44,751 nucleotides of DNA from assembly GCA_903910445.1 (NCBI GenBank), contig CAIVZR010000086.1, positions 1-44,751 of the forward strand, in the 5' to 3' direction. Made by a program: the position numbers and the translations under genes. Numbering within the stretch: position 1 is the stretch's first letter; each line of letters begins with the position of its first letter. This document shows positions 1 through 44,751 of this stretch, in pieces. Below the pieces are notes generated by a model. The model did no database searches and was not told the DNA's origin. It saw only the letters and a program-made list of their open reading frames with translations. The stretch is from an uncultured Bacteroidota bacterium (GTDB lineage: Bacteria; Bacteroidota; Bacteroidia; UKL13-3).

Positions 1-31
1 AAGCTCAACGATAAAAGTCTGACGGGTCTAG

Positions 32-315
32 CTATCCGCACTCGCCAATCGGCTGTATTTCTTTCTTTGTCACTAATGCTACTGCATCAATTGGCAGAAA
101 GAGTGTATCCATTATAAAAGAAAATGGCATATCTACCGATGCGACTAGCCAAGGAGGTGCGGATCTCGTGTCATAAAACGTTGATTTTTAATAACCTGAC
201 CATCACATCTTGCCCCTCCATAGGGGTGGCCAGTTCCTCCTATTATTTTTGCTCCCATACTCATACAACTGGATAGAGTGATTGATATCAAATAAATTAA
301 GCCAAAAGCCTTCAT
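32..315 (-). pseudogene. YceK/YidQ-like small lipoprotein, frameshifted
   Basis: The intact upstream frame (ATG at 315; another ATG at 330) encodes a lipoprotein signal ending in LSSC, then a GHPYGGARCDG segment, and stops at 145-147. A different frame continues with DMPFSFIMDTLFLPID and stops at 32-34. These two halves match the order of conserved parts in the E. coli YceK/YidQ family (a YPGVxxD-like segment, then DLPFSxxxDTLLLPID). One extra base in the A5 run (T5 on the plus strand, 185-189) would join them into a protein of about 98 residues. The family is small outer-envelope lipoproteins of unknown function. Either the gene is broken or the base call is wrong; the sequence alone cannot say which. 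The family assignment is from memory of the motif, not from a search. Confidence 0.7.
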
Positions 316-330
316 GATTCTGACGTTCAT

Positions 331-560
331 TAGATAGTCTCTGCATGGTCTATGTCATATAGCCATTTGCCCGATATCGATTGAAGGGCAAACTTTAGAG
401 ACTATTAGCATTGATGATGCTATATGTGCAAAACCTTTAGAACAAGGTATCGAAAAATAATACCTTAAGAATCGTTATATGAAAGAGAGGCTAAATATAC
501 GGGAGGGGAAAGCATAAATACGTGGTTCTCTATGTTTTCGTATGAACAACCACTGGCAAC
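331..560. other. intergenic stretch without a recognised gene
   Basis: No credible gene on either strand. A start-less open stretch of about 40 codons on the plus strand, ending near 449, is not supported by a start codon, a promoter or any recognisable motif. Confidence 0.5.
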
Positions 561-595
561 AAAAAACCCTTTAAGCTTTAAGCAAAAAAGGGTTT
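561..595 (-). terminator. terminator after tRNA-Asn
   Basis: Inverted repeat AAACCCTTT (564-572) with AAAGGGTTT (587-595), followed on the minus strand by a run of six T (561-566). It lies downstream of the minus-strand tRNA-Asn. Confidence 0.7.
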
Positions 596-618
596 CTGTT
601 CTACGGCGAAGCAAAATA

Positions 619-695
619 TGGCTCCCTGACCTGGGCTCGAACCAGGGACCTAGTGATTAACAGTCACTCGCTCTAACCAGCTGAGCTATCAAGGA
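619..695 (-). tRNA. tRNA-Asn (anticodon GTT)
   Basis: A full cloverleaf on the minus strand. The acceptor strand TCCTTGA pairs with TCAGGGA (one T-G wobble), the discriminator is G, and CCA is encoded (619-621). The D arm reads AGCTCAGCTGGTTAGAGC and the T loop contains GGTTCGAGCC. The anticodon loop CTGTTAA gives anticodon GTT (plus-strand aac at 659-661), which decodes AAC/AAU asparagine codons. A promoter box lies 36 bases upstream and a terminator downstream, so it is a single-gene unit. Confidence 0.97.
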
Positions 696-730
696 AGATA
701 TCGGACCACGTCCGTATTTTTTAAGGAGTG

Positions 731-738
731 CAAAAGTA
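731..738 (-). promoter_or_regulatory. -7 promoter box for tRNA-Asn
   Basis: TACTTTTG on the minus strand fits the Bacteroidota -7 consensus TAnnTTTG. It is 36 bases before the tRNA 5' end. No clear TTG -33 element was seen. Confidence 0.5.
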
Positions 739-761
739 TGAAATAGTCTGAAAATAAAAAA

Positions 762-769
762 TATCTTTG
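762..769 (+). promoter_or_regulatory. -7 promoter box for the PfkB-family kinase
   Basis: TATCTTTG fits TAnnTTTG and ends 13 bases before the ATG at 783, so the 5' leader is only a few bases long. Confidence 0.6.
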
Positions 770-782
770 CAAAAATATTTTT

Positions 783-1691
783 ATGAGTCTATTAAGTATC
801 GGAACCGTCGCTTTCGACGCCATTGAAACGCCTTTTGGCAAAACAGATAAAATAATCGGTGGAGCAGCTACCTATATCTCGCTCTCTGCCTCTTATTTCA
901 CCCAAAACCTGAACCTGGTTGCGGTAGTAGGTGAAGACTTCCCCGCGGAATACATCGCGCTATTGAATTCAAAAGGTATCAATACCGACGGATTGCAAAT
1001 TAAAAAAGGGGAGAAATCCTTTTTCTGGAGTGGCAAATATCATAATGATATGAATGGCCGCGATACTTTAATCACCGAATTAAACGTGCTCGCCGACTTC
1101 GACCCCATTATTCCTGCTTCCTACCAAAACTGTGAATACCTCATGCTGGGTAACCTTACCCCCATGGTTCAGGAAACAGTAATCAACCGCCTTGCCAAAC
1201 GCCCTAAGCTCGTAGTGCTCGATACCATGAACTTCTGGATGGATGTGGCGCTGGAGGATTTAAAACGCGTGTTGACCAAGGTGGATGTGCTCACCATCAA
1301 CGACGAAGAAGCACGCCAGTTAAGTGGTGAATCTAACCTCTTGAAAGCTGCTCGCAAAGTATTGACCATGGGACCTAAAACCCTGATCATTAAAAAGGGG
1401 GAACATGGTGCATTGCTTATCAATGATAATGATAAATTTTACGCTCCCGGTCTTCCATTGGAAGAAGTATTTGATCCAACAGGTGCTGGTGATACGTTTG
1501 CTGGTGGCTTTATTGGCTACCTGGCAAGTACAGGAGATTTGAGTTTCGAGAACATGAAAAGAGCGGTGATCCACGGTTCGGCCATGGCTTCGTTCTGTGT
1601 TGAGAAATTTGGAACAGAGAATTTATTGAACTTGAATAAGCAAATGATTGCCGATCGCGTGGCGGAGTTCTCTAAGTTGGTGAACTTCTAA
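783..1691 (+). CDS. PfkB/ribokinase-family carbohydrate kinase
   Basis: A cytoplasmic ATP-dependent kinase of the ribokinase/PfkB superfamily, 302 residues, the usual length. The N-terminal GGAATYISLSASYF is the substrate-side glycine-rich region. The C-terminal DPTGAGDTFAGGF is PfkB signature 2, with the anion hole and the catalytic Asp in GAGD. The ADP/ATP-side segment TINDEEARQLSG is also typical. The substrate (sugar, nucleoside or other) cannot be read from the sequence. The gene is monocistronic with its own promoter box and runs toward pdxH on the opposite strand; the two stop codons overlap (TAA 1689-1691, TAG on the minus strand at 1688-1690). Confidence 0.9.
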   Translation: MSLLSIGTVAFDAIETPFGKTDKIIGGAATYISLSASYFTQNLNLVAVVGEDFPAEYIALLNSKGINTDGLQIKKGEKSFFWSGKYHNDMNGRDTLITELNVLADFDPIIPASYQNCEYLMLGNLTPMVQETVINRLAKRPKLVVLDTMNFWMDVALEDLKRVLTKVDVLTINDEEARQLSGESNLLKAARKVLTMGPKTLIIKKGEHGALLINDNDKFYAPGLPLEEVFDPTGAGDTFAGGFIGYLASTGDLSFENMKRAVIHGSAMASFCVEKFGTENLLNLNKQMIADRVAEFSKLVNF

Positions 1692-2323
1692 GGAGCCAAA
1701 CGCTCCCGCTTCCATCCTGTAGCTGTTTTGAGGTAGTGTAACCGGTCGTGAAAACGACTTGCTCTGCCTTGCCAAAATTCTATTTCATTCGGAGTTAATA
1801 AATACCCTCCCCAATTTTCAGGAAAAGGCACCTTGCCTCCTTCATATTGTGCCACCAGGCGCTGATGCAAAGATTCCAAGGGTTCCTTGCTTTGAATTAC
1901 CTTGCTTTGTGGTGATATCAAGGCACTCACCTGACTGGTAAAGGGTCGGCTATAGAAATATTTTTCGCTTTCTTCCTTGCTTATTTTTTGAATGGTACCA
2001 TCAATTCGAACCTGACGAGCGAGTTCCAACCAGGAGAAAACCAATGCTGCTTGCGGGTTCTCAGCCATCTCCTGCGCTTTGCGACTTTCATAGTTGGTGA
2101 AAAATACAAAACCTTCGGAGGTGGCTCCTTTCAGTAATACGATGCGTGCCGACGGGCGACCATCTAGGGTGGCTGTTGCCAGGGTCATGGCATTGGGTTC
2201 TGGAACTTCTGCCTGCACCGCTTCTTCAAACCACTGGTGAAACTGCTCCATCGCATCTTCTTTGGCATCCATTTCATTAAAGGGCTTCATCAGGTAATCC
2301 CGACGCATATCCGCTATATTCAT
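1688..2323 (-). CDS. pdxH: pyridoxamine 5'-phosphate oxidase
   Basis: An FMN enzyme that oxidises pyridoxamine or pyridoxine 5'-phosphate to pyridoxal 5'-phosphate, the last step of B6 synthesis and salvage. Recognisable parts are MRRDYLMKPF, PNAMTLATATLDGRPSARIV, GFVFFTNYESRKAQEM (FMN phosphate site), the Q-S stretch ALISPQSKVI, and the C-terminal EFWQGRASRFHDR and WKRERLAP. I chose the ATG at 2323 (MNIADMRRDYLMK, 211 residues), which matches the family N terminus. A TTG at 2374 would add 17 non-conserved residues. Its product feeds PLP enzymes such as glyA in this window, but the genes are not linked. Confidence 0.95.
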   Translation of the reverse strand: MNIADMRRDYLMKPFNEMDAKEDAMEQFHQWFEEAVQAEVPEPNAMTLATATLDGRPSARIVLLKGATSEGFVFFTNYESRKAQEMAENPQAALVFSWLELARQVRIDGTIQKISKEESEKYFYSRPFTSQVSALISPQSKVIQSKEPLESLHQRLVAQYEGGKVPFPENWGGYLLTPNEIEFWQGRASRFHDRLHYLKTATGWKRERLAP

Positions 2324-2351
2324 AATCGATTCAATTTTAAAATTAATTCCC

Positions 2352-2373
2352 TGATTGATCAATTTATCAATCA
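2352..2373 (-). promoter_or_regulatory. 8-bp inverted repeat at the predicted pdxH mRNA 5' end
   Basis: TGATTGAT (2352-2359) and ATCAATCA (2366-2373) form a perfect inverted repeat with a 6-base loop. It starts about where the pdxH transcript should begin (-7 box at 2380-2387). It could be an RNA stem-loop or a protein-binding site; no function is known. Confidence 0.35.
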
Positions 2374-2379
2374 AGGATG

Positions 2380-2387
2380 CAAAGTTA
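2380..2387 (-). promoter_or_regulatory. -7 promoter box for pdxH
   Basis: TAACTTTG on the minus strand fits TAnnTTTG and lies 56 bases before the chosen ATG at 2323. Confidence 0.5.
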
Positions 2388-2410
2388 AAGAGAAAGAAAA
2401 GATGTTTTTA

Positions 2411-2450
2411 AAAAAGAAAAGGCGGTACCCATGCACCGCCTTTTCTTTTT
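2411..2450 (-). terminator. terminator after the 877-904-residue-class surface protein gene
   Basis: A perfect 16-bp stem, 2411-2426 with 2435-2450, core GGCGGT/ACCGCC, loop of 8 bases, and T-rich on both strands. It lies just past the stop at 2465 of the minus-strand surface protein gene and upstream of pdxH. Confidence 0.9.
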
Positions 2451-2464
2451 ATTGTTAGATGAAA

Positions 2465-5176
2465 TTAATTTTTTATAACACGTATAATTTGCGACCCCTT
2501 CTCAGAGCGAATTTTCACGAAATAAATTCCCGCTTCCATCTCTTTCATGTCGATGGAAGATTGGCTGCCATCAACAAATATTGAATGAATCATTCGTCCT
2601 GAGGCATCCATGATTTGTAATTGATGCATTCCATAATCAGGGAATTGTAATTTTAAATAATCGGAAACAGGATTCGGAAATGCCTTCACTTGATAATCGT
2701 AACTAAATTCATTAACACCCGTAGGTAAAACAAACAATACTGCCGACATATTCTTACATCCATTGGCACCTCTTACTTCAACAAAATAATTTCCATGCCC
2801 GTTAATATTCAAACTTTGAGAGGTGGAACCACTAATAGGCAATCCATTTTTATACCATTGGTAGGTGGTGGCGGTTGATGAAGTGAGTACATCTACGTTT
2901 CTTGTAATGGTAGGTACCGCAGGCAATAATTTTTCAACGATAGTAACGGGTGCTGATATTTTAAAGCATGGTCCTTCAGTAATTTTTACCGTATATACTC
3001 CAGGTGCTTTTGCAAAATGAACCGAGGTTATTGCTCCACCAACAGCGTTATTATTTCTATACCATTGGTAAACCAATCCTTGAATATTATTGGTTGAAAG
3101 CTGCGTAGAATCGCCGCTGCAGAAGGTGGTATCGCCTACCGCAATAATTGCTATTGGAGAAGGATTGACTGTTACTTTACGCGTTGCTGATGCAACAGCA
3201 CAAATTCCATTATCAACCATGACATAATAAGTTCCACTATCCTTTATTGCCAATGAATTTTGAGTTGCACCATTGATCGCAACACCATCTTTAAACCATT
3301 TATAAGTGGCTCCTGATGTTGATCCCACTTGATAGGTAACTTGGCTATCACTACAAATTACCGCATTGCCCACTGGAGTGATATTGATATTGGGGGCATT
3401 CGGAATGGTGAGTGTTAAAGCATTCGAAGTAATAGTACAACCAGTGCTATTCGATACTTTCAGGGTATAGGTACCCGATTGTGAAGCGGTCACCTGGGTA
3501 TCCGTTGAATTGAATAGTATTCCATCGCGTGACCATTGATAGGTGTAGTTTCCTGTATTGCGTACTTTTAATTCATAAACACAATTTGCTTTAATGGAGT
3601 CGATGAAGTTGGCAGCCGGAGCAATATTTACCTTGATATTCTTAGGGCCAAAGGTGGCTTTGCAACCGCGGTTTGAAATCAAATCAACGGTATAAGCACC
3701 ACTCACTTTTGCATAATAATTTAGACTGGTCGCACCATTGATACTATTACTATTGCGATACCATTGATAGGTTGCGATGGTATCGGTGGTGGATGCAGTA
3801 AGCTTCAAAGAGTCGCCACTGCAAATACTATCCGATACCGCGGTGATACTACCTGTAGGCTGCGCATTAAATGCAATGGCAAGGGTATTGGAGGTATTAT
3901 CACATCCGGTGGTAGTCCCAATTTTTACATAGTAACTACCTGCAGTTTTTACATATAAACCCGAGTCGCTTGTTTGGGTGAGTAATACATTATTCTTATA
4001 CCAGCTGTAGGTAAGATTATTACCTCCAGGTATTTTCAATCGGATACTATCGCCAATACATCCTACAGTGCCATTTAAAGTAGTAAGGGTAGCATCGGGA
4101 CGAATATTAAAGTTGAGTGTTACTGGGGTGGTAATAACATTACATCCATTGGAGTTGGAAACAATGATACGATAGCTTCCCGATGATTTAGCATAGTATT
4201 GATAGCTAATTGCTCCACTAATATTATTACCATCTTTCTGCCATTGATAAGAATAGGTTGCACTATTGAATACGTTGGCTAATAGGATAGAGTCGCCAGT
4301 GCATAAAGCCTGAGCCGAATTATATACAATACCATTGGAAGGATTACCCAAAATAGTTACTGTTTTTGTAGTGTATGCCGAATTTACAATAGCATTTGCT
4401 ACGCGTAACGAACACACTTTATTTCCAGCAGAAGCAAATTTCACCCATACACTCGACAATGCCGAGGTTGCTGGAGTTCCTCCAGGGAAGGTCCACTGAT
4501 ACGTGAGTGGATTGTTGGTGGCACTTCCTTGGAACAAAATAGAGTCGCCTTGACATACGGTATTGACATTTGTGGTAATGCTCGCCACAGGCACATTCGT
4601 TGTTTGAGGAAAACTAAAACTATTAGTGTGAATTTGATCTCCTGCATTGGTTCCACTATTGTTGGTTGCATTCATTGCAATATATAGATTGGCAGTCCCG
4701 GATAGGGTTGCGGGTGCTTTCCAATTGATATTCCATTCGGTACTATCGGTATATAATGCACTGGTACCTGATGAGGTATGCGTCATGTAATCGCGGGTAC
4801 CCGTGGTGAGTTGAACCTTGGTAGAACCTGATGGAACTTGCAGTGTACCTAACTTTGTTGGAGAGGCGTTACTATTGAGCATGGTGGTAGAGAAACCAAA
4901 TTTCACACAACTTGTTTTTCTTGCCACGATTTTTATTTGATAGATAGAATCGGGGATGTATTCACCATTAGTCATGTTGGTGTATACCGAAATATTAGAA
5001 GACCCGCTTACCACTGATTGCCCTGTATGACAAGAGGTGCAGTTTCCTTCACTAGGAGCTCCAGTTAAACCTGTAGGCGCACCCGAGCCATTGGAGATAG
5101 CTTGCTGCACAATAAATGAGAATGCGGCTACAAATAAAATAGTGATGAATTTAAAAGGAGTAGAAATAGATTGCAT
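2465..5176 (-). CDS. T9SS-exported surface protein: choice-of-anchor V (CxxCH), PKD, 7 Ig-like modules
   Basis: 903 residues. Order: signal peptide (1-28); a domain of the 'choice-of-anchor V'/reelin-like type with GAPSEGNCTSCHTG (CxxCH at 46-50); a PKD-like domain (about 196-280, YQWTFPGGTPAT); seven Ig-like modules of about 75-80 residues, most starting near C-x-G-D-S and containing YQWxxN/DG and SGxYxV; and a C-terminal T9SS type A sorting domain (FPNPVSDYLKLQF ... GIYFVKI, ending IIRVIKN). It should cross the outer membrane by T9SS and be held at or released from the surface. CxxCH is the covalent c-type heme motif; His133 in RDYMTHT is also present in the neighbouring paralogue (His132) and could be an axial ligand (inference). 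The gene has its own promoter box and terminator. Ligand and role are unknown. Confidence 0.85.
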   Translation of the reverse strand: MQSISTPFKFITILFVAAFSFIVQQAISNGSGAPTGLTGAPSEGNCTSCHTGQSVVSGSSNISVYTNMTNGEYIPDSIYQIKIVARKTSCVKFGFSTTMLNSNASPTKLGTLQVPSGSTKVQLTTGTRDYMTHTSSGTSALYTDSTEWNINWKAPATLSGTANLYIAMNATNNSGTNAGDQIHTNSFSFPQTTNVPVASITTNVNTVCQGDSILFQGSATNNPLTYQWTFPGGTPATSALSSVWVKFASAGNKVCSLRVANAIVNSAYTTKTVTILGNPSNGIVYNSAQALCTGDSILLANVFNSATYSYQWQKDGNNISGAISYQYYAKSSGSYRIIVSNSNGCNVITTPVTLNFNIRPDATLTTLNGTVGCIGDSIRLKIPGGNNLTYSWYKNNVLLTQTSDSGLYVKTAGSYYVKIGTTTGCDNTSNTLAIAFNAQPTGSITAVSDSICSGDSLKLTASTTDTIATYQWYRNSNSINGATSLNYYAKVSGAYTVDLISNRGCKATFGPKNIKVNIAPAANFIDSIKANCVYELKVRNTGNYTYQWSRDGILFNSTDTQVTASQSGTYTLKVSNSTGCTITSNALTLTIPNAPNINITPVGNAVICSDSQVTYQVGSTSGATYKWFKDGVAINGATQNSLAIKDSGTYYVMVDNGICAVASATRKVTVNPSPIAIIAVGDTTFCSGDSTQLSTNNIQGLVYQWYRNNNAVGGAITSVHFAKAPGVYTVKITEGPCFKISAPVTIVEKLLPAVPTITRNVDVLTSSTATTYQWYKNGLPISGSTSQSLNINGHGNYFVEVRGANGCKNMSAVLFVLPTGVNEFSYDYQVKAFPNPVSDYLKLQFPDYGMHQLQIMDASGRMIHSIFVDGSQSSIDMKEMEAGIYFVKIRSEKGSQIIRVIKN

Positions 5177-5216
5177 ATAAAAATGGTTCGTTATTGATTT
5201 CGAGTTAATTAAGATT

Positions 5217-5224
5217 CAAAAATA
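5217..5224 (-). promoter_or_regulatory. -7 promoter box for the 903-residue surface protein
   Basis: TATTTTTG on the minus strand, 40 bases before the ATG at 5176. With the terminator at 5371-5406 it suggests that the two tandem paralogues are separate transcription units. Confidence 0.45.
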
Positions 5225-5370
5225 AGAATTATGATTTCCAATTTAGGAGTACGTTATTGTTTTACTGAAAAATGACAAGTGTAATTTGAAAATGCATTGC
5301 CAAATTAATGTAAATAATTGAATGCAAAGTGATGAGTTATTAATGCGTGAAAATAGAAGAGATTTGAATT

Positions 5371-5406
5371 AAAAGAAAGAGGCGAAGTTTAAAGACCCCG
5401 CCTCTT
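5371..5406 (-). terminator. terminator after the 1055-residue surface protein gene
   Basis: An 8-bp stem AAGAGGCG (5377-5384) with CGCCTCTT (5399-5406), loop of 14 bases, followed on the minus strand by a T-rich stretch (5371-5376). It is 20 bases beyond the stop at 5427. Confidence 0.75.
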
Positions 5407-5426
5407 ATCTAATAAAAATAAACCAA

Positions 5427-8400
5427 CTAATTTTTAACCACCCTTAAAATTTGTGAAGCCTTGGATGATGAAACCTTCACAAAATAAATTCCTGATTCCA
5501 TGGCGTTGAAATCTAATATTGCTTTACTATCATTTATTTCAGCAGATAGAATAATTCTTCCAGAAGCATCCAAAATGCTAACGGTATGATTACCAAAATC
5601 AGCAAAGTTCAATTTTAAATAATCGGTTACTGGATTTGGAAATGCGCTTACCAAATTGTTTACCACCTCTGGCTCGATACCTGTAGGAACAACAAAGAGT
5701 CCGGCAGAAATATTTTTACAGCCAGCCCCATTGGTTACTTGAACTGTATAGGTTCCATTTCCAGTCACAGTATAACTTTGAGATGTAGCTCCACTGATTG
5801 CAACACCATTTTTAAACCATTGATAGGTGGTTGCAGTACTTGAAGTTAATACATCTACATTACGAGTGATTACGGGTACTGATGGGAATGGATTTTGCGT
5901 TGTGGTAACCGTGATTGAAGTCTTTGCGCAATTACCTAAGGTAACAATAACATCGTATACACCAGAAACTTTTGGATTGATGGCAGTGCCTGTGCTATTG
6001 CTCAAATTAGCACCATCTTTTCTCCATTGGTAGGTAGCTCCTGAAGTAGGAACCACAGTAATGGTAGCGGAGTCGCCCTGACAGAAACTGGTGTTTGATG
6101 AATTCAATGCAGCACTTGGACTAGGATTCACTTTTACATTTCTTACGGCAGAGGTAACAGCGCAGAAGCTATTGGCGACTTGCACGGTATAATTTCCGCT
6201 ATCGGTAACTACTAATGAATTTTGTGTTGCACCATTTATAATTGTACCATTCTTTAACCACTGGTAGGTGGTGTTTGCCGCAGCAGGCGCCTGGTATTTT
6301 ACACTGCTATCATTACAAATTACAGCATTGGCAGCAGGAGTTACAGATGCGTCAGGCAAAGTTGTTGGAACAGTGAGAACCAAACTATTGGTTATTGCAC
6401 TACAACCTGATGCATTGCTGATTTTTAATGAATAAGTGCCACTTTGAGTAACTACAATTTGCGAATCGGTAGTATTGAATACAATACCATTCTTACGCCA
6501 CTCATAATTAAAATTGCCTGAATTTCTAATCTTCACATTATAGGCACAACCTACTTTAACGGAGTCGATGAAATTTGCAGCTGGAGCAGGGTTTACTTTC
6601 ACGTTGCGAACAGACGAATTCACAATACATGCCCCATTATCCACTGCAACATAATAATTGCCACTATCAACTATCGTTAATGAGTTTTGAGTTGCACCAC
6701 TGATCAGTGTTCCATTTTTATACCACTTATATGAGTTTAATCCCGAAGCGGGTACCTGATAGGTGATACCACTACTATCGCTGCATATTACAGCATTGGC
6801 AACGGGGGTGATAGTCGCATTCGGTGCATTCGAAATATTTAGGAATAATGTATTTGTACTTATACTGCATCCAGATGAATTCGTAATCACAACATTGTAA
6901 AATCCACTGGCTGAAGCAGTAATGACGGTATCGGTAGTATTGATTACATTTCCATTTAGTTTCCATTGAAAATTAAAAGAACCTGTATTTCTAATTTTTA
7001 AAGAATAAATGCAACCCACTTTCGTAGAATCAATAAAATTAGTTGCAGGCAATGAATTCACTTTTACCACTTTGATTGAGGTGCCTCCTGAACATCCTCG
7101 GTTGGAAATTAGATCCACTGTATAAGAGCCAAATTGCGAAGCGAAATAATTCTTGCTTACCGCTCCATTAATCACATTACCATTTCTTCTCCATTGATAA
7201 CTAACGATAGTATCCGATGTTACCGTATTTAATAATACTGAATCGCCTTGACATATACTATCTGTAATAGAGGTTATACTTCCTGTAGGTTTATTATAGA
7301 AAGAAAGATTGAAGCTGTTAGATATGGTATTACATCCAGAAGTAGTAAATACTTTTACATAGTAATTACCCGACGTTTTAGCATAATAATTCGAATCGAG
7401 CGTTTGAACTTGTAAGATATTGTCTTTATAAAAATAGTAGCTATAATTAGTTCCACTATTTGCTTTTAAACGGAGACTATCTCCACTGCAAGAAGATACT
7501 CCTGAAGGAGCTGATAGTGTTGCATTTGGTTTCGTATTAAAGTTCAGAGTAACAGGAGGTGATAGTGCCGAACAACCGGCATTCGTTACCAATACACGAT
7601 ATACCCCTGAAAGCTTTGCCTGGTAAGTATTTCCAGTAGCGCCTGAAATGTTATTTCCATCTTTACTCCATTGATAGGTATTACCACTCACATTAGAAAT
7701 AGTAAGTGGAAGCGAATCGCCATCACATAATACTACAGTACTATTGTATGAAATATTTGCTGCTGGAGAAGGATTTATAGTAACCGATTTGGTGGTATAT
7801 GCCGAATACATAATACTATTGGCCACTCTCAAGGAACATACTTTTGTACCTGCGCTAAATTTCACCCATACACTTTGAGATGTAGATGTAGAAGGCGTTC
7901 CACCGGGGAAAGTCCAGCTATACCCTGTTGTATTATTGGTTCCACTTGCAGTAAATTGAATTGAGTCGTTTTGGCAAATGGTACTTACATTAGTTGTAAT
8001 GGTAGCTACAGGTACGTTGGAGGTTTGAGGCAAGGTGAAATTATTCAAGTTGATTTGATCCCCCGAATTGCTACCACTATTATCCGTAGCGTTCATCGCC
8101 ACATAAATTATAGCATCACCTAATGGAGATGAAGGGGCCACCCAAGTGAATGACCAATCGGTACTATCTGTATAAATGGCCGAACTACCCGAGTACGTAT
8201 GTTTTACATAATCGCGCGAACCCGTTGACAATTGAACATTAGTGGCTGCAGAAGGAATTCCCAAGGTGCCTAATTTTGTAGGTGATGCGCTGGTATTAAG
8301 AACAGTGGTTTCAAATCCAAAACGCACACAACCAGAAGTACGCGCTCTAACTGTGATGATATACGTTGAGTCGGGAATATAAACGCCATTGGTAGCACTA

Positions 8401-8594
8401 GTGAAAACCGAAATATCAGAGGAAGAACTTGTAGGAGTTCCTGAATGACAAGAAGTACAATTACTATCGCCAGGGGCGCCACTCATTCCGTCAGGAGGAC
8501 CTCCACTATAGGAGAGTGCTTGTTGTACAATAAATAAGAGGGCGGAGACAAAAAAGATAGTAATAAACTTGAAAGGAGTAGAAAATTTAATCAT
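5427..8594 (-). CDS. T9SS-exported surface protein: choice-of-anchor V (CxxCH), PKD, 9 Ig-like modules
   Basis: 1055 residues, a tandem paralogue of the gene at 2465-5176. The signal peptide is nearly the same (STPFKFITI ... FIVQQA), then GAPGDSNCTSCHSG with CxxCH at 46-50, a PKD-like domain, nine Ig-like modules and a T9SS type A sorting domain (FPNPVTDYLKLNF ... GIYFVKVSSSKASQILRVVKN, quoted in part). The extra length comes from duplication of modules 4-5 as modules 6-7 (units 7055-6591 and 6590-6126, both 465 bases). Its ATG overlaps the flippase stop in ATGA (8591-8594), so it is probably translationally coupled to that gene. Likely surface-exposed; c-type heme attachment is suggested by the motif but not shown. 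Confidence 0.85.
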   Translation of the reverse strand: MIKFSTPFKFITIFFVSALLFIVQQALSYSGGPPDGMSGAPGDSNCTSCHSGTPTSSSSDISVFTSATNGVYIPDSTYIITVRARTSGCVRFGFETTVLNTSASPTKLGTLGIPSAATNVQLSTGSRDYVKHTYSGSSAIYTDSTDWSFTWVAPSSPLGDAIIYVAMNATDNSGSNSGDQINLNNFTLPQTSNVPVATITTNVSTICQNDSIQFTASGTNNTTGYSWTFPGGTPSTSTSQSVWVKFSAGTKVCSLRVANSIMYSAYTTKSVTINPSPAANISYNSTVVLCDGDSLPLTISNVSGNTYQWSKDGNNISGATGNTYQAKLSGVYRVLVTNAGCSALSPPVTLNFNTKPNATLSAPSGVSSCSGDSLRLKANSGTNYSYYFYKDNILQVQTLDSNYYAKTSGNYYVKVFTTSGCNTISNSFNLSFYNKPTGSITSITDSICQGDSVLLNTVTSDTIVSYQWRRNGNVINGAVSKNYFASQFGSYTVDLISNRGCSGGTSIKVVKVNSLPATNFIDSTKVGCIYSLKIRNTGSFNFQWKLNGNVINTTDTVITASASGFYNVVITNSSGCSISTNTLFLNISNAPNATITPVANAVICSDSSGITYQVPASGLNSYKWYKNGTLISGATQNSLTIVDSGNYYVAVDNGACIVNSSVRNVKVNPAPAANFIDSVKVGCAYNVKIRNSGNFNYEWRKNGIVFNTTDSQIVVTQSGTYSLKISNASGCSAITNSLVLTVPTTLPDASVTPAANAVICNDSSVKYQAPAAANTTYQWLKNGTIINGATQNSLVVTDSGNYTVQVANSFCAVTSAVRNVKVNPSPSAALNSSNTSFCQGDSATITVVPTSGATYQWRKDGANLSNSTGTAINPKVSGVYDVIVTLGNCAKTSITVTTTQNPFPSVPVITRNVDVLTSSTATTYQWFKNGVAISGATSQSYTVTGNGTYTVQVTNGAGCKNISAGLFVVPTGIEPEVVNNLVSAFPNPVTDYLKLNFADFGNHTVSILDASGRIILSAEINDSKAILDFNAMESGIYFVKVSSSKASQILRVVKN
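6126..7055 (-). repeat. tandem duplication of a two-module (155-residue) unit
   Basis: Two adjacent units of exactly 465 bases each. Both begin with a P-A-x-N-F-I-D-S segment, contain a 75-residue Ig-like module without the usual CxGDS, and then an 80-residue module with NAVIC(S/N)DSS and NGATQNSL or SGATQNSL. The paralogue at 2465-5176 has one such unit. The DNA copies have diverged, so the duplication is not recent. Confidence 0.8.
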
Positions 8595-10054
8595 GGGCGA
8601 ACAATTAGTTTTTTGAGATGATGTATTCCAATAACATTCGAATATATGAGAGCCAATATTCCCAAACCCATTTGTAAAATTATTTTTACTATGAAATGAC
8701 AGTCAATTGACAATAAGAAGTAAGGTATTATAATTTGAAGTAACCCAAAGAGTATTAGTTTAATAACTAGCACCTTTTCCAATTTATTACCACCTTGTTG
8801 ATGAACAATTGTATAATGAGAGATGGCCACAAGCGCTTGGGTAATTAGTGACGAAATTGCAGCTCCAATTATTCCCCATAATGGAATTAAAAACAGATTC
8901 AAAATAATATTTAAAAGGCAAGCAAATAATGCCACACGATTCAATATTCTCAACTCACCCTTTGCGGTTAAGTAAGTTCCATAGATATATACGGTACAAG
9001 TGAAAACAAATGAAATCATTAAGAGATAAAGCACCTTTTCAATTTCTGAGTTTCCGCTTTTATTCAGCATCAGTATAATTTCTTTTTGGTAGAAATAACA
9101 AACCGAGACTGCTAATAAAGCTGGAGTAATAATTAGTGTGAAACTTAACTGTAATAATGACTTCGGCGATTCCTTTTGTTGCAAGAGTCGAGAGAAAATG
9201 GGTAATAGCAAACCTGCGAACAGTACAGCAATCATATTGGCAGCATCTAATAATCGATAAGCAGATGCATAATGACCGGCCGCAGTTTTCCCGTCGGGCA
9301 ATAAACGTTCTATCAATACCCCATCAATTTTGGTATATACTCCCATTAAAATTCCTAGCACTGCATAGGGGTAGCTCTTCTTTAGCAGGTGTATCGTAAA
9401 CGCCTTATTCCATTTCCACTTCAAATCGAGAAGATGTGGCTTCAATACGAAAAAGCAAATAATTAATGTAATGGAATACGAAAGGGTTTGGGCATATACA
9501 AACCAATTCAATTGCATCTCTCCAAATACTTTACCCCAAAGTAGCAATGCACAAAACAGGATCATCAATAAACGATCGAGAACAGAGAGTAAACTATCAG
9601 TAATAAAAAACTGCAGCCCCGAAACATTTGTTCTGAGGTACGTGATTGCAAAGGATAAGATTTGATTAAAACACAATACCATCAAAAGCTTAAACTGAAT
9701 AGCATCATATCCAACTAAGAATGCGGCAATAAAGGTCACAACCAAATACACCACCAACAGCAATAACTTAAGCATCACGAGCTGCGCGAATTTTTTGCTT
9801 AGTAATTGCGGGTATTTTGAGATGAAGGTATTATTGTAATTATTGATTCCAAAGTCGAGCACCACATTAAACAGAAAAGAGAAGCTAAACAAGGAGAAAT
9901 AAAATCCATAGGCTTCGGGACCAATGGCATTTTGCACACCACGCTCCACTCCCAAAACCCAAAAAGGTTTTATAAGTAAGTTAATGCCTACTGCAAAAAT
10001 TAAATTAATAATGAAACGACGATTCATATTTTTGAGAACCAGGGCAAAATCCAT
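8591..10054 (-). CDS. oligosaccharide flippase family protein (Wzx/MATE-like)
   Basis: About 487 residues with roughly 12-14 hydrophobic segments and short loops, typical of the polysaccharide transporter branch of the MOP superfamily, which moves lipid-linked glycans across the inner membrane. The N-terminal INLLIKPFWVLGVERGVQN and the following GPEAYGFYFSLFSF, with DFGINNYNN, are characteristic of the family. The start is uncertain: ATG at 10054 (MDFALVLKN) or ATG at 10027 (MNRRFIINL, the more usual family N terminus). A GT4 glycosyltransferase diverges upstream, which fits a role in cell-surface glycan assembly. The stop overlaps the next gene by ATGA. Confidence 0.88.
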   Translation of the reverse strand: MDFALVLKNMNRRFIINLIFAVGINLLIKPFWVLGVERGVQNAIGPEAYGFYFSLFSFSFLFNVVLDFGINNYNNTFISKYPQLLSKKFAQLVMLKLLLLVVYLVVTFIAAFLVGYDAIQFKLLMVLCFNQILSFAITYLRTNVSGLQFFITDSLLSVLDRLLMILFCALLLWGKVFGEMQLNWFVYAQTLSYSITLIICFFVLKPHLLDLKWKWNKAFTIHLLKKSYPYAVLGILMGVYTKIDGVLIERLLPDGKTAAGHYASAYRLLDAANMIAVLFAGLLLPIFSRLLQQKESPKSLLQLSFTLIITPALLAVSVCYFYQKEIILMLNKSGNSEIEKVLYLLMISFVFTCTVYIYGTYLTAKGELRILNRVALFACLLNIILNLFLIPLWGIIGAAISSLITQALVAISHYTIVHQQGGNKLEKVLVIKLILFGLLQIIIPYFLLSIDCHFIVKIILQMGLGILALIYSNVIGIHHLKKLIVRP

Positions 10055-10135
10055 GAACAACAGTTAAACCCTAAGTGATGAATAACTTAAACATCCATCC
10101 ATTCAGATTCAATTATATTAAATACTCGAAAGCGT

Positions 10136-10143
10136 TAACTTTG
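10136..10143 (+). promoter_or_regulatory. -7 promoter box for the GT4 glycosyltransferase
   Basis: TAACTTTG fits TAnnTTTG and ends 20 bases before the ATG at 10164. Confidence 0.6.
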
Positions 10144-10163
10144 CAAATATATCTTTTAGCCTG

Positions 10164-11291
10164 ATGAAGATTGCAGTAAATACCCGTTTCTTAATTCACG
10201 ATAAAATCGAAGGTATCGGACGATTCACTTTAGAATCGCTGAAACGCTTGGTATTGGAGCATCCAGAGCATGAATTTGTTTTTTTCTTCGATCGTCCTTA
10301 CCACCCAGAATTTTTATTCGCCCCCAATGTTTCAGGTATGATTCTGACGCCACCGGCCCGTCATCCGTTGCTTTTTGTTTGGTATTTCGAATGGAGTGTT
10401 ACTCGGGCCTTAAAGGCAGTGCAAGCCGATATGTTTATTAGTTGTGACGGATTTCTGAGCTTACAAACAAGCATCCCACAAATTTCGATTATCCATGATT
10501 TGGCTTTTGAGCATTACCCAGAAGATGTTTCCTACCTGGTTCGAAAATATTATCATTACTATTTCCCTCGTTTCGCCAAGAAGGCTACTCGGATATGTAC
10601 GGTATCAGAATTTTCTAAACAGGATATTTGCCAAACCTATGGAATTAGTCCTTCGAAAATTGACGTAGTATATAACGGCGCCTCCTCCATATTCCATCCT
10701 GCAACAGATGAAATTAAATTAGCAACGAAAGCTAAATACAGCCAGGGTTACGAGTACTTTGTTTATGTCGGTGCTTTGCAACCTCGTAAAAACATTCGCC
10801 GATTATTACTCGCCTTTGATGCATTCAAGTCATCAACAAATTCGGAAACCAGGTTATTGATTGTAGGTCGGAAGGCCTGGAAAACAGAGGATATTGAGGT
10901 TACCTTTGATAACATGAAGCATAAAGTAAGTGTGCTATTCACAGGTCGCATTCCTGACGAAGAACTGGCAAATGTTTTTGGATCGGCTTTGGCGCTTATT
11001 TATGTACCCTATTTGGAGGGTTTTGGAATTCCCATTCTTGAGGCCATGCAATGTGGCACACCCATCATCACAAGTAATATTACAGCCATGCCAGAGGTAG
11101 CAGGGAATGCAGGAATCCTTGTAAATCCGCTTGATATCGACGCCATATCCGATGCTATGAAATCATTGGATAACGATGCCTCACTAAGAACGGAACGCTC
11201 TAAGAACGGATTAATACAAGCTCAAAAATTTAGTTGGGAGAAAACAGCGCATCTTCTTTGGGATAGTATACAAAAGGTATTAAAGCAATAG
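10164..11291 (+). CDS. GT4-family (GT-B fold) glycosyltransferase
   Basis: 375 residues. It transfers a sugar from a nucleotide-sugar donor to a lipid-linked or polysaccharide acceptor on the cytoplasmic face. The C-terminal half contains YVGALQPRKNIRRLLLAF (start of the donor-binding domain), the loop LFTGRIPDEELANVF, and the Glu-x7-Glu motif EGFGIPILEAMQCGTP, all hallmarks of GT4. The N-terminal MKIAVNTRFLIHDKIEGIGRF resembles mannosyltransferase-type GT4 enzymes. Specific donor and acceptor are unknown. It is divergent from the flippase and ends 7 bases before the convergent gene at 11299. Confidence 0.92.
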   Translation: MKIAVNTRFLIHDKIEGIGRFTLESLKRLVLEHPEHEFVFFFDRPYHPEFLFAPNVSGMILTPPARHPLLFVWYFEWSVTRALKAVQADMFISCDGFLSLQTSIPQISIIHDLAFEHYPEDVSYLVRKYYHYYFPRFAKKATRICTVSEFSKQDICQTYGISPSKIDVVYNGASSIFHPATDEIKLATKAKYSQGYEYFVYVGALQPRKNIRRLLLAFDAFKSSTNSETRLLIVGRKAWKTEDIEVTFDNMKHKVSVLFTGRIPDEELANVFGSALALIYVPYLEGFGIPILEAMQCGTPIITSNITAMPEVAGNAGILVNPLDIDAISDAMKSLDNDASLRTERSKNGLIQAQKFSWEKTAHLLWDSIQKVLKQ

Positions 11292-11298
11292 GATTAAC

Positions 11299-12000
11299 TT
11301 AGTGTTGTAGCCTCCAAAACTGCGCCTCCTTTTTAATATAATCGGCCAAATCATAATCACTTACACTAATTAAGTATTCCCAGCTAAGATTAAGACCATC
11401 TATAAATTCTTTATAATGATCTTGAGGCATATCAATAATTCCTTGCTTATTGTAGATATCGAGTAATTGCATAATCAACCGATTCTTTGCCAACTGAAAC
11501 TCATACTCAACAAGCATTTGATGCGTTTGTGATTTTTTACTACTCAGACTATACAAATAGGAAATCGGACTTTGAAGCGCATCCGGCCCATCAAGCGAGA
11601 AGGTATGTTCTACCATCAAGTTATACATATCCTGACGAATATCGCGTTGTGTTCGTACTTGAACAATGCTAACCTCCCTTATCTCTTCACTCAGATGTAA
11701 CATCCTCACTTTTATATTCACAAAATCCTTGTTAGCACCCGAATCTTTAAAACACATAATCTTTACTTTGAAACCATATAGTCCAAATATTAAAGTATCG
11801 GTTGGCTTCACAAAAATGCTAAAACTTCCATCTGCTTTATTTTGAATAATACGTGATGAGTGCTTTACAATGATGGTTACACTATCCAATACGGTATTGC
11901 TATCGGCATCATATACCACTCCTTTAATTTGCACCATTCCTTGCGATTGCAAATTCGTAATAAGTAAAAAGAAGGAACAAATAAGTAGCAGTAAGCGCAT
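11299..12000 (-). CDS. exported protein with carboxypeptidase-regulatory-like domain, function unknown
   Basis: 233 residues. Signal peptide (1-19, ending NLQSQ), then an Ig-like carboxypeptidase-D-regulatory-type domain: IKGVVYDADSNTVLDSVTIIV, quoted from GVVYDADSN, and KADGSFSIFVKPTDTLIFG, about residues 24-100. The C-terminal half is helical and charged and I do not recognise it. This domain is common at the start of TonB-linked receptors, but here there is no barrel. It is last in the operon that starts with glyA (30-base gap after tsaB). Probably periplasmic or attached to the envelope. Confidence 0.7.
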   Translation of the reverse strand: MRLLLLICSFFLLITNLQSQGMVQIKGVVYDADSNTVLDSVTIIVKHSSRIIQNKADGSFSIFVKPTDTLIFGLYGFKVKIMCFKDSGANKDFVNIKVRMLHLSEEIREVSIVQVRTQRDIRQDMYNLMVEHTFSLDGPDALQSPISYLYSLSSKKSQTHQMLVEYEFQLAKNRLIMQLLDIYNKQGIIDMPQDHYKEFIDGLNLSWEYLISVSDYDLADYIKKEAQFWRLQH

Positions 12001-12029
12001 AATCCTGATACGAAGGTAGGCGTATTTAG

Positions 12030-12704
12030 TTACTTTGTATGAAAGGTACTTTGGGTAACAAACTCCTTTAAATAATAGGGTTCGAAATAAGCCAAGTCCT
12101 CAAACTGGCCATTTTTATATTTGGCAACTGCCAGGGCTCCAATTGCTTTTGCACTTGCTTTTATATCATCGATAAAAAATGCATTCTTATGGATACTCAA
12201 TACCTCTTTGCATTTGGGCATTCCATCACCAAGGAAGTAACACGGTTTTGACAGGTATTTCACAAACGAAGTTTCATTTAAAATTGTAGCGCAAGTTGCA
12301 TTTACCTCATTTAACTTATGGTCGAATATGGCGTTGTATACCTCCATTCGTCTTGCGTCGATCATAGGAATTAACAAGGCATCTTCACTTATTAAATTCG
12401 ATGCAGCATGAGCAATTCCTTGCAAGGTATTGATTGCGATGAGAGGAAGATCCAGCCCATAACACAAACCCTTGGCTGCACTCACACCAATACGCAAACC
12501 AGTATAAGAGCCGGGACCTTTACTTACAGCTATGGCTTTTAGAGAAGCAATAGAATTTTTTTCTAATACACTTTTAATGAAAACAAAAAGTTTCGATGCA
12601 TGAATATTGGGTTCATCACGTTCTTCCACGAGCAAAAGTTCGCCCTCCAGCGAATGCAGGGCTACAGAGCAATTGGAAGTAGCTGTTTCAATACTTAAAA
12701 TCAT
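12030..12704 (-). CDS. tsaB: tRNA threonylcarbamoyladenosine biosynthesis protein TsaB
   Basis: 224 residues, usual length. An ASKHA-fold partner of TsaD and TsaE in making t6A37 on ANN-decoding tRNAs. MILSIETATSNCSVAL is the N-terminal strand-turn and KGPGSYTGLRIGVSAAKGL is the TsaB signature; MIDARRMEVYNAIFD is also typical. It starts 2 bases after the TauE-like gene stop, within the glyA operon. Degenerate ATP site is normal for TsaB. Confidence 0.96.
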   Translation of the reverse strand: MILSIETATSNCSVALHSLEGELLLVEERDEPNIHASKLFVFIKSVLEKNSIASLKAIAVSKGPGSYTGLRIGVSAAKGLCYGLDLPLIAINTLQGIAHAASNLISEDALLIPMIDARRMEVYNAIFDHKLNEVNATCATILNETSFVKYLSKPCYFLGDGMPKCKEVLSIHKNAFFIDDIKASAKAIGALAVAKYKNGQFEDLAYFEPYYLKEFVTQSTFHTK

Positions 12705-12706
12705 GA

Positions 12707-13528
12707 CTATAAGATTTCGTATAACATTTTTGCCACCAGTATAATACTGAAAAATATAAATACCATTTTCAATGTATGCGGCTTCGATCGTGCTGCCACC
12801 TTTACTCCTATCGGAGAAACCAATAATACGCCTACGATTAAAGGCAACATAACATACACCAAAATATAACCGACATGAAACGTATTCACAGGATAGGATT
12901 GGGGCTGTTGAATCATATAATAGATTACCAACGGAATAGAGATAAATGGAATCGTTCCAGTAGATATTGCGGTTGATTCTTTGATATCAAGTTCTAACCA
13001 TTGCACAAAAAGCATCACCATAATAAAACCTCCGCCCAAGCCCGACAAGGCTGCGAAGGCACCTGCCAGAACACCTGCTTGTATGAATTTTGCAGAACCA
13101 TAATCACTTAGTTGGAATTTAGCTTCTTGATGTCGTTTCAAATACAATCGCACATTCAACAAAATTAGCACCGCAATAAAAATAAATGTAAACGATGTTT
13201 TATTATACCAGCTGCCTTGGCTTATTATCCATGAGGTAAGTAAAGAGGCTACGACAGCACCTGCAGAGGTAGTTAATACTTGACGCGGATAAAAGTGCCC
13301 CTTTTTATATTGACCATAACTTGCACTAATTCCCGAAAACACAATGGCGAAAAATGAGTTAGAAATAATTGCCTTCGTGAGGTCGGGATCCACAATTCCT
13401 AATTTTCCGAAGAAATATGAAAGTACTGGGATAAATACCAAACCGCCACCAATGCCTAGTAATCCAGCGAAAAAACCACCAAGACATCCAAAGAAAAATA
13501 ATAGAAGTAAAAGATAGAGTTCCGACAT
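12707..13528 (-). CDS. TauE/SafE-family membrane permease
   Basis: 273 residues with about eight hydrophobic segments. The duplicated family motif is visible: GGLGGFFAGLLGIGGGLVFIP-like near the N terminus (residues about 15-37) and GAFAALSGLGGGFIMV near residues 160-178. The family exports sulfite, sulfoacetate or other small anions across the inner membrane; the substrate here is unknown. It sits between a lipoprotein gene and tsaB with gaps of 14 and 2 bases. Confidence 0.9.
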   Translation of the reverse strand: MSELYLLLLLFFFGCLGGFFAGLLGIGGGLVFIPVLSYFFGKLGIVDPDLTKAIISNSFFAIVFSGISASYGQYKKGHFYPRQVLTTSAGAVVASLLTSWIISQGSWYNKTSFTFIFIAVLILLNVRLYLKRHQEAKFQLSDYGSAKFIQAGVLAGAFAALSGLGGGFIMVMLFVQWLELDIKESTAISTGTIPFISIPLVIYYMIQQPQSYPVNTFHVGYILVYVMLPLIVGVLLVSPIGVKVAARSKPHTLKMVFIFFSIILVAKMLYEIL

Positions 13529-13542
13529 GTTGTGAATTGTTT

Positions 13543-14037
13543 CTATTGGCTATCGCGCTTTTCTACACGAAAACCATATTTTTCCGACAAATGCTTTTGT
13601 GCTAAAACTAATTCAGCATCCAATGGCTCCTCTTCTGCTGCGATTCCTGCTTTCAAAACCGAAAGTCTTTCAGCATCGTCTTCCGTTGGGAATGGAAGTA
13701 GTATGATAGAAATTATTTCCTGATACTTGGTTTGATTGATCGATTTATAATATTTAAATAATCGAAGGGCAGCATCTTTCAATTCGGTGCTACCATCCAA
13801 ACTACTCAATTCTTCTACTACTGTCAAGGCACTATCAATGGTATTGTTTAGTGCGTCCTTACATCGATAAATTTGAAGCGAATCACGTATGGCAAATGCA
13901 TTGCCAATTTTCATAAATCTATTGGCAATGGCTGCCTGACTATTAATGATGATATCGTTATACTTCACTGCATTTTTCTGGTTTAAGAAATCGCAAGAAA
14001 TAAACAAACTCAAACAAATTAATAGCAAGTATTTCAT
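13543..14037 (-). CDS. small lipoprotein, function unknown
   Basis: 164 residues. Lipoprotein signal with cysteine at 15 (LSLFISC). The mature part is helical, with a run of short amphipathic helices (residues about 25-110) and a C-terminal stretch rich in Glu/Ala and Lys/Arg. I do not recognise the family. The ATG is 2 bases from the glyA stop, so it is co-transcribed and possibly translationally coupled with glyA. Confidence 0.75.
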   Translation of the reverse strand: MKYLLLICLSLFISCDFLNQKNAVKYNDIIINSQAAIANRFMKIGNAFAIRDSLQIYRCKDALNNTIDSALTVVEELSSLDGSTELKDAALRLFKYYKSINQTKYQEIISIILLPFPTEDDAERLSVLKAGIAAEEEPLDAELVLAQKHLSEKYGFRVEKRDSQ

Positions 14038-14039
14038 CC

Positions 14040-15320
14040 TTATTTTTGATAAAGTGGGAATTTCTTCATGAGTGCCTTCACATCTGTTTTCACATTTTCA
14101 ATTTCCGTATCGTTGTCGGCATTAGCTAATACACGATCAATTAAATTAGCAATCGCATCCATATCTGTTGCTTTCATACCTCTAGAGGTAATTGCAGGAG
14201 TACCCAATCGTATTCCGCTAGCAGTGAAAGGGGTGCGGCTATCGAATGGAACCATATTTTTGTTGATGGTGATATGTGCCTTCACCAAAGCATTCTCTGC
14301 TGCCTTGCCATGTAAATTTGGGAATTTGGTACGCAAGTCAATCAACATTAAATGATTGTCGGTGCCTCCACTAATTACTTTATATCCACGATCCATCATT
14401 GCCTTCGACAATGCTTGGGCATTGGCTCGTACTTGTAAAATATATTCTTTGTATTCTGGAGTAAGTGCCTCACCAAATGCGATGGCTTTACCTGCGATAA
14501 CATGCTCTAGCGGACCACCTTGGGTTCCTGGAAACACAGCGCCATCAAGCACAGCACTCATCATCTTCACCTCTCCTTTTGGAGTTTTCAATCCCCATGG
14601 ATTCTCAAAATCCTGTCCCATCATAATAATTCCTCCACGTGGCCCTCGCAATGTTTTATGTGTTGTAGATGTTACGATATGACAATGTGGCAATGGATTA
14701 TTTAACAATCCTGTTGCAATGAATCCTGCAGGATGTGCGATATCTGCCATCAATAAAGCACCAACTTTATCGGCGATCTCACGTAATTTTTTATAATCCC
14801 AGTCTCTGCTATAGCTACTTGCTCCACAGATGATGAGCTTTGGATTTTCTCGAACTGCAATCTCTTCAATCTTATTAAAATCGATCAAGCCCGTTGCTTC
14901 TTCTACTCCATAAAAACTAGGAACATAGGTTTGACCGCTAAAGTTCACAGGTGAACCATGGGTTAAATGTCCACCATGGCTCAAGTCGAATCCTAAAATT
15001 TTATCTCCCGCTTTCAAGCATCCTAACATTACGGCGGCATTGGCCTGTGCACCACTATGAGGTTGTACGTTGACCCAGGCTGCACCAAACAATTTTTTCA
15101 AACGATCGATGGCGAGTTGTTCAATTTCATCCACTACTTCGCAGCCACCATAATAACGTTTGCCGGGCAATCCCTCAGCATACTTATTGGTAAGGCAGCT
15201 TCCTACAGCTTCCATCACTTGCGTTGAAACAAAATTCTCTGAAGCAATAAGTTCTATTCCTTCTTGCTGACGAATCAGCTCCTGGTCGATTAAATTAAAA
15301 ATGGTGGTATCGCGTTGCAT
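14040..15320 (-). CDS. glyA: serine hydroxymethyltransferase
   Basis: 426 residues. A PLP enzyme interconverting serine plus tetrahydrofolate and glycine plus 5,10-methylene-THF in the cytoplasm. Seen: [56 protein letters not shown], and the Schiff-base lysine in [13 protein letters not shown] (about residue 229); [17 protein letters not shown] follows. First gene of a five-gene minus-strand operon with a promoter box at 15337-15344. Confidence 0.98.
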
Positions 15321-15336
15321 AATATTTCCTTTTTGG

Positions 15337-15344
15337 CAAAAGTA
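15337..15344 (-). promoter_or_regulatory. -7 promoter box for glyA operon
   Basis: TACTTTTG on the minus strand, 16 bases before the glyA ATG at 15320. Confidence 0.6.
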
Positions 15345-15396
15345 AGAGATAATAGGGGGATAAAAGAACTAAGAATTAAAAATTAAAATCCGAATT

Positions 15397-18276
15397 CTAT
15401 TTATCGGAGAATTCCAGATTTGTTTCCGTTGTATTCGCACCTTGGGTAAACCGAAGTATATAATTTCCTTTGCTGATATAATAGCTCCCATCTTCGGCTG
15501 GCTTGATAATCACAGGATTTTTGCTTTTAACAGGCAATGGCTTTTGAATACTGAAATTATAGATGGCTGTATTTAAGCCTGCTTCTGCAGTATCTGTCAT
15601 CGATTGAAATACAACCTTCTTTGTTGAATCCAATATTTCAATAGTAACGACTCCTCCTGTCATTGCATAATAACTGAAGGTTACTGATGGACTTGTTTGG
15701 GTTTCATAGGAGTTATTTATTTTACCAAGCCGTTTAGGTAACTGATATTTCTTTTCACTGAACAATTTTAGTGGTGTACCCAAAACCGAGGCATTGAGTT
15801 GTTGTATTAAACTCACATCTCCAATAAAAATACTTCTACCATGTGATCCTACCACCAATTCTTTCTCCCGCTTCTGAATCACCATATCGTGAATCGCTAC
15901 ATTAGGCAAGCTATTATTCCAGCGCATCCAAGAAGTGCCCGAATTCAGGCTAATATAAACACCATAGTCGGTACCTAAATATAATAAATCTTCATTGGCA
16001 GGATCTTCTCTAATTACGTTTACAGGTTCCGATGGTAAATTGCCGGAAATATTTTTCCAGTTAGCACCGTAGTCATCACTCACAAAAACATAGGCATTGA
16101 AATGATCATTCCGATAACCATTCAAAGTAATATATACTCTTGATATTTTATAGCTGGAAGCCACCACACGCGATACCCATAAATTTTGTGGAATGCTTAA
16201 TTGAGTGTATAAATTATTCCCTATTTCTGTCCAGGTACTTCCTGCATTTTGAGTTACTTGTATTTTTCCATCATCACTTCCAGTGTAAATTAAACCAAAT
16301 TGCTTCGGCGATTCATCAATGGTAGTAAGTGTTCCAAAGGCTACATCACCGGGGTGTTTACCCGCTGTTAAATCGCCACTTATGGTTTGCCAAGTTTCGC
16401 CCTTATCCAGGCTTCTGTGTAGTTTATTGCTACCCCAATAAATGATATCTTTACTATTTCTTGAAATAAGAATTGGCGTATTCCAATTCCAACGTAATTT
16501 TTCTTCTCCAATATTTTCAGGAATGCTTAAGTATTTATACTCTCCAGTACTTTTATTGATTCGGAAATAATTTCCAAATTGATAACCTGTGTACACTGTA
16601 TTATTATCACGGGTATCGATCTGCACTTGCATTCCATCACCACCAATCAAAGGTTTGAAATTATAATTGCCTTCTTGGTGCCAGCCACTTCCTTCATCGC
16701 CACCATGCGGACCAGTCCATACGTTATTATCTTGCAAACCTGCATAAACGTTATAGTCCTTGGCATCATCTGTATTTACACTATAGCATTGAGATACGGG
16801 AATACTGTTACATTTTATCCAGTGTGCACCTTCATCATAACTAATATTTACACCCCCATCGTTACCACAAATTAGATGTGATGGATTCGCTGGGTCAATC
16901 CACAAAGCATGAAAGTCGCCGTGCACGTTGTCGCCATCGATATTCTTCCAGGAAGCACCCGCATCCTGGCTTATAAGAATTGGTACTCCAAAAGTGTAGA
17001 TCTTTTTATCATCGGTTGGAGATACAACAACCTGCCCAAAATAATATCCATAGGTATTAAACACACCATCGAGATAGTGTGTATTTTGCTTTTTCCAATG
17101 TTGCCCTCCATCAATACTCTGATAAATCTCAGCTCCAATAACTGGGGTGCGGAATAAAAGCGTGTTTGCATCATCGGTATATGCTACAATATCGCGTACA
17201 GTAATTTTATCATTGCGTACCATTTCTTTTAAAACCCCTGCACTATACTTCTCTGGAAAATCCTTAGAGCTCAAATAATCACTGAGCTTTTTGTCTTCAA
17301 GTTTCAAGAAATCGTCTTTCGTTAATTTTTCTAATTGTTCGGCGGTAAGCTCCTCACTCTTTTGAGTACTTGTATCAATTCTATGATTTTGATTATCAAT
17401 CACACAATAAAGAATCGATGAATTTTGATTAGAAACCGCCACCCCACTTCTGCCAAAGCCATCACCTTCTGGCAATCCATTGATAGCACCTGAGATTTTA
17501 ATCCAGGTATCACCCCCATCATAACTTTTATAGATGCCACTTGTTTTTCCGCTCTCTTCAAAATTCCAAGCTCGGCGCGTGCGATACCACATATTGGCGT
17601 ATAAAGTTCTGTTATTTGTTGGGTCAATTTGTAATTGTACACAACCCGTATTCTCATCAACATACAATGTTTTGATCCAGTTTTTACCTCCATCTTTCGT
17701 CTTGTATACACCACGCTCAGAATTTGGAGTATACAAGTGACCTAAAACCGCCACCCATGCAATATTGGGGTCGGTAGGGTGTAAAATAATTTTACCAATA
17801 TGATGGCTCTCTGGCAGGCCGATATTCTTCCAGGTTTTTCCTGCATCATTACTTTTAAAAACACCTACGCCACTGTATGATGAACGCGATGAATTTACTT
17901 CACCCGTACCAACCCATATTTCGTGAATCTTATTTTCGTTCCAACGCACTGCAATTGCTCCTATCGTCATTACCGCTTCATGATCGAAGATGGGAGTAAA
18001 TGATTGCCCATTATTGTGTGTGTACCACAAACCTCCACTAGCGAATGCAACGTAAAATTCAATACTGTTTACTGGGTTTACAGCAATATCCACTACTCGC
18101 CCGCTCATGATACGAGGACCAATATTTTTGAATGGGATATTATTTACAACAGAAATTCTATTCAACCAATCGCGTTGGTTTACCGCCTTCCATCGATCTT
18201 GAGAAGAAGTTGGGGTGGGTTGTGCAAATACATGCAGTGAAAGAAAAATTAGTAGAGTAGGTAATAATTTGTGCAT
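15397..18276 (-). CDS. secreted VPS10/sortilin-like BNR-repeat protein
   Basis: 959 residues from the ATG at 18276, which gives a normal signal peptide (MHKLLPTLLIFLSLHVFAQ); the longer frame to 18327 adds 17 residues without signal character. It is built of two beta-propeller-like blocks with ten Asp-box motifs of the S-x-D-x-G-x-x-W type, for example SNDAGKTW, TKDGGKNW, SYDGGDTW, SLDKGETW and SDDYGANW. A coiled-coil-like charged insert (about residues 300-360) splits them. No sialidase catalytic set and no T9SS tail were seen, so it may stay in the periplasm or leave by another route. Proteins of this type are often called glycosyl hydrolases, but activity is not supported here. Confidence 0.85.
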   Translation of the reverse strand: MHKLLPTLLIFLSLHVFAQPTPTSSQDRWKAVNQRDWLNRISVVNNIPFKNIGPRIMSGRVVDIAVNPVNSIEFYVAFASGGLWYTHNNGQSFTPIFDHEAVMTIGAIAVRWNENKIHEIWVGTGEVNSSRSSYSGVGVFKSNDAGKTWKNIGLPESHHIGKIILHPTDPNIAWVAVLGHLYTPNSERGVYKTKDGGKNWIKTLYVDENTGCVQLQIDPTNNRTLYANMWYRTRRAWNFEESGKTSGIYKSYDGGDTWIKISGAINGLPEGDGFGRSGVAVSNQNSSILYCVIDNQNHRIDTSTQKSEELTAEQLEKLTKDDFLKLEDKKLSDYLSSKDFPEKYSAGVLKEMVRNDKITVRDIVAYTDDANTLLFRTPVIGAEIYQSIDGGQHWKKQNTHYLDGVFNTYGYYFGQVVVSPTDDKKIYTFGVPILISQDAGASWKNIDGDNVHGDFHALWIDPANPSHLICGNDGGVNISYDEGAHWIKCNSIPVSQCYSVNTDDAKDYNVYAGLQDNNVWTGPHGGDEGSGWHQEGNYNFKPLIGGDGMQVQIDTRDNNTVYTGYQFGNYFRINKSTGEYKYLSIPENIGEEKLRWNWNTPILISRNSKDIIYWGSNKLHRSLDKGETWQTISGDLTAGKHPGDVAFGTLTTIDESPKQFGLIYTGSDDGKIQVTQNAGSTWTEIGNNLYTQLSIPQNLWVSRVVASSYKISRVYITLNGYRNDHFNAYVFVSDDYGANWKNISGNLPSEPVNVIREDPANEDLLYLGTDYGVYISLNSGTSWMRWNNSLPNVAIHDMVIQKREKELVVGSHGRSIFIGDVSLIQQLNASVLGTPLKLFSEKKYQLPKRLGKINNSYETQTSPSVTFSYYAMTGGVVTIEILDSTKKVVFQSMTDTAEAGLNTAIYNFSIQKPLPVKSKNPVIIKPAEDGSYYISKGNYILRFTQGANTTETNLEFSDK

Positions 18277-18390
18277 CGTGATGCAAAGCAAGGAAAAAAG
18301 AGGTTCGCTTGCAAAAAAAATACACACGAAAAATAGATGTAAAATATGGAACTATTAAGGAATCCAAGAGTCATCGCAAAACCTTATTCA

Positions 18391-20646
18391 TTAAGCATTT
18401 ACCCTTCGTACATTGTCCAATCCAGTGACTGTCTTTAATTTATCCATCAATCCCTCCAGATGGGATACGTCGGTGATATAGAGGTTTATTTTCCCTTCAA
18501 ACACGCCTTCCTTACTTTCGAAAGAAATGGATTGCATATTTACTTTTAGTTCTTTACTAATCACATTGGTGATACTACTTACCAATCCAACACTATCAAT
18601 ACCCGAAACTGAAATACTTGCCAAGAAGTCCTTTTTCTTTTCATCAGAGGCCCATCTTGCTTTCATTACTCGATAGCCATATTGACTAAATAACGATGTT
18701 GCATTAGGGCAATCGGTACGATGTATTTTAATTCCTTCTCCAATAGTTACAAATCCAAATACATTATCTCCAGGTATCGGAGTACAGCATTTTGCAAAGG
18801 TATAATCGAGCTCCAAATCTTCTCCAAGAATAATGGTATCCTTATTATTTACTTTAGTTCGTTTATAGTCTTGTTGAATCTTAACCTTTGATTCATCATT
18901 GGTTTTATTATCAGATTTTCTTTTGACAATATCATCCTGAATTTTCTTTAGGTCGATTTTCTCTTTTACAATTTTACCTGTTGCAATATCATAGTATAAA
19001 TCGAGCGGACTATGAAGTCGATAATAGTTTACCAATTCATCTAGCTTTTGAGCATTGAAAGGAATTTCAGCAGAAGCAAATTTTTTCTGAAGGATTTCCT
19101 TACCAATATCGGCCACCACTTTTTTCTCTTCTCTCAATGCCTCTCTAATTCGTTGGCGTGCCTTACTGGTTACCACAAACCTAAGCCAATCTTCATTGGG
19201 GCGTTGGGTTTGAGAGGTGATAATCTCAACACGATCGCCACTCTTCAGCTTGTGACTTAAGGGCAACATCTTACCATTTACTTTGGCTCCCAAGCATTTG
19301 CTTCCAACATCGGTATGAATTTCAAAAGCATAATCGAGCGCTGTGGCTCCCAATGGTAATTTTTTCAAATCACCTTTGGGTGTGAACACAAAAATTTCTT
19401 CCGTATATAAATTCAATCGAAAGTCTTCCAAAAATTCGAGTGCCGTACCTTTTGATCCTTCTAAGCCATCGCGAACTTTACGCAGCCATTCATCAATGGA
19501 GGAATCTTTAATGTTTTGCTTTTGCTTCTCTGCTGGCAACTCCGTGCCTTCTTTATACTTCCAGTGTGCGGCATACCCTTTCTCGGCGATTTCATCCATG
19601 CGAACACTGCGAATTTGCACTTCTACATATCTACCATTAGGGCCTATAAAAGTATTATGTATTGATTCATAACCATTTTCTTTCGGGTTAGAAATCCAGT
19701 CTTTGAATCGATTTGGAACGGGTGTATATATTTCAGTGATTGCTCCATAAACCAACCAGCAATCGTTTTTTTCGGTTTCAACTGGGGATTCGAGGATGAT
19801 ACGAATTGCAAAAATATCATAGAGGTCTTCAAACTGCATTGAATTCTTTTCCATTTTTGTATAGATGGAAGAGATGGATTTTGCACGCCCTTTGATTTCA
19901 AATTTTATTCCTGACGCTTCAAGCTTTTTCTCAAGTGGTGAGATAAACTGATTGATATACCGGCTGCGTTGCGTTTTTGTGGCAGCAAGTTTATCAGCAA
20001 GGTTGCGGTATTCGAGCGGGTGAAGATATCTTAGTGCTAAATCTTCAAGCTCTGTTTTAATATTATATAGCCCCAAACGATGCGCTAGTGGGGCAAAAAT
20101 GTATTGGGTTTCGGAAGAAATTTTTAGCTGCGTATTTGAACTCATGCTATCGAGCGTACGCATATTATGCAGTCGATCGGCGAGCTTGATTAATATTACA
20201 CGAATATCATCATTGAGTGTAAGCAGCATCTTCTTAAAATTCTCTGCTTGAATACTTCCATGCTGGTCAACAAGGTTGGATATTTTAGTCAAACCATCGA
20301 TGATACGTGCTGTTTGTTCATCGAAATTTTGTTTGATAAAATCGAGGGAAACTTCTGTGTCTTCCACCACGTCGTGCATTAGGGCACAGGCAATACTGGT
20401 GGCGCCCAATCCAATGTCTTCGGCAACAATTTGCGCAACGGCTAATGGGTGAAATATATAGGGTTCTCCGCTCTTTCGTCGAACGTCCTTATGTGCATTA
20501 ACTGCAATATTAAATGCCTTACTAATTTTGTCGCGATCCGACTTGCTAAGATTGTTCTTATTGGCGGTACGCAATAAGGTTCGGTATCGCCTAATTAGTT
20601 CTTGTTTTTCCTTCTCGGCTTGCTCTGTGTTGTTCGTTTGCGTCAT
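18391..20646 (-). CDS. bifunctional (p)ppGpp synthetase/hydrolase (RelA/SpoT)
   Basis: 751 residues, full RSH length. HD hydrolase domain (about 40-190) with FHPLAVAQIVAED and the catalytic ALMHDVVEDTE; synthetase domain (about 230-360) with GRAKSISSIYTKMEK, DLYDIFAIRII, NPKENGYESIHNTFIGP and EKGYAAHWKYKE; TGS domain (about 410-470) with VFTPKGDLKKLPLGATALD; a zinc-finger/helical region with CCTPIPGD; and a C-terminal ACT domain. Both active sites keep their key residues, so synthesis and hydrolysis are both expected. It is the stringent-response alarmone enzyme. No clear TAnnTTTG box was found upstream. Confidence 0.97.
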   Translation of the reverse strand: MTQTNNTEQAEKEKQELIRRYRTLLRTANKNNLSKSDRDKISKAFNIAVNAHKDVRRKSGEPYIFHPLAVAQIVAEDIGLGATSIACALMHDVVEDTEVSLDFIKQNFDEQTARIIDGLTKISNLVDQHGSIQAENFKKMLLTLNDDIRVILIKLADRLHNMRTLDSMSSNTQLKISSETQYIFAPLAHRLGLYNIKTELEDLALRYLHPLEYRNLADKLAATKTQRSRYINQFISPLEKKLEASGIKFEIKGRAKSISSIYTKMEKNSMQFEDLYDIFAIRIILESPVETEKNDCWLVYGAITEIYTPVPNRFKDWISNPKENGYESIHNTFIGPNGRYVEVQIRSVRMDEIAEKGYAAHWKYKEGTELPAEKQKQNIKDSSIDEWLRKVRDGLEGSKGTALEFLEDFRLNLYTEEIFVFTPKGDLKKLPLGATALDYAFEIHTDVGSKCLGAKVNGKMLPLSHKLKSGDRVEIITSQTQRPNEDWLRFVVTSKARQRIREALREEKKVVADIGKEILQKKFASAEIPFNAQKLDELVNYYRLHSPLDLYYDIATGKIVKEKIDLKKIQDDIVKRKSDNKTNDESKVKIQQDYKRTKVNNKDTIILGEDLELDYTFAKCCTPIPGDNVFGFVTIGEGIKIHRTDCPNATSLFSQYGYRVMKARWASDEKKKDFLASISVSGIDSVGLVSSITNVISKELKVNMQSISFESKEGVFEGKINLYITDVSHLEGLMDKLKTVTGLDNVRRVNA

Positions 20647-20806
20647 CGATATCTCTTTATGAAACAGCTGAAATTACTATGCAATATAATGAAAATATGA
20701 ATATCGCCTCAAATAGGTTATACCAAAACCATTTAAGATTTAAACAAAATGGCTAAACCCTTTTATTCATGGGCTTTCTAAAAGAAACCAAAATATTCAT
20801 TGCTTG

Positions 20807-20823
20807 CCAAGAATCAATCTTGG
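20807..20823. promoter_or_regulatory. inverted repeat in the divergent RSH/Nfu intergenic region
   Basis: CCAAGA (20807-20812) and TCTTGG (20818-20823) around a 5-base centre. A longer alternative pairing exists, AAACCAA (20785-20791) with TTGGTTT (20820-20826). Possible operator or overlapping RNA stems; weak evidence. Confidence 0.25.
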
Positions 20824-20893
20824 TTTCAATAGTTCCAATTTTAATGTCCAAAGCGATTATTTAGCCAAATTCCTTATTTAGAATTATTTTAAT

Positions 20894-20901
20894 TAACTTT
20901 G
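20894..20901 (+). promoter_or_regulatory. -7 promoter box for the Nfu-type gene
   Basis: TAACTTTG fits TAnnTTTG. It overlaps the longest possible reading-frame start (20899), which rules that start out and supports the ATG at 20923. Confidence 0.6.
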
Positions 20902-20922
20902 TGGCCAATTAAAAAATACACC

Positions 20923-21501
20923 ATGGAAACCACCGATCTGAAAAATATGATCACCATATATAGTGAAGCGACTCCCAATCCGGATACGATGAAGTTTGTA
21001 CTGAATCGTTTATTATTACCCAATGATACCGCGGATTTTCCAGATGCAGCTTCAGCATCTGATTCACCATTAGCAAGCGAATTATTCAATAATTTCGACT
21101 ATGTACGTGGTGTGTTCATCATGAACAACTTCGTAACGATAACCAAGGTGGACCATGCCGATTGGTACGAGTTGATTCCTGCGATGAAGGAATTTATCAA
21201 GAAATACGTGGAAGATGAAAAAGCCATCATCAATGTTAGAGTTGACGGATTAACAGAAGAAGAAGACACAGAGGTAGTTAGAAAAATTAAAGAACTACTT
21301 GATACCCATGTAAAACCAGCTGTTGAAATGGACGGTGGCGCGATTAGTTTTAAATCATTCGATCATGGTATCGTTACCGTTTCATTGAAAGGATCATGCA
21401 GTGGTTGTCCTTCATCTACCATTACCTTAAAAGCTGGTATTGAAGGCTTATTAAAGCGAATGGTACCTGAAGTTAGCGAGGTCATCGCTGACGCCGACTA
21501 A
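20923..21501 (+). CDS. NifU/Nfu-type Fe-S cluster scaffold protein
   Basis: 192 residues from the ATG at 20923. N-terminal Nfu_N domain (SEATPNPDTMKFVLNR, about residues 13-100) and C-terminal NifU domain with the cluster-binding C-x2-C in GSCSGCPSSTITLK. This Nfu architecture carries 4Fe-4S clusters to apo-proteins such as radical SAM enzymes (hemW in this window is one such enzyme). The promoter box at 20894 lies within the longer frame, so the start is internal to it. A strong terminator follows. Confidence 0.95.
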   Translation: METTDLKNMITIYSEATPNPDTMKFVLNRLLLPNDTADFPDAASASDSPLASELFNNFDYVRGVFIMNNFVTITKVDHADWYELIPAMKEFIKKYVEDEKAIINVRVDGLTEEEDTEVVRKIKELLDTHVKPAVEMDGGAISFKSFDHGIVTVSLKGSCSGCPSSTITLKAGIEGLLKRMVPEVSEVIADAD

Positions 21502-21524
21502 AAAATTCATTGATTATAAATTAT

Positions 21525-21568
21525 AAAAGATCGTCTCTCTAATTGAATTAGAGAGACGATCTTTTTTT
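21525..21568 (+). terminator. strong terminator after the Nfu-type gene
   Basis: A near-perfect long hairpin: 21525-21544 pairs with 21546-21565 (core GATCGTCTCTCT/AGAGAGACGATC), then a T run on the plus strand to 21568. Confidence 0.95.
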
Positions 21569-21652
21569 CAACTCCTTTTTTTGGAATCTTTCTAGATTAG
21601 CAATTTTCATCTGAAATGAACTAGATTTAAGGAGCCCGTATGTCAAAATTTC

Positions 21653-21660
21653 TAACTTTG
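21653..21660 (+). promoter_or_regulatory. -7 promoter box for the 1833-residue adhesin-like gene
   Basis: TAACTTTG fits TAnnTTTG and ends 35 bases before the ATG at 21696. Confidence 0.55.
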
Positions 21661-21695
21661 CTTTCGACAATAAACAAACTCTAACCAATTTATCA

Positions 21696-24600
21696 ATGAA
21701 AAAAGTTTTATTTCTTCTAATACTATTCTTCTCCATTTCATTTGCACAGGGTCAGCAAACATCTACTCGTGGCAAAGAGTTTTGGATGACTTTTATGGAG
21801 AATGTAGCCACTAATCCCGTTACCTTATCTATTCATTTTAGTGCATTTCAAGCATCAGTAGTAACCATTACAAATCCGAACACTACGTTTACTCAAACTT
21901 ATAATGTAGCAGCGAACACTTTGGTATCAGTAACCTTACCCAATGCACAATGCCTTAATACGGGCTCGGGAACAATCGCCAATTTGGTATTGAAGATTAC
22001 TGCAACCACCGAAATTACAATGTTTGCTCTGGATTATAGTCCTTATACCACCGATGGTTCGGTGATATTACCTGTAGGGGCATTAGGGGTTAATTATAGG
22101 GTAATTTCATATAAAGGCGTTTCTGGATATCCTTCCGAATTTTGTGTTGTTGCAACTCGTGATACCACTTTGGTTAAAATAACACCTACTTGTAACACCC
22201 TTGATGGCAAAGTAAAGAACGTACCCTACTTTGTAACCTTAAACAAAGGTCAGTCATACCAAGTGCAATCGAACACCGATTCGTCACTTACAGGCTCCAA
22301 AGTAGAAGTTCAAAATTGCAAGCCGGTAGCCGTTTTCGGAGGAAGTGTTTGCAGTAATGTTCCAACTACATGTCAATATTGTGATCATCTCTACGAACAA
22401 CTTTATCCTATCAATATGTGGGGTAAGGAGTATGTAGTGGTGCCAACAGCTACCCGTAATTTCGATCGATTGATGGTATTAACTGATCAGGCCAATACAC
22501 AGGTAACAATCAATGGGGTCACTACAAGCATCCCTATTGCTGGAAGTAGTATAGAATCGGATATCAATACACCTAGATATATCTCAGCTAATAAACCAAT
22601 ATGTGTAGCTTTATTTGCAGAAGGGCAAGTATGCGCTGGTGGAAATGGCGATCCCATGATGATGTGGGTTACTCCCTTAGAACAAGGCATTGATAGTATC
22701 ATCTTCGTAGCACAAAACTCATCCGTAATTGATAGCCATTATGTAAATATTGTAGCAAAAACTTCAGCATTGGGAACTATAAAATTGAATGGAACCAGTA
22801 TAGGCGGGTCCTTCAGCACCGTACCTGCCAATACCAATTATGCATATTTGAAGAAAAAAATTAATGCAGGAACGAATACCATCACCTCCGATTCGGATTT
22901 TACAGCATATGCCTATGGTTATGGTAATTTCGAATCGTATGGGTACAATGTAGGCTCATCTACGCGCGACTTAAACCGCTTTTTCACTGTGAATGGCGTT
23001 ATAAGTGACAATTATAGTTTTCCGAATAAAGCAATGAAATTTTGTAAGACCACAACACTTACATTTAATGGAAATTCGGGAAGCTATACCCCTATTTTTT
23101 GGCACTGGAAATTCAATAACGATACCGCCACTACACAAAATGTTACGAAAACTTTTGCAGATACTGGCTTAGTAAAAGTGCTTATGATCACCGCTTGGGT
23201 AGGCACCAACCTATGCTCACCCAATGATACAACACTGGATACAGCAACAATGTATATTAGAATAATTGGTCCAGTAATTAATATTCTAACTCCTGATACT
23301 GCGGTATGCCAAGGTAGTTCGTTTCGCGTGCGGGTGTCGTATACTGGTGATACCATCGTAAGCTGGAATTCGAATCCAGCCCTGAGTTGCACTCAATGTT
23401 TTACACCCATTATTACACCAACAACCAGTGGATGGTATAAAGCTAATATTGGAGGTAGTTTGGCAGGATGCATTTTCTCCGATTCCATTTACGTGCGCAT
23501 TTTAGATAGTATTCAAGTAGGTACAGTGAATGATACCCTGGCTTGTAAAGGGAGTACGATTCGAGTTCGAGCGCGTCTACTCAATAAAGACACCGCGGCT
23601 TCCTATATCTACAAATTGTACGCTAACAATGTTTTTATTCGACAGGATACTGCCGCCTACTTCGATGTGCTTGCTGATACTATTAGGACTTATATTATAA
23701 AAATTAATAATGGTTGCTATGATGCTCCATCACCGGCAGTAACGGTATTTGTAAGAAATCCATTGCATGTATTATTTACCGATTCAATGCTTATCTGCAA
23801 CAATCTGAACAATAGTTTTAGTTTCAAGCTAAGTGGTGGAGATAGTTCTTATACTGCCTATTTATTGCAGAACAATATTAAAGTTGATTCTATTCTAAAT
23901 GCAGTTCCTAATACCAATTACAATTTCAATTTTACGCCCACCCCTTTAAATAGTTATCGTATTGTTTTAAAGGATGGGTGTACCGCCCTAAACGATACCG
24001 TCAATCTTTATTTCAAATACCGACTTCCATTAAGTTCGACACATACAAGTGATACTACGGTATGTAAATCAATATTCAATTTACATATCACGCCTTATGG
24101 TGGTGATAGCACCTATACATTGTACCTATTAAAGAATTTTATTCCTTCCGATTCGGTTCTAAATGCAGCTTATGGAAATGCGTATTACTTTAGCATCAAC
24201 CCAACCATAAGTAGCGCTTATCAGTTGATTGTAAAAGATGGATGTACCATAATTAATGACACACAAACTGTGAATGTCAATGTGCGCAATGCTTTGTTGA
24301 TAAATGCAAATTACAATGCAACCATCTGCCGTGGGCAATCTATCAATATTCAGGCAATACCCCGTGGAGGCGACAGCACTTATTCCATTTATTTACTAGA
24401 TAATAATTTGGTAATTGATAGTGTGAAAAATGCAGTCATTAATGGTAATTATAACTTCACAAAATTACCATCACTTACTTCAAGTTATAAATTAGTACTA
24501 AGCGATGGATGTACGCTGTTAAATGATACCCTCGCTGTTCCTTTCAACTTCCGTAATGCTTTGGGTTTCATACATACTCCCGATACCACAGTTTGTATAG

Positions 24601-27197
24601 CACCTCTCGGTTTAAGAATTACACCATCTGGTGGTGATAGCAGTTATACAATTTACCTGTTTAAAAATTCAATATTAGCCGATTCAATTAATAATGCAGC
24701 TGCTGGTGCAAGCTATTATTTCAATATTAACCCAGCCACTAACACATCGTATAAAATTGTATTAAAAGATGGTTGCACCATCCTAAACGACACCCAAACC
24801 ATACAGGTGAACGTTCGTCAGGCATTGAGTTTTACGCATTCCCCCGATACCACCATTTGTATCAATCAATATAATATTCGTATGACACCTTTCGGTGGTG
24901 ATAGTAGTTATACTTTGTACTTACTTAATAATAATATCCGAATTGATTCGGTATTGAATGCCACCAACGGGATCACTTATAATTTCACTGTATTGCCTTC
25001 AACCAATACTACTTTCAAATTAGTACTTACCGACGGCTGCTCATTACTTTCAGATACCCAACAAGTCACAATCAATGTGAGAACTGCACTTTCGTTAACA
25101 CACTCAACAGATACCCTGGTTTGTATTCGTCCGTTTAGTCTTCGAGTTACCCCTTCAGGTGGAGGCGGTATTTATGATATTTATTTAATCCAAAATAATA
25201 TTGCTATTGATTCCTTCAAAAATGTACCATTCAATAACAATTATTTTTTCAACTTAACCCCAATAACTACTACCACTTATAAAATTGTTTTAAAAGATGG
25301 TTGTACCTTGGTTAACGACACGCAACTATTTACATTACAAATGCGAGCTCCTCTTAGTAATAGTATAAGTAATGCACCTTTAATTTGCCGAGGTCAGAGT
25401 TTAAATGTAACCACGGTTCCTCGAGGAGGTGATAGCACCTATACTTTGTATTTGCTTAAGAATAATATCGTGGCCGATAGCTTACTAAATGCCATTCATG
25501 CTTCAACGTATAATTTCAATTTAATACCCATATTGAATTCCACATACAAGATCGTAGTGTATGATGGTTGCACCAATACCAATGATACCCAAACGGTAAT
25601 ATTCAACTTTCGCAATGCACTCAGCTTCACCCACTCTGCCAATCAAACCCTTTGTATTGGCCGTTTTGCAACAATTCAAATAAATCCGGCAGGTGGGGAT
25701 AGCACGTACGATATTTATCTATTGAAAAACAATACCGTAATCGATTCGGCAATGGGTGCTTCAATCAATAGTAGCTATAATTTTACAGTGAATCCTTTAA
25801 TTACAACTACTTATAAATTGGTATTGAAAGATGGATGCACCATTTTAAATGATACACAGAGCACTACCATTTTTGTTCGTAATGCATTGAAGGCGACACT
25901 TGGAAAGGATACGATTATTTGTCGTGGACAAACATATGCCATCCCAGTGAGCGCTTCTGGAGGGGATAGTACTTATACGCTATATTTGATGCAAGGCAAT
26001 ATTGCATTAGATTCAATTAAAAATGCCAATAACCTCATCCTCTATAAATTCAATGTAACACCTACCGTAAAAACCACTTACAAAATAGTACTAAAGGACG
26101 GCTGCACTCTAAAAAATGATTCGGGATATATTACCGTCGATTTGTATCCTGCGATTGTAGCCAAAGCCATCACTTCCAAACTGAAAATATGTTTTAAAGA
26201 CACTGCAACCCTTACCGCATCGGCTACTGGAGGCAAAGTAAATCCAACGTATAATTACAGTTGGGATCAAGGAGCGGGAAATACACGTATTGTAAAAGTT
26301 TCTCCTGCAGTGTCAACATGGTATAAAGTGCAAGCAAGCGATGGTTGCTCTACCCCAGCCTTTGATTCGGTATACGTTGAAGTAGAAGCATTACCTGTAG
26401 TCGATTTCTCGGCTGCCAATACCTCAGGTTGTGAGCCATTCAATACTGATTTCAATAATAACTCAACTGCTACAGGTAGTATGACCTATCGTTGGAATTT
26501 TGGCGATGGTACTGCGATTGAAACCAGTCAATTCCCTAATCATACTTTTGTTAAACCAGGCTCATATACTGTAACGCTTGTGGTAACCTCCGCTTTTGGT
26601 TGTATTGATTCCATGGTGCTTAATAATTATATCGTGGTGAATCCAAATCCGCAAGTCACTTTAAAAATTAGTCCGAAGAAAGTAAAATTGAATGATGGAA
26701 AAATTACTTTCAAGAATGTATTCAAATTTACAGACGACTATGATATTGATTTCGGGGATGGACAATCAAAACTCACCGAACCCTTTACCAATAATATCTT
26801 CGCACATATCTATACCGATACAGGATACTTCGTGGTGAAATTATCAGCGCATAATAATTTTGGATGTACCACCGATATTACTGATACCCTTTATATTGAA
26901 GATTACTTTACCGTATTTATTCCAAACATTTTTTCACCCAATAATAAAGATGGCGTAAACGATTATTTCCGCCCCGTTTCCACTTTTACTAAACAGTATG
27001 ATATGGTTATATATGATCGCTGGGGTAATTTTGTTTACAGCGAAACTTGCAAGGATAAATGGTATAACTGTAAGGGATGGGATGGCACCGTAAATGGTCG
27101 TCCAGTTCAAGAGGAAGGGTATATCTATATCATTACACTTTATGAGGAAGATGGTCAACACCATTATATAAAAGGATCAGTTTTGATTGCAAAATAA
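21696..27197 (+). CDS. giant T9SS type B surface protein: IgGFc-binding domain, nine repeats, PKD
   Basis: 1833 residues. Signal peptide (1-20); an IgGFc-binding-type N-terminal domain (about 20-440), starting TRGKEFWMTFMENV; a Cys-containing linker region (about 440-710); nine tandem repeats of about 88 residues (713 to about 1508) with consensus GGDSTYTLYLLKNN ... VLKDGCTxxNDTQ; a PKD domain (about 1567-1655) with YRWNFGDG and PGSYTVTLVVTS; and a T9SS type B / gliding-motility-associated C-terminal domain (about 1741-1833) with IPNIFSPNNKDGVNDYF, YDRWGNFVY and GWDGTVNG. It should be exported by T9SS and displayed on the surface, where such large repeat proteins act in adhesion or gliding. 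The ligand is unknown, and the repeat type is not one I can name. Confidence 0.9.
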   Translation: MKKVLFLLILFFSISFAQGQQTSTRGKEFWMTFMENVATNPVTLSIHFSAFQASVVTITNPNTTFTQTYNVAANTLVSVTLPNAQCLNTGSGTIANLVLKITATTEITMFALDYSPYTTDGSVILPVGALGVNYRVISYKGVSGYPSEFCVVATRDTTLVKITPTCNTLDGKVKNVPYFVTLNKGQSYQVQSNTDSSLTGSKVEVQNCKPVAVFGGSVCSNVPTTCQYCDHLYEQLYPINMWGKEYVVVPTATRNFDRLMVLTDQANTQVTINGVTTSIPIAGSSIESDINTPRYISANKPICVALFAEGQVCAGGNGDPMMMWVTPLEQGIDSIIFVAQNSSVIDSHYVNIVAKTSALGTIKLNGTSIGGSFSTVPANTNYAYLKKKINAGTNTITSDSDFTAYAYGYGNFESYGYNVGSSTRDLNRFFTVNGVISDNYSFPNKAMKFCKTTTLTFNGNSGSYTPIFWHWKFNNDTATTQNVTKTFADTGLVKVLMITAWVGTNLCSPNDTTLDTATMYIRIIGPVINILTPDTAVCQGSSFRVRVSYTGDTIVSWNSNPALSCTQCFTPIITPTTSGWYKANIGGSLAGCIFSDSIYVRILDSIQVGTVNDTLACKGSTIRVRARLLNKDTAASYIYKLYANNVFIRQDTAAYFDVLADTIRTYIIKINNGCYDAPSPAVTVFVRNPLHVLFTDSMLICNNLNNSFSFKLSGGDSSYTAYLLQNNIKVDSILNAVPNTNYNFNFTPTPLNSYRIVLKDGCTALNDTVNLYFKYRLPLSSTHTSDTTVCKSIFNLHITPYGGDSTYTLYLLKNFIPSDSVLNAAYGNAYYFSINPTISSAYQLIVKDGCTIINDTQTVNVNVRNALLINANYNATICRGQSINIQAIPRGGDSTYSIYLLDNNLVIDSVKNAVINGNYNFTKLPSLTSSYKLVLSDGCTLLNDTLAVPFNFRNALGFIHTPDTTVCIAPLGLRITPSGGDSSYTIYLFKNSILADSINNAAAGASYYFNINPATNTSYKIVLKDGCTILNDTQTIQVNVRQALSFTHSPDTTICINQYNIRMTPFGGDSSYTLYLLNNNIRIDSVLNATNGITYNFTVLPSTNTTFKLVLTDGCSLLSDTQQVTINVRTALSLTHSTDTLVCIRPFSLRVTPSGGGGIYDIYLIQNNIAIDSFKNVPFNNNYFFNLTPITTTTYKIVLKDGCTLVNDTQLFTLQMRAPLSNSISNAPLICRGQSLNVTTVPRGGDSTYTLYLLKNNIVADSLLNAIHASTYNFNLIPILNSTYKIVVYDGCTNTNDTQTVIFNFRNALSFTHSANQTLCIGRFATIQINPAGGDSTYDIYLLKNNTVIDSAMGASINSSYNFTVNPLITTTYKLVLKDGCTILNDTQSTTIFVRNALKATLGKDTIICRGQTYAIPVSASGGDSTYTLYLMQGNIALDSIKNANNLILYKFNVTPTVKTTYKIVLKDGCTLKNDSGYITVDLYPAIVAKAITSKLKICFKDTATLTASATGGKVNPTYNYSWDQGAGNTRIVKVSPAVSTWYKVQASDGCSTPAFDSVYVEVEALPVVDFSAANTSGCEPFNTDFNNNSTATGSMTYRWNFGDGTAIETSQFPNHTFVKPGSYTVTLVVTSAFGCIDSMVLNNYIVVNPNPQVTLKISPKKVKLNDGKITFKNVFKFTDDYDIDFGDGQSKLTEPFTNNIFAHIYTDTGYFVVKLSAHNNFGCTTDITDTLYIEDYFTVFIPNIFSPNNKDGVNDYFRPVSTFTKQYDMVIYDRWGNFVYSETCKDKWYNCKGWDGTVNGRPVQEEGYIYIITLYEEDGQHHYIKGSVLIAK
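23832..26220 (+). repeat. nine in-frame tandem repeats of about 264 bases (88 residues)
   Basis: Nine copies, each beginning with x-GGDS-x-Y (one copy, the sixth, has GGGGIY) and containing Y/L-L-x-x-N, D-S, x-Y-x-F, Y-K-x-V-L-K-D-G-C-T and N-D-T, then a second Cys about 30 residues later in an IC-x-G-Q or VCI-type segment. Each copy thus has two cysteines, likely a disulfide. The DNA copies are diverged, but the protein pattern is strongly kept, which points to selection on structure. Confidence 0.85.
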
Positions 27198-27271
27198 TTG
27201 ACTTCCTATTTGCGATTAATATTTTGGGTAGCTTTCTTTATTTGCAATAAAAAAGTTCATTCATTTGAATG

Positions 27272-27279
27272 TATTTTTG
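27272..27279 (+). promoter_or_regulatory. -7 promoter box for the LuxE-like gene
   Basis: TATTTTTG fits TAnnTTTG. It overlaps the ATG at 27269 of the longest frame and ends 4 bases before GTG 27284, pointing to leaderless translation from the GTG. An inverted repeat CATTC-ATTT-GAATG (27258-27271) abuts it. Confidence 0.5.
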
Positions 27280-27283
27280 CCTC

Positions 27284-28276
27284 GTGAGTTTCGAACAGGA
27301 TTTTTTTCAAACACTACAGTTGAGTTCTATTGATTTTGAATCGATGGCACTGAAGTTATTCAGGCATCAAGCATTAAATGTACCCGTCTATCGTCAATTC
27401 TTATCTCACTTAAAAATTAGACCTAACGAAATAACGAATACTGCGCAAATACCATTTCTACCTGTTTCCTTCTTCAAATCGCATCCAATTATTAGCGATG
27501 GTATTGCCCCTTCCTTTGGCTTTACAAGCAGCACTACCACTGGTGGAATTCCATCTCAGCATTTTGTTCCCGATTTGAATATCTATCAATGGAGCTTCAC
27601 CCAAGGATTCAATCAATTTTATTATTCAAGCAAGTACTTTTGTGTATTGGCCCTTTTGCCCAATTACCTCGAACGTAGTGGTTCTTCTCTGGTTTATATG
27701 GCACAAAATTTTATTGATGGAAGTAAATTTAAGAATAGTAATTTCTATCTCTACGATTTCAAGGCATTGCATCAGCAACTCCTCGAAAATGAAAAAAATG
27801 AAATTCCAACATTATTACTTGGCGTGACCTATGCCCTTTTGGATTTTGCTGCTGAGTTTCCCGTACCATTAAAACATACAGTGGTAATGGAAACAGGGGG
27901 TATGAAAGGTAAGCGTGAGGAAATGCAGCGCTCCGAAATTCACCGCGAATTAGAACAAGCATTTCAAGTTACCTCCATTCACTCCGAATATGGAATGACC
28001 GAACTCCTCTCGCAAGCCTATTCAAAAGGAAAGGGCATTTTCAATTGCCCACCTTGGATGCGGGTCGTTGCTGCCGACCTACATGATCCTTTATCTCAAC
28101 TTGCTGCTGCAAAGGCCGGAAGCTTAAATATCATCGACTTAGCCAATATCTACTCTTGTGCCTTTATTGCCACCGACGACCTGGGTGTTGTTCATAAAGA
28201 TGGAAGTTTTGAAGTCCTAGGACGCAAGGACCATAGTGATATTCGGGGTTGTGGATTGATGTATCAACCCAGTTAG
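27284..28276 (+). CDS. LuxE/PaaK-like acyl-adenylating enzyme
   Basis: 330 residues from the GTG at 27284 (MSFEQDFFQTLQLSS). The ANL-superfamily motifs are visible: the Ser/Thr/Gly loop FTSSTTTGGIPSQHF (AMP/ATP phosphate binding), SEYGMTELLSQAY (motif A5 type), and TDDLGVVHKDG followed by LGRKDHSD (the Asp that binds the ribose and the hinge). The family activates a fatty or other acid as an acyl-AMP and transfers it to a thiol or protein. There are no lux genes here; the true substrate is unknown. Next is an ABC exporter 49 bases downstream. The ATG at 27269 lies upstream of the promoter box and is not favoured. Confidence 0.8.
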   Translation: MSFEQDFFQTLQLSSIDFESMALKLFRHQALNVPVYRQFLSHLKIRPNEITNTAQIPFLPVSFFKSHPIISDGIAPSFGFTSSTTTGGIPSQHFVPDLNIYQWSFTQGFNQFYYSSKYFCVLALLPNYLERSGSSLVYMAQNFIDGSKFKNSNFYLYDFKALHQQLLENEKNEIPTLLLGVTYALLDFAAEFPVPLKHTVVMETGGMKGKREEMQRSEIHRELEQAFQVTSIHSEYGMTELLSQAYSKGKGIFNCPPWMRVVAADLHDPLSQLAAAKAGSLNIIDLANIYSCAFIATDDLGVVHKDGSFEVLGRKDHSDIRGCGLMYQPS

Positions 28277-28325
28277 TAGCATTCGTATTTTATCTTGTAT
28301 TTTCGCATCGAATATTCCAAGCCCT

Positions 28326-30134
28326 TTGAAAGACCTTAGAAAACTTTTCCAGCTAATACTCCCGTATAAAAAATACGCCTTAGGCAATGTGTTGTTTAAT
28401 TTTTTGGGTACCATTTTCAGTGTGGTATCTATTGCATTACTCATGCCCTTTTTGGATATCTTATTTGATAAGACGAAAGAAGTCACCACACGTCCTGAGT
28501 TTCATGCTTCGGTGAGTACTATTATCGAATATTTCAAATACTATCTCACCATTATCAAGCAAGAACAAGGTGCCCAAACCACCATCCTGTATGTTGGATT
28601 ATTTATATTAATCGCTGTTATCTTTAAGAATTTCTTTGTTTATGGTGCGCTGTTTATTATCACACCGCTTCGACAGTTCATCATTCGCGATTACAGAAAT
28701 AAATTTTATAGTAAGCTCCTTCGATTACCCATCTCTTATTTTAATAATGAGCGCAAGGGCGATTTAATATCACGATTCACCAATGATATAACACAGGTTG
28801 AATGGAGTGTTTTGATGGCCCTCGAATCCATTTTCAAAGAGCCCATCACCGTCATTGTGTTCTTAGTTGCCTTATTCATCGCCAGTACAAAACTAACACT
28901 CATTGTATTTTTGGTATTGCCACTTGCTGGGATTTTCATTGCAGGCATCGGAAAAATATTGCGCAGAGAATCAAGAATCCGTCAGGGATTATTAGGAACA
29001 ATTATTACCCAACTCGAAGAAACCATTGGAGGAATGCGCATTATCAAAGCATTTAATAATGAAGATGCGATGCGCCAAAGGATGGTAGATAATAATTCGA
29101 ACCTCACTCGTATCAGTATCAAAACAAGTCGTTTGGGAGATGCCTCCTCACCATTAAGCGAAGTGTTTGGAATCTTAGCTGTTGTAATTTTACTCTGGTT
29201 TGGAGGTCGTATGGTTTTAAATAACCAAATGGAGGCAAGTGCATTTCTAATTTATTTAGGATTGTTCTCACAGGTAATATCTCCAGCAAAAGCAATAAGC
29301 AACGCTTCTAACTTAATTAAAAGAGGAAGTGCCAGTTTGGATCGTATTGAAGAAATATTATCGGCCGAAGAAATTATCACCAACAAACAAAATCCTATAA
29401 TTTTAAAATCGTTTGAACGAAGCATCGAATTTAAGAATGTGAATTTCAAATATAGAGATGAGTATGTTTTACGTAACATCAATCTTGTAATTGAAAAGGG
29501 TAAAACCGTGGCACTCGTTGGGCCATCGGGAAGCGGCAAGTCGACACTCGCCGATTTAATTCCTCGATTCTATGATGTAATTGAAGGAGAAGTACTGGTT
29601 GATGGCATCAATGTAAAAGATTACGAAATGCATAGCCTTCGTCATGTAATGGGCATTGTAACCCAAGAAAGTTTGCTGTTTAATGATACCATTAGAAACA
29701 ATATTGCTTTTGGTATGCCTGAGAAAACAGAAGCAGAAATTATACAAGCGGCGAAAGTTGCCAATGCAGCGGAGTTCATAGAGCAAGCCGATTTTGGCTA
29801 CGATACAAATATCGGTGAACGCGGAAGCAAGCTCAGTGGCGGACAACGTCAACGCTTAAGTATCGCTCGTGCGGTACTTAAGAATCCTGCTATTTTAATT
29901 TTGGATGAAGCAACGAGTGCATTGGATACCACCAGCGAACGACTCGTACAGCAGGCCTTAGATAATCTCATGCATCATCGCACGAGTGTTGTCATTGCGC
30001 ATCGTTTAAGCACCATTCAAAATGCCGACCTCATTGTAGTTCTCGGTGAAGGTGAAATAAAACAAAAAGGGACCCACGCCTCTTTATTACAGGAGCATGG
30101 TATTTACAAAGAGTTGTATTTAATGCAAGAGTAG
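28326..30134 (+). CDS. MsbA-like ABC exporter (fused permease and ATPase)
   Basis: 602 residues. Six hydrophobic segments in residues 1-325 (ABC transmembrane type 1), then a nucleotide-binding domain with Walker A GPSGSGKST (about 399), Q-loop VTQESLLFND, signature LSGGQRQRLSIARA (about 503), Walker B AILILDEATSALD (about 520) and the H-loop VIAHRLSTIQ. Half-transporter that works as a homodimer or heterodimer and exports a lipid, glycolipid or other hydrophobic compound. TTG start; the next Met lies inside the first membrane segment, so TTG is well supported. It stops 3 bases before the convergent YhhQ gene. Confidence 0.95.
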   Translation: MKDLRKLFQLILPYKKYALGNVLFNFLGTIFSVVSIALLMPFLDILFDKTKEVTTRPEFHASVSTIIEYFKYYLTIIKQEQGAQTTILYVGLFILIAVIFKNFFVYGALFIITPLRQFIIRDYRNKFYSKLLRLPISYFNNERKGDLISRFTNDITQVEWSVLMALESIFKEPITVIVFLVALFIASTKLTLIVFLVLPLAGIFIAGIGKILRRESRIRQGLLGTIITQLEETIGGMRIIKAFNNEDAMRQRMVDNNSNLTRISIKTSRLGDASSPLSEVFGILAVVILLWFGGRMVLNNQMEASAFLIYLGLFSQVISPAKAISNASNLIKRGSASLDRIEEILSAEEIITNKQNPIILKSFERSIEFKNVNFKYRDEYVLRNINLVIEKGKTVALVGPSGSGKSTLADLIPRFYDVIEGEVLVDGINVKDYEMHSLRHVMGIVTQESLLFNDTIRNNIAFGMPEKTEAEIIQAAKVANAAEFIEQADFGYDTNIGERGSKLSGGQRQRLSIARAVLKNPAILILDEATSALDTTSERLVQQALDNLMHHRTSVVIAHRLSTIQNADLIVVLGEGEIKQKGTHASLLQEHGIYKELYLMQE

Positions 30135-30137
30135 TAA

Positions 30138-30920
30138 TTATACTCTATCGTGCATGGCATCTGCTTGCAGGTGACTTGAAAGATTTTTGCCTAGATAACT
30201 ATCTACCCAATTATGCACCAAATAAAGCACAGGAGTAACCAATACTGCCGCTAAAAATTTATATGTATAACTCACCAAAGCGGTTACAATAAATTGTTGC
30301 CCCGTCATTTTCCCAGGTAAATAAAACGCAATCCCAAGTACCACGAACGTATCTATCAATTGTGAAACAACGGTGGAGCCTGTACTTCTCAACCAAATAT
30401 ATTTGTGTCCAGTACGTTTTTTAATCCAGTGAAACAGGTATACATCGACCAACTGCCCCAATAAAAATGCGGAAATTGATGCCACAATGATTAATAACCC
30501 TTGTCCGAACACTGCATTATAGGCTTTATCCATATTGATGGTTTCACCATTATTTTGTTGCATGATCCACCAATCGGCAGGGGTTGTTTTCATGGCAGTG
30601 AATACACCTACAAAGGCGTAGGCAATGAGTATTGACCCCAGGTAAGAAAAAAACCGAACCCCTTTTTGCCCAAAATATTCATTTATAATATCGGTCATAA
30701 TAAATACGGCGGGCCATAATAATACCCCACAAGTCATATTCAAATTCTGGTTCTCTAAACCAAATATGGTTAAGTTAAGTGGTAAGATACCGAGTGTTTT
30801 TTCTACAGAAAAGATTTTGGCTCCAATAAACTCAGCCACAATTGCATTCGCTATAAAGAATGCGCCGAGAATTAAGAATAATCTTTGTTTTTTATTTTGT
30901 TCTTCGTGAGTTAGCTGCAT
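30138..30920 (-). CDS. queuosine precursor transporter (YhhQ family)
   Basis: 260 residues with about six to seven membrane segments. LILGAFFIANAIVAEFIGAKI is the family N terminus, TCGVLLWPAVFIMTDIINEYFG the conserved middle, and SQLIDTFVVLGIAFY the conserved C-terminal part. The family (VUT_1, YhhQ) takes up queuine or preQ0/preQ1 for tRNA queuosine synthesis. Convergent with the ABC exporter (3-base gap). No riboswitch is evident upstream. Confidence 0.93.
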   Translation of the reverse strand: MQLTHEEQNKKQRLFLILGAFFIANAIVAEFIGAKIFSVEKTLGILPLNLTIFGLENQNLNMTCGVLLWPAVFIMTDIINEYFGQKGVRFFSYLGSILIAYAFVGVFTAMKTTPADWWIMQQNNGETINMDKAYNAVFGQGLLIIVASISAFLLGQLVDVYLFHWIKKRTGHKYIWLRSTGSTVVSQLIDTFVVLGIAFYLPGKMTGQQFIVTALVSYTYKFLAAVLVTPVLYLVHNWVDSYLGKNLSSHLQADAMHDRV

Positions 30921-31021
30921 TGGTTAGTGATGAATAATTTATAGTTATAAGTGAATTTAAAATCTGTTTTCATAGGTTTAAATAAAGTAAGCTGTTTCGC
31001 TAATTAGATAGAAGCGCAATA

Positions 31022-31432
31022 TTATAAAAACCGCGCTTTCAATTCAGGGGTAGGTATCATACATGATTCGGTTCTTCCAAATAATTTATATCTCGAATTG
31101 GCCACCATTCGATATAAACCATCACGCACAAATCGAGGAAATACAATAAACACATAAAACAATTCCCAGAAACCTCCCAACAATTTCGCAACTCGCAATG
31201 CGGCATCCGATTGCTGATATGGCTGGTTTTGATGAATGAGTACAAATGACTCGAAGGCGTCGGTTGGTAAATTAAATTCCTTCAGTAGCGCTTGCCCGGC
31301 ATCCGACTGCAAAGCAGCGAATTTAAATTTAGCCTTGTTATCGCGTTTAATAATGAACTGAACAGCGCCATTACAAAGATTACATACCCCATCGAAGAGT
31401 AAAATGGTTTCATTATTTGTGGAAGCACTCAT
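31022..31432 (-). CDS. DCC1-like thiol-disulfide oxidoreductase family protein
   Basis: 136 residues, usual length for the DCC (DUF393) family. The C-x2-C motif is in ILLFDGVCNLCNGAVQFI (residues about 10-27), followed by KFKFAALQSDAGQALL. Thioredoxin-like small cytoplasmic protein of ill-defined role; family members are proposed to be redox active. Its end is 100 bases from the YhhQ start. Confidence 0.92.
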   Translation of the reverse strand: MSASTNNETILLFDGVCNLCNGAVQFIIKRDNKAKFKFAALQSDAGQALLKEFNLPTDAFESFVLIHQNQPYQQSDAALRVAKLLGGFWELFYVFIVFPRFVRDGLYRMVANSRYKLFGRTESCMIPTPELKARFL

Positions 31433-31480
31433 GGTTTATATTACAATAATAACGAATGTATGGCAAATTATGATTCATAA

Positions 31481-31508
31481 AAAAAGCCCAGAATTTCTGG
31501 GCCTTTTT
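31481..31508 (-). terminator. terminator after typA
   Basis: GCCCAGA (31486-31492) pairs with TCTGGGC (31496-31502). The minus-strand product ends in a run of T (a run at 31479-31485 on the plus strand); T5 follows on the plus strand too. It lies beyond the typA stop at 31540. Confidence 0.8.
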
Positions 31509-31539
31509 GGTTCAATAATAATCATTAGTTATACTGTGA

Positions 31540-33354
31540 TTAAGCCATCGACTCTACACTCTTCTCTTGACGTTTGCGCTCATGCTCATCGAGGATGGCT
31601 TTGCGCAATCGAATAATTTTAGGTGTAATTTCTAAAGTCTCATCGGCTTGAATATATTCCATAGCTTGCTCTAAACTCATTTCGAGTTTCGGAGCAATCT
31701 TAGCGCTATCATCTTTTCCACTAGCACGCATATTGGTAAGGGCTTTACCACGTACTATATTCACTCCCAAATCGCCTGGACGAATTTGCTCTCCCATTAT
31801 TTGACCTACATATACTTCTTCTCCTGGATCAACGAAGAACGTTCCACGATCTTGTAATTTATCAATTGAATACGCTGTGGTAACACCAGTTTCGGTGCTA
31901 AACATAACACCATTCATACGTCCTGGAATGACTCCTTTCCACGGTTTGTATTCCGTGAAACGATGCGCCATTACTGCTTCTCCATTGGTTGCAGTCAACA
32001 TTTGATTACGAATTCCCATCAATCCACGTGAAGGGATGGTAAATTCAACATGTTGCATTTCGCCCTTGGCTTCCATTACTAACAATTCACCTTTACGACG
32101 TGATACGATATCAATTACTGCACTTGAAAATTCTTGAGGAACATCAACTACCAATTGTTCGTATGGTTCACATTTCTCCCCTTCGATTTCTTTTATCAAT
32201 ACTTGTGGTTGTCCTACTTGTAATTCATACCCTTCGCGGCGCATGGTTTCAATTAAGATACTCAAGTGCAAGATACCACGACCGAATACCAATAAACGGT
32301 CAGGGCTATCTGTTTCTTCTACACGTAGTGCCAGATTTTTTTCTAATTCCTTGAAAATACGATCACGTAAGTGGCGACTCGTTACAAACTTACCATCACG
32401 TCCATAAAATGGAGAGTTGTTGATGGTAAATAACATATTCATTGTAGGCTCATCAACGTGAATTGGTGCCAATCCATGTGGATCATCGAAATCGGCGATG
32501 GTATCGCTAATTTGAAAATCATCGATTCCTACTACCGCACAAATATCTCCGGCTAGGGCTTCCTCTACTTTCAATTTACCCAATCCTTCAAATACATATA
32601 ATTCTTTTACTCTACTTTTTACTTTTCTTCCATCGGCTTTTACCAAAGTAATAGGCTGATTTGTTTTGATGGTACCGCGATGAATTCTACCAATGGCGAT
32701 ACGGCCTAAAAAACTCGAATAGTCGAGTGAAGTGATTTGCATTTGAAGATTACCAACCTCCGTTACCGGGTGTGGCACATGCTCCAAGATACCATCCAAT
32801 AACGGAACGATATCGGTGGTAGGATTTTGCCAATCGTGACCAAACCAACCTTGTTTAGATGAACCATAGAAAGTTGCAAAATCTAATTGAAAATCATCAG
32901 CTTCTAATTGGAAGAACAAATCAAATACCGCTTCGTGTACTTCATCTGGGCGACAGTTAGGCTTATCCACCTTATTCACAACTACAATTGGCTTCAATCC
33001 CAATTGTAAAGCTTTCTTTAATACGAAACGAGTTTGTGGCATCGGGCCTTCGAAAGCATCTACCAAAAGTAGAACACCATCCGCCATTTTCAATACACGC
33101 TCTACCTCTCCGCCAAAGTCGGCGTGACCAGGGGTATCAACGATATTGATTTTAACACCTTTATATTCAACGCTAACATTTTTTGCAAGAATGGTAATAC
33201 CACGTTCACGCTCCAAATCGTTGTTGTCTAATATCAATTCACCTTTTACTTCGTTATCTCGAAATAAATTACAATGGTGTAAAATTTTATCAACTAGGGT
33301 TGTTTTACCGTGGTCAACGTGTGCTATAATAGCGATGTTGCGAATATTTTGCAT
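31540..33354 (-). CDS. typA: translational GTPase TypA/BipA
   Basis: 604 residues from the ATG at 33354 ([20 protein letters not shown]). A ribosome-binding GTPase related to EF-G, linked to stress and low-temperature growth. G motifs: AHVDHGKTT (G1), [13 protein letters not shown] (G2), [17 protein letters not shown] (G3), [13 protein letters not shown] (G4). Later, the BipA-type CTD has [13 protein letters not shown] and [14 protein letters not shown]. The longer frame to 33438 starts upstream of the promoter box and is rejected. Confidence 0.97.
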
Positions 33355-33381
33355 TCTATTTGGGGGCTTGAAAAAAGTTTG

Positions 33382-33389
33382 CAAAGGTA
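33382..33389 (-). promoter_or_regulatory. -7 promoter box for typA
   Basis: TACCTTTG on the minus strand, 27 bases before the ATG at 33354. Confidence 0.6.
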
Positions 33390-33465
33390 CACAAAATGTA
33401 CGACAATCTAAGGTATTGTTCCAAATGAGAATCGCCAATAGAACAACAGTTATGGGAGTATTGCT

Positions 33466-33477
33466 GCCAATATTGGC
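33466..33477. promoter_or_regulatory. 12-bp perfect palindrome upstream of typA
   Basis: GCCAATATTGGC, with the half-site GCCAATA repeated at 33434-33440. It lies in the gap between the small membrane protein gene and typA, upstream of the typA promoter box. Possible operator; no T-run, so not a terminator. Confidence 0.3.
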
Positions 33478-33507
33478 AACTAAATATAGGATTCAAGTAG
33501 AGAATCC

Positions 33508-33837
33508 TTACTCAAACAGGTAATACAAGCCCCACATGACCATAATGATAGCAACAGAAGTAAGACCGTAAAGGAAGAAATTGCTGAGTGCTGGCGAAAC
33601 ATTTAACATAGTCATAACACAGCTAATGAATCCTAAAACCGCCCCAACACTAATTAACCAAAACCCATTGCTTTGGCGCCTGCCGTATTTCAGTTTTGTG
33701 AATTGTTGCAGATATCCATGAATTTCTTGTTCATGATATCCCATTGACTGGAGCTTCTCCTTCACTTGACTCTTCTCAAGTGATGCCAGAATCCATTGTT
33801 GTAGGGTAGTTGCGTCGATATTGGGTTTAGAAGTCAT
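33508..33837 (-). CDS. small two-helix membrane protein, function unknown
   Basis: 109 residues from the ATG at 33837 (MTSKPNID). The N-terminal half is helical and charged (WILASLEKSQVKEKLQSMGY), resembling Bacteroidota proteins with a short soluble head; it is followed by two hydrophobic segments (GFWLISVGAVLGFISCVMTML; NFFLYGLTSVAIIMVMWGLY, about residues 60-82 and 88-106). The frame to 33885 adds 16 residues and lies on top of the promoter box. It is not a family I can name. Transcribed toward typA, 154 bases upstream. Confidence 0.6.
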   Translation of the reverse strand: MTSKPNIDATTLQQWILASLEKSQVKEKLQSMGYHEQEIHGYLQQFTKLKYGRRQSNGFWLISVGAVLGFISCVMTMLNVSPALSNFFLYGLTSVAIIMVMWGLYYLFE

Positions 33838-33882
33838 GCTAATTTCGATTTGAATTAAGGAGGTAGGTATACCCTCAAAAAC

Positions 33883-33890
33883 CAAATATA
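33883..33890 (-). promoter_or_regulatory. -7 promoter box for the small membrane protein
   Basis: TATATTTG on the minus strand, 45 bases before the ATG at 33837. Confidence 0.4.
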
Positions 33891-34000
33891 GAAAAAAAAA
33901 ACTAGATTTCTTAATTTTCCGGTAAAACGTCCCCTTTCTCCCTTAAAACCAGGGTTTTAAAATCCCCCGAATCAAGCAAGTATTATTTAACCGAAACCAA

Positions 34001-34008
34001 TACTTTTG
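34001..34008 (+). promoter_or_regulatory. -7 promoter box for the M1 peptidase, leaderless spacing
   Basis: TACTTTTG ends only 5 bases before the ATG at 34014, so the transcript probably starts at or next to the start codon. Confidence 0.6.
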
Positions 34009-34013
34009 CCCTC

Positions 34014-36428
34014 ATGCGATTTATACTATTCATTGCCCTAATTACCCTAAGCCTAAATACCATCCAGGCTCAAAATTATTGCCGACAATCCGATCCAAAT
34101 GCCACGCCAAGGGCTCATGATGCCGATATTGTGAGTATGAAGCTGGAGGTGGAATTCCAGCCCGAAAAAGGACTGGTCATCGGTAAGGTTACACATACCT
34201 TCCAATCGTTGAAACCTACACTCGACTCCCTTTTCTTCGATGCCCCAGCTATTACTATCAAATCGGCGAGCCTCGATGGAAGTACCATCAACTTTAGCAC
34301 TTCCGCTACTGGCGTCACTGTGGTATTTTCAAAAAAGCCCCAATGGGAAGAAACACATAGCCTGGTTTTTGAGTATGAAGCCACACCCAAAAAGGGAATT
34401 TATTTTATAGGATGGAATTCCTATGACTCGTTAGATAAACGTAATAAAACCCGCCATCAAATATGGACCCAGGGGCAAGGTATTGATAACCGTTATTGGA
34501 TTCCAATGTATGATAATATGAATGATAAGTTCATTACTGAGACTGTAGTGAAATTTAAGAAATCATTTAAGGTGCTTAGCAATGGCGTTCTGAAATCGGA
34601 GAAGACCCTTCCTGATGGAAATAAAATTTGGAATTATGCCATGAGCAAGCCACATGCAGGATATTTGCTAATGTTGGCTATTGATGAATATGCTGTGAAA
34701 TCGAGTAAAACATCAAGCCAGGTGCCGGTGCAGTTTTGGTATTATCCTGAGTATCCCGAGAAGGTGGAACCCACGAGCAGATATGCAGAAAAAATTATTG
34801 AATTCCTGGAACAAGAAACTGGGGTGAAATATCCATGGGAGCAATACAGCCAGGTGATGGTTCAAGACTTTATGTATGGCGCCATGGAAAATACGACTGC
34901 AACTATTTTTGGCGATTTCTTCGCAGTGGATTCTAATGGTTATCTCGATCGTAATTATGTAAGTGTAGATGCTCATGAACTTACCCATCAGTGGTTTGGC
35001 GACCTTATTACTGCACGCTCTGGTGCGGATGCCTGGCTGCAGGAAAGCTTCGCTACATATTACCCAAAACAATTTTTCAGAATGCTGGATGGTGAAGATA
35101 AATATAGCTGGCTATCGCGTCAGGATATGCTTACTGCCTTAAAAGCCGCGGAAACCGACAATAACCCAATTCGTTATTCGGCTACCAATACAGCACGTGT
35201 GTATCAAAAAGGTTCGGTAGTAATTGATATGTTGCGCTATGTTTTAGGTGATGCCGAATTTAAGAAGGTGATAAAATATTATTTGGAGAAACACCGCTAT
35301 GGCAATGTGGAGACGAACGATTTATATCAGGCAGTGCAGGATGTTTTAGGACAAAGTCCAGACTGGTTTTTCGAACAATGGATTTATCACGGAGGGGAAC
35401 CTAACTATAAAGTAAGTTATACCACCACTGAAAAGAAAATCCGATTGAAGGTAGAGCAAGTGCAAGAGTTAACACCTCTCATTGGTTTATTTAAAATGCC
35501 TGTAAATATTGCTGTCTACTATAAAAATGGAACTTCTTCATTGCAACAAATTTGGGTAAGTAAACAGAGTGAAGATTTTACAATAGAAAATGCTGCAGGA
35601 GCAGATATCGATTATATTTTATTTGACCCTAACAACAAAATACTAAAGAAGATAACCTTCGAAAAAACATTGAACGAGTGGTTAAGTCAGGCCCAGAAAG
35701 CACCTGCCATGATCGACCGCTATGATGCGATGGTGGCCCTTAGAAAATTTTCTTTGCAGCAAAAAAGAGAAGTACTGGTGTATGCATTTCAGCACGAAAC
35801 TTTTTATGGAATTCGCAATGAAATCATCAAGCAATTGATGGAGGCAGAGGAGATGCAGGAACTTGTAAAATCGCGCATTGCCAATGAAGACCCTGAAACC
35901 ATCAAGTTCTTTCTTAGTAATTTTAATGAGGTGCCCAATGGTTTCTTGTACTATTATGAAGGCTGGCTTAAACACCCAAGCAATGATATTGTGGTGACTG
36001 CATTGCAGAAAGTTTGTGAAAGTCATCCTGAGAAAACGGCTGACTATTTAGCCATTACAAAAAATCGTACAGGGCAGAATAATAATATCCGTATCAAATG
36101 GCTGGAGATGGCAATTCAAGGGGGTATTGGCGTTACTGATAACACTTATGCATTAACTCAATATACTGGTGCATCGTATGAGTTTAAAACAAGAGTCGCT
36201 GCTTTTGAAGCATTGAAACGGTTAAATATTTGCACCCCCGAAATTATCAATCATGGCTTCGAAGCGCTGAGTAGTTTTAATGGCCGTTTGGCAGGTCCTG
36301 TAAAAGCGGTACTGGATTATTATGCTCAACAAAACACCTATAAGCAATGGATGATACAAGAGTATAAAAAATGTAGTGATGAGAAATTAAAATCGGTAAT
36401 TAAATCCAACTATAGCTTTTTAAATTAA
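34014..36428 (+). CDS. M1-family zinc metallopeptidase (aminopeptidase)
   Basis: 804 residues. Signal peptide (1-19, ending NTIQAQ), so it acts in the periplasm or outside. Substrate-binding GAMEN in MYGAMENTTATIFG (about residue 289-294) and the zinc site HELTHQWFGD (about 320) with the third ligand Glu in WLQESFATYYP (about 343): the HExxH-x18-E gluzincin pattern is complete. The C-terminal ~250 residues are helical, as in longer M1 enzymes. It trims N-terminal residues from peptides. No T9SS tail. A convergent terminator follows. Confidence 0.95.
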   Translation: MRFILFIALITLSLNTIQAQNYCRQSDPNATPRAHDADIVSMKLEVEFQPEKGLVIGKVTHTFQSLKPTLDSLFFDAPAITIKSASLDGSTINFSTSATGVTVVFSKKPQWEETHSLVFEYEATPKKGIYFIGWNSYDSLDKRNKTRHQIWTQGQGIDNRYWIPMYDNMNDKFITETVVKFKKSFKVLSNGVLKSEKTLPDGNKIWNYAMSKPHAGYLLMLAIDEYAVKSSKTSSQVPVQFWYYPEYPEKVEPTSRYAEKIIEFLEQETGVKYPWEQYSQVMVQDFMYGAMENTTATIFGDFFAVDSNGYLDRNYVSVDAHELTHQWFGDLITARSGADAWLQESFATYYPKQFFRMLDGEDKYSWLSRQDMLTALKAAETDNNPIRYSATNTARVYQKGSVVIDMLRYVLGDAEFKKVIKYYLEKHRYGNVETNDLYQAVQDVLGQSPDWFFEQWIYHGGEPNYKVSYTTTEKKIRLKVEQVQELTPLIGLFKMPVNIAVYYKNGTSSLQQIWVSKQSEDFTIENAAGADIDYILFDPNNKILKKITFEKTLNEWLSQAQKAPAMIDRYDAMVALRKFSLQQKREVLVYAFQHETFYGIRNEIIKQLMEAEEMQELVKSRIANEDPETIKFFLSNFNEVPNGFLYYYEGWLKHPSNDIVVTALQKVCESHPEKTADYLAITKNRTGQNNNIRIKWLEMAIQGGIGVTDNTYALTQYTGASYEFKTRVAAFEALKRLNICTPEIINHGFEALSSFNGRLAGPVKAVLDYYAQQNTYKQWMIQEYKKCSDEKLKSVIKSNYSFLN

Positions 36429-36448
36429 TTGAATTTCCTTTACCAAAA

Positions 36449-36481
36449 AAAAAGCCGAGGATTATTCATCCTCGGCTTTTT
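36449..36481. terminator. bidirectional terminator between M1 peptidase and hemD
   Basis: Stem GCCGAGGAT (36454-36462) with ATCCTCGGC (36468-36476), 5-base loop, A-run before and T-run after, so it works on both strands of this convergent gap. Confidence 0.92.
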
Positions 36482-36499
36482 ATATTTTACAGCTATTAA

Positions 36500-37267
36500 T
36501 TATTTTTCTTTTGCGGCGTCTTTATTATTCTTCGTAATAAAAATTTCAAGTGCCATACTCATACTTGGGCATTCGGGTGTAGGAGCATTTACAGTTACAT
36601 TCAATTTAACATCCTTGGCTGCCTTGGCAGTAGCTTCCCCAAAAGTTGCGATAACAGTATCTGCTTGTTTGAATTTAGGGAAATTATCTTTCACCGATTT
36701 AACAGCAGCAGCACTAAAGAAAGCAATCAGGTCGTAATCATTCAAGTTCATAGCTTTCAAATCGGCCGACTTGGTGTAACATACTACACCTTCCTTAAAC
36801 TTAATTTTATTTTTCTTTAAAAAATTGGGGACCTCTGGCTTTCTTAAATCGCTGCACAGGTATAAGTAATTCTCATCCGAATGTGCTTTCAATACCGATA
36901 GCATATCCTTCTCGGTAGATTTACCATAGAATACTTTGCGCTTACGAAGCTGAATATATTTTTGAATATAGAGTGCAGTTCCTTCATTCACACAGAAATA
37001 TTTCATTTCTGGAGGCATCTCCAATCGTAATTCCTTAATAAGATTAAAGAACAAATCGACCATATTTTTAGAATTAAAAATGATGGCAGTATGTTGCAAT
37101 ATGCTTATTTTTTCCTGACGAAACTCCTTCGACGTGTAGGGAACTATTTCAGTGAAGCTTTTAAAATCCAATTGCAACTTCAGCTTTTTAGCCAAGTCGA
37201 AATACGGAGATTTATCAGTTTCGGGTTTGGGTTGGGTAATGAGTACACGTTTTACTTTCAATGCCAC
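36500..37267 (-). CDS. hemD: uroporphyrinogen-III synthase
   Basis: 255 residues. Closes hydroxymethylbilane to uroporphyrinogen III in heme and corrin synthesis. The family is poorly conserved in sequence; visible are RVLITQPKPET at the N terminus, AIIFNSKNMVDLFF and YLYLCSDLRKPEVP in the middle, and DLIAFFSAAAVKSVKDNF plus IATFGEATAKAAKD in the C-terminal domain, in the order typical of Bacteroidota HemD. It is third in a minus-strand operon after DUF4271 (gap of 7 bases), a neighbourhood common in this phylum. The C terminus is Lys-rich. Confidence 0.88.
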   Translation of the reverse strand: MALKVKRVLITQPKPETDKSPYFDLAKKLKLQLDFKSFTEIVPYTSKEFRQEKISILQHTAIIFNSKNMVDLFFNLIKELRLEMPPEMKYFCVNEGTALYIQKYIQLRKRKVFYGKSTEKDMLSVLKAHSDENYLYLCSDLRKPEVPNFLKKNKIKFKEGVVCYTKSADLKAMNLNDYDLIAFFSAAAVKSVKDNFPKFKQADTVIATFGEATAKAAKDVKLNVTVNAPTPECPSMSMALEIFITKNNKDAAKEK

Positions 37268-37274
37268 TGTTGTA

Positions 37275-38183
37275 TTATAAATAATTGTTTATATACTTTA
37301 TTATTAAAAACCAAGGTGCGATTTCCAAGGTGCAAAGATATAAAATCAAATACAAATAGTTAAACTTAAAGAATTGAATGGTTTGAAGGAGTCCTCTTAC
37401 ATATCTGAGGAGTATAAAAAGGATAAGAATTCCAATAGAAATATTGAGTAAAAGTGTTTGGTCATGCCCTGGAGCATAGAGTAATAATAAGGTGGTAAAG
37501 AAGAGCAAAATGCCACATACTAAATTTGTTACGGATATATTAATAATATAAATGACCATCGCTTCTGTAATTTGAAACAGTACACCAGAGAGTAAATGAA
37601 TACCGAATTTAATAAAGTAAACCAGGAAGATAATTGCAAAAATCAAGAGAAACTGGTCTAAGCTACCGACCCCAGTAAATACTTCTGGCTTATTAAAACT
37701 TCGGCTCACCCATAAAGAAACTACCAGGATAAAAAACAGGTTAGAAAATAAGATAAATAACCATCTCGGACTATATTTATCGTGTATGATATCGGCGGTA
37801 GCGGTGCGTTTATAAAATGATTCCAATGCATTAAGGTATAGTTTGGAGAAACTAAACTTAATGAAAAGCAAGAGAATGATGGTGGAAATTACAATGAGAA
37901 AAATCCAGCGATTGGTGAACTTTGTTTTAGGAGTCGCTGCTATTCTATCTTGTTCGTTGGGAGGTAATTGCGTTTTGGGAAGTTGGTATTTAGCAAAATT
38001 GGCTTTGAAAAAGGAATCGCTTTGAAGGGTATCAATGAAAAAAGATCGCATCGAAATTGCAACAGGTAATTTAAGTTCGGCATTGACAGTATCCCTAACA
38101 CGATGTCGCACACGGTGAGGCTGTTGGGCATTAGCCCAATTCACGCATAATAAGAAGATGATTACCTTAATTAATTTCATCAT
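37275..38183 (-). CDS. DUF4271 membrane protein
   Basis: 302 residues. N-terminal signal-like segment (MMKLIKVIIFLLCVNWANAQ), a soluble stretch (about 20-90), then about seven hydrophobic helices. The pattern and the position before hemD match DUF4271 proteins of Bacteroidota, whose function is unknown. The start overlaps the stop of the Omp85 gene by one base (TAATG), so the genes are probably translationally coupled. A second ATG follows directly at 38180. Confidence 0.8.
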   Translation of the reverse strand: MMKLIKVIIFLLCVNWANAQQPHRVRHRVRDTVNAELKLPVAISMRSFFIDTLQSDSFFKANFAKYQLPKTQLPPNEQDRIAATPKTKFTNRWIFLIVISTIILLLFIKFSFSKLYLNALESFYKRTATADIIHDKYSPRWLFILFSNLFFILVVSLWVSRSFNKPEVFTGVGSLDQFLLIFAIIFLVYFIKFGIHLLSGVLFQITEAMVIYIINISVTNLVCGILLFFTTLLLLYAPGHDQTLLLNISIGILILFILLRYVRGLLQTIQFFKFNYLYLILYLCTLEIAPWFLIIKYINNYL

Positions 38184-39919
38184 TAAAAAACGGCGGTGAA
38201 TCCAACATGCACTTTACCTAGCTTGAATAAGAATCCATTTTCGTTGGCTAAGGCATATACCATGGTGAGGATTCCGCCTTTGGTTTGAATTCCTAGTCCG
38301 GCACCAAAACCAATGAGCGCCCGAATCTTATAACTGTTGGCGAGATTACTCTCATACCAGATTCCATTGCAAAACAAATTAAAATATCCGGTTTGTGGTA
38401 ATATATATCTGTATTCGGTGCGAAGAAGCGCATAAGTCGTTGCTTTGATGCTTAGCTCATTAACGCCCCGAAAGGTTCGGAGGCCGCCCAATTGAAATTG
38501 TTCATTCGATAATATTCGAGAATGTGCCATAGATGCCGCCTGAACAAACACATTTAAAACCTGTTTCCGCCCCAATGGATAATAGGCATCCATCATATTT
38601 GAGGTTTGAAAAATAGTCTGAGCTTTTAATACACTATCATAACCAGTATAACGTTTCCCTTGATAGGAAGCATCTTTCAACACTGCATTCTCTATAATTT
38701 GGTGGCTCCCGATTCCTGCGTCCAAAACCATATTAACTCCTCGAGTTGGATTGAATAAATTATCTAAGTTTCTAAATAAAAATTTCATTCCATAATTTTT
38801 ATTTAGATAATCATTCACTGCGGGAAGGGAATTAGTATTTAGTGCGGCGCTTCGTTGTGATGCTGATAGGGTGGCATTACTTCGTTCGTAGATATAATAA
38901 AATTGCAATGCATTAAATCCACTGAACAGGTAGCTAAAACCCGCGGTGTTTTTTAAACGTTGAAAATTGCTATCCTGACGATATAAAATAAACTCATTGC
39001 AAAGTGCAATTGGGGCCCCCAATACGTAAGGATAGTAACCATAAACATTCAAGTCGGAATTTTGTACATCAAAGCGCCTCCATTGCATTCTAATGGAGCC
39101 CGCCGATGCCATTACATTATTGAGACTTAAATTCACATCGCCCGTAATTTTATACTTCCCTGCATTTTGTTCATCGGTTCTTACCCCTGCAATTCCTTCA
39201 AAATTGTTGGAAGGCTTATCATCTATGCAAATCATTATTTGTGCTTTGTTCTTATAAAACAATACCGAGGTAGGCCTAGCCACGCGCAGGAATGGAAGTT
39301 GTTGCAACTTTTTATCGATGGCCCTAACGGCCGATTCATCATAAGCGGTGTTGGGTTTAATATTCAGATAGCGCATCAGGAACATTTTGTCTTGCACCGA
39401 ATTCCCTGCGACCAGAATGGTATCATAGGTGATATAGCTTCCACTATCAATTAGTAATTCTAAAGCAATTTGATGGGGTATTCGCATCGCTTGTTTTAGG
39501 CTAACCATGGCAAAAGGATATCCTTTTTGTTCCAGTTCTGAAAGTTGTTTTTGAATAATTCGGATCCAGTAGGTGGCAAGGGTTGACTCTAACGATTTTG
39601 CATTTCCTTTTTTGATTTTAAAATTATTTTCTCCGTAAAATTCATACTTAGGTCCCAAATGAAGGTAGGCAAGGGTTTTGGAGGAGTCTACATGGACACT
39701 ATCGAATGATGCTTCCAAAAAATCAATCGATTGCCAGTGTTTTAATTCAAGTTGAAGTTCTTTCTTAAGTACCGCTTCATATCTTAATGTTCTTGGAATT
39801 TTATATTCTTCTATGGTGGTATCGGTAGTGATAATTTGCAATAAACGTGGCTGTGCCCATCCTTCTAAAACCAGAAGCAGGATTCCAAGGGTATAGATTA
39901 TCTTTGCCGAACGGTACAT
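38183..39919 (-). CDS. BamA/TamA (Omp85)-family outer membrane protein
   Basis: 578 residues from the ATG at 39919 (MYRSAKIIYTLG). Signal peptide (1-22), POTRA-like periplasmic region (about 40-230; YDTILVAGNSVQDKMFLMRYLNIKPNTAYD, quoted in part as SVQDKMFLMRYLNIKPNTAY), then a C-terminal 16-strand barrel (about 250-578). The barrel contains GGLRTFRGVNE, the (V/I/L)RG(F/Y)-type lock motif, and ends in a terminal Phe. It assembles or exports outer membrane proteins, or is a related dedicated transporter. The start three codons upstream (TTG, 39928) overlaps the promoter box and is rejected. Operon with DUF4271 and hemD. Confidence 0.85.
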   Translation of the reverse strand: MYRSAKIIYTLGILLLVLEGWAQPRLLQIITTDTTIEEYKIPRTLRYEAVLKKELQLELKHWQSIDFLEASFDSVHVDSSKTLAYLHLGPKYEFYGENNFKIKKGNAKSLESTLATYWIRIIQKQLSELEQKGYPFAMVSLKQAMRIPHQIALELLIDSGSYITYDTILVAGNSVQDKMFLMRYLNIKPNTAYDESAVRAIDKKLQQLPFLRVARPTSVLFYKNKAQIMICIDDKPSNNFEGIAGVRTDEQNAGKYKITGDVNLSLNNVMASAGSIRMQWRRFDVQNSDLNVYGYYPYVLGAPIALCNEFILYRQDSNFQRLKNTAGFSYLFSGFNALQFYYIYERSNATLSASQRSAALNTNSLPAVNDYLNKNYGMKFLFRNLDNLFNPTRGVNMVLDAGIGSHQIIENAVLKDASYQGKRYTGYDSVLKAQTIFQTSNMMDAYYPLGRKQVLNVFVQAASMAHSRILSNEQFQLGGLRTFRGVNELSIKATTYALLRTEYRYILPQTGYFNLFCNGIWYESNLANSYKIRALIGFGAGLGIQTKGGILTMVYALANENGFLFKLGKVHVGFTAVF

Positions 39920-39925
39920 GAATTG

Positions 39926-39933
39926 CAAAACTA
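39926..39933 (-). promoter_or_regulatory. -7 promoter box for the Omp85/DUF4271/hemD operon, leaderless spacing
   Basis: TAGTTTTG on the minus strand ends 6 bases before the ATG at 39919. Confidence 0.5.
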
Positions 39934-39982
39934 CTTCTAAATGAGGTAATATTACAGTAACCCATCATAAAAAAGAAATCTA

Positions 39983-41107
39983 TTGGCAGGCATCTATATA
40001 CATATCCCTTATTGCAAACAAGCTTGCGTTTATTGTGATTTTCATTTCTCCACTACGCATAAGAACAAAGCGAGTTTAATACAATGTATCAATAAAGAGT
40101 TGAAGATGCGAAAGACTGTCTTGGTTGGGGAAATAATCGAGACCATTTATTTTGGAGGAGGCACACCAAGTATTTGTAGCATCAGCGAATTGCGAAGTAT
40201 CATCGATACTATTTACAATGAATTTTCGGTAAGCGAAACTGTGGAAATTACGCTGGAAGCCAATCCTGATGATTTGTCAACCGAAAAGTTATCAGAATTA
40301 AAATCCAAAGGAGTACATCGACTAAGTATTGGCATTCAAAGTTTTTTTGAAGATGATTTAAAATGGATGCATCGTGCACATACTTCATCAGAAGCCAAAC
40401 GATGCTTGAATGATGCCATAGCATTAGGCTTTGCAGAAATTAATGCCGATTTAATCTTTGCTTCACCTGGGCTTACTGATGAAAAGTTAATTCAAAACCT
40501 GACCATACTTACTGATTTTGGAATTCCTCATTTAAGTTGTTATAACCTTACAATAGAAGAGCGAACACAATTACACCATCAAGTAAAAACGCAACAGATA
40601 ACACCCATCTCTGATGAGACTGCGATTCGACAATTTTATTTAATTCGTGAATTTCTGCAATCGAAGGGCTACGAGCATTATGAGATTAGCAACTATGCAA
40701 AGCCAGGAGCATATAGCCGGCACAATACTGCTTATTGGCAAGGAAAAAAATACTTAGGTGTTGGACCATCGGCCCACTCTTATGATGGCAATACACGAAG
40801 CTGGAATATTAGGAATAATGAAAATTATATTAAACAACTTATAAAAGATGAATGGCCTGGAGAGGTAGAAATATTAACTCCCGGGAATCGATATAACGAA
40901 TACCTACTTACCGGATTGCGCACCCAATGGGGTATTCAATTAACTATCTTGGAAAGTGAATTTTCAAATGAATATCAATCACAAAAAACCATCTTTGAAT
41001 TGTATTTAAAAGATCAAAAGCTTTTGTTGCGGGGTAATCAACTCGTTATAAATCCCGACTATTTGATCATGGCCGATAGTATTGCATCGGAGTTATTTAT
41101 AATTTAA
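39983..41107 (+). CDS. hemW: radical SAM family heme chaperone HemW
   Basis: 374 residues. TTG start: the protein must include the N-terminal MAGIYIHIPYC, and no ATG is available before the cluster motif. The radical SAM site is C-x3-C-x2-C (residues 11, 15, 18; YCKQACVYC), followed by YFGGGTPSIC and the HemN-like C-terminal GVGPSAHSYDG and LLTGLRTQWG. HemW binds heme and passes it to respiratory or other hemoproteins. Earlier names such as 'coproporphyrinogen III oxidase-like' apply to this family too. It is followed after 19 bases by GGGP synthase. Confidence 0.93.
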   Translation: MAGIYIHIPYCKQACVYCDFHFSTTHKNKASLIQCINKELKMRKTVLVGEIIETIYFGGGTPSICSISELRSIIDTIYNEFSVSETVEITLEANPDDLSTEKLSELKSKGVHRLSIGIQSFFEDDLKWMHRAHTSSEAKRCLNDAIALGFAEINADLIFASPGLTDEKLIQNLTILTDFGIPHLSCYNLTIEERTQLHHQVKTQQITPISDETAIRQFYLIREFLQSKGYEHYEISNYAKPGAYSRHNTAYWQGKKYLGVGPSAHSYDGNTRSWNIRNNENYIKQLIKDEWPGEVEILTPGNRYNEYLLTGLRTQWGIQLTILESEFSNEYQSQKTIFELYLKDQKLLLRGNQLVINPDYLIMADSIASELFII

Positions 41108-41126
41108 TTATTTTGCAACCCCAAAC

Positions 41127-41867
41127 ATGCAATCTCTTTACACTCAAATAATATCAAATCGCGCTCAGGGCAAGAAATGTTTTGCGGTACTCATCGATCC
41201 GGATGCAACTTCTGAATCGGCCTTATTTGAGACCATTCAACGATGCAATGAAGCACAGGTTGATTTTATTTTAGTTGGAGGAAGCCTTATTACCAACGGA
41301 TATTTCGATACCTGTATTGAAACCATCAAAACCAATTCAAACATTCCTTGTATCATCTTCCCTGGAAATACATTTCAAATAAGTAAAAAGGCTGATGCTA
41401 TTTTATTGCTATCCTTAATTTCAGGAAGAAACCCCGAGTTGCTTATTGGGAATCATGTATTGGCCGCGCCCTTATTAAAACGCAGTCAGATAGAAGTGAT
41501 GTCGACAGGATATATGCTCATTGATGGTGGGCGAATTACTTCGGTTTCGTACATGAGTAATACCATCCCCATTCCGGCCGATAAGTATGCCATTGCAGCC
41601 AGCACCGCCTTGGCAGGAGAAATGCTAGGCATGAAACTAATTTATATGGATGCGGGAAGTGGTGCTTTGTCACCAGTACCTGCTGCTCTTATAAAAGAGG
41701 TTACTGCTCAAATCACTGTGCCTTTATTTGTTGGGGGAGGAATCAAAACGGAAGCACAGGCACTGAGTGCTTGTCAGGCTGGTGCCGATGTCATTGTGGT
41801 AGGCAATGCTGTGGAAAAGGATTCATTACTCATTCACCGTTTGGCAGCAGCCGTTCATTCAATCTAA
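41127..41867 (+). CDS. geranylgeranylglyceryl/heptaprenylglyceryl phosphate synthase
   Basis: 246 residues, TIM-barrel. Makes an ether bond between glycerol-1-phosphate and a polyprenyl diphosphate. Motifs: CFAVLIDPD (start of strand 1), VGGSLIT, IPCIIFPGN, LLLSLISGRNPELLIGNH, STGYMLIDGG, YMDAGSGALSPVP, PLFVGGGIKTEAQA and GADVIVVGNAVEKD. The sequence belongs to the group II type found in Bacteroidota and Archaea. Chain length and the fate of the product in this bacterium cannot be seen. Probably co-transcribed with hemW. Confidence 0.93.
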   Translation: MQSLYTQIISNRAQGKKCFAVLIDPDATSESALFETIQRCNEAQVDFILVGGSLITNGYFDTCIETIKTNSNIPCIIFPGNTFQISKKADAILLLSLISGRNPELLIGNHVLAAPLLKRSQIEVMSTGYMLIDGGRITSVSYMSNTIPIPADKYAIAASTALAGEMLGMKLIYMDAGSGALSPVPAALIKEVTAQITVPLFVGGGIKTEAQALSACQAGADVIVVGNAVEKDSLLIHRLAAAVHSI

Positions 41868-41913
41868 TTTTCTTATTGATTATTCAGGGTGAAACTATTT
41901 TATTTTCTCTCAT

Positions 41914-41946
41914 AAAAAAAGGCATATCCCAGTGGAATATGCCTTT
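41914..41946. terminator. bidirectional terminator between GGGP synthase and rpoD
   Basis: GGCATAT (41921-41927) and ATATGCC (41937-41943), flanked by an A-run on the left and TTTT on the right, with an extra CC/GG pairing in the loop and a small bulge. Confidence 0.85.
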
Positions 41947-41985
41947 TCGAATTGTTTCATTAATGGTTTCGAAATTCTTCTATGA

Positions 41986-42849
41986 TTATAAATAGGTCTT
42001 AAGAATTTTACTTCTTGATGATTTTCTCAAACGCTTCAATGCATTCTCTTTAATCTGACGAACACGTTCGCGAGTTAAACCCACCTTTTCAGAAATATCT
42101 TCTAAGCTATATGGAGGGTTACCATCCAATCCGTAGAAGTATTTCAAGATATCTTTTTCTTTGTCAGACAATGAACTTAAGCTGATGGTGATTTCACGCT
42201 TCAATGATTCATCTAAAAGGTGATCATCGGGGTTGGGTTCATCATTTTGTCCTAATACGGCCAATAAGGAATTACTATCTTCACTATCACTAAGCGGAGC
42301 ATCCAAACTCATGGCTTTACCACTTGTTTTTAAAACTGTTTCCACTTCTTCTAAACTCATTTCCGAACGTTCTGCAATTTCGGCCGGTGTTGGCTCACGT
42401 TCCAATTTTTGTTCAAGCTCTGCATAAATTTGCATTACCTTACTAAGTGAACCTACTTTATTTAAAGGCAAACGAACGATACGGGCTTGATCAGCAATTG
42501 CTTGAAGGATACTTTGACGAATCCACCACACGGCATAACTGATAAATTTAAAACCACGAGTTTCATCGAAACGCTTGGCAGCCTTAATCAATCCCAGATT
42601 ACCTTCATTAATCAAATCACCCAATGTTAAACCTTGATTTTGATATTGTTTTGATACGGATACCACAAATCGAAGATTTGCATTCACCAAACGTTCTAGT
42701 GCGGCTTGGTCGCCCTCACGAATACGTTGTGCCAATTCTACCTCCTCTTCTGCGTTGATCATCGGAACCCGGCTAATATCACTCAGGTATTTATCCAATG
42801 ATTTATTCTCACGATTGGTAAATTGACGGCTAATTTTAAGTTGTCTCAT
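41986..42849 (-). CDS. rpoD: housekeeping RNA polymerase sigma factor RpoD/SigA
   Basis: 287 residues, the short Bacteroidota form with no region 1.1. Region 1.2 (SLDKYLSDISRVPMINAEEE), region 2 (NANLRFVVSVSKQYQNQGL; LGDLINEGNLGLIKAAKRF; RGFKFISYAVWWIRQSI, which binds the -7 element and opens DNA), region 3 and region 4 (TRERVRQIKENALKRLRKSS, helix-turn-helix for the -33 element). It directs the TAnnTTTG promoters listed here. A 556-base gap separates it from the divergent glutamate dehydrogenase gene. Confidence 0.97.
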   Translation of the reverse strand: MRQLKISRQFTNRENKSLDKYLSDISRVPMINAEEEVELAQRIREGDQAALERLVNANLRFVVSVSKQYQNQGLTLGDLINEGNLGLIKAAKRFDETRGFKFISYAVWWIRQSILQAIADQARIVRLPLNKVGSLSKVMQIYAELEQKLEREPTPAEIAERSEMSLEEVETVLKTSGKAMSLDAPLSDSEDSNSLLAVLGQNDEPNPDDHLLDESLKREITISLSSLSDKEKDILKYFYGLDGNPPYSLEDISEKVGLTRERVRQIKENALKRLRKSSRSKILKTYL

Positions 42850-43405
42850 TTATTTGAAGATTGGTTTTAATATAATAACGACTAAAAGATAAAAAGTTGC
42901 ATCCAGCATATGTTAATAATATAGAAAGATGTAATAATTGCAGAAAGGATGTAAATGCAAAGTCAATTTTGGGTCATTTTAATGATGGAGGCTTAATAGA
43001 ACCTGCTTTTAACGCCGAAGACGCGACCCTTAAATTATACTACTTTGGCAGTTTTTACAAAAACTTAACGCGACCTCCTTACAGCAATATTTATGCCGCA
43101 ACACCATATTCATGAATATTAGAGGTATATAACCCCAACTTTACTCCAATTCATAACTATGAGTGGTGTTCTACCCCTAAAGGGGGTATAATTCAAAAAC
43201 TGGTTTTTTAACGGTGATTGCTCAATTGTCCAATTCAAATTACAATTCATCCACTAAGATGTACGATTTCAAAACAACTCATATAGGAAATGAATTAAAA
43301 AAAACACGATGAAAATCATGATTTGAGGTGCCCTATAAGCACTTAAAAATCCTTGCTATATTCATAAAATAATGTACGTTTGCAAAAAATTATTATACTT
43401 TTTTT
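42850..43405. other. 556-base divergent intergenic region (rpoD / glutamate dehydrogenase)
   Basis: The largest gap in the window. It holds the dehydrogenase promoter (43353-43382) and a small stem TACCCC (43172-43177) with GGGGTA (43183-43188). A 72-codon open frame at 42897-43115 has no recognisable feature. I found no clear rpoD promoter on the minus strand; TATCTTTT in the reverse complement near 42887-42894 is one base off consensus. Confidence 0.4.
43353..43382 (+). promoter_or_regulatory. full Bacteroidota promoter for glutamate dehydrogenase
   Basis: TTG (43353-43355) and TACGTTTG (43375-43382) separated by exactly 19 bases, the best match in the window to the consensus TTG-N19-TAnnTTTG. 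The ATG follows at 43406. Confidence 0.75.
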
Positions 43406-44680
43406 ATGAGTAAAGCTACTGATATTCCTTTGAAAGATTTGCCTAATCCTTTTGAAAGCATGATGGACCGTTTTAATAAAGCGGCTCAAATTTTAGGTCT
43501 GGATTCCAATACCATTGCTGTATTGCAAGCTCCAAAGAAGATTGTAATTGTTAATTTACCTGTTTCTATGGATAATGGAAGCGTACAGGTATTTGAAGGA
43601 TACCGCGTGATTCACAGCGATATCGTTGGGCCCAGCAAAGGCGGTATTCGATATAGTATGGACGTAAACCTCGATGAGGTAAAGGCTTTGGCTGCCTGGA
43701 TGACCTGGAAATGTGCCGTGGTGGATATTCCATACGGAGGCGCTAAAGGTGGTATTACTTGTAACCCAAGAAGTATGAGCAAAGGCGAATTAGAGCGCTT
43801 AACCCGTGCCTATACTGCTGCCATGTCAGATGTTTTTGGTCCTGATAAGGATATTCCAGCTCCAGATATGAATACTGGCCAACAAGAAATGGCCTGGCTG
43901 ATGGATGAATACAGTAAAATCAAAGGTGTTGAATCGCCTGCGGTAGTAACTGGAAAACCATTGGTTTTAGGTGGCTCATTGGGTCGTGTTGAAGCAACTG
44001 GCCGTGGCGTAATGGTAACTTGTCGCGCTGCCCTTGGTAAATTAGGTATTAAGCCTAATGGCGCTACTTGTGCTGTACAAGGATTCGGAAACGTGGGTTC
44101 TATCTCAGCAAAATTAATTGCAACACAAGGATTGAAAATTGTGGCAGTGAGTGATGTAACTGGTGGTTACTATAACGAAGAAGGTTTTGATATTGAAGCT
44201 TTGATTAGCTACCGCGATGGTAATAAAGGTACTTTGGAAGGATTAACTGGGGCTAAGAAAATATCTAATGCAGAGCTTCTTACTTTGGATGTAGATGTAT
44301 TGGTTCCTGCTGCCATGGAAGATCAAATTACGAAAGACAATGCTGCTGATATCAAAGCAAAACTTATTGTTGAAGGTGCAAATGGACCTATCAACTCGAA
44401 TGCAGATCAAATTTTATTTGACAAGAAAATAATGATTGTTCCAGATATTCTTGCCAATGCAGGTGGTGTAACCGTTTCGTATTTCGAATGGGTACAAAAC
44501 CGCTTAGGTTATTTCTGGACCGAAGAACGTGTGAATCGCCGTGCCGATCGTGTAATGAAGCAAGCCTTCGAACGCGTGTATGCAAGCGCACAAAAACATG
44601 GTATCCCGATGCGTATCGCGGCCTATGTGGTAGCGATGGATAAAGTGGCTCAAACCATGAAATTCAGAGGTAAGTTCTAA
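43406..44680 (+). CDS. glutamate dehydrogenase (Glu/Leu/Phe/Val dehydrogenase family)
   Basis: 424 residues. Interconverts glutamate and 2-oxoglutarate plus ammonia with NAD(P)H. Motifs: GPSKGGIRYSMDVNLDEVKAL, quoted in part, and the catalytic loop VDIPYGGAKGGI (substrate-binding Lys), then the Rossmann segment VQGFGNVGSISAKLI. The C-terminal region has EGANGPINSNAD and LANAGGVTVSYFEWVQN. Coenzyme preference cannot be read with confidence. Own strong promoter and terminator, so single-gene unit. Confidence 0.96.
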   Translation: MSKATDIPLKDLPNPFESMMDRFNKAAQILGLDSNTIAVLQAPKKIVIVNLPVSMDNGSVQVFEGYRVIHSDIVGPSKGGIRYSMDVNLDEVKALAAWMTWKCAVVDIPYGGAKGGITCNPRSMSKGELERLTRAYTAAMSDVFGPDKDIPAPDMNTGQQEMAWLMDEYSKIKGVESPAVVTGKPLVLGGSLGRVEATGRGVMVTCRAALGKLGIKPNGATCAVQGFGNVGSISAKLIATQGLKIVAVSDVTGGYYNEEGFDIEALISYRDGNKGTLEGLTGAKKISNAELLTLDVDVLVPAAMEDQITKDNAADIKAKLIVEGANGPINSNADQILFDKKIMIVPDILANAGGVTVSYFEWVQNRLGYFWTEERVNRRADRVMKQAFERVYASAQKHGIPMRIAAYVVAMDKVAQTMKFRGKF

Positions 44681-44702
44681 TAAAATCGGATAACGATTAC
44701 CG

Positions 44703-44731
44703 CAGCCTGCAAGAAATTGCAGGCTGTTTTA
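44703..44731 (+). terminator. terminator after glutamate dehydrogenase
   Basis: A 10-bp stem CAGCCTGCAA (44703-44712) with TTGCAGGCTG (44717-44726), a GAAA tetraloop, then a T run (TTTTATTTT). Confidence 0.93.
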
Positions 44732-44751
44732 TTTTAAAATGTATTTTAGCA

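Follow-up and report, generated by a model that had tools for sequence, protein, structure and literature searches.

Tandem surface proteins of a Bacteroidota bacterium with a predicted monoheme cytochrome c domain of Reeler and cytochrome f-like fold

The window studied here, a stretch of 44,751 nucleotides from an uncultured Bacteroidota bacterium, contains two tandem genes for large surface proteins, each of which is predicted to be a so far unrecognised kind of c-type cytochrome with one heme, built on a Reeler/cytochrome f-like fold (our rough probability for this reading is 0.7). The original prediction had suggested a c-type heme in the choice-of-anchor V domain (V domain) of these proteins, and this idea is now supported indirectly because a Cys-His pair with a first cysteine ahead of it is invariant across the family, because this motif sits, in the predicted fold, at the end where cytochrome f has it, and because some relatives are encoded between ResB and CcsA genes or behind cytochrome c genes.

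The two proteins share 53% identity across residues 1-801 of gene 1 and 1-806 of gene 2, and their parts are arranged in the window as follows.

2465..5176, minus strand: gene 1, 903 amino acids, comprising N-terminus, V (Reeler-like) domain with CTSCH, PKD/Ig-like array and T9SS type A tail
4616..5119, minus strand: gene 1 choice-of-anchor V / Reeler-like domain, residues 20-187 (NF041895, 86.3 bits)
5027..5041, minus strand: gene 1 CTSCH, predicted heme c attachment site, residues 46-50 (from family conservation)
4778..4780, minus strand: gene 1 His133, at a position occupied by His in most members of the family and by Gln or Tyr in the others
2687..4591 (limits approximate), minus strand: gene 1 PKD and Ig-like (Ig_7) stalk (Pfam)
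2468..2680, minus strand: gene 1 T9SS type A sorting domain, residues 833-903 (TIGR04183, E 2.3e-13)
5427..8594, minus strand: gene 2, 1055 amino acids, architecture as gene 1
8040..8540, minus strand: gene 2 choice-of-anchor V / Reeler-like domain, residues 19-185 (NF041895, 92.8 bits)
8445..8459, minus strand: gene 2 CTSCH, predicted heme c attachment site, residues 46-50 (from family conservation)
8199..8201, minus strand: gene 2 His132, at the same family position, mostly His, else Gln or Tyr
5670..8012 (limits approximate), minus strand: gene 2 PKD and Ig-like (Ig_7) stalk (Pfam)
5430..5642, minus strand: gene 2 T9SS type A sorting domain, residues 985-1055 (TIGR04183, E 6.6e-11)

This architecture is the one originally described, i.e., tandem T9SS proteins with CTSCH at residues 46-50 in both, and it was confirmed by the open reading frames, the NF041895 matches (curated cut-off 42 bits), TIGR04183 and the PKD and Ig_7 arrays. 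The sorting tails scored 49.9 bits (gene 1) and 42.0 bits (gene 2) against a TIGR04183 cut-off of 23, and 41.1 and 41.5 against a PF18962 cut-off of 27; the proposed long stalk and outward display are consistent with such a tail. The N-terminus of gene 1 is hydrophobic, with a signal peptide called by eye, and the histidine of the RDYxxHT segment is found in both proteins.

To describe the motif across the family, we used loci that came from NF041895 hits and a search profile seeded with C-x(1-3)-CH sequences, which recovered, among the matches listed, all 169 fetched loci above the NF041895 cut-off; five hits below it (L053-L056, L059) were dropped since this profile found no V domain in them. 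A set of 73 loci had partly been recruited with a CTSC-containing pattern, and spacing was therefore counted in the profile-recruited set, leaving out three domain fragments without the motif region. The second cysteine and the histidine after it are invariant in all 168 non-redundant V domains that include the motif, and the Cys-His motif of the window proteins is thus, judged by this conservation, not a chance occurrence. The first cysteine is likewise present in all 168 (five or fewer residues before the second in 166, six in the other two), while the gap between the cysteines amounts to one residue in 59 domains, two in 64, three in 5, four in 37, five in 1 and six in 2. The motif rule of the family is consequently C-x(1 to 4)-CH, with wider gaps in three domains, rather than CxxCH as such: the expected conservation held for Cys-His and for the first cysteine but not for the spacing, which does not refute a heme. 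In an enlarged domain set, Cys-His was found in 257 of 257 domains and the Asp of a GD loop in 245 of 257. To our knowledge, there is no proven heme c protein with the C-x-CH spacing of the 59 domains. CXCH appears among the heme motif patterns of one pipeline (PMC11218250), and CX3CH and CX4CH are taken as heme motifs in another study (PMC10734462). Viral contigs gave 38 matches to the pattern, none of them a relative.

The fold was studied with an AlphaFold model of the gene 2 domain (residues 28-200; pLDDT 87.7, pTM 0.85), for which Foldseek gave the Reeler domain 2zot_C as best match (E 1.3e-7) and a structural comparison ranked the same entry first (Z 12.9; 2.9 Å over 129 residues). The next 13 rows are all cytochrome f, from 2jxm_B (Z 10.5; 3.2 Å over 144 residues spanning model residues 1..168, the motif end included) down to 6rqf_C (9.6), and these are followed by YcnI (Z 9.4; 2.6 Å over 111 residues), aligned only from model residue 33. 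An AlphaFold model of the relative L218, built from an alignment largely common to that of gene 2, likewise matched Reeler best, in Foldseek as well as in the structural comparison (Z 11.8), followed by cytochrome f 1q90_A at 11.1 (3.3 Å over 147 residues, model residues 6..166), and integrin and cohesin at 10.3, the latter two from model residue 29 on. Counting rows with Z within 1 as tied, cytochrome f is level with or behind Reeler as the structural match of these two predicted models, and it is close to YcnI for the gene 2 model and to integrin and cohesin for that of L218. Among the top 50 Foldseek matches of both models, cytochrome f was not found.

On the side of Reeler, the match to 2zot_C agrees with a family profile (A1, 28 sequences), whose only significant PDB match was the F-spondin Reeler domain in the form of three Spondin-1 Reeler sequences (E 6.7e-6 to 1.1e-5); the predicted model and this profile together point to a Reeler fold. 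The Pfam Reeler family was matched by 8 of the 28 domains at E up to 10 (best 3.5e-6) and by 15 of 70 full V proteins at E 1e-3, and the relative L274 surpasses the PF02014 gathering score (21.4 vs 21), which the window proteins do not reach, giving no PF02014 row at E up to 1. The profile alignment has GF, GT and W-x-AP residues in common with the F-spondin Reeler domain (2zot/2zou/3coo; PF02014), but the aligned F-spondin region begins past the motif, with Glu in place of the variable His of the V family, and the window proteins on their own give no Reeler match.

What the predicted models have in common with the large domain of cytochrome f is an all-beta sandwich whose first strands are preceded by CxxCH, which occupies residues 21-25 of cytochrome f and residues 19-23 of the window model. 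The alignments (Z 10.5 and 11.1 for the two models) take in almost the entire model, at 3.2-4.5 Å for gene 2 and 3.2-3.7 Å for L218. In contrast to cytochrome f, the motif spacing of the V domain varies from 1 to 4, and the domain comprises about 150 residues, presumably with nothing equivalent to the small domain of cytochrome f. The two also show no detectable sequence homology, as hhalign against six cytochrome f sequences gave probabilities of 5.5% for C-x2-CH domains (a random 110 of 148) and 0.1% for the 59 C-x-CH domains, so that the likeness is purely structural. Profile hits to heme c proteins (E 0.02 to 5) were set aside as reflecting the motif only; a single-sequence PDB search with gene 1 residues 1-189 returned one chance match, and one with another stretch of the same domain none.

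The gene neighbourhoods of some relatives also point to heme c. In three loci titled Acidobacteriota (L218, L220, L226), the V gene lies between genes for ResB and CcsA, which together form the cytochrome c synthase of System II, with ResB 19-22 bp upstream (PF05140, E 1.6e-61 to 5.6e-66), CcsA 78-91 bp downstream and 9-heme genes near the V gene. CcsA was identified by PF01578 in L218 (E 8.3e-37) and L226 (E 3.6e-37), which scored 187.5 bits (just under) and 192.0 bits (over) against the TIGR03144 cut-off of 187.6, and in L220 by phmmer to the L218 protein. ResB also precedes the V gene in L212, so that this link is seen in four of eight Acidobacteriota-titled loci, which probably represent related lineages; eight further V copies in the genomes of such loci lack it. 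More broadly, CxxCH open reading frames account for 8 of the 49 same-strand neighbours immediately upstream of V genes vs 21 of 510 other open reading frames (Fisher p 0.002). The remaining 41 of these 49 neighbours lack CxxCH, and for the majority of V genes no neighbour is heme-related. Among 19 further whole loci (L266-L273, L275-L285), another CxxCH open reading frame was seen in L283 only, a doubtful one of 97 amino acids that overlaps the V gene.

The window itself has no other credible C-x(1-4)-CH open reading frame of at least 80 amino acids, no cytochrome gene adjoining genes 1 or 2 and no ResB/CcsA-type neighbour. The hemD gene noted in the window was recovered at 36500-37267 (PF02602), while the proposed hemW at 39983-41107 was followed to the level of a radical SAM protein (PF04055). 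Elsewhere in the source genome, contig C25 encodes CcmE and two PF01578 proteins of CcmC and CcmF size, and no ResB was found; the presence of cytochrome c maturation genes is not discriminating, however, and co-occurrence with them was discarded as uninformative, given that PF01578 is found in 391 of 395 Bacteroidota genomes. The four genomes without it (G230, G260, G327, G346) lie outside the at least 108 genomes with V matches, which says little. A further V gene on contig C90 lies 24 bp behind a diheme lipoprotein gene, and the T9SS translocon is represented by SprA (SprA_N PF14349, E 4.9e-160).

From these components, we infer a route by which the V domain, a predicted bacterial Reeler-fold beta sandwich with an N-terminal Cys-x-x-Cys-His segment arranged as in the large domain of cytochrome f, would become loaded and displayed. 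Judging from their N-termini, the proteins would be exported by Sec, and heme would be attached in the periplasm through thioether bonds to the motif by the System I Ccm machinery, the motif histidine serving as proximal ligand. The folded proteins would then leave through the T9SS pore SprA and be anchored by their type A tail. Held at the cell surface on an Ig/PKD stalk, the heme might pass or buffer single electrons or bind a small ligand; electron transfer by the window proteins is conceivable.

A domain without any cofactor, in which the cysteines would form a disulfide pinning the N-terminal segment to the sandwich and which would serve only for adhesion or as a spacer, in the manner of animal Reeler proteins, seems unlikely to us. 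It would tolerate Cys gaps of 1 to 4 and fits the F-spondin-like fold, the Ig/PKD stalks that make up the rest of the proteins and the lack of heme-related neighbours around most V genes, but a disulfide leaves unexplained why a histidine invariably follows the second cysteine and why, in some lineages, the gene sits with ResB/CcsA or behind cytochrome c genes. We regard a mononuclear copper, zinc or iron site composed of the motif cysteines, the motif histidine and the variable His/Gln/Tyr residue as more improbable still. His and Tyr, less often Gln, can serve as metal-site residues, and YcnI, a copper protein, ranks with the nearest folds, but its alignment leaves the motif out, a fixed metal geometry is hard to reconcile with the variable Cys spacing, and those operon partners that were tested proved to be heme c synthase and cytochromes.

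If the V domain does bind heme c as we favor, it could be a low-spin, pure electron carrier with His133/His132 as second axial ligand, much as the original prediction had suggested this residue as a possible distal ligand. His indeed occupies this position in 142 of 167 profile-recruited domains (one further row lacks the column), both window proteins included, but Gln (20) or Tyr (5) replaces it in the other 25, three of the four ResB-linked copies have Gln (L212, L218, L226; His in L220), and the 45 Gln domains conserve no His, Met or Lys that could take its place. A distal histidine is therefore unsupported as a general rule and bis-His coordination rather doubtful; the variable residue more likely belongs to the heme pocket without being an obligatory ligand. 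The sixth ligand of cytochrome f is the amine of Tyr1; here, too, an N-terminal amine might fill the sixth position, or the site might be open. It is also conceivable, though not likely, that the family is mixed, with heme in the C-x2-CH and C-x4-CH members and a remodelled site in C-x-CH members that lost it. The motifs of other open reading frames near V genes, in cytochrome-like settings, are C-x2-CH, C-x3-CH and C-x4-CH, with no C-x-CH among them, and a further CxxCH open reading frame is missing from the surroundings of five C-x-CH loci (L279-L282, L285). However, all 59 C-x-CH domains retain the proximal His, with His (51) or Gln (8) at the other position, and in L283, also a C-x-CH locus, a gene for a C-x4-CH lipoprotein lies ca. 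1.6 kb upstream.

By their scores, the window proteins are members of NF041895 (choice-of-anchor V), and 37 of 70 scanned V proteins also match NF041894 (the MXAN_6652 family) at E 1e-3; compared by their one-line descriptions, both families are named for a domain or anchor and assigned no function. Like other T9SS type A cargo, the window proteins have a Por_Secre_tail, an Ig/PKD stalk and SprA in the genome, but they differ in being predicted to carry covalently bound heme. Literature searches did not retrieve the term "choice-of-anchor V" domain, nor, judging by the listings, a T9SS-exported c-type cytochrome of such a kind or, among the matches listed, a Reeler-domain or cytochrome f-like cytochrome of the V kind. 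It is an appealing if rather speculative thought that the V family forms a second class of all-beta c-type cytochromes besides cytochrome f, displayed on the surface of Bacteroidota and Acidobacteriota and including a natural Cys-x-Cys-His heme site, with the animal Reeler domain (reelin, F-spondin, ferric reductase SDR2/FRRS1) as its heme-free relative. The analysis turns an anonymous domain into a testable cytochrome candidate, suggests that proteins loaded with heme may reach the cell surface through the T9SS, and possibly links a heme domain to the animal Reeler fold, while the natural Cys-Cys gaps of 1 to 4 on one fold offer a ready series for probing the limits of cytochrome c maturation. 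NF041895 exceeded its cut-off in at least 104 of 395 sampled Bacteroidota genomes.

The two tandem T9SS surface proteins of the original prediction are present in the window, both with type A tails:

2465-5176, minus strand: gene 1, 903 aa, in tandem with gene 2
5427-8594, minus strand: gene 2, 1055 aa, in tandem with gene 1

The two proteins are 53% identical across their first 800 residues, and each consists of an N-terminal choice-of-anchor V domain (NF041895; V domain below), followed by PKD and Ig-like repeats and the T9SS tail. As predicted, CTSCH begins at residue 46 in each, and the histidine kept in both lies at residue 133 (gene 1) or 132 (gene 2). The assembly of isolate ZH-15may19-286 keeps the gene pair and its flanks on two contigs that match window positions 621-6947 at 88.5% and 6941-12000 at 85.8%. 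The window genome encodes six V domains in total as well as the T9SS protein SprA. A second tandem pair, this one of short V proteins (ca. 250 aa each), lies on its contig C24 (L263:1840-3509), and double V genes at a single locus are also seen at L179, L182, L193, and L223. Elsewhere in the window are a large surface protein of 1833 aa with IgGFc-binding domain, PKD, and CHU_C T9SS signal (21696-27197) and a protein of 976 aa that carries Sortilin-Vps10 and BNR repeats (15397-18327).

NF041895 searches of whole genomes gathered 174 loci, of which 169 contain the V domain while the other five scored under the curated cut-off; removal of redundancy left 171 rows, with the motif covered in 168. 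The second cysteine and the histidine of the motif are present in all 168, so that the expected conservation stands for Cys-His but not for CxxCH itself. Between the first cysteine and Cys-His lie one (59 rows), two (64), three (5), four (37), five (1), or six residues (2), and the family rule is thus C-x(1-4)-CH; roughly two in five rows have the canonical CxxCH. An enlarged set with later loci, whose 257 rows fall into 180 clusters at 60% identity, retains Cys-His in 257/257; the added loci had partly been recruited with a CTSC pattern and were therefore left out of the spacing counts. At L158, the V-domain match is interrupted by two TAA stops, probably marking a decaying copy.

A profile built from 28 diverse V members matched three F-spondin Reeler sequences in the PDB (E 6.7e-6 to 1.1e-5). 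With a limit of E 10, Pfam Reeler was matched by 8 of these 28 members (lowest E 3.5e-6) and, at E 1e-3, by 15 of 70 V proteins (the two window proteins plus 68 picked from a longer list); one V protein, at L274, exceeds the curated Pfam cut-off, and the window proteins alone gave no Pfam Reeler match. The AlphaFold model of the gene 2 domain is confident (pLDDT 87.7, pTM 0.85) and predicts a short helix at the motif. F-spondin Reeler was its top Foldseek match (E 1.3e-7) and reached Z 12.9 in a second structural comparison, in which cytochrome f occupied ranks 4-16 with Z from 10.5 down to 9.6 (139-152 residues, 3.2-4.5 A). The cytochrome f alignments begin at model residue 1 or 7, and the heme motif lies at residues 21-25 in cytochrome f and at 19-23 in the model. 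The next matches, YcnI (Z 9.4), integrin (9.1), and cohesin (9.0), align only from residues 25-34 onward and thus leave out the motif end. L218, an Acidobacteriota member with 35% identity to the domain of gene 2, was modelled as well (pLDDT 89.4). That model, built from an alignment largely shared with the gene 2 model, repeats this pattern: Reeler scores Z 11.8 to 11.1 and cytochrome f 11.1 to 9.8, and integrin and cohesin both reach 10.3 across a shorter stretch. Since profile comparison of the cytochrome f and V families found no sequence homology, the modelled likeness is a shared arrangement, with descent unproven.

Around V genes at 73 named loci and three from the window genome, CxxCH occurs in 32 of 549 ORFs with a length of 100 aa or more (one, in L209, itself a V protein), compared with none for the control motif CxxHC and two for HxxCC. 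Among ORFs of at least 80 aa, the motif is found in 8/49 immediate upstream same-strand neighbors, 2/23 downstream neighbors (one, in L225, a truncated V copy), and 21/510 others (upstream neighbors versus others, Fisher p 0.002), though the eight upstream genes form, by eye, only about three homologous groups and are not eight independent events. One of these groups is a diheme lipoprotein (C-x4-CH and C-x2-CH), whose gene in the window genome (L264:4898-5576, contig C90) is located 24 bp upstream of a third long V gene. The window V genes themselves have no cytochrome neighbor and are flanked by a polysaccharide biosynthesis (flippase-like) gene and a pyridoxamine phosphate oxidase gene; no further credible C-x(1-4)-CH ORF was found in the window, where one CRCH belongs to a frame of 136 aa overlapping the PcrB gene.

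The strongest single indication that the V domain receives heme c is a V gene placed between ResB and CcsA, the pair that makes up the cytochrome c synthase of System II, at L218, L220, and L226 (gaps of 19-22 and 78-91 bp), with nine-CxxCH ORFs nearby. A further locus, L212, has ResB upstream of the V gene and no adjoining CcsA. This evidence comes from few and related genomes: the ResB link is seen in 4 of the 8 loci whose titles name Acidobacteriota, Acidobacteria, Pyrinomonadaceae, or Chloracidobacterium, and at another eight V copies in the same genomes (L266-L273) there is neither a ResB link nor another CxxCH ORF. Among L275-L285, only L283 has a further, doubtful CxxCH ORF; L274 was covered in part. 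The left flanks of L218, L220, and L226 hold opposite-strand clusters of ORFs with nine and three to six CxxCH, some carrying C-x3-CH. In the window genome, no match to ResB was found, while one contig encodes CcmE together with two PF01578 proteins (230 and 815 aa), presumably CcmC and CcmF by size, so that System I would perform the attachment. Having such assembly genes does not discriminate, since they occur in 391/395 Bacteroidota genomes.

Alongside what is seen directly, i.e., the motif, fold prediction, T9SS tail, SprA, Ccm genes, and the operon link in some relatives, we propose that heme would be attached to the V-domain motif (via System I in the window genome), that the protein would be exported with heme loaded, and that it would transfer electrons at the cell surface. 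The histidine proposed as distal ligand does not appear obligatory from the family alignment: of 167 rows, 142 have His at its position, 20 have Gln, and 5 have Tyr; in the enlarged set, the position holds His in 205 rows, Gln in 45, Tyr in 5, and Arg and Ser in one each. The 45 Gln rows have no conserved His, Met, or Lys as a replacement, apart from a Lys in 14 of them that is shared with the His rows. His/Gln exchange is known from distal pocket residues of globins. An N-terminal amine ligand, such as cytochrome f uses, or an open site is possible for the V domain. We rate the V protein as a probable c-type cytochrome, its heme being predicted, on a fold so far not recognized as a heme c carrier, and none of the papers listed in our literature searches describes such a cytochrome (V domain, bacterial Reeler with heme, or T9SS-borne). 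More boldly, C-x-CH may be a heme site and the animal Reeler domain may be kin to a heme domain.

The architecture of V proteins varies, with a T9SS tail in 43 and FG-GAP repeats in 12 of the 70 scanned, and short forms of ca. 200 aa with little beyond the V domain at L274-L277. At three tested loci, stand-alone V genes (ca. 197-201 aa) adjoin a beta-propeller gene of the Vgb_lyase family (PF24684):

L275:3696-4700, Vgb_lyase-type propeller neighbor
L276:6139-7152, Vgb_lyase-type propeller neighbor
L277:6165-7166, Vgb_lyase-type propeller neighbor

L274 has a similar propeller gene, judged from its N-terminus only. At L204, L206, L215, L217, L231, and L236, the upstream neighbor encodes a protein containing SDQEVRWCPGCGDYSILKQVQ that by eye looks like a 2-oxoacid oxidoreductase subunit, and at L179, L182, L187, L194, L198, and L205 an SDR-like dehydrogenase (also by eye) lies upstream of the V gene.
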